NCBI GenBank assembly: GCA_937918905.1
Contig: CAKZSH010000367.1
Span: forward strand, 1 to 34,881
Source: an uncultured Saprospiraceae bacterium
GTDB taxonomy: Bacteria; Bacteroidota; Bacteroidia; Chitinophagales; Saprospiraceae
Reading direction: 5' to 3'
Length of the DNA: 34,881 bases
The translations under genes and the position numbers were made by a program. The notes under the pieces were generated by a model that saw only the letters and a list, made by a program, of their open reading frames with translations, made no database searches and had not been told where the DNA came from. Of the stretch, positions 1-34,881 are shown piece after piece (the stretch's first letter is position 1; each line of letters begins with the position of its first letter).

Positions 1-140
1 TCAAGTTGCGGATAATTTGATATGAGATTGTGGGTATTAAGTATTGGGACTACGAACCATTCTCAATACCCAATACACATCATCCCAATACCATTTTTTA
101 AATACAAAATCATCAATCAAATTTATCCGCAACTTGAGTT
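1..140. repeat. Dispersed inverted-repeat element, family 1, long copy
   Basis: A 140-bp element starts at the window edge with TCAAGTTGCGGATAA and ends with the complementary TTATCCGCAACTTGAGTT. A near-identical copy lies at 25526-25668 and a short deleted copy at 8420-8464. The interior has a second dyad around GGGTATTAAGTATTG / CTCAATACCCAATAC, so a single strand could fold into a long hairpin. It encodes no protein. The outermost left bases may lie outside the window. The structure resembles a MITE or a REP/RAYT-type element. Confidence 0.85.
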
Positions 141-253
141 AAATACAACTTATTCTTATTACATTTTACGGTCGATATCGACTTTATGTTTTTAATAAAA
201 ACAATCAAAAATCGAATACTCATTATTATAATGAATATTATTCATTCTTAATT

Positions 254-284
254 AAAAAAACCCTCGCTTCAAATGAAACGAGGG
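254..284 (-). terminator. Rho-independent terminator of trxA
   Basis: The stem CCCTCG(C)TTC / GAA(A)CGAGGG has one internal mismatch and a 4-nt loop. Read on the minus strand it is followed by seven T residues. It sits about 30 bp after the thioredoxin stop codon, in the correct orientation to end that transcript. Confidence 0.85.
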
Positions 285-316
285 CTTTAATGTATTATTT
301 TTTTTAGACATTTATT

Positions 317-634
317 TTATAAATGTGCATCAATTTTATCTTGAAGAGCTTGTTTAGTTGTAACACCCACATGTTTGTCAACAACTTCTCCATCTTTTAA
401 GATTAAAATAGTTGGGATACTACGTACTCCATACTTCATAGAAGTGTTAGGATTGTGATCCACATTTACTTTTCCAATAGTCGCTTTACCTTCGTACTCT
501 GTTGAAAGTTCTTCGATAATTGGAGTAATCATTCTACAAGGGCCACACCATTCTGCCCAAAAGTCAACGACAGCTAAGCCTTTAGAGTCAAGTGCTACTT
601 CCTGGAAATTATCATCTGTGAATTGAAAAGCCAT
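317..634 (-). CDS. trxA: Thioredoxin
   Basis: A 105-residue cytoplasmic thioredoxin, the usual length for the family. The redox motif WCGPC places the catalytic cysteines at C30 and C33, preceded by the typical VVDFWAEW strand, and the cis-proline is P74 in the SIPT motif. It has no signal peptide. It would act as a general protein disulfide reductase receiving electrons from thioredoxin reductase, which is not in this window. It is followed by its own terminator and preceded by a possible promoter near 707-734, so it is probably monocistronic. The next gene on the same strand is also thioredoxin-like but degenerate and exported. Confidence 0.97.
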   Translation of the reverse strand: MAFQFTDDNFQEVALDSKGLAVVDFWAEWCGPCRMITPIIEELSTEYEGKATIGKVNVDHNPNTSMKYGVRSIPTILILKDGEVVDKHVGVTTKQALQDKIDAHL

Positions 635-706
635 GATTTATCTATTTTTTCAGTTATTTGAATATTAAGTTAATTATTTTGAAACAGTTGTTTCTGTAAA
701 ATGTTG

Positions 707-734
707 CAAATATAAATATTTCGATTGATATCAA
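707..734 (-). promoter_or_regulatory. Possible Bacteroidota-type promoter of trxA
   Basis: On the minus strand, positions 714-707 read TATATTTG, matching the Bacteroidota -7 consensus TAnnTTTG. A TTG at 734-732 lies at roughly the distance of the -33 box, whose TTTG consensus it only partly matches. The start codon would be about 70 bp downstream. This is a motif match by eye in AT-rich DNA. Confidence 0.3.
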
Positions 735-780
735 TGTCCTTTATGAGACAATTTTAAAGGCATTAAAAAAAGAACTTTTA

Positions 781-1383
781 TTACATGATTAACGGTTGAA
801 TTACCGCAGAAAGTTCTTCAGGAGCAAAGTTTTTTTGATAAAAAAGTTGCGTGCCATCCGATTGATTTAAAAGAAAAATAGCAGGTACTTCACCTTCCCA
901 TTTAGGATTTACTTTATTGTACCAATCTTCATCTATTAAGTCTGACGAATAAAATACATCTGTGGTCACGCCATTTTCTCGAATGGCTGAATTTATTTCT
1001 TTTAAATTCTCTTGCCCATCCAAACTAAAAAAGATAAGTCTAAGTGTAGTATCTCCAACTTCCTGCTGAAGGTTGAGAAGTGCATCATTTACAATTTTAC
1101 AGGAAGGATTATTGCTATTAAAAAAAGAATAGACATGCAAAATATCTTCTGAATACAAAAACAAGGAATCTAATTGATTTTTAGAAATAGGTAAAATTGA
1201 TTTCCCTTGAGCATTAGCAAGTTTCTGTTTGTCTTCCATTGAAAGTTCTGAAGAGGGAAGGGACTTGCTGTGCGGCATGGCAGATTCAAAAGAATCTTTT
1301 TTTGTATCTTTTGGATTACTATTTTTGCATTGTAAAAACAAAAGACTAATCAAGGCTAAAAAGTAAAAAGGTGTTAATTTCAT
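781..1383 (-). CDS. Thioredoxin-like lipoprotein lacking CxxC
   Basis: A 200-residue protein with a lipoprotein-type signal (hydrophobic stretch ending LFLQC, predicted lipid anchor C19). After a low-complexity linker, residues about 70-200 look like a thioredoxin fold: a strand HVYSFF, then NNPSC where TlpA/ResA proteins have CxxC, an LIFFSLD strand, and VPAIF carrying the expected cis-proline at P167. Only one cysteine (C95) remains at the active site, so ordinary dithiol chemistry is unlikely. A structural or chaperone-like role, or a single-cysteine mechanism, is possible. It is in the same direction as trxA but 146 bp upstream of it. The fold assignment is from pattern only and the precise function is unknown. 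Confidence 0.6.
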   Translation of the reverse strand: MKLTPFYFLALISLLFLQCKNSNPKDTKKDSFESAMPHSKSLPSSELSMEDKQKLANAQGKSILPISKNQLDSLFLYSEDILHVYSFFNSNNPSCKIVNDALLNLQQEVGDTTLRLIFFSLDGQENLKEINSAIRENGVTTDVFYSSDLIDEDWYNKVNPKWEGEVPAIFLLNQSDGTQLFYQKNFAPEELSAVIQPLIM

Positions 1384-1439
1384 TTTATAGTTAGATTTGT
1401 GTCCACAAAATAACGTAAGATTTCAAAAACTGTTTTAAC

Positions 1440-2531
1440 GTGAAAGTAAAATTTTCAAAAAATAAAGGGAAATGGATTTGGATTGCATTGGGGAGCCTTG
1501 CAATTATTGTAAGACTATTGTTAAGCTTTTCACCTGAATTTACGGAACAGTTTTATTCAAGAGGTCTATTTCTTGGAATCCGTTGTTTGTTGGATTACAC
1601 TCTAGGATGGCTTCCTATCCCTGTGGTGCTTGTTGTGATTGTAGGATTATTGTTTTTTCTTTTTTATAAAATTAAAAACTTGGTGAATACTCATCAAAGT
1701 TTTATGGATAGCATGGGGAGAGTTGGATTGTCATTAATGGCATTTTTAATGGGAACAATTTTCTTGTTTTTAGTGATGTGGGGATTTAATTATGGGCGAA
1801 TGCCATTGGAAAAAACAATGAACTTACAACCATCACCACTTTCTATGGAAGAGTTGCAAGCAGAACTCAAAATTAATACTATTGAAGTAGAAAATGCACG
1901 AAAGGCAATACCCAATATTTCAGACTCAGCAATCGTAAAAGAATTCCTTCCTGTTGATTTAGAAAATGAAGTTAGAGAAGATGTAGAAGCATTGTTATCG
2001 GAATTAGATTATCCGACGATTGGTACTGTGCGAGGTCGATTACTTCAACCGAAAGGAATCCTTTTAAGATTTAGTACTGCGGGTGTTTATTTTCCTTGGA
2101 CTGGCGAAAGTAATGTGGATGCGGGATTGCATCCTATTCAAATACCTTTTACCCTAGCTCATGAATTCGCTCATGGTTATGGTTTTACTGATGAAGGAAC
2201 TTGTAATTTTTTAGCTTACCTAGCTTGTATTCAGTCTGATAATAAATTTTTCCAGTACTCAGGTCAATTAAGTTATTGGAGGTATCTGGCGTCATCTTAT
2301 CGAAGGTATGATCGAGAGGCCTACAAAGATTATTTTAAAACTTTACCAAAAGGTGTGGTGACTGACCTTTATGCTATTGATGCCAATAGTGATAAATATC
2401 CTGACATTCTCCCAGCAGTTCGAGATGTAGCGTATGATACTTTTTTAAAAACACAGGGCGTAAAAGAGGGAATGAAAAGTTATAGTAGAATTGTGATGAT
2501 GGTTAAGGCTTGGAGAGATTCGAGAGAATAA
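1440..2531 (+). CDS. DUF3810 family membrane metallopeptidase-like protein
   Basis: A 363-residue protein. Three hydrophobic helices occupy about residues 11-32, 55-77 and 95-117, followed by a soluble domain with a gluzincin-like HEFAH zinc motif (H241, E242, H245) and then GYGFTDEGTCNFLAYLAC. That layout matches the DUF3810 family of Bacteroidota, whose substrate is not established. Which downstream Glu acts as third zinc ligand cannot be decided from sequence alone. The start is GTG: the reading begins MKVKFSKNKGKWIW and no in-frame ATG precedes the first helix. It converges on the glycosyltransferase gene, with a perfect 46-bp hairpin between them. Confidence 0.85.
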   Translation: MKVKFSKNKGKWIWIALGSLAIIVRLLLSFSPEFTEQFYSRGLFLGIRCLLDYTLGWLPIPVVLVVIVGLLFFLFYKIKNLVNTHQSFMDSMGRVGLSLMAFLMGTIFLFLVMWGFNYGRMPLEKTMNLQPSPLSMEELQAELKINTIEVENARKAIPNISDSAIVKEFLPVDLENEVREDVEALLSELDYPTIGTVRGRLLQPKGILLRFSTAGVYFPWTGESNVDAGLHPIQIPFTLAHEFAHGYGFTDEGTCNFLAYLACIQSDNKFFQYSGQLSYWRYLASSYRRYDREAYKDYFKTLPKGVVTDLYAIDANSDKYPDILPAVRDVAYDTFLKTQGVKEGMKSYSRIVMMVKAWRDSRE

Positions 2532-2538
2532 TGAATTC

Positions 2539-2668
2539 TTTTGAATAACGAATATCGAACAAGGAACAAGGATTTGAGAAGTTTACGAATAATTTGTGAG
2601 TCCTTGAAATCACAAGTATTCAAAACTTCTCAAATCCTTGTTCCTTGTTCGATATTCGTTATTCAAAA
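2539..2668. repeat. Perfect 46-bp inverted repeat between convergent genes
   Basis: Left arm 2539-2584 and right arm 2623-2668 are exact reverse complements over 46 bp, separated by a 38-nt spacer that itself contains a smaller dyad (TGTGA / TCACA). It begins 8 bp after the DUF3810 stop. The right arm contains the last residues (PFE) and stop codon of the convergent glycosyltransferase. It could act as a bidirectional terminator, although the arm is far longer than termination needs. Confidence 0.95.
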
Positions 2669-4089
2669 GGGGTTTTTATAAATAAATCATATCTTAAAAG
2701 TCCTACTTCCTTTTTTTGAAAACCATTCAAAGTGAAATTTTCTTTTTTCTTTTCTATTAAAAAATAATCTTCTTCCAATTTATTATTTACAGAAATTTCA
2801 CTATTTCTCATCAGATATACTTTGAGATTCCAATCGAGTGCAATGGATTTATCAACTGAAACAAATGTATTTTTTGGTAAAACACTTTTCAATAAATAAA
2901 CATCGTGTAACATGTCGTTATCACGTTTGGTTTTTTTTATTTGAAAAATAGAAAACAAGATGCCTCCACTTAAAAGTGCTATTGAAAAATAATGAAAAAA
3001 TTTTAATGAATTCGATTTTGTATTGGTTTTATTAAGGAAACCTGTCAGAAGTGGTGCGATAATTAAAGCTAGTCCTAATCCAAAATAGGGTAGTGCATGT
3101 ACCATGTAAAATCCTTTTTGTACCATAGTTAACATCAAAGGAAGTGTACCTGAAAAACCAATCAATAACAATAAGATTGCATTTTTTTGATGCTCCCTGT
3201 TTGGCTCAAAATATTTTGATTTTATTTTAGCAAAAAGAAAAATTAGTACAGCCAAAATTAAGGGAGGAAGCAACTCTTGAATCAATCTCCCTAAAATATA
3301 AAATCTACTTTTGACCGTCGGGTCAGAATCAATTCGACCCATCAATCTATTTTCAAAATAAAAGATTAAACTTTCTCTTGCGGGTTCATAAAACAATAAA
3401 AGAACGTAGATGAAAAATAGTACAGAAGTCAACAATACCGTATGTTGTATTACATTTACAAATTTTATTTTTCGATGAGAAATCCAATAAAGGAAAGGAA
3501 TCGCAATTGGAAATAATGCTGGGACACCTTTGCAAAAAGTAGCTAAGAAAATAAAAATACTACTCCAGACGAGGAATTGATAATTTTGTTTTTCGAAGTA
3601 AAATTTAAAACAAAAATAAGTGGAACCCAATACAAAAAATCCCATTGTATTTTCCAACATATTATTTTGAAAACTCCAAAAAGCAACTGGAATAATAATC
3701 CAAAGTAAAATAGGTAGCCATGAAAAAGAAATGAGTTGAGGGCTTTTTCTAACAATGATTTTCCAATTTAAATGAATCAACCAAGCTGTACCAATTGCCA
3801 TCAAAAAAGTATAAAATCTTTCCACCCAAATTCCATTTCCAAAAATTTTAAAAAATAAAGCTTGGATACCCAAGGCTAGGGGAGGATGCTCGTGAAAAGT
3901 ATGGACACCATGTTTGTTCCATGTATCGGCAAACATGGGAAACCAAAAACTTCCAAATCCATTGGCTTGATTTTTAGCAACTGCAGCATATAAAACACCA
4001 TCCATAAACATTCCATCTTGAACCAATATTGGAACAATGAGAATGATGAAAATGGCTAAAGTGAAAATGCGAAAGGGAAGATGTTTCAT
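2659..4089 (-). CDS. GT-C family glycosyltransferase, ArnT/PMT-like
   Basis: A 476-residue polytopic membrane protein with about eleven hydrophobic segments. The N-terminus has one membrane helix, then a loop QDGMFMDG with acidic residues D25 and D30, in the position of the catalytic Asp of GT-C enzymes (GT39/GT83; dolichyl-phosphate-mannose mannosyltransferase and ArnT families). The HEHPPLALGIQALFF segment is also typical. Such proteins move a sugar from a polyprenyl-phosphate donor to a lipid or protein in the periplasm; the substrate here is unknown. The final three codons and stop lie in a hairpin arm. The PorV/PorQ-like gene lies 93 bp upstream on the same strand. Confidence 0.8.
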   Translation of the reverse strand: MKHLPFRIFTLAIFIILIVPILVQDGMFMDGVLYAAVAKNQANGFGSFWFPMFADTWNKHGVHTFHEHPPLALGIQALFFKIFGNGIWVERFYTFLMAIGTAWLIHLNWKIIVRKSPQLISFSWLPILLWIIIPVAFWSFQNNMLENTMGFFVLGSTYFCFKFYFEKQNYQFLVWSSIFIFLATFCKGVPALFPIAIPFLYWISHRKIKFVNVIQHTVLLTSVLFFIYVLLLFYEPARESLIFYFENRLMGRIDSDPTVKSRFYILGRLIQELLPPLILAVLIFLFAKIKSKYFEPNREHQKNAILLLLIGFSGTLPLMLTMVQKGFYMVHALPYFGLGLALIIAPLLTGFLNKTNTKSNSLKFFHYFSIALLSGGILFSIFQIKKTKRDNDMLHDVYLLKSVLPKNTFVSVDKSIALDWNLKVYLMRNSEISVNNKLEEDYFLIEKKKENFTLNGFQKKEVGLLRYDLFIKTPFE

Positions 4090-4182
4090 TAACTTTTAAC
4101 GTTGAACTGTGAACGTTTTTGACGAATACTTTTGATAATATAATTGTTTTTATTTTCTCACGAACGTTTAACGTTCACCGTT
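4090..4182. repeat. Heptamer-built hairpin, family 3
   Basis: The whole 93-bp gap is an imperfect hairpin. The left arm contains AACGTTG and AACTGTG heptads; the right arm, read in reverse complement, starts AACGGTG then AACGTTA. The same words build the larger hairpin at 22258-22352. The loop is AT-rich. The element runs exactly from the stop codon of one gene to the start codon of the next. Confidence 0.7.
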
Positions 4183-5004
4183 TTACTTCTTCTTTGAGGC
4201 AAAATTATAACCTACTCCAATGCTAGGAGAGAATCCCAAATCCTGATGGTAATTGGAGGCTAAATCAAATCTAAAACCATTTTTCATATAATATCCTAAT
4301 CCAAAACTCAAAGCGGTTGGATTGGTTTGTACGCCAACTCGAATCCAAAAATCATCTATCAGAGCATACTCGACACCACTTTTAAAAATAAAAGGAAAAT
4401 CAAAATCTTTTTCAAGCTCTACATGTAGCATCAATTTTTTTGAAGCAGTATAAGTGGCCCCTGCTCGTACGATACTTGGTAAAAATTCATCTTCAATTAT
4501 TTCTAATTGAATTGGATTGTAAATATGAACTCCAATCAATAAGTTATCTATTAATTCAGATTGAAGTCCTGCTTCAAAAGTTAGGAAAGTCTTACTTCCA
4601 TTTTCTGCAATTTGAGTACTCAGTAAATCGAATTGGATACCAAGCGATAATTTTTCCATCAATTTCCTAGCATAGCTTAATCCTATTTTTGATTCATTAT
4701 AACTTTCAAATCCAAAATAATTTATACTTAAACCAAAAGTTCCAGAGTTGGTAGGCAAAGCAAAACCGCCGCCAAAATTATTAAGGTCTGCAATTAAAAA
4801 TCGTTGTTCGGCAGCAAGGAGAAAACCCATTTCTTTTAAATCAGCCAAACCTGCTTGGTTGTTAAAAATTCCATTAATTCCTTTAAAACTTACCGATGCA
4901 TTGGCGACTCCATTGCTTCGTGCGCCAGTAGCATTTGTTGCTCCATTTTGAGCGGATAATGAAAAAGTGACAATCAATAATATGAAGGAAAATAATTTTC
5001 GCAT
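4183..5004 (-). CDS. PorV/PorQ-like outer-membrane beta-barrel protein
   Basis: A 273-residue protein with a signal peptide ending LSLSAQ (cleavage near residue 19), then alternating hydrophobic/polar strands ending in an aromatic-rich C-terminus (SIGVGYNFASKKK). The N-terminal GATNATGARSNGVANASVSF and NNQAGLA segments resemble PorV/PorQ and FadL-like barrels of Bacteroidota, where PorV serves the type IX secretion shuttle. The length is shorter than PorV and closer to PorQ-like or unclassified barrels. It lies upstream of the glycosyltransferase gene on the same strand. The family assignment is from general pattern, so the exact role is unknown. Confidence 0.6.
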   Translation of the reverse strand: MRKLFSFILLIVTFSLSAQNGATNATGARSNGVANASVSFKGINGIFNNQAGLADLKEMGFLLAAEQRFLIADLNNFGGGFALPTNSGTFGLSINYFGFESYNESKIGLSYARKLMEKLSLGIQFDLLSTQIAENGSKTFLTFEAGLQSELIDNLLIGVHIYNPIQLEIIEDEFLPSIVRAGATYTASKKLMLHVELEKDFDFPFIFKSGVEYALIDDFWIRVGVQTNPTALSFGLGYYMKNGFRFDLASNYHQDLGFSPSIGVGYNFASKKK

Positions 5005-5048
5005 TGGGTATTTGAATCTTTGCTAATAATTTTGAATTACTTTTTTTT

Positions 5049-5133
5049 GTAACCGCCAAATTCATTTGGCAGGTTGTGAAAACGATTAATAAACAATAAT
5101 TTGAACAGCCAGCCAAATGAATTTGGTGGTTAT
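5049..5133. repeat. Palindromic element, family 2, copy A
   Basis: Arms GTAACCGCCAAATTCATTTG and, in reverse complement, the near-identical ATAACCACCAAATTCATTTG enclose an AT-rich loop. Two further copies with the same termini lie at 18359-18446 and 23761-23847. All three are 85-88 bp long and intergenic. The rest of the 323-bp gap 5005-5327 holds only the terminator described next and AT-rich sequence. Confidence 0.9.
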
Positions 5134-5267
5134 AGAGTACTCAATAAATTAAGTAGAGTCATTTTAAAACCCAAAAGTAAAATATTTCAAGGGGTTTAAT
5201 TGAAATAATCCCAGACTTCTTTTTTTTACAGCCGTTAATTATTGATATTTTGATTAAAGCTTCCAAC

Positions 5268-5305
5268 AAAAAAGGTGTTCTACAATTAAGTAGAACACCT
5301 TTTTT
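5268..5305 (-). terminator. Terminator of the five-repeat T9SS protein gene
   Basis: Perfect stem AAAAAAGGTGTTCTA / TAGAACACCTTTTTT with an 8-nt loop, 23 bp beyond the stop codon at 5328. With A and T tracts on both sides it could work in both directions. Confidence 0.9.
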
Positions 5306-5327
5306 GATAGGAAAAATTAGATAATAA

Positions 5328-8204
5328 TTATTTTACAAAAATATTATTTGTAGAAATAATTGTTCCATCTAATCGAGTAATCATAAAGTAAGTTCCTGTA
5401 TTTAAAGTACTAACATTTAATTCATCTGTATAATTTCCAGCAGTTAAGTTTCCTAAATTTAACTGGTTAACATTTCTTCCTAACACATCAATTACATCTA
5501 CAGTTAATTGACCTGAAACAGGAATTGAAATTTGCAGATTCAATACTTCATCAACTGGATTCGGAAAAGCATTAACTTTTACTTTTTCCAAATCAACTTT
5601 AGAAATACTTGTAGGGCCAGCATTATTGATATTATCAATATAGAAGTTTTCAGCCATTCCAGCAGTTCCGAAATCTGGGAAAACTACAACTTGGTCGTAA
5701 GCAGCATTTGCATCCCAACCTGTGCCAGTTGACATATCAAAAACTAAAGTTTCCCAAGCATTTGAAGTAGTTGTGCTTTGTGCCAATTCTACAAAGATGG
5801 TACCTGGGTCATCCAAATCTTCAAATTTTAATAGGAAAGGAACACCTGCTCGTGGAGACCATACATCAACTGAAAAATTACTTCCAGTAGCTGTACCTAG
5901 GTCAATTGCAGTTTCCAAAGGAATTGCAACACCTGCCCAAGTTTCAGCACCCATTGTTTTGGTTAACTGAAGTACATTTGCACTTGTATTCATACCAGAA
6001 GCATCTGGATTTGCAATCATCATTGCCTCAAGGTTTCCAAACCCAAATGTTTGGTAAGTGATACCTGCTCCTCCTTGCTCAAAATCAACAGGTAGCGTAG
6101 GTAATGTAATAGGATTTACGACACTATTTGCTTGAATATCATCTACATAATAAGTAGTTCCTCCTGGATTTCCAGGGTTATTCATATTTGCAAAAATTAC
6201 AATTTGATTATATTGATGACTCGCATCGTAACCTGCAAATGTTGTCATATCAAAAACTAAAGTTTCCCAAGCATTAGCAACTGTTGTACTTGCAAATACC
6301 TCAGATATGATCGATGGATTTCCGTTTGCATCTGGAGGAGAAGTGGTGTCTTCCATTTTTAGCATAAAAGGAACTCCAGCATCTGGAGACCATACTTTCA
6401 TAGAGAAAACTCCACCTGCACTTAGGTCAACAATATTTTGTAATGGCATTGCAACACCAGCCCAAGTTTCAGCATTTTCAGGTTTGAAAATTTCTAAAAC
6501 ATTAGCACTAGTATTATCACCAGAAGCATCTGGGTTGGCTATTCTTTGAGCAGTATTATTTCCGAATGGGAATAATGTGTAAGTAAGTGTACTTGATTCA
6601 AAATCAATAGGAATACTTGGAAGTGTTACAGCTGGTGCAGAGCCTTGAATGTCATCTACATAGTAACTTGTTCCTGTTCCTGCTACATCGAAGTTTGGAA
6701 AAACAACAACTCTATCATAATTATTTGAAGCATTAAAATCGGCCCATTCTGCCATATCAAAAGTCAAAGTTTCCCATGCACCTCCAACTGTCGTTGTTCT
6801 TATCACCTCAGCTGCTATTGACCCATCATTAGAATCTTCTACTTTTAAGTTGAAAGCTGTTCCAGCATTTGGAGCCCATACTTTCATAGACAAAACTGAA
6901 CTACCAGAGAAATTAATAGGAGAACTTAAAGTAATAAATGAACCACCCCAAGTTTCAGCACCAGCAGATTTAAATAAATGCCAAACTGTTGCACTTGTGT
7001 TTTCACCAGAAGCATCAGGGTTAGCAATAATTTCAACACTATCAACTCCTCCAAAGCCCATAGGTTCATAAGCTAAAGTTGCATCTTCAAATTCCAAAGG
7101 AAGTACAGGGCCAGTAGGCATAACAGGCATAGCAGTTTGGATATCATCTATGTAATAACTTGCGCCTGTTCCAGCTAAATCTACGTTTGGAAAAATAACT
7201 ATTTGGTTATAATTGACAGTAGCATCGAATGTTGCATCGCCAGCCATATCAAATGTAAGCGTTTCCCAAGTATTAGCTACAGTCGTATTCATAATGATTT
7301 CAGCAAATACAGTTGGATTACCTCCACCCATAGGAATAGAACTTAAGTCTTCAATTTTAAATCGGAAAGGAACTCCTGCAGCAGGAGACCATACTTTCAT
7401 AGAAATAATACTAGTTCCTGAAAAATCAATTCCTTGTGCTAAAGGCATTGCTACACCAGCCCAAGTTTCTGCATTAGTTGGTTTATTTAAGTGAAGAACT
7501 GTAGCAGTTGTGTTATCTCCAGAAGCATCTGGATTAGCAATTACTTCAGCTACTAAATTTCCAAAACCGAATGCATCGTAAGTAATAGATGGTGATTCAA
7601 ATGAAACAGGAAGGTAAGGAGCTAATGGTCCTGAAGTAGGATTCATAATATCATCCACATAATAATCAGTTCCACCCGCTGTTCCCATATTTCCAAAATC
7701 AGCAAAGACAACAATTTGGTCATAACTGATAGTAGCAGCAAAATCAGGATGTGTTGACATATCGAAAGTCAATGTTTCCCAAGCATTTGCTCCAACAGTA
7801 GCTGCAGTTACTTCAGCAAAAACAGAAGGATTTCCATTTCCATCAGGTGGAGAGTTAGTATCCTCTATTTTAATTTGGAAAACAGTACCAGCAGCAGGTG
7901 CCCATACTTTCATAGTAATTTCATTTCCTCCAGAAAAATCAATTTTTGTAGCAATAGGCAATGCTACTCCTGCCCAAGTTTGTGCGCCGTCCTCTTTATT
8001 CATTTTAAGAACATTAGCACTAGTATTATCTCCTGACATATCAGGATTTGCAATGACTTCTCCAGTCGTTCCTCCAAATCCAAAAATATTCATTGGTGAG
8101 GTGTATGGATTTTCGAAATCAAGTGGTACAGTTTGGCTGTAAGCCGATTGACTTAACAATACACAAGCTGTAAGAAAAAGTGTTTTAGTAAATTTTTTAA
8201 ACAT
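5328..8204 (-). CDS. T9SS-secreted protein with five carbohydrate-binding-like repeats
   Basis: 958 residues. The signal peptide ends near AYSQ (residues 21-24). Five tandem repeats of about 155-160 residues lie at about 26-187, 198-356, 368-519, 531-691 and 704-860. Each has the order: (L/V)P(L/V)DFE, GFGG/GFGN, ANPDxSGxNT, ETWAG or ETWGG, KVW(A/S)P, KxED, AWETL(T/V)FDM, Y(D/N)QIVVF, and Y(Y)xD(D/N)I. Residues about 875-958 form a type A T9SS sorting domain (FPNPVDEVLNL, DVLGR, GTYF). There is no recognisable catalytic domain. From memory, similar beta-sandwich modules are found attached to GH16 laminarinases of Bacteroidota, so the inferred role is a secreted or cell-surface beta-glucan-binding protein. 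It lies downstream of the regulator and next to a beta-glucan locus. Substrate binding is inference; the repeats and sorting domain are seen directly. Confidence 0.85.
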   Translation of the reverse strand: MFKKFTKTLFLTACVLLSQSAYSQTVPLDFENPYTSPMNIFGFGGTTGEVIANPDMSGDNTSANVLKMNKEDGAQTWAGVALPIATKIDFSGGNEITMKVWAPAAGTVFQIKIEDTNSPPDGNGNPSVFAEVTAATVGANAWETLTFDMSTHPDFAATISYDQIVVFADFGNMGTAGGTDYYVDDIMNPTSGPLAPYLPVSFESPSITYDAFGFGNLVAEVIANPDASGDNTTATVLHLNKPTNAETWAGVAMPLAQGIDFSGTSIISMKVWSPAAGVPFRFKIEDLSSIPMGGGNPTVFAEIIMNTTVANTWETLTFDMAGDATFDATVNYNQIVIFPNVDLAGTGASYYIDDIQTAMPVMPTGPVLPLEFEDATLAYEPMGFGGVDSVEIIANPDASGENTSATVWHLFKSAGAETWGGSFITLSSPINFSGSSVLSMKVWAPNAGTAFNLKVEDSNDGSIAAEVIRTTTVGGAWETLTFDMAEWADFNASNNYDRVVVFPNFDVAGTGTSYYVDDIQGSAPAVTLPSIPIDFESSTLTYTLFPFGNNTAQRIANPDASGDNTSANVLEIFKPENAETWAGVAMPLQNIVDLSAGGVFSMKVWSPDAGVPFMLKMEDTTSPPDANGNPSIISEVFASTTVANAWETLVFDMTTFAGYDASHQYNQIVIFANMNNPGNPGGTTYYVDDIQANSVVNPITLPTLPVDFEQGGAGITYQTFGFGNLEAMMIANPDASGMNTSANVLQLTKTMGAETWAGVAIPLETAIDLGTATGSNFSVDVWSPRAGVPFLLKFEDLDDPGTIFVELAQSTTTSNAWETLVFDMSTGTGWDANAAYDQVVVFPDFGTAGMAENFYIDNINNAGPTSISKVDLEKVKVNAFPNPVDEVLNLQISIPVSGQLTVDVIDVLGRNVNQLNLGNLTAGNYTDELNVSTLNTGTYFMITRLDGTIISTNNIFVK

Positions 8205-8251
8205 AAGTTTTGTGATTTTTTGACAAAATAAAATTCCGTAAACATAGAAAA

Positions 8252-8338
8252 AAACTAGTGTTTTTCCTTCTGGAAAATTAGGAAGTAATTAGCCATATTT
8301 TTAAAAAATAGCTACGATTCTACTACTCACACTAGTTT
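8252..8338. promoter_or_regulatory. Dyad in the leader of the five-repeat gene
   Basis: A perfect 10-bp inverted repeat, AAACTAGTGT (8252-8261) and ACACTAGTTT (8329-8338), lies 48-134 bp before the start codon, the arms 67 bp apart. It could be a pair of operator half-sites or the base of a leader stem. The rest of the gap 8205-8419 is featureless AT-rich DNA. Confidence 0.4.
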
Positions 8339-8419
8339 ATAGATGACTATTACATTACATATTGTAAATATAAGGTCAAATTGAATGAAAAGTTTAGACG
8401 ATGAGTGTTAAAGTAAATT

Positions 8420-8464
8420 AATTCAAGTTGCGGATATCAATCAAATTTATCCGCAACTTGAGTT
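8420..8464. repeat. Dispersed inverted-repeat element, family 1, short deleted copy
   Basis: A 45-bp palindrome TTCAAGTTGCGGAT ... ATCCGCAACTTGAGTT. Compared with the 140-bp copy at 1-140 it keeps the left 13 bases and the right 30 or so and lacks roughly 94 bp of interior. It starts 3 bp beyond the stop codon of the regulator gene and may serve as its terminator. Confidence 0.85.
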
Positions 8465-8467
8465 AAA

Positions 8468-11341
8468 TTATTTAAACTGCATTAAGAATTCAGTTAAATT
8501 CTGTTCTTTTCGCAAAGAAAATTTCTTTCTTAGTCGATATCGACTCGCTTCCACTCCACGTGTAGTTACATTGAGTAAGGAGGTCATTTCTTTTGTTGTC
8601 AAATTCATTCTGAGGTAGGCACACATTTTCAAATCCTTTGGGGTCAATTCAGGATATGTTTCTTTTAATTTTTCAAAATAGCCACTATGCACTTGGTTAA
8701 AATGCAACATCATTTGTTCCCAATTTTCATCCTGAATTTCTTCAGCTTGGAGTTTTTGAATCAACTTTTGTATGGCTTTATTTGAATCAGGATCTTTTAC
8801 ATTTTTCTTGATTTCACCAAGGCGGGTTTTGATATTAACCAGCGTCTCATTTTTCTTTACCAAATTTAAAGTGGCGGAAGTTAATTCTCTTTGCTTGAAA
8901 GCTAGTTCCGATTCTTCTTTTTCCTCTTTTAATTTACCAATCGCAGCTTCTGATTCTTTTATAACTTGAATATGATCTTCTTTTAATCCTGAATATTTCT
9001 TTTGATAAAAACGGATAACATACCCCAAAAGCCAAACTCCTAACAATAAATATAATAGATAAGCTAATTTAGATTGGTACCACGGAGGGGAAATCGCAAA
9101 GGAATAAGTGATTTCGTTACTTAGAATTTGGCTATTACTTTTTGCTTGTAAATGGAAGGTATATTCTCCTGGAGAAAGGTTAGTATATTCTTTAAAATTA
9201 TTAAAATTCCAATCTGCCCAATCGCTTTCAAAACCTTCTAAATAGTATCGATATTGAGTTGCTTTGCCACTTGCAAAATCAGTCCCAGAAAAACTAAAAA
9301 ACCAATTATTTAAATCATGTGTAAATGATTTTATTTGAGTTTCAGGTTGCTGTGAAAGCACTTGGTTTTCTTCAAAATAAAAACCATTAGAAATTAAGGA
9401 ATCCCCTTTTGAAGTGATAGAAATATTATTGAACACTACTTGAAAAGAGGTATCGGCTTGGATGGAACTCGTAGGATGATAATGAATAAATCCTCTATCA
9501 TTGGTAATAAAAACATTATCATTCGTGAATGGATAAATGGTTTCAAAACCTCCATTTAATTGTTTATTTAAAAAAGGAAAAACGATTTTTTTAATTTTCT
9601 TTTCTAAACCTTTATCTGATATTTTTAAAATACCCAATTCCGTATTTGTGATAAACCAGATGTCGCCATTGGGTGTTTCTTGCAGCCTTCTTACTTTTGT
9701 ATTTTTTCCAAAAACACTATTAAAAGCATCATAGGGTTCAAACCGTTCTGACTCATAATTAAAATTAAAAACACCTCTTTCTCCACAGAAAATAATATCA
9801 TCTTTTATTCGAAATAAATGATTTAAATTGGCAGAGGGTAGACCATCTTGCGGGCCATATTTTTTTACTTCTGCAAAGCCTAATGATTCGTTTGGAGTAA
9901 TTTTATAAATACCTCGGTAGGGGTGAGACATCCAAATATTGCCTTTCATATCTTGCTCCATAAAACGGCAAGACTCGCCCAAATTTGTAAACAAAGGCTT
10001 AGTTTTCCATTGGTTTTCTACTTTATCAAATAAAACAATATTGTTATAACTTCCTGCGATTACCTTATCATCATATCCTTCTAATTCGTCGAAAGTCCAC
10101 ATTCCAGTTGTTTTAAAAAAACGTTTGGCTTTATCATTTTCGATAATATAAGCACCATTGTTATGACCAATGAGCAAGTCATCATCAATGATATCAATTC
10201 CCCACACCTGTCCTTTTGTATTTTCTATAAGGTCAAAATCATTAGTGGCATCAGGGCTGTAATAGGGTTTCCAATCTCTTTGATATAATCCTTTATTGGT
10301 GGCAAAATAAATTTTATCCTTAAATATTTTTATGTCAAAACCAACTGCATCTTTATCCTTATCGGGATAAATTCTGGTAAATGGAGAATTGATTTGGATG
10401 TAGTTAATTCCATTTGAAAGACCAATCCAAAGGTTGTTATTTTTGTCACAACAAAGGCTCAAAAAATTATTATTCAATAACCCATTTCCCTTATGGATAT
10501 GACTGATACTTTTTCCTTCCTCATCTAAAATTATAATCCCTCCATATGCAGTTGCTATGGCTAAGCGATTCCCTAAAATAGGAACGATATCATGAATCCT
10601 ATTTTCTTTAATAAAATCATCAACGTAAGTTTTCCAGGGTACTATTTTGCCTTTTTCTAAAGTAAAAAATCCAGCTTCTTGGCAGGCAATTAAATATCCC
10701 TGCTTAAAAGGTACGATTCCTTCCACCCCTTTGAATTGAAAAAACTCACTTCCTTCAATCAGTTTAAATTTATTATTTTCCAAAAAATAGATCCCCGTAA
10801 AAATATCTTGAGCATAAATTTTTCCATTGACTTGCCCTATATTTACGATATCACCTTTGGTATAAACATTAAAATGATTTTCATGAAAGTGGTATAATTT
10901 ATTGGATGCCCTAAAAAATATTTCTTCATTTTGAACTTCAATTTCCCATACATCTTCAAAGTTTTGATGTAGTTTGGGAATCAAATGTTTTAGGGATTCA
11001 AATTCCCAAATTCCTTTTTCATTAGGAATATACCTTCCAAACTCATTTTGACCTCCAGCATATATAATTCCATTATCCGTAATTCCCAAAGAACGTACAA
11101 TAGTAAAATTGGGTAGTGGGAAAACTGTCCATGTCGTACCATCAAATTGAAGCATACCACTATTATTAGCAAAGTACATTACGCCAAATTTGTCTTGAAC
11201 AATATCGGAGTTTTGAGATCCAGCCTCCGTAATTTCTTTGGGAAATGCTTGAATAATAGGCACTCCAAGATTATAGTCTTGAGCCAATAGGATAGAAGAA
11301 GATAAAAGTAGAAGTAGTCCTAGAAGGATTTCTTTTCTCAT
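8468..11341 (-). CDS. SusR-like membrane regulator: propeller, Y_Y_Y, TM, HTH
   Basis: 957 residues. A signal peptide (residues 1-20, ending ILLAQ) is followed by a long two-component-regulator-type beta-propeller with repeats such as DKNNNLWIGLSNGI and NGDIWFITN (to about residue 650), a Y_Y_Y domain near 680-755 (FSFSGTDFASGKATQYRYYL, LSPGEYTFHLQA), one membrane helix at about 759-779, a charged coiled coil at about 785-880 and a LuxR/GerE-like helix-turn-helix at about 898-957 (LTPKDLKMCAYLRMNLTTKEMTSLLNVTTRGVEASRYRLRKK in part). There is no histidine kinase or receiver domain, unlike hybrid two-component systems. It probably senses a periplasmic oligosaccharide and directly controls the divergent susC operon from the membrane. 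The downstream five-repeat gene may be its target or co-transcribed. Confidence 0.9.
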   Translation of the reverse strand: MRKEILLGLLLLLSSSILLAQDYNLGVPIIQAFPKEITEAGSQNSDIVQDKFGVMYFANNSGMLQFDGTTWTVFPLPNFTIVRSLGITDNGIIYAGGQNEFGRYIPNEKGIWEFESLKHLIPKLHQNFEDVWEIEVQNEEIFFRASNKLYHFHENHFNVYTKGDIVNIGQVNGKIYAQDIFTGIYFLENNKFKLIEGSEFFQFKGVEGIVPFKQGYLIACQEAGFFTLEKGKIVPWKTYVDDFIKENRIHDIVPILGNRLAIATAYGGIIILDEEGKSISHIHKGNGLLNNNFLSLCCDKNNNLWIGLSNGINYIQINSPFTRIYPDKDKDAVGFDIKIFKDKIYFATNKGLYQRDWKPYYSPDATNDFDLIENTKGQVWGIDIIDDDLLIGHNNGAYIIENDKAKRFFKTTGMWTFDELEGYDDKVIAGSYNNIVLFDKVENQWKTKPLFTNLGESCRFMEQDMKGNIWMSHPYRGIYKITPNESLGFAEVKKYGPQDGLPSANLNHLFRIKDDIIFCGERGVFNFNYESERFEPYDAFNSVFGKNTKVRRLQETPNGDIWFITNTELGILKISDKGLEKKIKKIVFPFLNKQLNGGFETIYPFTNDNVFITNDRGFIHYHPTSSIQADTSFQVVFNNISITSKGDSLISNGFYFEENQVLSQQPETQIKSFTHDLNNWFFSFSGTDFASGKATQYRYYLEGFESDWADWNFNNFKEYTNLSPGEYTFHLQAKSNSQILSNEITYSFAISPPWYQSKLAYLLYLLLGVWLLGYVIRFYQKKYSGLKEDHIQVIKESEAAIGKLKEEKEESELAFKQRELTSATLNLVKKNETLVNIKTRLGEIKKNVKDPDSNKAIQKLIQKLQAEEIQDENWEQMMLHFNQVHSGYFEKLKETYPELTPKDLKMCAYLRMNLTTKEMTSLLNVTTRGVEASRYRLRKKFSLRKEQNLTEFLMQFK

Positions 11342-11656
11342 TAAATTGTTTGTGCTGTGAGGTGTAAATATAATAAAAGTACACCCAATGAGTAGTAAAA
11401 TAGAAAAAATAAAAGGTCGGTGAGTAGGTATTTTTTAGGAAAAATATAATGAATTTAAAGCATGAGTGTATTAGTGAGGTGCTTTTATACCAAAAAATCA
11501 AAAATTCCAAATTAGATTTGTGTAAACTCATTTTTAGTACTGAGAATTTTTATAAAACTATTTTTTTTATTCAAAGCAAGCCACGTACTCCTTTTTAGTG
11601 CGTTTCACAATAGAAACAAATTCTCAGTATTGAATTCAATAAACTTATAATTTGAA
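11342..11656. promoter_or_regulatory. Divergent regulator/susC promoter region
   Basis: A 315-bp non-coding spacer between divergent genes. TAGATTTG at 11513-11520 matches the -7 consensus TAnnTTTG on the plus strand, but no clear -33 TTTG precedes it. Downstream, a 12-bp perfect inverted repeat TACTGAGAATTT (11538-11549) / AAATTCTCAGTA (11618-11629) flanks 68 bp. If transcription starts near 11527 the dyad would be in the susC leader; otherwise it may be an operator. No protein-coding potential was accepted here. Confidence 0.5.
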
Positions 11657-14600
11657 ATGAAAAAAAATCAACTTTTAATGCTACTCCTTTCCCTATTCAT
11701 GGGAATCCAAGTATCAGCGCAAATTACGGTAACTGGTAAAGTTACTGCGGCCGATGAACCTGATGGGTTGATTGGTGCTACAGTTATTCTTCAAGGAGAT
11801 GAATCAATTGGTACCACTACTGATATTGATGGAATTTATAAAATTACAGTACCTAGTGAAAATTCAGTTTTGTTAATCAGTTATACTGGTTTTCGAACAA
11901 GTGAAATTGCAGTCGATGGAAGAACAGAAATTGATGTTCTTATGGAATCAGGATTGGTGATGGATGAAGTTGTAGTGATTGGATACGGAACTCAAAAGAA
12001 AAAAGTCGTAACAGGTGCGATTTCTAAAGTAAAAGCTGAAGACCTTGAAAAAGCGGGAACGGCTCGTTTGGAGTCTTCTCTTCAAGGACGTACTTCAGGT
12101 GTACTTGTAGTTTCTGACTCAGGACAGCCAGGAGCAAGTGCCAAAGTACGAATCAGAGGAACAACTTCAATAAGTGATGTTGGTCCTCTTTATGTTGTAG
12201 ATGGTGTACCGATTGGAGGAGGTATTGATTACCTTTCACAAAGTGACATCGAATCTATTGAAGTTTTAAAAGATGCTTCGGCAGGTATTTATGGTTCGCG
12301 TGCTTCAGCAGGTGTAATTTTAGTAACTACTAAAAAAGGAAAAGCAGGACAAATGCGGGTGAATTATAGCAGCTATTATGGTATTCAAAATTCTTGGAGA
12401 AAATTGAGAGTTTTAAATGCTTCAGAATATGCTACACTTCTCAATGAAGCTTCTGTTGCTGATGGTGGAAATGTTCTTTTTGAAGATCCGCAAGTTTTGG
12501 GAGAAGGAACAGATTGGCAAGAAGCGGTATTTAATAAAAATGCTCCGATTCAAAATCATGAGATTTCATTAAGTGCTGGTTCTGAAAGATCAACTTATTA
12601 TGCTTCTTTTTCTTACTTCGATCAAGATGGAATTGTATCAGAAGAAGATTCAAAATATCAAAGATTTACAGCAAGATTTAATTCAGATCATAAAATAAGT
12701 GATCGTATAAGTGTAGGAAATACAATTGCATATTCTTATGTGAAATCTGTTGGAGTTTCTACTAACTCTGAATTTGGTTCTCCTTTAAGTAGAGCAATTA
12801 ACTTAGATCCACTTACTCCGATTTATGAAACACGTGAAGATGTTTTGAATTCAAGTGTCTATCAAAACTTTGCAGTAGTCGGAGATGAGAATGGGTTATT
12901 TGGAATTTCTGATTTGGTAACTTCTGAGGTTTTAAATCCACTTGCTGCTTTGGAAGTACAACAAGGATTTGGTCATAGTGATAAAATTGTATCTAGCCTT
13001 TATGGTGAGGTCAAATTGATTGATGGCTTAAAATTTAGAACTAGTATCGGAAGCGATTTGGCTTTTTGGGGTGGAGCAGGTTTTAGTCCTGTTTTCTATT
13101 TGAATGCAGCTAATCGAAATGATATCAATTCATATAACCGAGGTAAAAATCAAGGTTTGAAATGGATTTTTACCAATAATTTCTCTTATGAGAAGACTTT
13201 TGGCAAACACAGATTTTCAGGTATTGTTGGTATGTCCGCAGAGAAAAATAGTGGAAATGGGTTGAGTGGAACTATTCAAGATATTCCAGCTACAAGTTTG
13301 GAAGAAGCTTCTTTTTCTTTTTTCAATGATCCTGAAACTCAACGATTTGGTGGATTCGAATATGAAGATAGATTGATTTCTTACTTTGGACGATTGATCT
13401 ACAATTACCAAGAGAAATATTTATTTCAATTTGTTTACCGATTGGATGGTTCTTCTCGATTTGGTTCTAATAATAAATTTGGAGCATTCCCATCTGTTTC
13501 TTTAGGTTGGGTCGTTACAGAAGAAGATTTTTTATCCAATAATTCTAATTTGAATTTCTTGAAAATTAGAGGTTCTTATGGGATCAATGGAAATAATAAT
13601 ATTGGTGATTTTAGATTCCTATCAACGATAGGTGAAGGACGAACATACACTTTTGGTTTTAATGAAAACCTAACGAATGGTGCAAGTCCTAATCAATTGC
13701 CTAATCCTGATTTGAAATGGGAAAGAACAATTCAAACTAATGTAGGATTCGATGCAGTAGTTTTCAAAAACATTAATCTAACTTTTGATGTTTATAAAAA
13801 AGTGACTGATGGAATTTTAGGAAGACTCTTTTTACCAAGTTTTGTAGGAAATGAAGCAGGAGACGGAAATGTAGGTGAAATGGAAAATACAGGAGTTGAA
13901 TTAGAAATTGGTTACAAAAAGTCAAGAGGCGATTTCAGATTTGAAATATCTGGTAACACTTCTTATACTCAAAATGAAGTAGTATTCATTAACGATGACG
14001 CAGATTTTATTCCAGGAGAAAGATTTGGTCCACAAGGATTAGAAATTACTCGAACCTCTGTTGGCTTACCTTTCAACTACCTTTTTGGATATAAAACGGA
14101 TGGTTTATTTCAAAACCAAAATGAAATCAATAATCACGTAGGTGAAGACGGTGCCTTATTACAACCTGAAGCACAACCTGGAGATATTAAATTTATTGAC
14201 TTCAATGGTGATGGAATTTTGGATGATGAGGATCGTACTCAAATTGGAAATGCAATTGCACCTTGGACTTTTGGATTTACATTTAATGCTTCTTATAAAA
14301 ACTTTGATTTATTCTTATTTGGACAAGGTATTTATGGAAATGATATTTATAATGCGACTCGTAGATTTGATTTACCTAAATCTAACTTTAATGCTAAAGC
14401 ATTAGAAAGATGGACAGGTGAAGGAACGTCAAACGAATTTCCAAGAATGACACTTACTGATCCTAACAGAAACTATTCTCGTAGTTCTGATTTCTTTCTG
14501 CAAAATGGAGGATTTTTTAGAATTAAAACTTTGCAGTTAGGATATAATCTACCAACTGAGGTATTGGATAAAGTAGGCGCACAAAAAGTAAGAGTTTATG

Positions 14601-14731
14601 TATCTGGAAGTAATTTATTTACATGGACGAAGTACCAAGGATTTGATCCAGAGATTGGAGGAAGTGGAGTGGATAGAGGAATTTATCCTCAAGCAAGAAC
14701 AATAATGTTCGGATTAAATGTTGGATTCTAA
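11657..14731 (+). CDS. susC: SusC/RagA family TonB-dependent outer-membrane transporter
   Basis: 1024 residues, typical length. The signal peptide ends IQVSAQ (about residue 21), followed by a carboxypeptidase-regulatory-like domain (about 23-105: ITVTGKVTAADE, GATVILQG, GTTTDIDGIYKI), the TonB-box/linker DEVVVIGYGTQKKK, the plug (about 115-230; VRIRGTTSIS, PLYVVDGVPI, IESIEVLKDASAGIYGSRASAGVILVTTKKG) and a beta-barrel ending RTIMFGLNVGF. A calcium-site-like loop DFNGDGILDDED lies near residue 850. It imports oligosaccharides across the outer membrane using TonB energy and forms a lidded pair with the SusD protein encoded next. The start codon has an A-rich leader and no Shine-Dalgarno. The substrate is inferred from neighbouring GH16 and GH3 genes to be beta-glucan oligosaccharides. 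Confidence 0.97.
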   Translation: MKKNQLLMLLLSLFMGIQVSAQITVTGKVTAADEPDGLIGATVILQGDESIGTTTDIDGIYKITVPSENSVLLISYTGFRTSEIAVDGRTEIDVLMESGLVMDEVVVIGYGTQKKKVVTGAISKVKAEDLEKAGTARLESSLQGRTSGVLVVSDSGQPGASAKVRIRGTTSISDVGPLYVVDGVPIGGGIDYLSQSDIESIEVLKDASAGIYGSRASAGVILVTTKKGKAGQMRVNYSSYYGIQNSWRKLRVLNASEYATLLNEASVADGGNVLFEDPQVLGEGTDWQEAVFNKNAPIQNHEISLSAGSERSTYYASFSYFDQDGIVSEEDSKYQRFTARFNSDHKISDRISVGNTIAYSYVKSVGVSTNSEFGSPLSRAINLDPLTPIYETREDVLNSSVYQNFAVVGDENGLFGISDLVTSEVLNPLAALEVQQGFGHSDKIVSSLYGEVKLIDGLKFRTSIGSDLAFWGGAGFSPVFYLNAANRNDINSYNRGKNQGLKWIFTNNFSYEKTFGKHRFSGIVGMSAEKNSGNGLSGTIQDIPATSLEEASFSFFNDPETQRFGGFEYEDRLISYFGRLIYNYQEKYLFQFVYRLDGSSRFGSNNKFGAFPSVSLGWVVTEEDFLSNNSNLNFLKIRGSYGINGNNNIGDFRFLSTIGEGRTYTFGFNENLTNGASPNQLPNPDLKWERTIQTNVGFDAVVFKNINLTFDVYKKVTDGILGRLFLPSFVGNEAGDGNVGEMENTGVELEIGYKKSRGDFRFEISGNTSYTQNEVVFINDDADFIPGERFGPQGLEITRTSVGLPFNYLFGYKTDGLFQNQNEINNHVGEDGALLQPEAQPGDIKFIDFNGDGILDDEDRTQIGNAIAPWTFGFTFNASYKNFDLFLFGQGIYGNDIYNATRRFDLPKSNFNAKALERWTGEGTSNEFPRMTLTDPNRNYSRSSDFFLQNGGFFRIKTLQLGYNLPTEVLDKVGAQKVRVYVSGSNLFTWTKYQGFDPEIGGSGVDRGIYPQARTIMFGLNVGF

Positions 14732-14739
14732 ATTAAAAA

Positions 14740-14772
14740 ATTCACGACAGGACTGTAACTCCTCTTGTGAAT
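14740..14772 (+). other. Intercistronic hairpin between susC and susD
   Basis: A 33-nt imperfect hairpin starting ATTCAC and ending CTTGTGAAT, 9 bp after the susC stop. It shares its ends and exact length with elements at 16376-16408 and 19771-19803. No long T tract follows, so partial termination or 3'-end protection is more likely than full termination. Confidence 0.5.
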
Positions 14773-14820
14773 AGATTTAAAATCAAAAGACAATTTTTTA
14801 GTTTTTTAAAATTTATAGAA

Positions 14821-16359
14821 ATGAAAAATTATATAGCATATAAAATAATAGCAGTATTTGCTTTCCTGATTTTGGCAACTACCTCTTGTAAAAAAGATTT
14901 TTTAGAATTACAACCTAGAGGTACAGCATTGGAATCAAATTTTTACCAAACAGAAGATGAATTATTTCAAGGTTTGGTAGCCGTTTATGATGTATTACAA
15001 TGGGGTAGTACTTCAGGATGGACGATGAAGGTAGGTTTATTAAATGCAGCTTCAGACGATACTTTCGCAGGTGGAAGTGATGCCTCTGATCAACCTGCAT
15101 GGGTGGCTTATGATGGATTTGATTTGACTCCAACTTTGGGGCCACAAGAAGGATTATGGAGAAAATATTATGCAGGAATTTACCGTGCAAATCTATTGTT
15201 AGAAAAATTAGAAGAAGCACCAGCAGAGGTGGGAAGTTCTTTTAAAGCACGACTTGCTGCTGAGGCTAAATTTTTAAGAGGATACTTTTATTTTGACTTA
15301 GTGAAGTTTTTTGGAAGAGTGCCAATTATTACAGAAGTACTTAGTCCTGATGCGGTTAAAGAAGTAACACAATCGAGTGTAAGTGAAGTGTATGCTCAAA
15401 TAGAATCAGATTTGAATGCAGCTAAAAACGAATCGTTAATGCCTGAGTCAGTTCCTCCATCTGAATTGGGAAGAATTACTCAAGGTGCGATTTCAGCACT
15501 ACTAGGAAAAGTGATTCTATTTCAAAATAATGATGGTAGAATGATGGAAGCTGCTGGACATTTTGAAGATGTTATCAATTCAGGTTTCTATGCTTTGGAA
15601 CCTAATTTCGAAGATATTTTTACAAAATCAGGAGAGTTTGGTGCAGAGTCAGTTTTTGAAATTCCATTTGCAAGTAACAAGCCGGGCGACTGGGGATGTT
15701 GTTTTGCATCTGGTCCATTACAAAATCCTACCGAAGGCAATTTCAATGTTCAGTTTTTTGGAATGAGAGATTATGTTGGGCCTGATTATGCATCAGGTTG
15801 GAGCTTTTGTCCTGTGACTACTGATTTAGCTGATTTTATGGCAAATGATCCACGATATCAACATACGATTATTGATGGAAATGTATTGAAAGCGCAAGGG
15901 GCATCTTACACCGTAGGTTTTCAAAATACAGATTACTTTATTAAAAAATACGCTCCACTTGAAGCGGAACTTGCAACAGATGGGGTGACTGCATTAGCTT
16001 GGGGCACGAATGAACGGGTCATTCGATTAGCAGATGTTTACTTGATGGCTGCTGAGGCATTAATTAGGGGAGGAGGAGATAACAATACAGCAAGAGGATA
16101 TGTAAATACTGTAAGACAGAGAGTTGGATTAGCAAGTATTCCTTCTTCTGTAAGTGGAAATATATTGTTAGATGCAGTTCACAAAGAAAGAAGAATGGAG
16201 TTAGCGACTGAAGGACATCGCTTTTTTGATTTGGTACGTACTGGAAAAGCAGTAGAAGTTTTAGACGGATTTGTACCTGGTAAGCATGAATTATTACCGC
16301 TTCCGTTAATCGAATTGGATTTAGCAAATGGACAATTAACTCAGAATCCTGGGTATTAA
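14821..16359 (+). CDS. susD: SusD/RagB family glycan-binding lipoprotein
   Basis: 512 residues from the ATG at 14821; an upstream in-frame ATG at 14767 would put 18 poorly fitting residues before the signal and overlap the hairpin. The lipoprotein signal ends LATTSC (C23) followed by KKDFLELQPRG, a classic SusD N-terminus. Helical TPR-like features follow (EDELFQGLVAVYDVLQW, LAAEAKFLRGYFYFDLVKFFGRVPII) and the typical C-terminal ERRMELATEGHRFFDLVRTGKA and LLPLPLIELDLANGQLTQNPGY. It is the surface lid that delivers glycan to SusC. Lying directly after susC with a hairpin between, it is in the same operon. Confidence 0.97.
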   Translation: MKNYIAYKIIAVFAFLILATTSCKKDFLELQPRGTALESNFYQTEDELFQGLVAVYDVLQWGSTSGWTMKVGLLNAASDDTFAGGSDASDQPAWVAYDGFDLTPTLGPQEGLWRKYYAGIYRANLLLEKLEEAPAEVGSSFKARLAAEAKFLRGYFYFDLVKFFGRVPIITEVLSPDAVKEVTQSSVSEVYAQIESDLNAAKNESLMPESVPPSELGRITQGAISALLGKVILFQNNDGRMMEAAGHFEDVINSGFYALEPNFEDIFTKSGEFGAESVFEIPFASNKPGDWGCCFASGPLQNPTEGNFNVQFFGMRDYVGPDYASGWSFCPVTTDLADFMANDPRYQHTIIDGNVLKAQGASYTVGFQNTDYFIKKYAPLEAELATDGVTALAWGTNERVIRLADVYLMAAEALIRGGGDNNTARGYVNTVRQRVGLASIPSSVSGNILLDAVHKERRMELATEGHRFFDLVRTGKAVEVLDGFVPGKHELLPLPLIELDLANGQLTQNPGY

Positions 16360-16375
16360 TCTCTTTATCAACTTA

Positions 16376-16408
16376 ATTCATAAGGTGACTTTAAGTCACC
16401 TTGTGAAT
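16376..16408 (+). other. Intercistronic hairpin between susD and the PKD gene
   Basis: A 33-nt near-perfect hairpin: ATTCATAAGGTGACTT paired with AAGTCACCTTGTGAAT, starting 17 bp after the susD stop. It shares termini with the hairpins after susC and after the second GH16 gene. No T tract follows, so it is likely an attenuating or stabilising element. Confidence 0.75.
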
Positions 16409-16441
16409 AGAGGATGTCAAATTAATTTTAAAAAATATATC

Positions 16442-17314
16442 ATGAAAAATATCGTTTTAATTTTTGTAAGTGTATTGTTAGCTTTTAGTAGTTGTAAGCC
16501 ATCTCAAGAGGATGCAATAGAGTTAAGTGCGGTGCCTACTAACGTAGATTTTACTATCGAAGAAAAGGCTGGAGAAACCAATACGTACATTTTAACTAAT
16601 AATACAACGGGAACATTCCTTTATAATTGGGATTTGGGAAATGGTACTTCCGTTAGTGGTGAAACAGTAGAGGCTTATTATCCATCTAAAGGAGATTATG
16701 AAATTACCCTTCGAGCATTTAATAATGGTGGTTTTGGTACTGCTTCAAAAATGGTTCAAGTTTTAGAGGATGACGTAGCACCATGTCCGTCAGGTGGATT
16801 GATGGAGTTCCTTTCAGATTGTAATGAACTTGGTTGGACATTAGCTCCAGAAGCAGGTGCATACTGGGTAGGCCCAGATGATGCTACAACTTGGTGGTCT
16901 AATCCTGCAGATGATGTGAATGTTCGATTTTGTGCTTTTGATGATGAGTGGATTTTCAAATCAGATGGTGTAATGGTTTATGATACTAAAGGTGACCTTT
17001 GGGCAGAGGATTATATGGGACATAATTTTGAATGTGTAACGGATGACCAATTGACTGGCGATCCAGCCGTTTGGGGACCAGGAACTCATACTTTTTTGGT
17101 GAGTGATGATCCTATTCCACAATTAACTGTGGTAGGTTTAGGAGCATTTATGGGACTACCAAAAGCAACTAATGATGGTGAACTTACAACACCTACTGCT
17201 ACTCAAATTACTTATGACGTCATTGAAATGGGAACGGATGCAAATGGGAAATTTATGACACTTGAAGTAAACTTTGGTCCTGGACTTTGGAGATTTAAGT
17301 ATGTAGCACAATAA
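16442..17314 (+). CDS. PKD-domain surface glycan-binding lipoprotein
   Basis: 290 residues from the ATG at 16442; an in-frame ATG at 16385 lies inside the preceding hairpin and before the signal peptide, so it was rejected. The lipobox ends LAFSSC (C18). A PKD fold occupies about residues 25-95 (FLYNWDLGNGTSVSGETVEAYYPSKGDYEI in part, with ITLRAFNNGG). A second, Trp-rich domain of about 190 residues (EAGAYWVG, TTWWSNP, EWIFKSDG, GPGTHTFLV, FGPGLWRFKYV) looks like a carbohydrate-binding beta-sandwich but was not recognised as a named family. In position and design it corresponds to the SusE/F-type surface glycan-binding proteins, and PKD proteins of this type occur in laminarin loci of marine Bacteroidota. 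Function in binding beta-glucan is inferred. Confidence 0.75.
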   Translation: MKNIVLIFVSVLLAFSSCKPSQEDAIELSAVPTNVDFTIEEKAGETNTYILTNNTTGTFLYNWDLGNGTSVSGETVEAYYPSKGDYEITLRAFNNGGFGTASKMVQVLEDDVAPCPSGGLMEFLSDCNELGWTLAPEAGAYWVGPDDATTWWSNPADDVNVRFCAFDDEWIFKSDGVMVYDTKGDLWAEDYMGHNFECVTDDQLTGDPAVWGPGTHTFLVSDDPIPQLTVVGLGAFMGLPKATNDGELTTPTATQITYDVIEMGTDANGKFMTLEVNFGPGLWRFKYVAQ

Positions 17315-17399
17315 AGAACCAAAGGTTTTTCAAATTAGAAAAATACTAAACGGTAACTAACACACATCATATAACTAATTGCAATTGTTCTTTGAATAC

Positions 17400-17464
17400 A
17401 AGTTCTTCCGGTGCTTATTTTCACTAGATTTTAATTCAGATGATTATACGCTCTGGAAGAACTT
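17400..17464 (+). promoter_or_regulatory. Leader inverted repeat upstream of first GH16 gene
   Basis: A perfect 10-bp dyad, AAGTTCTTCC (17400-17409) and GGAAGAACTT (17455-17464), with a 45-nt AT-rich interior, ends 26 bp before the GH16 start codon. It could fold as a leader stem in the mRNA or mark a regulator-binding site. Confidence 0.4.
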
Positions 17465-17490
17465 TATTAAAAGTCGCACTAATTTTTTCT

Positions 17491-18351
17491 ATGAAAAAAT
17501 ATATAAATCTGGCATTATTCGTTAGTTCGTTATGCTTTATAACATTGTCTTTACAAAAGTGTAAAGATTTAAAAATTGAAAAAAGTAATGAACCTATTTG
17601 GTCAGACGAATTTAATTATACAGGTGCTCCTGATTCTACTAAATGGAGTTATGATTTGGGAGATGGTTGTCCTAAGGTTTGTGGTTGGGGAAATAACGAA
17701 CTGGAATATTATACAGATAGGCTAAAAAATGTAAGAGTCGAAAACGGCCATTTAATTATCGAAGCACATAAAGAAGATTTTGAAAAGAAGCCTTTTACTT
17801 CCAGCCGTTTAGTTAGTCGGAATAATGGAGATTGGAAATATGGAAGAATCGAGGTGCGTGCTAAATTGCCAAAAGGACGAGGAACATGGCCAGCAATTTG
17901 GATGCTACCTACGGATTGGGAATATGGCGGATGGCCAGCAAGTGGAGAGATTGATATTATGGAACATGTTGGTTACAGTCCAGATTCAATCTATGGAACT
18001 GTCCATACAGAAGCCTATAACCACCTGAAAGGAACTCATATTGGCGATCAACGATATATTCCAGATTCAGAAGATGCTTTTCATATTTATGCTATCGAGT
18101 GGACAAATGAAAAGATTGATTTTTTCATAGATCAGGAAAAATATTTTACTTTTAAGAATGAAAAAGCAACCTTTAAAGAATATCCATTTGATAAGAGTTT
18201 TTATTTAATTCTTAATATTGCTGTGGGTGGAAGTTGGGGAGGAAAATATGGAGTTGATGATTCGATTTTTCCCGTAAAAATGGAAGTAGATTATGTTAGA
18301 GTTTATGATAAGGAACATATGGGAAGTCAAGCATTAATTTCACAAAATTAA
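17491..18351 (+). CDS. GH16 endo-beta-1,3-glucanase (laminarinase) lipoprotein
   Basis: 286 residues from the ATG at 17491; an in-frame ATG 51 bp upstream would put 17 residues before the signal and overlaps the leader dyad. The signal region ends SLQKC (C24), a weak lipobox. The catalytic domain fills the rest: WSDEFNYTG, GWGNNELEYYTD, RIEVRAKLPKGRGTWPAIWMLP, and the GH16 signature EIDIME with nucleophile E153, assisting D155 and acid/base E158, then a C-terminal VDYVRVYD strand. The pattern is that of laminarinase-type GH16, which cleaves beta-1,3 or mixed-linkage glucan. It would act at the cell surface or periplasm to produce oligosaccharides for SusCD. Exact linkage preference cannot be read from sequence. 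Confidence 0.92.
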   Translation: MKKYINLALFVSSLCFITLSLQKCKDLKIEKSNEPIWSDEFNYTGAPDSTKWSYDLGDGCPKVCGWGNNELEYYTDRLKNVRVENGHLIIEAHKEDFEKKPFTSSRLVSRNNGDWKYGRIEVRAKLPKGRGTWPAIWMLPTDWEYGGWPASGEIDIMEHVGYSPDSIYGTVHTEAYNHLKGTHIGDQRYIPDSEDAFHIYAIEWTNEKIDFFIDQEKYFTFKNEKATFKEYPFDKSFYLILNIAVGGSWGGKYGVDDSIFPVKMEVDYVRVYDKEHMGSQALISQN

Positions 18352-18358
18352 TTTTAAA

Positions 18359-18446
18359 TGTAACCGCCAAATTCATTGGGCTGGTTGTAGAAATTATTGA
18401 TTACTATTTAAACGAACCAACCTGTCAAATAAATTTGGCGGTTACA
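18359..18446. repeat. Palindromic element, family 2, copy B
   Basis: The termini TGTAACCGCCAAATT and AATTTGGCGGTTACA are perfectly complementary; inner parts GGGCTGGTTGT / ACCAACCTGTC pair less well. It starts 7 bp after the first GH16 stop codon, matching copies at 5049-5133 and 23761-23847. It may terminate or attenuate transcription between the two GH16 genes. Confidence 0.9.
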
Positions 18447-18561
18447 AAGAACTACTAAAAGACATTTAGAACCATAAATTTTCAATAACTTTGAAATAGA
18501 AGAATTAACGCTCTAAGTCAAATAACCTATTTAAAATCAATCGTACTTAAAAAGTAAGTTT

Positions 18562-19761
18562 ATGAAAAATAATATAATTTATACGTTTGGAATATTGATC
18601 AGCATGTTACTAATTATCTCTTGCGGAAAAGACGATGATCCAAATGGCGGAAATGGTAATGGTGGAGGCGGAACAACTCCTATCAAAATTACGATAACGG
18701 ATATTACAAAATTTGAGGGGAATGATGCGACGACATTTGATTTCAAAGTACGACTCAATGAGACTACTTCTGAAACAGTAAGAGTGGATTTTACAACAAA
18801 CGATTTGGCAGCAGTTGCAGGAGAAGATTATGTGGCTCAAAGTGGAACAGTTTCTTTTGATGGAACAAAAGAAGAAATCATCTCTATTGAAATTGTAACG
18901 GATACATTAAAGGAAGGAGATGAGGATTTTGAAGTTATTTTATCCAACCCAACTAATGCTACCCTTGAAAAAAGTAAAGGGACAGGAATTATCCGAAATG
19001 AAGATACTTATCTTGCAGGAAGTAATGATGGTTATATCACTCCTGAGGCATACGCTGGAATGACTTTAGTTTGGAGAGATGAATTTGATGGGCCTACGAT
19101 TGATCCTAATAATTGGACACATGAAATAGGTACAGGTGACTGGGGCTGGGGAAATAATGAATTGGAATATTACACCGATCGAGCTGAAAATTCTTTTATC
19201 TCTGATGGCAAATTAGTCATTGAGGCTAGAGAAGAAAGTTTTAGTGGAAGCAACTATACTTCGGCTAGAATGATAACTGCAAATAAACAAGAATTTGTTT
19301 ATGGTCGAGTTGATGTACGTGCGAAACTTCCTGAGGGGCAAGGCTTGTGGCCAGCAATTTGGATGTTAGGAGCAAATATTTGGGATGTAAGTTGGCCTCA
19401 ATGTGGAGAGATTGACATTATGGAGTTGGTAGGACATGAGCCAAATAAAATTCATGGAACTAGTCACTTTAATAATAATAATTCTCCGCTAGGTGGAAGT
19501 TATTCCTTAGGTAATGAAAAATTCATTGAAGAATTTCATGTCTTTAGTGTGGTTTGGGAAGAAGATCAAATAAAATGGTTGATGGACGATATTCAATATT
19601 ACTCGGTGACAAAAAGTAATGTGGGTAGTAATTATCCATTTAACAATAATTTCTTTTTTATTTTAAATGTAGCAGTAGGTGGAAATTGGCCAGGAAGTCC
19701 TGATGCGACTACTGTTTTTCCACAAAGAATGTTTGTGGATTATATTCGAATTTTTCAATAG
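18562..19761 (+). CDS. Calx-beta plus GH16 endo-beta-1,3-glucanase lipoprotein
   Basis: 399 residues. The lipobox LIISC gives C21, followed by GKDDD, an acidic stretch resembling the surface lipoprotein export signal of Bacteroidota, and a Gly-rich linker (27-38). Residues about 40-148 form a Calx-beta domain (VRVDFTTNDLAAVAGEDYV, EGDEDFEVILSNP). Residues about 165-399 form a GH16 domain with EIDIME (E283, D285, E288), WGWGNNELEYYTD, AKLPEGQGLWPAIWML and FVDYIRIFQ at the end. It is a laminarinase-type enzyme, displayed at the cell surface. It differs from the preceding GH16 by its extra domain, so the two probably differ in location or substrate. A terminator follows. Confidence 0.93.
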   Translation: MKNNIIYTFGILISMLLIISCGKDDDPNGGNGNGGGGTTPIKITITDITKFEGNDATTFDFKVRLNETTSETVRVDFTTNDLAAVAGEDYVAQSGTVSFDGTKEEIISIEIVTDTLKEGDEDFEVILSNPTNATLEKSKGTGIIRNEDTYLAGSNDGYITPEAYAGMTLVWRDEFDGPTIDPNNWTHEIGTGDWGWGNNELEYYTDRAENSFISDGKLVIEAREESFSGSNYTSARMITANKQEFVYGRVDVRAKLPEGQGLWPAIWMLGANIWDVSWPQCGEIDIMELVGHEPNKIHGTSHFNNNNSPLGGSYSLGNEKFIEEFHVFSVVWEEDQIKWLMDDIQYYSVTKSNVGSNYPFNNNFFFILNVAVGGNWPGSPDATTVFPQRMFVDYIRIFQ

Positions 19762-19767
19762 ATAAAT

Positions 19768-19809
19768 AAAATTCACAAGGTGATTAAGAATCGCCTTGTG
19801 AATTTTTTT
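19768..19809 (+). terminator. Terminator after the second GH16 gene
   Basis: Strong stem AAATTCACAAGGTGATT / AATCGCCTTGTGAATTT with one G-T-type mismatch and a following T tract. Its core is the third 33-nt member (19771-19803) of the hairpin set found after susC and susD, here with the T tract needed for intrinsic termination. Confidence 0.85.
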
Positions 19810-19940
19810 ATATTAAAAACGAACTTCAACGAGACAAAATAATTACATAAAAACAATACAATTACAAATAGCGAAATGGATTTAAAAAAATAAAGTAATC
19901 CATTGAAATGATTACACAAACAAAAAACAATTTTATCAAG

Positions 19941-22250
19941 ATGAGAAAAATTTATACAACAATGATTCTAATGATCTCTTTCATTGGAATTTCTTTTTTT
20001 AGTTGCAAGCCTACCGATCGTCAATTAGTTCAAGTAAAAAATACAGAAATAACCAATCGGAATAATGATGATGTTATTGCCAAAAAGGTAAAAGAGATCA
20101 TGGCTAAAATGTCTGTTGTAGACAAAGTAGGCGAGATGACTCAACTGTCGATTGATATGGTCTCTATGGGGAAACCTTATAATCTTACTGAGCCGCATCA
20201 ATTGGATGAGGAAAAATTAAAATCGATTTTATTGGATTATAGAGTAGGCAATATTTTAAATGCTAATCATGCTTATACTCAAGATCATTGGTATAAAATC
20301 ATTTCTCGAATTCAAGAAATTGCGACTAAGGAAAAACCTACGGGCATTCCAGTTTTGTATGGGATTGATGCAATTCATGGAACTAATTATACCATTGATG
20401 CAACACTTTTTCCACAACAAATTAATTTAGCTGCAACTTGGAATCCTTCTCTGGCAGAAATTACTGGAGAGATAACCGCATACGAAACTAGAGCTTCAGC
20501 TATCCCTTGGGATTTTTCTCCAGTCTTGGATATTGGGAGAGAACAACGCTGGGCTAGGTTTTGGGAAACCTTTGGTGAAGATCCTTATTTGGCTAAAACG
20601 CTGGGCAATGCAATGATAAAAGGTTATCAAGGAAACGACATCAGTCACCCTGAAAAGGTAGCTGCTTGTATGAAACATTTTTTAGGATATAGCGGGCCAT
20701 TTACGGGGAAGGACAGAACTCAAGCTTTAATTCCAGAACGTCAATTACGTGAATATTATTTGCCTACTTTCAAAGCGGCAATTGATGCAGGGGCTGCAAC
20801 AATTATGATTAATTCAGGTGAGATGAATGGAATTCCAGTTCATTGTAATCCTGAGATTTTGATTGACTTGTTACGTAATGAATTAGGTTTCAAAGGAATT
20901 GCAGTAAGTGATTGGGAGGATATCAAATACTTACATGATCGTCATCGAGTATCAAAAAATTATAAAGAATCTATAAAAATGGCCATCAATGCTGGGATCG
21001 ATATGAGCATGGTTCCAGTCGATATGGAGTATTCTGTTTTGCTAAGAGAATTGATTGAGGAAGGAGAAATTCCAATGAGCCGAATTGATGAAGCGGTGGA
21101 AAGAGTACTTACTTTAAAGGTACAATTGGGGCTTTTTGAAAAACCATTTTATCCAAAAGAAAGATATCCAAAATTTGGTTCACAAGAACATATCAACGCA
21201 AGTCTTCAAGCTGCGGAGGAAAGTATTGTTTTATTAAAAAATAATAACAATGTACTTCCATTTTCTAAAAATACAAAGGTTTTGGTAACTGGTCCAACAG
21301 CAAATTCTATTTTGGCATTGAATGGAGGTTGGGGACGGACATGGCAAGGGAACGATATGAAGTGGCACTCTAAAGATAAAAAAACGATCCTTACCGCACT
21401 TCAAGATAAACTGGGAAAAGGCAATGTTAATTTTATCGAAGGAGCAACCATCGAAAAAGATATTAATTCTTCTGATGTTGCGGAGGCTGGAAAAAATGCG
21501 GATGCAATAATAGTTTGCCTTGGTGAAATGCCTTATACTGAAAAGCCTGGAGACATTGATAATTTTGAATTGCCTATGGCTCAATTAAATTTAGTTGAGG
21601 TGGCTGCGAAAAGTGGAAAACCTGTAATTCTAATAAAAGTAGGTGGTCGTCCAAGAGTTTATGGCAAAGTGGAGCATTTAGCAAATGGTATTTTGGAAGC
21701 AGGTTTGGCAGGAGATGAAGGTGGTAGAGCGATTGCAAATATATTGTTAGGAGAAACCAATCCAAGTGGAAAATTACCTTACACTTACCCACGTTACGCT
21801 AATACAATGGTGACTTACGATCACCGTGGGACTGATTTAGTGAAGCGAGATTTTAGTATGAATGCATTTGAACCTCAATTCGAATTTGGGCATGGATTGA
21901 GTTACACCACTTTTGAATATTCTAACTTATCTTTTCCTGCACAAATGAATTTTGATACTCCAATCCAAATTTCTGTGGATGTAAAAAATACGGGAGGTCG
22001 AAAAGGAAAGGAAGTTGTTCAACTTTATGTCAATGATAAAGTCGCTTCAATTACACCTTCTTTAAAAAAGTTGAGAGGTTTTGAAAAAATAGAATTGAAC
22101 CCAGGTGAAATGCAAACGGTTACTTTTTCCATACATTCAAAAGACTTGGCTTTCGTAGGAATTGATAATGAATGGATTACGGAACCTGGTGATTTTGAAA
22201 TAATTATCGGAAGTCAAAAAGGAACTTTTGTCCTAGGAAAATCAAGATGA
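19941..22250 (+). CDS. GH3 beta-glucosidase lipoprotein
   Basis: 769 residues from the ATG at 19941; an in-frame ATG at 19908 adds 11 residues before the signal. The lipobox ends FFSC (C22). The N-terminal TIM barrel includes GIPVLYGIDAIHG, KHFLGYSGP and GIAVSDWED with nucleophile D324. The second alpha/beta domain carries GEMPYTEKPGD, where E534 aligns with the acid/base of barley ExoI-type GH3 enzymes. A C-terminal fibronectin-like domain spans about 670-765. It releases glucose from beta-glucan oligosaccharides, completing the laminarin pathway, probably in the periplasm. A terminator precedes it, so it may have its own promoter. The 190-bp gap before it holds nothing else recognised. Confidence 0.93.
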   Translation: MRKIYTTMILMISFIGISFFSCKPTDRQLVQVKNTEITNRNNDDVIAKKVKEIMAKMSVVDKVGEMTQLSIDMVSMGKPYNLTEPHQLDEEKLKSILLDYRVGNILNANHAYTQDHWYKIISRIQEIATKEKPTGIPVLYGIDAIHGTNYTIDATLFPQQINLAATWNPSLAEITGEITAYETRASAIPWDFSPVLDIGREQRWARFWETFGEDPYLAKTLGNAMIKGYQGNDISHPEKVAACMKHFLGYSGPFTGKDRTQALIPERQLREYYLPTFKAAIDAGAATIMINSGEMNGIPVHCNPEILIDLLRNELGFKGIAVSDWEDIKYLHDRHRVSKNYKESIKMAINAGIDMSMVPVDMEYSVLLRELIEEGEIPMSRIDEAVERVLTLKVQLGLFEKPFYPKERYPKFGSQEHINASLQAAEESIVLLKNNNNVLPFSKNTKVLVTGPTANSILALNGGWGRTWQGNDMKWHSKDKKTILTALQDKLGKGNVNFIEGATIEKDINSSDVAEAGKNADAIIVCLGEMPYTEKPGDIDNFELPMAQLNLVEVAAKSGKPVILIKVGGRPRVYGKVEHLANGILEAGLAGDEGGRAIANILLGETNPSGKLPYTYPRYANTMVTYDHRGTDLVKRDFSMNAFEPQFEFGHGLSYTTFEYSNLSFPAQMNFDTPIQISVDVKNTGGRKGKEVVQLYVNDKVASITPSLKKLRGFEKIELNPGEMQTVTFSIHSKDLAFVGIDNEWITEPGDFEIIIGSQKGTFVLGKSR

Positions 22251-22257
22251 TTTTTTT

Positions 22258-22352
22258 AACGGTGAACTGTGAACGTTGAACGGTTAACCAATAATGGTGA
22301 ATACATAATTTGTAAATCACCGTTATTGGTTAACAGTTCACCGTTCACCGTT
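22258..22352. repeat. Heptamer-built hairpin, family 3, large copy
   Basis: Left arm 22258-22300 and right arm 22317-22352 pair almost perfectly. The arms are made of AACGGTG-like heptads: four in the left arm and three in the right, so one heptad is looped out. They end in a common AACCAATAA(T/C)GGTGA. The right arm encodes the last residues (ENGER) and stop of the exonuclease gene. It lies between convergent genes and can serve as a bidirectional terminator. Confidence 0.9.
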
Positions 22353-23741
22353 CTCAATTTTAATGATTTGCAAACCAGCTTTGTGGAGGAAAGAATGAAT
22401 AATTTTTGTAGTTTCAGGATGTTGACGAAAAGGTTTGATCGCATCTTTTAGGGAGTCCGTACTTTCATTTAATTCTTCCAAACTCACATAACCGAATCCT
22501 CGGTATTGCCCATCTTCTACTAAAACAATTGCTCGTTCTTCATGATTTCTACCTTTATCGACTAAGAAAAAATCTTCCTCAAAATCTATTTTTATAGCAT
22601 CCAAAACGAGTTCAACTCTTTCATTATAATCCTCTGGTAATTCAGCACCCACGCAAGCACCTTTGCACCTATGCAATTGGTAATAAAAACAAGCTCCACC
22701 CGTATTGTCCACACTACACATTTTTTGACAGAGCTCAAATTGTTCAATTAATCGACGCATCAACCCCTTAGCTGCATTTAGATTGGGAAGCTCCCGAAGG
22801 ATATTTAATTTGGCTCGATCTTTCTTTTTTACTTTTGCAAAACTCAAACATCGGTAGCCACTTTGATTTTCATATTCAAAAATTACATAAGGAAAAACTC
22901 GCCTTCGTTGGGCTTTATTGATAGGAGGGAGGTAGCGTTTAATTTCATTGGATTCGAAGAGTAAGGCGACCAATTCACTTCCAGTAATTTCGTATGAAAT
23001 ATCGTGTACTTGTTGTTGTAATTTATAGGCTTTATCTGTTTTGGCTGTAAAATGTTCGACGACTCGTTTTTTGATATTGATACTTTTTCCTACGTAAATA
23101 ATTTTACCTTCTTGATTATGAAAATAATAAACACCAGTTTCCTCTGGAAGTTGATGCAATTTTTCCATGGTGATATTTACAGGTAATTTCGATTCTTTGA
23201 CCCCTAAATTTACCATTTCCAAAACCTGCTCTTCTGTTCTTTCTTTTTCAAAAATCATTTCCAAAATTTCAGTCGTCGCAGCAGCATCAGCCATAGCACG
23301 GTGCCGAGCATTCACTTTAATTCCAAAATGTTTTATCAAATTACCCAAAGCATAGGAACGTAAATTCGGAAAAGCCTTCCGAGTCAATCGAATGGTACAA
23401 AGTTGTTTTCGTTGAAATGTAAAACCCAATCTTCGAAATTCCTCTCGAATAAAACCATAATCAAATCGAACATTATGAGCAACAAAAATAGTCCCTTCCG
23501 TCATCTCCACAATTTTTTTAGCCACCTCATAAAACTTCGGCGCATCTTCTACCATTTCATCATTAATTCCCGTTATTTGTGTAATATTATAAGGTATCGA
23601 CCTTTCAGGATTCAAAAGCGTTTCCCATTGGTCAATGATCTTTTCACCATCATGAACGATAATGGCAATCTCGGTGATTTTCTCCCGAATTGCACGACCT
23701 CCCGTGGTCTCAATATCAATGATGGCGTATTTTTTTTTCAT
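22338..23741 (-). CDS. Fused DnaQ-like exonuclease and UvrC/Cho-like GIY-YIG nuclease
   Basis: 467 residues. Residues 1-170 are a DEDDh 3'-5' exonuclease of the DNA polymerase III epsilon type: DIETTG (D9, E11), HNVRFD (D94) and HRAMAD (H147, D152). Residues about 195-275 are a GIY-YIG endonuclease (GVYYF at 203, IIYVGKS at 215, R226). Residues about 338-363 contain cysteines C338, C342, C351, C359 and C363 in a layout like the Fe-S cluster region of UvrC (GACFYYQLHRCKGAC corresponds to RPCxxYQIGRCxxPC). The UvrC C-terminal RNase H-like and HhH domains are absent, as in Cho. It probably functions in DNA repair. Similar fusions exist in other Bacteroidota and actinobacteria. The final residues are encoded by a repeat arm. 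Confidence 0.9.
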   Translation of the reverse strand: MKKKYAIIDIETTGGRAIREKITEIAIIVHDGEKIIDQWETLLNPERSIPYNITQITGINDEMVEDAPKFYEVAKKIVEMTEGTIFVAHNVRFDYGFIREEFRRLGFTFQRKQLCTIRLTRKAFPNLRSYALGNLIKHFGIKVNARHRAMADAAATTEILEMIFEKERTEEQVLEMVNLGVKESKLPVNITMEKLHQLPEETGVYYFHNQEGKIIYVGKSINIKKRVVEHFTAKTDKAYKLQQQVHDISYEITGSELVALLFESNEIKRYLPPINKAQRRRVFPYVIFEYENQSGYRCLSFAKVKKKDRAKLNILRELPNLNAAKGLMRRLIEQFELCQKMCSVDNTGGACFYYQLHRCKGACVGAELPEDYNERVELVLDAIKIDFEEDFFLVDKGRNHEERAIVLVEDGQYRGFGYVSLEELNESTDSLKDAIKPFRQHPETTKIIHSFLHKAGLQIIKIENGER

Positions 23742-23760
23742 ATAATTAATACATTCTCTA

Positions 23761-23847
23761 AGTAACCGCCAAATTCATTTGGCTGGTTGTATAAAATCTG
23801 ATTTTAAATTATTTATGCCAACCTGCCAATTGAAATTGGCGGTTACT
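23761..23847. repeat. Palindromic element, family 2, copy C
   Basis: Perfect termini AGTAACCGCC / GGCGGTTACT with inner CAAATTCATTTGGCTGGTTG and CCAACCTGCCAATTGAAATTG largely paired around an AT-rich loop. It begins 19 bp upstream of the exonuclease start codon, in a divergent promoter gap. Same family as 5049-5133 and 18359-18446. Confidence 0.9.
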
Positions 23848-23852
23848 AAAAT

Positions 23853-23913
23853 AAAAAACGCAGCGTCAATTACATTTCCCAAAAGAAAAATATAATCTGA
23901 CCCTGCGTTTTTT
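23853..23913 (+). other. Stem-loop in the leader of the NamZ gene
   Basis: Perfect 11-bp arms AAAAAACGCAG (23853-23863) and CTGCGTTTTTT (23903-23913), extended by mismatched GTCA/TGAC, enclose 39 nt and end 22 bp before the NamZ gene. The T tract makes it terminator-like in both directions, or a leader regulator. Confidence 0.5.
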
Positions 23914-23935
23914 TGCTGTCGTCAAAAATAACATT

Positions 23936-25189
23936 ATGAATCTAAAAATGAAAATCCCAACACTATTAATTTTATTTTTACTTTTTACAGCCTCCAAATG
24001 TGATAAGAAGAAAGCAACTAAATCTTCAAATACAACTCAAACTGAGGCAACTACTTCAACCGAAAATACGACTTTACAATTAAAAGTAGGTGCAGCTCAA
24101 TTGGAGGAGTATTTACCTCAATTAAAAAATAAAAATGTTGCACTTCTGGTCAATCAAACGTCCACCGTTGAGGAAACTCATCTTGTAGATGTATTGTTAA
24201 AAGAAGGCGTTGCGATTAAAAAAATATTTGCACCTGAGCATGGTTTTAGAGGACAAGCGGATGCAGGAGAACATGTCAAAGATGGGAAAGATGCCAAGAC
24301 TGGAATCCCATTAATTTCTTTGTATGGAAAAAATAAAAAACCTTCTCCTCAACATTTGAGTGGAATTGATATTGTCGTTTTTGATATTCAAGATGTGGGC
24401 GCAAGATTTTATACCTACATTTCTTCGATGTCATATGTGATGGAAGCCTGTGCTGAAAATAATGTTGATTTCATGGTTTTGGATCGACCTAATCCAAATG
24501 GGCACTATGTGGATGGGCCTGTTTTGAAAAAAGAATATCAATCATTTGTAGGGCTGCATCCGATTCCAGTTGTACATGGAATGACGGTCGGAGAATATGC
24601 AAAAATGGTGAATGGGGAAGGTTGGTTGAAAAACAAAGTAACTTGTAATTTAATTGTTGTAAAATGTAAAAATTACGATCACAACACTTTTTATGAATTG
24701 CCAATCAAGCCATCTCCTAATCTTCCGAATACTCATTCTATTTATTTATATCCATCACTTTGTTTTTTTGAAGGGACGGAAGTGAGTGCGGGGCGAGGTA
24801 CTCAAAATCAATTTCAAATATACGGACATCCTGATTTTAAAAAGGGAGATTACAATTTTACACCTATTCCACGACCTGGTGCAAGATACCCAAAACATGA
24901 AGGGAAAACTTGTAATGGTTTTGATTTGACAAAACTAGATTTGGAGGAATTTCAAACACATGGACGATTGAATTTAAGATACTTAATTCATTTTTATAAA
25001 AACTTTGAAAACAAAGATGCCTTCTTTTTAAAAAATAAATTCTTTGATAAATTGGCTGGAAATTCTACTTTACGTTGGCAAATCATTAAAGGAAAAGGAG
25101 AGGAAGAGATTCGAGAAAGTTGGCAAAAAGATTTGGAAGCATTTAAAAAAATTCGAAAAAAATATTTGTTGTATAAAGATTTTGGGTAG
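23936..25189 (+). CDS. namZ: NamZ-like exo-beta-N-acetylmuramidase (DUF1343, GH171) lipoprotein
   Basis: 417 residues. A lipoprotein-type signal ends FTASKC (C22 if started at 23936; an internal ATG at 23948 is an equally possible start). A Thr/Ser-rich linker follows to about residue 45. The DUF1343 domain fills the rest, with the family hallmarks LLVNQTS, FAPEHGFRG (E101, H102), IPLISLYG, DIVVFDIQDVGARFYTYI, VLDRPNPNG and FFEGTEVSAGRGT. Characterised members (Bacillus NamZ/YbbC, Tannerella NamZ) remove terminal N-acetylmuramic acid from peptidoglycan fragments. A role in cell-wall turnover is therefore likely. It is not obviously linked to the glucan locus. Its TAG stop codon lies inside a hairpin. 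Confidence 0.9.
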   Translation: MNLKMKIPTLLILFLLFTASKCDKKKATKSSNTTQTEATTSTENTTLQLKVGAAQLEEYLPQLKNKNVALLVNQTSTVEETHLVDVLLKEGVAIKKIFAPEHGFRGQADAGEHVKDGKDAKTGIPLISLYGKNKKPSPQHLSGIDIVVFDIQDVGARFYTYISSMSYVMEACAENNVDFMVLDRPNPNGHYVDGPVLKKEYQSFVGLHPIPVVHGMTVGEYAKMVNGEGWLKNKVTCNLIVVKCKNYDHNTFYELPIKPSPNLPNTHSIYLYPSLCFFEGTEVSAGRGTQNQFQIYGHPDFKKGDYNFTPIPRPGARYPKHEGKTCNGFDLTKLDLEEFQTHGRLNLRYLIHFYKNFENKDAFFLKNKFFDKLAGNSTLRWQIIKGKGEEEIRESWQKDLEAFKKIRKKYLLYKDFG

Positions 25190-25268
25190 TGCTACCAATG
25201 CGCACTTTTTAATTTTTTAATTTCAGTAAGTTCTTGATAATCAAGTGGTGCACATTTGTAGCACTACC
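25185..25268. repeat. Hairpin overlapping the NamZ gene stop codon
   Basis: Left GGTAGTGCTACCAATGCGCAC and right GTGCACATTTGTAGCACTACC pair with few mismatches. GGTAGTGCTACC is itself palindromic. The NamZ TAG stop (25187-25189) is part of the left arm. First of three elements stacked in the 661-bp gap 25190-25850. Confidence 0.8.
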
Positions 25269-25282
25269 AAGAAGTAATCTTG

Positions 25283-25516
25283 AATGAAAGTCTACTCTAC
25301 CTGATGGTTTTTATATGCCGTTCCTCTGGAACTCGAAAACTGAAAATCAGCTTTTTTTCATGCTTTCTCTACCAATATTTCGTACCTCTGGTACTTATCT
25401 AATCTTGCAAGTGCTAGAGGCACTAAATATCAGTAGAAAGAAAACTAGCTAATTTTTAGTTTTCGAGTTCCAGAGGAACGGCATATAAAAACTATCGAGT
25501 AGAGTAATGAAAGTCT
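25283..25516. repeat. Nested palindromic element with GTnCCTCTGGnAC units
   Basis: Outer arms (about 25292-25350 and 25445-25505) pair through TTTTTATATGCCGTTCCTCT and its complement. Four 13-bp mini-palindromes of the form GTnCC-TCT-GGnAC occur at 25320-25332, 25382-25394, 25411-25423 (reverse orientation, one mismatch) and 25467-25479 (reverse). The element is flanked by an 11-bp direct repeat AATGAAAGTCT at 25283-25293 and 25506-25516, resembling a target-site duplication. It contains no coding sequence. Confidence 0.85.
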
Positions 25517-25525
25517 TTACTCCCT

Positions 25526-25668
25526 AACTCAAGTTGCGGATAATTTGATTTGAGATTGTGGGTATTAAGTATTGAGACTACGAACCATTCTCAATACCCA
25601 ATACACATCATCCCAATACAATTTTTTAGATACAAAATCATCAGTCAAATTTATCCGCAACTTGAGTT
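25526..25668. repeat. Dispersed inverted-repeat element, family 1, second long copy
   Basis: 143 bp with perfect 18-bp termini AACTCAAGTTGCGGATAA / TTATCCGCAACTTGAGTT. It differs from the copy at 1-140 at only a few positions over its full length. It sits 9 bp after the nested palindromic element and 182 bp before the DUF4212 start codon. Confidence 0.92.
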
Positions 25669-25741
25669 ATTTATTATTCTAAACGGTCACAACTTTTTGT
25701 CTAATTTTTCGGTCATAACTTTGTGCCTCATGACACTTTTT

Positions 25742-25761
25742 AAGTCAGACCTTGACTCGTG
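25742..25761. repeat. Solo copy of a family 5 repeat unit
   Basis: AAGTCAGACCTTGACTCGTG matches 32908-32927 exactly (20 of 20). It lies in the leader of the DUF4212 gene. Just upstream, GGTCACAACTTTTTGT and GGTCATAACTTTGTG (from 25685 and 25711) form a loose direct repeat. No other structure was seen in 25669-25850. Confidence 0.7.
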
Positions 25762-25850
25762 CAAAACTAATTTTGAATCACTATTTTTTTTAACAAACGA
25801 AATGACAAAACAAGATTACTGCGTTTTTCATTTTTATAAAATCAACTATT

Positions 25851-26108
25851 ATGTCAGGTAAAAAAGCAAAAGAGTATTGGAGTAAAAATCTTCGTTATCT
25901 CGCTATACTTCTTTCTATATGGTTTGTTGTGTCCTATGGCTGTGGGATACTTTTTGTGGATGAGCTTAATAATTTTAGACTTGGCGGATTCAAATTGGGG
26001 TTCTGGTTTGCCCAACAAGGTTCTATTTATGTTTTTGTCGTTTTGATATTTGTGTATGTGAAATGGATGAACAAACTCGACAAAGAATACGGTTTTGACG
26101 AAGAATAA
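25851..26108 (+). CDS. DUF4212 symporter small subunit
   Basis: 85 residues with two predicted membrane helices (about 14-36 and 51-75) joined by a short loop (DELNNFRLGGFKLGFWFAQQGS in part), the TIGR03647/DUF4212 layout. Members are encoded immediately before a VC_2705-type sodium:solute symporter and are taken to be its small subunit; that is exactly the case here, with 34 bp between them. The start codon has no Shine-Dalgarno. The transported solute is not known, though acetate or another small carboxylate is often suggested for this symporter group. Confidence 0.92.
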   Translation: MSGKKAKEYWSKNLRYLAILLSIWFVVSYGCGILFVDELNNFRLGGFKLGFWFAQQGSIYVFVVLIFVYVKWMNKLDKEYGFDEE

Positions 26109-26142
26109 TTTCCCTAATTTTTAACCAAAAAAAAATAAAAAA

Positions 26143-27918
26143 ATGAGTGTTCAAACTTGGACTTGGATAATAGTAGGGATTACATTTACGCTTTACTTTG
26201 GAATTGCAATTTGGGCTAGAGCTGGTTCAACCAAGGAGTTTTATATAGCAGGTGGAGGTGTTTCTCCTTTAGCTAACGGAATGGCAACTGCGGCTGATTG
26301 GATGAGTGCCGCTTCTTTTATATCAATGGCAGGATTGATTTCCTTCATGGGATATGATGGTGGAGTATATTTGATGGGATGGACAGGAGGATATGTTTTA
26401 TTGGCCTTGCTGCTAGCTCCCTATTTGAGGAAGTTTGGAAAATTTACTGTACCTGATTTTATAGGGGATAGGTACTATTCCAATACGGCACGTACCGTTG
26501 CAGTTTTTTGTGCATTGATAGTTTCCTTTACATATGTCGCAGGACAAATGCGGGGAGTCGGAATTGTATTTTCTCAATTTCTTCAAGTGCAGATACACAT
26601 AGGTGTAATTATAGGAATGTGTGTGGTTTTGTTCTTTGCTTTTTTAGGAGGAATGAAAGGAATCACCTATACACAAGTAGCACAATATTGTGTTTTGATT
26701 TTTGCTTTCATGGTTCCTGCGATTTTTATTTCCTTCAATATGACAGGTAATCCTGTACCACAAATCGGAATGGGAGGTACTTTAGAAAATGGAAGTTACC
26801 TGCTTGATACGCTAGATGATTTACATACCAAACTTGGATTTAGTGAATATACGAGTGGCTCCAAAAGTACTTGGGATGTATTTGCGATTACCTGCGCGTT
26901 AATGGTTGGGACAGCTGGATTACCTCATGTAATTGTTCGATTTTTTACTGTTGCAAAAGTTAGAGATGCACGAAAATCGGCAGGGTTAGCATTATTATTT
27001 ATTGCTATTCTTTATACAACTGCTCCTGCTGTAGCAGTTTTTGCAAGAACAAATTTAATCGAGACCGTTAGCGAAAAGAAATATTCTGATATTCCAGAAT
27101 GGTTTAAAAACTGGGAAAACACAGGACTCATAGCATGGGCTGATAAAAATAATGATGGTAAAATTCAGTATGTAGCAGGTAATGCTTTGGAAGGTAAAAA
27201 GCCAATTTTCACTAACGCTAGGGGATCCAATGGAGAACGCATACTTGAAAATGCAAGTATGAAAACCAACAACGAATTATACGTTGACCGTGATATTATG
27301 GTACTTGCCAATCCTGAAATAGCGAATCTTCCTAACTGGGTAATTGCCTTGGTGGCAGCAGGTGGATTGGCCGCCGCTTTATCTACAGCAGCAGGTTTGT
27401 TATTGGTGATTTCTACTTCTGTTTCTAGGGATTTAATTAAGATGCAACTGCGTCCTAATATTTCAGAAAAATCAGAGTTGATGGTCGCTAGAGGAAGTAT
27501 CCTCGTGGCAGTTGTCATCGCTGGAATCTTTGGGATTTATCCCCCTGGGTTTGTCGCCGCCGTTGTCGCTTTAGCCTTTGGGTTAGCTGCCGCCTCATTT
27601 TTTCCTGCCATAATTTTAGGAATTTTTGATAAGCGAATGAATCGAGAAGGAGCAATAGCAGGTATGGTTGTGGGAATTTCGTTGATGCTATTTTATATGA
27701 TTCGTTACAAAACTGGTTTGATTGGAGTGATGGATCCACGGCCTGCAAGTGAGTGGTGGTTTGGAACCTCTCCAGAAGGATTTGGTACGATAGCGATGTT
27801 AGTGAATTTTGTAGTTTCAATGGTGGTATCTAGATTGACACCAGCACCGCCACAACATGTTCAAGACATTGTAGAAAATATTAGAATCCCTAGTGGAGCG
27901 GGGAAGGCTACACATTGA
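26143..27918 (+). CDS. Sodium:solute symporter, VC_2705/ActP-like subfamily
   Basis: 591 residues with about 13 membrane helices. The N-terminal WIIVGITFTLYFGIAIWAR and the AGGGVSPLANGMATAADWMSAASFI motif are typical of the solute:sodium symporter family, as are GTAGLPHVIVRFFTV and the LAAALSTAAGLLLVISTSVSRD helix near the C-terminal half. A long extracytoplasmic loop (about 310-390) is characteristic of the VC_2705 subfamily and contains a calcium-loop-like DKNNDGKI with D334 and D338. It probably works with the DUF4212 protein as a two-gene operon to import a small organic acid with sodium. The substrate is inferred only from relatedness to ActP. It converges on tilS with a terminator hairpin between. 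Confidence 0.92.
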   Translation: MSVQTWTWIIVGITFTLYFGIAIWARAGSTKEFYIAGGGVSPLANGMATAADWMSAASFISMAGLISFMGYDGGVYLMGWTGGYVLLALLLAPYLRKFGKFTVPDFIGDRYYSNTARTVAVFCALIVSFTYVAGQMRGVGIVFSQFLQVQIHIGVIIGMCVVLFFAFLGGMKGITYTQVAQYCVLIFAFMVPAIFISFNMTGNPVPQIGMGGTLENGSYLLDTLDDLHTKLGFSEYTSGSKSTWDVFAITCALMVGTAGLPHVIVRFFTVAKVRDARKSAGLALLFIAILYTTAPAVAVFARTNLIETVSEKKYSDIPEWFKNWENTGLIAWADKNNDGKIQYVAGNALEGKKPIFTNARGSNGERILENASMKTNNELYVDRDIMVLANPEIANLPNWVIALVAAGGLAAALSTAAGLLLVISTSVSRDLIKMQLRPNISEKSELMVARGSILVAVVIAGIFGIYPPGFVAAVVALAFGLAAASFFPAIILGIFDKRMNREGAIAGMVVGISLMLFYMIRYKTGLIGVMDPRPASEWWFGTSPEGFGTIAMLVNFVVSMVVSRLTPAPPQHVQDIVENIRIPSGAGKATH

Positions 27919-28009
27919 AATGGTTTTTGAAATGGATATGTTTCAGAGCGTTCAATATTTAATAAATTTCCATGTAAGTATTTGATAATCAGATGGTTGT
28001 GAGTTTTGC

Positions 28010-28042
28010 AGGTATCGGATATCTTTAAGGTATCCGATACCT
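28010..28042. terminator. Bidirectional hairpin between symporter and tilS
   Basis: Perfect 12-bp arms AGGTATCGGATA / TATCCGATACCT with a 9-nt loop. It lies between convergent genes but lacks a T tract, so it may be a short palindromic repeat rather than a strict intrinsic terminator. The rest of 27919-28095 shows nothing else. Confidence 0.6.
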
Positions 28043-28095
28043 AATTCCCTCAAAATCCGTTGCTTATAATTTCAAATTCGCTTCCTCAATAAGCC

Positions 28096-29421
28096 CTAAA
28101 TAAAATGAACTTCTAAGCAGTTTTTACTTTCTTTATCCAATTTAAAATGCTCATCCATTCTAATTCCGAGTACCCAACAAATGTTATCTTCCGATTCTAG
28201 TACCCAAATATTTTCCTTCTCAAAACGATTAAGTTTTAAATCAGTTAACAGAGCTTTTACTTTTTTCTTTTGTCCATTCATTCCTATTGGATAAAAATAA
28301 TCACCTGCTTTCCATTTTCTTAGGATAAGTGGAAATACTATTTTTTCAAGATCAAAAAAAGCAATATTTTTTTCTTTTGGAAAAGCTTGGGGAATTTCAG
28401 CTTTAGTTTTAAAAATAAGTTGATAATCAAAAAACGAAATTTCAGAATCGCTTTTATGGATTAAAAAAATCCCCTCCGTATTTGTATTGTTTTTTTCTAA
28501 AATAAAAAACTCACGATCCAATAATAATTGATGAGTAGGACTATTAAAAATAGCACCAGCTTGATGTCCTATTGAATCAAACATTTGTCCCGTTTGTGAA
28601 TTGTTAAAACCAAATGGCGACAACCATTCAAATAACAACGTTTTTGGAGCAGGGGCGTTTTTTAATTTTTCTAAATGAATAAATAATTGATCCTTTTGTT
28701 GTTTGCAAATTTCTTTTTTTAAGGATTCAATGGCGTAGTTAAAAAGTTGTTCCGTTTCTCTTAATCGAGTTATATTTTCAGCAGTAGTTTTAGGAAGTGC
28801 AGGATTGATTTTTTCTAAAATAGGGACAACATGATGTCGGATACTATTTCGAGCATATTTATCCGTTGCGTTGGAAATATCTTCTCGAAAATCTATAGCT
28901 TGATTTTTAGCGAATGCTAAGATTTCTTTTTTGTGGGTAAATAAAAGCGGTCGAATGATGTATTGATTTTTAGGTAAAATGCCGTGCAATCCTCGAATGC
29001 CGCAACCTTTGGTAAAATTGTATAAAACAGTTTCCAAGGAATCATCTAAATGATGTGCTGTTGCGATGTATTGAAAATCATTTTTGATTCTAATTTTTTC
29101 CAACCACTCATATCTCAATTCTCTAGCAGCGACTTGAATTGATAACTTTTTTTCTTTTGCAAAATCATCAGTTTTAAAGCTAGTTTCAAAAAATGGAACT
29201 TGTAAAGTCGTCGCTAATTTTTTTACAAAAACCGCATCCAAATCTGAATCGGTACCTCGAAGTTGAAAATTACAATGAGCGATTCCAAAATGACAACCTG
29301 CTTGGTGCATCAAATGACAAAGGACCACAGAGTCAATTCCTCCGCTAACTGCAATCAGCACTTTTTCATGAGATTGAAAAAGTTTTTCTTTTTGGATGAA
29401 ATTTTGAAGTTCTTTTGTCAT
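28096..29421 (-). CDS. tilS: tRNA(Ile)-lysidine synthase
   Basis: 441 residues from the start codon at 29421; a longer in-frame reading from 29496 adds 25 residues with no family counterpart. The N-terminal PP-loop ATPase has AVSGGIDS (residues 24-31), followed by HCNFQLRG, AARELRYEWL, and TAHHLDDSLETVLYNFTKGCGIRGLHG, all hallmark TilS motifs. The C-terminal TilS domain is present (LRKWKAGDYFYPIGMNGQKKKVKALLTDLK in part; WVLGIRMDEHF). It attaches lysine to C34 of the AUA-reading tRNA-Ile in the cytoplasm and is essential in most bacteria. Transcribed alone on the minus strand, divergent from pgmB; the 227-bp divergent gap shows no clear motif. Confidence 0.95.
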   Translation of the reverse strand: MTKELQNFIQKEKLFQSHEKVLIAVSGGIDSVVLCHLMHQAGCHFGIAHCNFQLRGTDSDLDAVFVKKLATTLQVPFFETSFKTDDFAKEKKLSIQVAARELRYEWLEKIRIKNDFQYIATAHHLDDSLETVLYNFTKGCGIRGLHGILPKNQYIIRPLLFTHKKEILAFAKNQAIDFREDISNATDKYARNSIRHHVVPILEKINPALPKTTAENITRLRETEQLFNYAIESLKKEICKQQKDQLFIHLEKLKNAPAPKTLLFEWLSPFGFNNSQTGQMFDSIGHQAGAIFNSPTHQLLLDREFFILEKNNTNTEGIFLIHKSDSEISFFDYQLIFKTKAEIPQAFPKEKNIAFFDLEKIVFPLILRKWKAGDYFYPIGMNGQKKKVKALLTDLKLNRFEKENIWVLESEDNICWVLGIRMDEHFKLDKESKNCLEVHFI

Positions 29422-29648
29422 AGGAACGATATATTGATAAATTGAGGTTCTTGGGTAGTTTTTTTTCGAAACAAGAAAATATTGAGATAAATGCATGTTT
29501 TTCGTTTCAAATAGTGCCCAAAATAGGAGTTTCTACACACATGTAATAGAATTGTATGACCTTCATTTTTAAAAAAATCAACAATTTACCCTGAAAACAA
29601 CTGCTAAAAACTATTTTTACATTTTAAGATTAACAAACAAAATTTGAA

Positions 29649-30323
29649 ATGAATAATAAGATCAAAGCGTGTATTTTTGACTTAGACGGAGTTATAGTAG
29701 ATACTGCCAAATACCATTTTACAGCTTGGCGAAATTTAGCGAACCAACTTGGTTTTGATTTTACTGAAAAAGAAAATGAAAAATTAAAAGGGGTGAGTAG
29801 AGTTGAATCGTTGAATCTGATTCTTCAATGGGGCGGACTCAACTTTAGCGACAATATAAAACGTCAATTGGCTACCGATAAAAATGAAGATTACCTATCC
29901 TACATCAAGAAAATGAATGCTGATGAAATCCTTCCTGGGGTTGTTCCTTTTTTAGATGAGTTACAAAAATTAAATATAAAAATCGCTTTAGGTTCCGCAA
30001 GTAAAAATGCAGTTGCCATTTTAAAGCAAGTTGGTCTGATGGATTATTTTGAATCTATTATTGATGGAACTAAAGTGGTCAATGGTAAACCGCATCCCGA
30101 AGGTTTTCTTTTGGCGGCTTCGGAATTGGGAGTAGCTCCATCTGATTGTGTTGTTTTTGAGGATGCGCCCAAAGGAGTTCAAGCGGCATTGGCTGCGGAG
30201 ATGTTTGCAGTAGGAATAGGAAATGATGATGATTTAAGTGCAGCCCATTTGGTGATGCCTAATTTTGAAAAAAAGAATTTTAAAGGAATTGAAGAAAAGC
30301 TATTATCATTAACTTTGCGATGA
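29649..30323 (+). CDS. pgmB: Beta-phosphoglucomutase
   Basis: 224 residues of the HAD superfamily. DLDGV places nucleophile D11 and acid/base D13. R51, S116-A-S118, K147 (in GKPHPEGF) and E171-D172 (FEDAPKG) align with the residues of the well-studied Lactococcus enzyme at a constant offset of two or three, giving confidence in the specific function. It interconverts beta-glucose 1-phosphate and glucose 6-phosphate. Maltose phosphorylase, encoded next, releases beta-glucose 1-phosphate, so the pair forms the standard phosphorolytic maltose pathway. The leader ends AATTTGAAATG, similar to susC, with no Shine-Dalgarno. A hairpin follows. Confidence 0.95.
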   Translation: MNNKIKACIFDLDGVIVDTAKYHFTAWRNLANQLGFDFTEKENEKLKGVSRVESLNLILQWGGLNFSDNIKRQLATDKNEDYLSYIKKMNADEILPGVVPFLDELQKLNIKIALGSASKNAVAILKQVGLMDYFESIIDGTKVVNGKPHPEGFLLAASELGVAPSDCVVFEDAPKGVQAALAAEMFAVGIGNDDDLSAAHLVMPNFEKKNFKGIEEKLLSLTLR

Positions 30324-30342
30324 TTTTTTTGGCCACGGTTTC

Positions 30343-30402
30343 CCACAGACTTTTACGGTTTTTCTAATGACGAAATACATGTAACTCCGTAAAAGTCTGT
30401 GG
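30343..30402. repeat. Hairpin between pgmB and maltose phosphorylase genes
   Basis: Perfect 16-bp arms CCACAGACTTTTACGG (30343-30358) and CCGTAAAAGTCTGTGG (30387-30402) around a 28-nt loop. T-rich sequence precedes and A-rich follows, so it could terminate minus-strand reading or attenuate between the two genes. It starts 20 bp after the pgmB stop. Confidence 0.85.
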
Positions 30403-30446
30403 CTGAAAAAAATATTATTAAAAGAAAAATCAGAAATTAATTATAA

Positions 30447-32765
30447 ATGAAGAATTACCTAAAACACGATGAGTGGAAAATAATAGAGGAAGGCTTTTAT
30501 CAAAAGCATAATAAAATATCTGAGTCTATTTTTAGTATTGGAAATGGTCGGATGGGGCAACGGGCAAATTTTGAAGAAAAATATAGTGGCGAAACCATGG
30601 CGGGGAATTACGTTGCAGGTGTTTATTATCCTGATAAAACAAGAGTGGGTTGGTGGAAAAATGGTTATCCAGAATATTTTGCAAAAGTGTTGAATGCTGC
30701 CAATTGGATTGGAATTGATATTGAAATAGATGGAGAAGTTTTCGACTTGGCCGAATGTAAAGTGGAGAATTTTCGTAGAGTGTTGGATATGCGAGAAGGA
30801 TTTTTGGAACGAACTTTTACAGCTACTTTGAAGAGTGGAAAAATGGTCAAGGTTGAAGCAAAAAGATTTTGTAGTATCGTTGATGACGAAATGGGAGCAC
30901 TTTGTTATAAAATAGTTGCACTTAATTTTTCAGGAGAAATATCTATCACGCCATATGTTGATTTTGACGTGATGAATGAAGACGCTAATTATGATGAAAA
31001 ATTTTGGGTTGAGGTGGGAAAAGATGTTACTCCAGGAGAAGGTTATGTGATTGCTGAAACTAAAAAAACTGCTTTTCAAGTTTGTACTGGGATGAAATTT
31101 CAAGTACTTAAAAATGGTGAAGTGGCAGAGGTTCAAGCGGGTGTTTTTTCAAGAGAAAAGTACATTAGTAGTGATGTGAAAATAAATGTAAATGATGATG
31201 ACGAAATTATAATTTATAAATATGCAGCCAACCTGTCATCAGAAAATCATGCAAAAGATGAATTAATAAAAAACACACAAAACGTTGTAAATCAAGCATT
31301 TATAAAAGGTTTTGAAAGTTTATTGGAGGAGCAAAATTTAGCATGGAGAAAAAAATGGGAAAGGAGTGATATAATTATTGAAGGAGATGTGGCTGCACAA
31401 CAAGGGATCCGATTTAATATTTTTCAATTAAATCAAACCTACACAGGTGAAGATGATCGCTTAAATATTGGCCCCAAAGGATTCACAGGAGAGAAATATG
31501 GAGGGAGTACTTATTGGGATACCGAGGCGTATTGTATTCCATTTTATTTGGCAACTGCCGATCAAAAAGTGGCTCGGAATCTTTTGCTATATCGCTACAA
31601 GCAACTTGGAAAAGCAATTGAAAATGCTGAAAAATTAGGCTTTAAAAAAGGAGCTGCATTGTATCCTATGGTCACTATGAATGGCGAAGAATGTCATAAT
31701 GAATGGGAAATTACATTTGAAGAAATACATAGGAATGGAGCGATTGCCTATGGCATTTATGATTATATTCGACATACGGGTGACCGTGAATATCTTGTTG
31801 ATTATGGTGCTGAAGTATTGATTGCTATTGCAAGATTTTGGGCGCAACGTTTTCATTTTTCCAAAAGAAGAGGCAAGTATGTGATGCATGGTGTGACGGG
31901 GCCAAATGAATATGAAAATAATGTCAACAATAATTGGTACACGAATTTTATAGCAACGTGGTGTATGAAATATGCAGTAGGTGCGATTATGTTTTTAAAA
32001 GAAAAAGCACCTGAAAAGTGGACAGCATTGGAAGAGAAAATTAAATTCTATGAAGTTACAGAAACGACCGAATGGAAAAAGATTTGTGATAATGTGTATT
32101 TGCCATACGATGAAAAATTAGATGTCTTTGTTCAGCATGATGGATTTTTGGATAAAGAATTAATTCAAGTTGCTGACCTTCCTGAAGAGGATCGACCCTT
32201 AAATCAAAAGTGGAGTTGGGATCGAATTTTACGATCTTGTTTTATCAAACAGGCAGATGTACTGCAAGGATTATATTTTTTTGAGGAAATGTTTGATGAA
32301 GATACGCACCGTCGAAATTTTGAATTTTATGAACCGATGACTGTTCATGAGTCTTCGCTTTCGCCATGTGTTCATGCCATTCTTGCTGCTAAGTTAGGAA
32401 TGAAAGATAAGGCTTATGAAATGTATTTGAGAACAGCCCGATTAGATTTGGATGATTATAATAATGATACCGAAGATGGTTTACACATCACAAGTATGGC
32501 TGGTACTTGGATGGCAGTCGTTAAGGGATTTGGAGGAATGAGAGTTCATGGCGAACAATTGATTTTTAATCCTACATTGCCTGATAATTGGAATGGCTTT
32601 TCTTTTAAAATATTATTTAAAGGTTCGCTGCTTCAAGTTGCTATGAATCAAAAAGAAGTAACTATTGAGAATTTATCAAATAAAGATTTACGGTTAGAAA
32701 TTTATGGAGAACATTATGATGTGTTGGCTAGGAGCAGAGCGCAGTTTTATCCACAGATTGCTTAA
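30447..32765 (+). CDS. mapA: GH65 maltose phosphorylase
   Basis: 772 residues, full family length. An N-terminal beta-supersandwich (to about 270), a linker, then an (alpha/alpha)6 barrel (about 320-690) and a short C-terminal beta domain. The catalytic acid is E488 in HGVTGPNEYENNVNNNWYTN, corresponding to the Glu of Lactobacillus maltose phosphorylase. GEECHNEWEITFEEIHRNGA and the phosphate-site KWSWDR region are typical of the maltose-specific branch rather than trehalose or kojibiose phosphorylases. It splits maltose with phosphate into glucose and beta-glucose 1-phosphate. Cytoplasmic, no signal peptide. It lies between pgmB and a GH13 amylase gene, giving a complete maltose module. Confidence 0.94.
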   Translation: MKNYLKHDEWKIIEEGFYQKHNKISESIFSIGNGRMGQRANFEEKYSGETMAGNYVAGVYYPDKTRVGWWKNGYPEYFAKVLNAANWIGIDIEIDGEVFDLAECKVENFRRVLDMREGFLERTFTATLKSGKMVKVEAKRFCSIVDDEMGALCYKIVALNFSGEISITPYVDFDVMNEDANYDEKFWVEVGKDVTPGEGYVIAETKKTAFQVCTGMKFQVLKNGEVAEVQAGVFSREKYISSDVKINVNDDDEIIIYKYAANLSSENHAKDELIKNTQNVVNQAFIKGFESLLEEQNLAWRKKWERSDIIIEGDVAAQQGIRFNIFQLNQTYTGEDDRLNIGPKGFTGEKYGGSTYWDTEAYCIPFYLATADQKVARNLLLYRYKQLGKAIENAEKLGFKKGAALYPMVTMNGEECHNEWEITFEEIHRNGAIAYGIYDYIRHTGDREYLVDYGAEVLIAIARFWAQRFHFSKRRGKYVMHGVTGPNEYENNVNNNWYTNFIATWCMKYAVGAIMFLKEKAPEKWTALEEKIKFYEVTETTEWKKICDNVYLPYDEKLDVFVQHDGFLDKELIQVADLPEEDRPLNQKWSWDRILRSCFIKQADVLQGLYFFEEMFDEDTHRRNFEFYEPMTVHESSLSPCVHAILAAKLGMKDKAYEMYLRTARLDLDDYNNDTEDGLHITSMAGTWMAVVKGFGGMRVHGEQLIFNPTLPDNWNGFSFKILFKGSLLQVAMNQKEVTIENLSNKDLRLEIYGEHYDVLARSRAQFYPQIA

Positions 32766-32928
32766 ACACGAGTCAAGGTTTGACTCAAAAAGTCAAGCCT
32801 TGACTTATGAGAACTTCAAAATAAACTAAGCCTTGATTTATAGTAATTCAATAAAAATCAAATTTTGATTCATAAGAATTTCAATAAAAGTCAAAGCCTG
32901 ACTTGAAAAGTCAGACCTTGACTCGTGT
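32766..32928. repeat. Family 5 palindromic cluster built from AGTCAAGxCTTGACT words
   Basis: The outer ends ACACGAGTCAAGG and CCTTGACTCGTGT are perfect complements. Inside are at least three smaller dyads built from words like AAGTCAAGCCTTGACTT and AAGCCTTGATTTATAGTAAT, separated by related (T)AATTCAATAAA spacers. It begins directly after the maltose phosphorylase stop. A 20-bp unit recurs exactly at 25742-25761. Confidence 0.8.
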
Positions 32929-32967
32929 ATCACAATACTGAATAATTACTAAAACAATAGATCGAAG

Positions 32968-33483
32968 ATGGAAAGAATTATTACCATTCTAGCATTAAGT
33001 TTTCTTGTTTTCTCATGTGGTAATGATACTGAGAAAAAAGAAACTTCAACTACAACTAATCCAACAACTACATCTTCAACTGAAGCCAGCCATGATGGTC
33101 ATGACCATGCTGGACACCATCACGATCATGGTGAATCGAATCATCATAAAGCAAGCCACCTAAGTCCATACATTGGAATTTGGGATTATTTTGCTTCCAC
33201 TCACAATAATGAATATTATAAAGACAGATGGATTGAACTCAAAGGAGATGGGACTTTTGAAAATGGAGTAGGAGGTAAACAAACGAATAAAGGAAAGTGG
33301 ACATTCCATGCTGATACTAAAATTCTGGATCTTGATTTTAAAGATAATACTGTGGAGAAGGATGAACAATGGAAGACCCAAGCTAATCGTCCCGTATTAA
33401 TATTGTTAGGAAATACGCCCAAAAATAAAACTGGTGCTCAAATTAAATTAGACTTAGTGGACCAACGTCCTGATAAATCATAA
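32968..33483 (+). CDS. His-rich lipoprotein with lipocalin-like domain
   Basis: 171 residues. The lipobox ends LVFSC (C17). A Thr/Ser-rich linker leads to a segment with ten histidines in 23 residues (H42 to H64), interspersed with Asp and Gly, which is a plausible divalent-metal-binding stretch. Residues about 67-171 look like a small beta-barrel or lipocalin-like domain (YIGIWDYFAS, IELKGDGTFENG, GKWTFHADTKILDLDF). The domain was not matched to a named family. It lies between the maltose phosphorylase and amylase genes, but nothing in its sequence links it to sugar metabolism. Metal binding is inferred from composition only. Confidence 0.7.
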   Translation: MERIITILALSFLVFSCGNDTEKKETSTTTNPTTTSSTEASHDGHDHAGHHHDHGESNHHKASHLSPYIGIWDYFASTHNNEYYKDRWIELKGDGTFENGVGGKQTNKGKWTFHADTKILDLDFKDNTVEKDEQWKTQANRPVLILLGNTPKNKTGAQIKLDLVDQRPDKS

Positions 33484-33492
33484 ATGATTATG

Positions 33493-33579
33493 GATTCAAG
33501 ATTAGGAGTGTAAGGATAAATAATTAACATTGTTTTTTTGATTCAAATAAATTTCTCTTAACACCCATAATCTTGATTT
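33493..33579. repeat. Imperfect hairpin upstream of the amylase gene
   Basis: Left GATTCAAGATTAGGAGTGTAAG (positions 33493-33514) pairs imperfectly with CTTAACACCCATAATCTTGAT near 33557-33579. The loop is AT-rich. It fills most of the 130-bp gap and could terminate the His-rich lipoprotein gene. Confidence 0.6.
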
Positions 33580-33613
33580 TCGATTTTAAATTTTAAATCA
33601 AAAAATAAAACGA

Positions 33614-34881
33614 ATGAACAAACTACTATTTTTTATAGGAATAATCTTATTCCTAAATGCTTGCCAACAAGATACTTCCGAAAATACAATTGCTACCAAA
33701 AAGGAAGAAACTAAGCCTTCCTACATTCCTGGAGACTTACCGACTTGGGCGCAAAGTGCAACCATTTACGAAGTGAATCTTAGACAATATTCTCCTGAAG
33801 GAAGTGTAAATTATTTTACCACACAGCTTCCACGATTAAAAGAAATGGGAGTAGATATTCTTTGGTTTATGCCTTTGCATCCCATCAGTATGACCAATCG
33901 AAAGGCAACTCCTGACATCATGATTGAAGATGTAAAAGATCCAGAGGAAAAGAAAAAATACTTGGGAAGTCCTTATTCTGTAACGGATTACCGTGGATTC
34001 AATCCTGAATATGGAACCATCGAGGATTTTAAAACAATGATAAAAAAATCTCATGAATTAGGGATGCGAGTCATTATTGATTGGGTTCCAAATCATACTG
34101 GATGGGATCATCAATGGATCAAAGACCACCCTGATTGGTACACTCGAGTAGATGGGAAAATTATCAAATCGCCGACGCTTAAAGGAAACCCTACAGATTG
34201 GTACGATACAGCAGAATTGAATTTTGATAATAAAGATATGCGGAAAGCAATGATTGCGGATATGTCATATTGGGTAACTGATGTAGGAGTTGATGGTTTT
34301 CGAATGGATGTTGCACACGATGTCCCTGCTGATTTTTGGGCGGAATGTAGTAAGGCTTTATTTGCCCTTGGAAATATTTTTATGTTGGCAGAAGGTCAAG
34401 AAGCCGATCAGGTGAATAATGGATATTTTCATGCGGATTATGGTTGGGATATTCATCATTTAATGAATGGTATTGCAAAGGGAGAAAAGACAACTACTGT
34501 TTTGGATGAGTGGCTGGTCAATGATAGAAAGAATTTCAAAAAAGGTTTTCATATGATGTTTACATCCAATCATGATGAGAATACTTGGGCAGGAACTGTT
34601 TTTGACCGTATGGGAAAAGGTCATAAAACTTGGGGCGTGTTTGCTGCGACTTTTGATGGAATGCCATTGTGTTATTCAGGACAAGAGTCGGCGAATAAAA
34701 AGCGATTGGAGTTTTTTACTAAAGATGCGATTGAATGGGGGAATTATGAATACGCTGATTTTTATAAAACTTTGTTTGAATTAAAACATAAAAACAAAGC
34801 ACTTTGGAATGGCGACTTTGGTGGAGAACCTCAAAAAATAGAAACTGGGAATAAAAATGTTTATGCTTATTATCGTGAAAA
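33614..34881 (+). CDS. GH13 alpha-amylase lipoprotein, 3' end outside window
   Basis: The open frame starts at the ATG at 33614 and continues past the window end; 422 codons are visible. The lipobox ends FLNAC (C17), followed by QQDTSE and a short linker. The GH13 regions are present in order: DWVPNH (region I), GFRMDVAH with nucleophile D232 (region II), LAEGQE with acid/base E260 (region III) and SNHDEN with H320 and D321 (region IV). The TIM barrel begins at about residue 45 (WAQSATIYEVNLRQYSPEGS). It hydrolyses alpha-1,4-glucans or maltodextrins in the periplasm or at the surface and would feed maltose to the maltose phosphorylase encoded upstream. Exact subfamily is not determined. Confidence 0.92.
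   Translation, partial: MNKLLFFIGIILFLNACQQDTSENTIATKKEETKPSYIPGDLPTWAQSATIYEVNLRQYSPEGSVNYFTTQLPRLKEMGVDILWFMPLHPISMTNRKATPDIMIEDVKDPEEKKKYLGSPYSVTDYRGFNPEYGTIEDFKTMIKKSHELGMRVIIDWVPNHTGWDHQWIKDHPDWYTRVDGKIIKSPTLKGNPTDWYDTAELNFDNKDMRKAMIADMSYWVTDVGVDGFRMDVAHDVPADFWAECSKALFALGNIFMLAEGQEADQVNNGYFHADYGWDIHHLMNGIAKGEKTTTVLDEWLVNDRKNFKKGFHMMFTSNHDENTWAGTVFDRMGKGHKTWGVFAATFDGMPLCYSGQESANKKRLEFFTKDAIEWGNYEYADFYKTLFELKHKNKALWNGDFGGEPQKIETGNKNVYAYYRE

Follow-up and report, generated by a model that had tools for sequence, protein, structure and literature searches.

Laminarin ranks among the major carbon pools of the sea, and models of uptake by Bacteroidota place SusCD, along with lipoprotein binders, at the center. 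One non-catalytic glycan binder of laminarin SusCD loci is SGBP-B, which we take to be the protein of PDB entry 7kv5, a PKD domain protein. A further type of binding module was solved as PDB entry 8qx6, entitled 'Novel laminarin-binding CBM X584' (molecule name 'PKD domain-containing protein'); going by its title and authors, Zuhlke et al. 2024 is the paper most likely to describe this structure. The solved chain contains a single module. Multivalent binding of beta-glucan is known from CBM92 proteins. In the part of the CBM92 paper drawn on here, three sites are located within one beta-trefoil, described on enzymes, and about half of the CBM-containing multimodular proteins in its analyses were predicted T9SS cargo (PMC11039641).

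Here, we analyzed a stretch of 34,881 nucleotides (the window) from an uncultured Saprospiraceae bacterium, which encodes a protein of 958 residues built from five modules of about 165 residues each, placed between a signal peptide and a T9SS type A tail. The features of the gene are as follows.

5328 to 8204, minus strand: coding sequence of the five-module T9SS protein, 958 amino acids; the open reading frame matches these coordinates exactly
8133 to 8204, minus strand: N-terminal signal peptide, residues 1-24; by eye a Sec type I signal ending AYS-Q
7614 to 8129, minus strand: module 1, residues 26-197
7104 to 7613, minus strand: module 2, residues 198-367; folded alone (pLDDT 93.1, nearly all beta)
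6615 to 7103, minus strand: module 3, residues 368-530
6096 to 6614, minus strand: module 4, residues 531-703
5589 to 6095, minus strand: module 5, residues 704-872
5376 to 5567, minus strand: T9SS C-terminal sorting domain, residues 880-943 (PF18962)

A preliminary description, made from the sequence alone and naming no strand, had read this protein as five diverged copies of one module, and the comparison of the copies agrees with it. Protein identity between modules was 47-57% in the alignment and 45-57% in the 10 blastp pairs, all of which had E values between 2e-40 and 6e-62 (for a database size of 1,000,000); this rules out a chance repeat. At the nucleotide level the modules are 57-64% identical, and in codons for identical residues the third positions agree in only 52-64%. 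Hence, the copies are old. The motifs that every copy was said to keep are less uniform than described. ANPDxSGxNT is indeed present in all five modules, but the other four motifs occur in four of five each: ETW(A/G)G is replaced by QTWAG in module 1, KVW(A/S)P by DVWSP in module 5, AWETLxFDM by TWETL in module 2, and DDI by DNI in module 5.

The description of a secreted protein lacking a catalytic domain also proved sound. Besides the putative N-terminal signal, the T9SS sorting domain scored over the cut-off with both PF18962 (37.5 bits, cut-off 27) and TIGR04183 (26.9 bits, cut-off 23). Nothing but this tail exceeded a cut-off in Pfam or NCBIfam; neither library revealed a catalytic domain, and a catalytic or protease role was rejected. 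A hit to Sec_GG, at 13.7 bits below its cut-off of 20.3, was regarded as noise. The genome itself encodes SprA (2406.7 bits) and five PorV-family genes over the cut-off. The hydrophobic core of the signal contains LTAC (residues 11-14), by eye too early for a usual lipoprotein signal, and the signal of the genus mate's copy has no cysteine. Downstream of the module gene lies a further candidate component of secretion.

4183 to 5004, minus strand: PorV/PorQ-like outer membrane protein gene, scoring under the family cut-off; also present in the genus mate

This neighbor was considered as a dedicated exporter and rejected: among 58 relatives' loci, only the one from the genus mate contains a related gene.

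Proteins with a T9SS type A tail usually become attached to the cell surface, and we infer that the five-module protein is most likely kept there after export rather than released. A released protein that assembles laminarin and enzymes into a mesh outside the cell would make similar use of several sites per chain, which allow cross-linking, and such a role is proposed for multivalent CBM92 proteins in the part of the paper cited above (PMC11039641). The type of tail and the lack of any enzyme-docking domain in the window protein (Pfam) both speak against this, and we regard a released scaffold as improbable. The model of the full-length protein was poor (8 sequences; mean pLDDT 67.1, pTM 0.30, residues 194-365 mostly below 50), and therefore nothing is concluded on the packing, arrangement or reach of the modules.

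The modules of the window protein are not covered by any Pfam or NCBIfam family. When 27 aligned modules were compared with Pfam, the most frequent families, CBM_4_9, Big_12 and CBM_35_2, each matched 2 of 27, and weakly. That no Pfam family matches at all is true of the window protein outside its tail, but it is false as a statement on all relatives, as L010 (CBM_4_9) and L052 (CBM_35_2) carry matches above the cut-off in or near the module. Some chance-looking Pfam families also exceed the cut-off in relatives. Searched against solved structures, the 27-module profile found 8qx6 at E 4.9e-26 over positions 1-153 of 154; the next four matches were Cas12i chains at E about 1. A single-protein phmmer comparison of the window protein with 8qx6 gave 1.7e-6. 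The AlphaFold2 model of module 2 alone (pTM 0.87) led to the same entry: 8qx6 was the top Foldseek match (E 1.1e-8) and was structurally aligned with Z 19.0 and an rmsd of 2.0 over 146 residues, followed by CBM11 and a chondroitin lyase domain, both at Z 13.8. Thus, both the predicted fold and the profile search with the module alone uphold the glycan-binding character proposed for the module, and the glycan-binding reading is well supported by sequence and model. By profile and predicted fold the window modules are X584-type, a known laminarin-binding module kind. Laminarin would then be their ligand. However, the ligand could have shifted, since identity to 8qx6 is only 28-29%. Module 2 positions W51, W75 and W116 are aromatic in 97%, 97% and 100% of the 190-191 survey and window modules, which favors the binding reading, although these conserved residues may have a structural role.

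The genes around the module gene point to a particular substrate. The module gene adjoins a regulator, followed by a divergent series of transport and glycosidase genes.

8468 to 11341, minus strand: regulator with Reg_prop and Y_Y_Y domains, adjoining the module gene
11657 to 14731, plus strand: SusC-type outer membrane transporter (TIGR04056)
14767 to 16359, plus strand: SusD; best solved relative 6gcz, E 3.5e-102
16385 to 17314, plus strand: PKD protein immediately following SusD and lacking the module; related to solved 7kv5, E 2.5e-13
17440 to 18351, plus strand: GH16; closest to solved laminarinases and beta-glucanases
18562 to 19761, plus strand: GH16 that also has a Calx-beta domain; nearest solved proteins are laminarinases and beta-1,3-glucanases
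19908 to 22250, plus strand: GH3 glycosidase

The best solved relative of SusD, 6gcz, is a Gramella SusD that binds branched laminarin, as given in a part of the published account (PMC11351036). Because SusD and both GH16 proteins have laminarin-binding or beta-1,3-glucanase relatives, the neighboring SusCD locus is, as judged from its sequence, laminarin-type, in agreement with the beta-glucan locus proposed at the outset. This also bears on the ligand of the modules. It could be another glycan, such as mixed-linkage glucan, beta-1,6-glucan or the cell's own exopolysaccharide, with a locus that is broader than laminarin; the distant relationship to 8qx6 would allow for this, and CBM11, among the fold neighbors, was solved with a mixed-linkage oligosaccharide. 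However, 8qx6 is the closest fold by far, and SusD and both GH16 proteins point to beta-1,3-glucan, making a different ligand the least probable of the readings considered here.

A sequence box common to the upstream regions of the module gene and the SusCD genes supports their co-regulation without proving it.

8312 to 8329, minus strand: upstream box TGAGTAGTAGAATCGTAG, 107-125 bp before the start of the module gene
11389 to 11427, plus strand: two TGAGTAG boxes, 32 bp apart, in the gap between regulator and SusC; the first, TGAGTAGTAAAATAG, corresponds to no more than the first half of the full box

Two copies of TGAGTAGTA are present in the window, one ahead of the module gene and one ahead of SusC, and a 20 kb region of the genus mate G078 has them at the same two positions. 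In both species the copy ahead of SusC is accompanied by a second TGAGTAG 32 bp further on, a spaced pair with a single occurrence in the window's own genome. The box upstream of the module gene is shared by the window, G078 and G095. A pattern built from two module-gene boxes, searched over 5.5 Mb with one mismatch allowed, matched one other place. This lies about 60 bp upstream of an unlinked gene for a 907-residue GH5-CBM6-T9SS protein, the solved relatives of which include glucan 1,3-beta-glucosidases. In a wider form, TGAGTRGTRNNATNGTAG, the box was found at 27 places in five genomes (about 37 Mb, at most one mismatch), against 9 for the pattern read backwards. All six exact places fall upstream of module genes (three), upstream of the GH5-CBM6 gene (one) or in the gap between SusC and regulator (two); they had all been seen before and shaped the widened pattern. 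Of the 21 one-mismatch places, one is found about 75 bp ahead of the 78%-identical relative that the GH5 gene has in G078, and it played no part in drawing the pattern. Among the other 20, 18 are inside open frames of at least 100 residues and look like background. Among ten box places that were read, three keep TGAGTAGTA without the second half, namely those upstream of SusC in the window and G078 and upstream of GH16 in G095.

The weight of the shorter sequences is limited. GTGAGTAG, with one mismatch, occurred 17 times over the window against a shuffled mean of 11.5, a count that 8 of 100 shuffles reached and which is not clearly above chance. Weight is given only to the longer box, to where it lies and to how well it is conserved. 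A 9-mer shared by the four upstream regions of the window and G078 in the same orientation arose in 3 of 2000 shuffles (either strand, 25 of 2000), values that give no clean probability, as the orthologous regions are related. In 17 further loci the exact 9-mer was located in the expected gap in L053 and L051 and, as background, inside genes in L055, L056 and L057; it was absent from 12 of the 17, including L067 and the flavobacterial L009, L010, L013, L014 and L015. The box consensus was drawn largely by inspection. No full match to the Bacteroidota -7/-33 promoter consensus was found in nine upstream regions. With the box common to them, the module gene, SusC and the GH5-CBM6-T9SS gene, and with SusC the SusCD genes, are likely co-regulated. 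There is good, partly post hoc, evidence for one beta-glucan regulon marked by the box, which the neighboring regulator would bind.

Modules of this kind are widespread in the family of the organism. They were found in 104 of 150 sampled Saprospiraceae genomes and in 80 of 395 genomes of a phylum sample. Two further module proteins are encoded in the window's own genome, one with two modules and a T9SS tail (C216) and one with a single module (C147). From the matches listed, 60 loci were taken, with preference for high scores and for the most part a single one from each contig; two belong to the window's own genome. These contain 72 module-bearing open frames, some of which end at contig edges. 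A tail of 80-100 residues follows the last module in 43 of the 72, of which 18 have at least three modules and 25 have one or two; PF18962 was detected in every such tail and in that of the window protein (44/44). Seven more frames combine a lipobox-like signal with an end at the last module. The remaining 22 include four GH16 fusions and arrays with a tail of about 230 residues, in which a fasciclin domain and a T9SS tail were identified in all five scanned (L062, L063, L086, L087, L089). In total, 23 of the 72 frames combine at least three modules with a T9SS tail, and the largest array among these loci has nine modules (L062).

Genes for GH16 were present in 27 of the 58 relatives' loci, and none was present in 20 regions of the same genomes that served as controls (p 6e-5); for the regulator the counts were 20/58 against 1/20 (p 0.009). 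The corresponding counts were 12/58 and 1/20 for SusC (p 0.17) and 9/58 and 0/20 for SusD (p 0.10), while GH3 was no commoner near modules (5/58 against 1/20). These p values are rough, as the 58 loci were not drawn at random and their average length is below that of the controls (918 kb for 58 loci, 400 kb for 20 controls). GH16 is missing from 31 of the 58 loci, some of which are short contigs, including 13 of 13 of the two-module T9SS class. Therefore, not every module protein belongs to a beta-glucan locus.

Loci of this kind would fit an array that mainly glued the cell to glucan-rich surfaces, such as algal debris, particles or other cells, and did not feed SusCD. Fasciclin domains serve adhesion, and one is present in all six related T9SS module proteins scanned, the five long-tailed arrays and the close relative L049; T9SS export is compatible with adhesion as well. 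The window protein itself has no fasciclin domain (Pfam), though, and its gene sits in a laminarin-type locus and has its box in common with SusC, in part, and with the secreted GH5. We consider a mainly adhesive function unlikely, albeit less so than release or a different ligand.

A quick tree of 99 modules places the five window modules in one set of 14 rows (SH-aLRT 96), together with modules of T9SS proteins of G078, G095 and G063 and a GH16 fusion in G108. L049 falls within the window's own branch. The modules of the long arrays L062, L065, L066 and L089 group by protein, with support of 86 to 99; in this tree 34 of 96 inner branches are weak, and two G078 modules are on long branches. 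From the grouping by protein, arrays seem to have grown more than once. Some module copies in L054 are identical, whereas those of the window are old and diverged.

Taken together, we think it probable that the window protein is a T9SS-exported, non-catalytic capture protein for laminarin, a beta-1,3-glucan, that is kept at the cell surface and switched on with the SusCD operon. Five X584-kind modules are strung on one chain, which the T9SS would export and which would most likely be held at the surface. The protein would be induced along with the laminarin-type SusCD operon, the neighboring regulator being the probable activator. Several sites per chain may provide avidity and reach, the presumed benefit of multivalency, and soluble or particle-bound glucan would be held near the GH16 enzymes and SusCD. 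More tentatively, Saprospiraceae and relatives could possess a second, long-reach capture layer besides the SusD/SGBP lipoproteins, consisting of T9SS-displayed, enzyme-free X584 arrays that expanded several times independently (up to nine copies) and that, at least in the window's branch, belong to a TGAGTRGTRNNATNGTAG beta-glucan regulon including SusCD and a T9SS-secreted GH5 glucanase. These findings suggest that some Bacteroidota display multi-armed sugar catchers besides the usual ones. A co-regulated, T9SS-exported multivalent binder would, if true, add a surface-capture step via a different secretion route. As the arrays have a defined module number and a likely operator, the value of multivalency and regulon membership are directly testable. 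Annotation by Pfam and NCBIfam will miss many such proteins, because the window's modules have no model of their own there.

One scan yielded nine loci with the same modules. Five are flavobacterial, from Robertkochia, Gillisia, two Salegentibacter and Gramella (L009, L010, L013, L014, L015), and the other four come from a Saprospiraceae MAG, a Flavobacteriales MAG and two Balneolota MAGs, one of which has GH16 fused to two modules. The Saprospiraceae locus, L011, represents the same DNA as G063 of the family survey, being identical to it over at least 4.9 kb in the same position. The flavobacterial loci are of the same kind as that of the window (regulator, SusC, SusD, GH16, GH3), and the module protein is encoded directly after SusD, followed by GH16 and GH3. 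These proteins have PKD domains that exceed the Pfam cut-off (5/5), two or three recognised modules and a signal that by eye is of the lipoprotein type, but no T9SS tail. In contrast, the window module gene is located on the other strand beyond the regulator and its product has no PKD domain. The preliminary description had called such a binder unusual in SusCD systems. This is true of the T9SS multi-copy form, but the modules as such are ordinary in flavobacterial PKD lipoproteins after SusD. The window protein resembles SGBP-B in being a putative non-catalytic glycan binder in a SusCD locus; however, SGBP-B (7kv5) has different domains, and the position typical of SusE/SGBP-B, directly downstream of SusD, is not that of the window module gene and is taken by the separate gene 16385-17314. 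With CBM92 proteins the window protein would share multivalent beta-glucan binding, as far as the cited part of that work describes it (PMC11039641), but it has one beta-sandwich module repeated five times and no enzyme. From 8qx6, which it matches in sequence profile over the full module length and in fold, it differs in having five modules on a T9SS chain. Among papers found for T9SS multi-CBM binders, the titles and the beginnings of the abstracts describe no such arrays, which is no proof of their absence in print. Thus, the module and its binding role are of a known kind, whereas the T9SS array, its family-wide spread and the common box are, as far as we have seen, new.

The upstream box, the short motif 5' of the module gene that was proposed to mark a beta-glucan regulon, was also found in front of another gene of the source genome:

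G000:C275 (L139) 2891-5614, minus strand: GH5 and CBM6 protein of 907 residues with a T9SS tail

In the genus mate (G078), the relative of this gene (L156) is preceded by the box with one mismatch. The GH5-CBM6-T9SS gene is likely a member of the module gene's regulon. Two features of the window itself were also analyzed:

4183-5004, minus strand: short PorV/PorQ-like gene that scores 51 bits, below the cut-off of 90
5046-5132, 18356-18450 and 23762-23849: palindromic repeat element of about 90 bp

The PorV/PorQ-like gene lies immediately 3' of the module gene, which encodes the T9SS cargo, and is retained in the genus mate with 72% identity; its product could be a cargo-specific partner. The repeat has 84 matches in the source genome, mostly 70-90% identical, with matches on both strands at many of these places. 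It resembles a short non-coding element of the mobile or REP-like kind.

Among the 60 fetched loci with module-bearing frames, a T9SS protein with two modules and a length of about 430-450 residues is widely conserved (L099 of the source genome, L107 and 12 more loci). GH16 was present in none of the fetched stretches of the 13 relatives' loci of this class. Other module proteins differ in architecture:

L062 7875-13190, L063 7846-10281, L086 1-3027, L087 2-1924, L089 1132-3984 and L049 3-1787: T9SS module proteins with a fasciclin domain
L054 3532-6840, minus strand: six-module array
L056 15736-18129 and L057 1494-3938: one protein each, carrying a pair of weaker modules
L095 6284-11530, minus strand: three-X584-module protein of 1749 residues

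The fasciclin domain is N-terminal to the modules in L049 and C-terminal in the other five, and its occurrence in six T9SS module proteins hints at an adhesion role for part of the class. Modules 3, 4 and 5 of L054 are near-identical (end branches of 0 to 0.012 in the module tree) and represent a recent tandem expansion. The L056 and L057 genes both adjoin SusC in laminarin-type loci; the L056 protein additionally contains AMPK1_CBM/CBM48 domains, and its match to the T9SS tail is slightly under cut-off. In the L095 protein, a cohesin domain exceeds the Pfam cut-off, and dockerin type I and T9SS tail matches each fall slightly under theirs, which is unexpected for the family.
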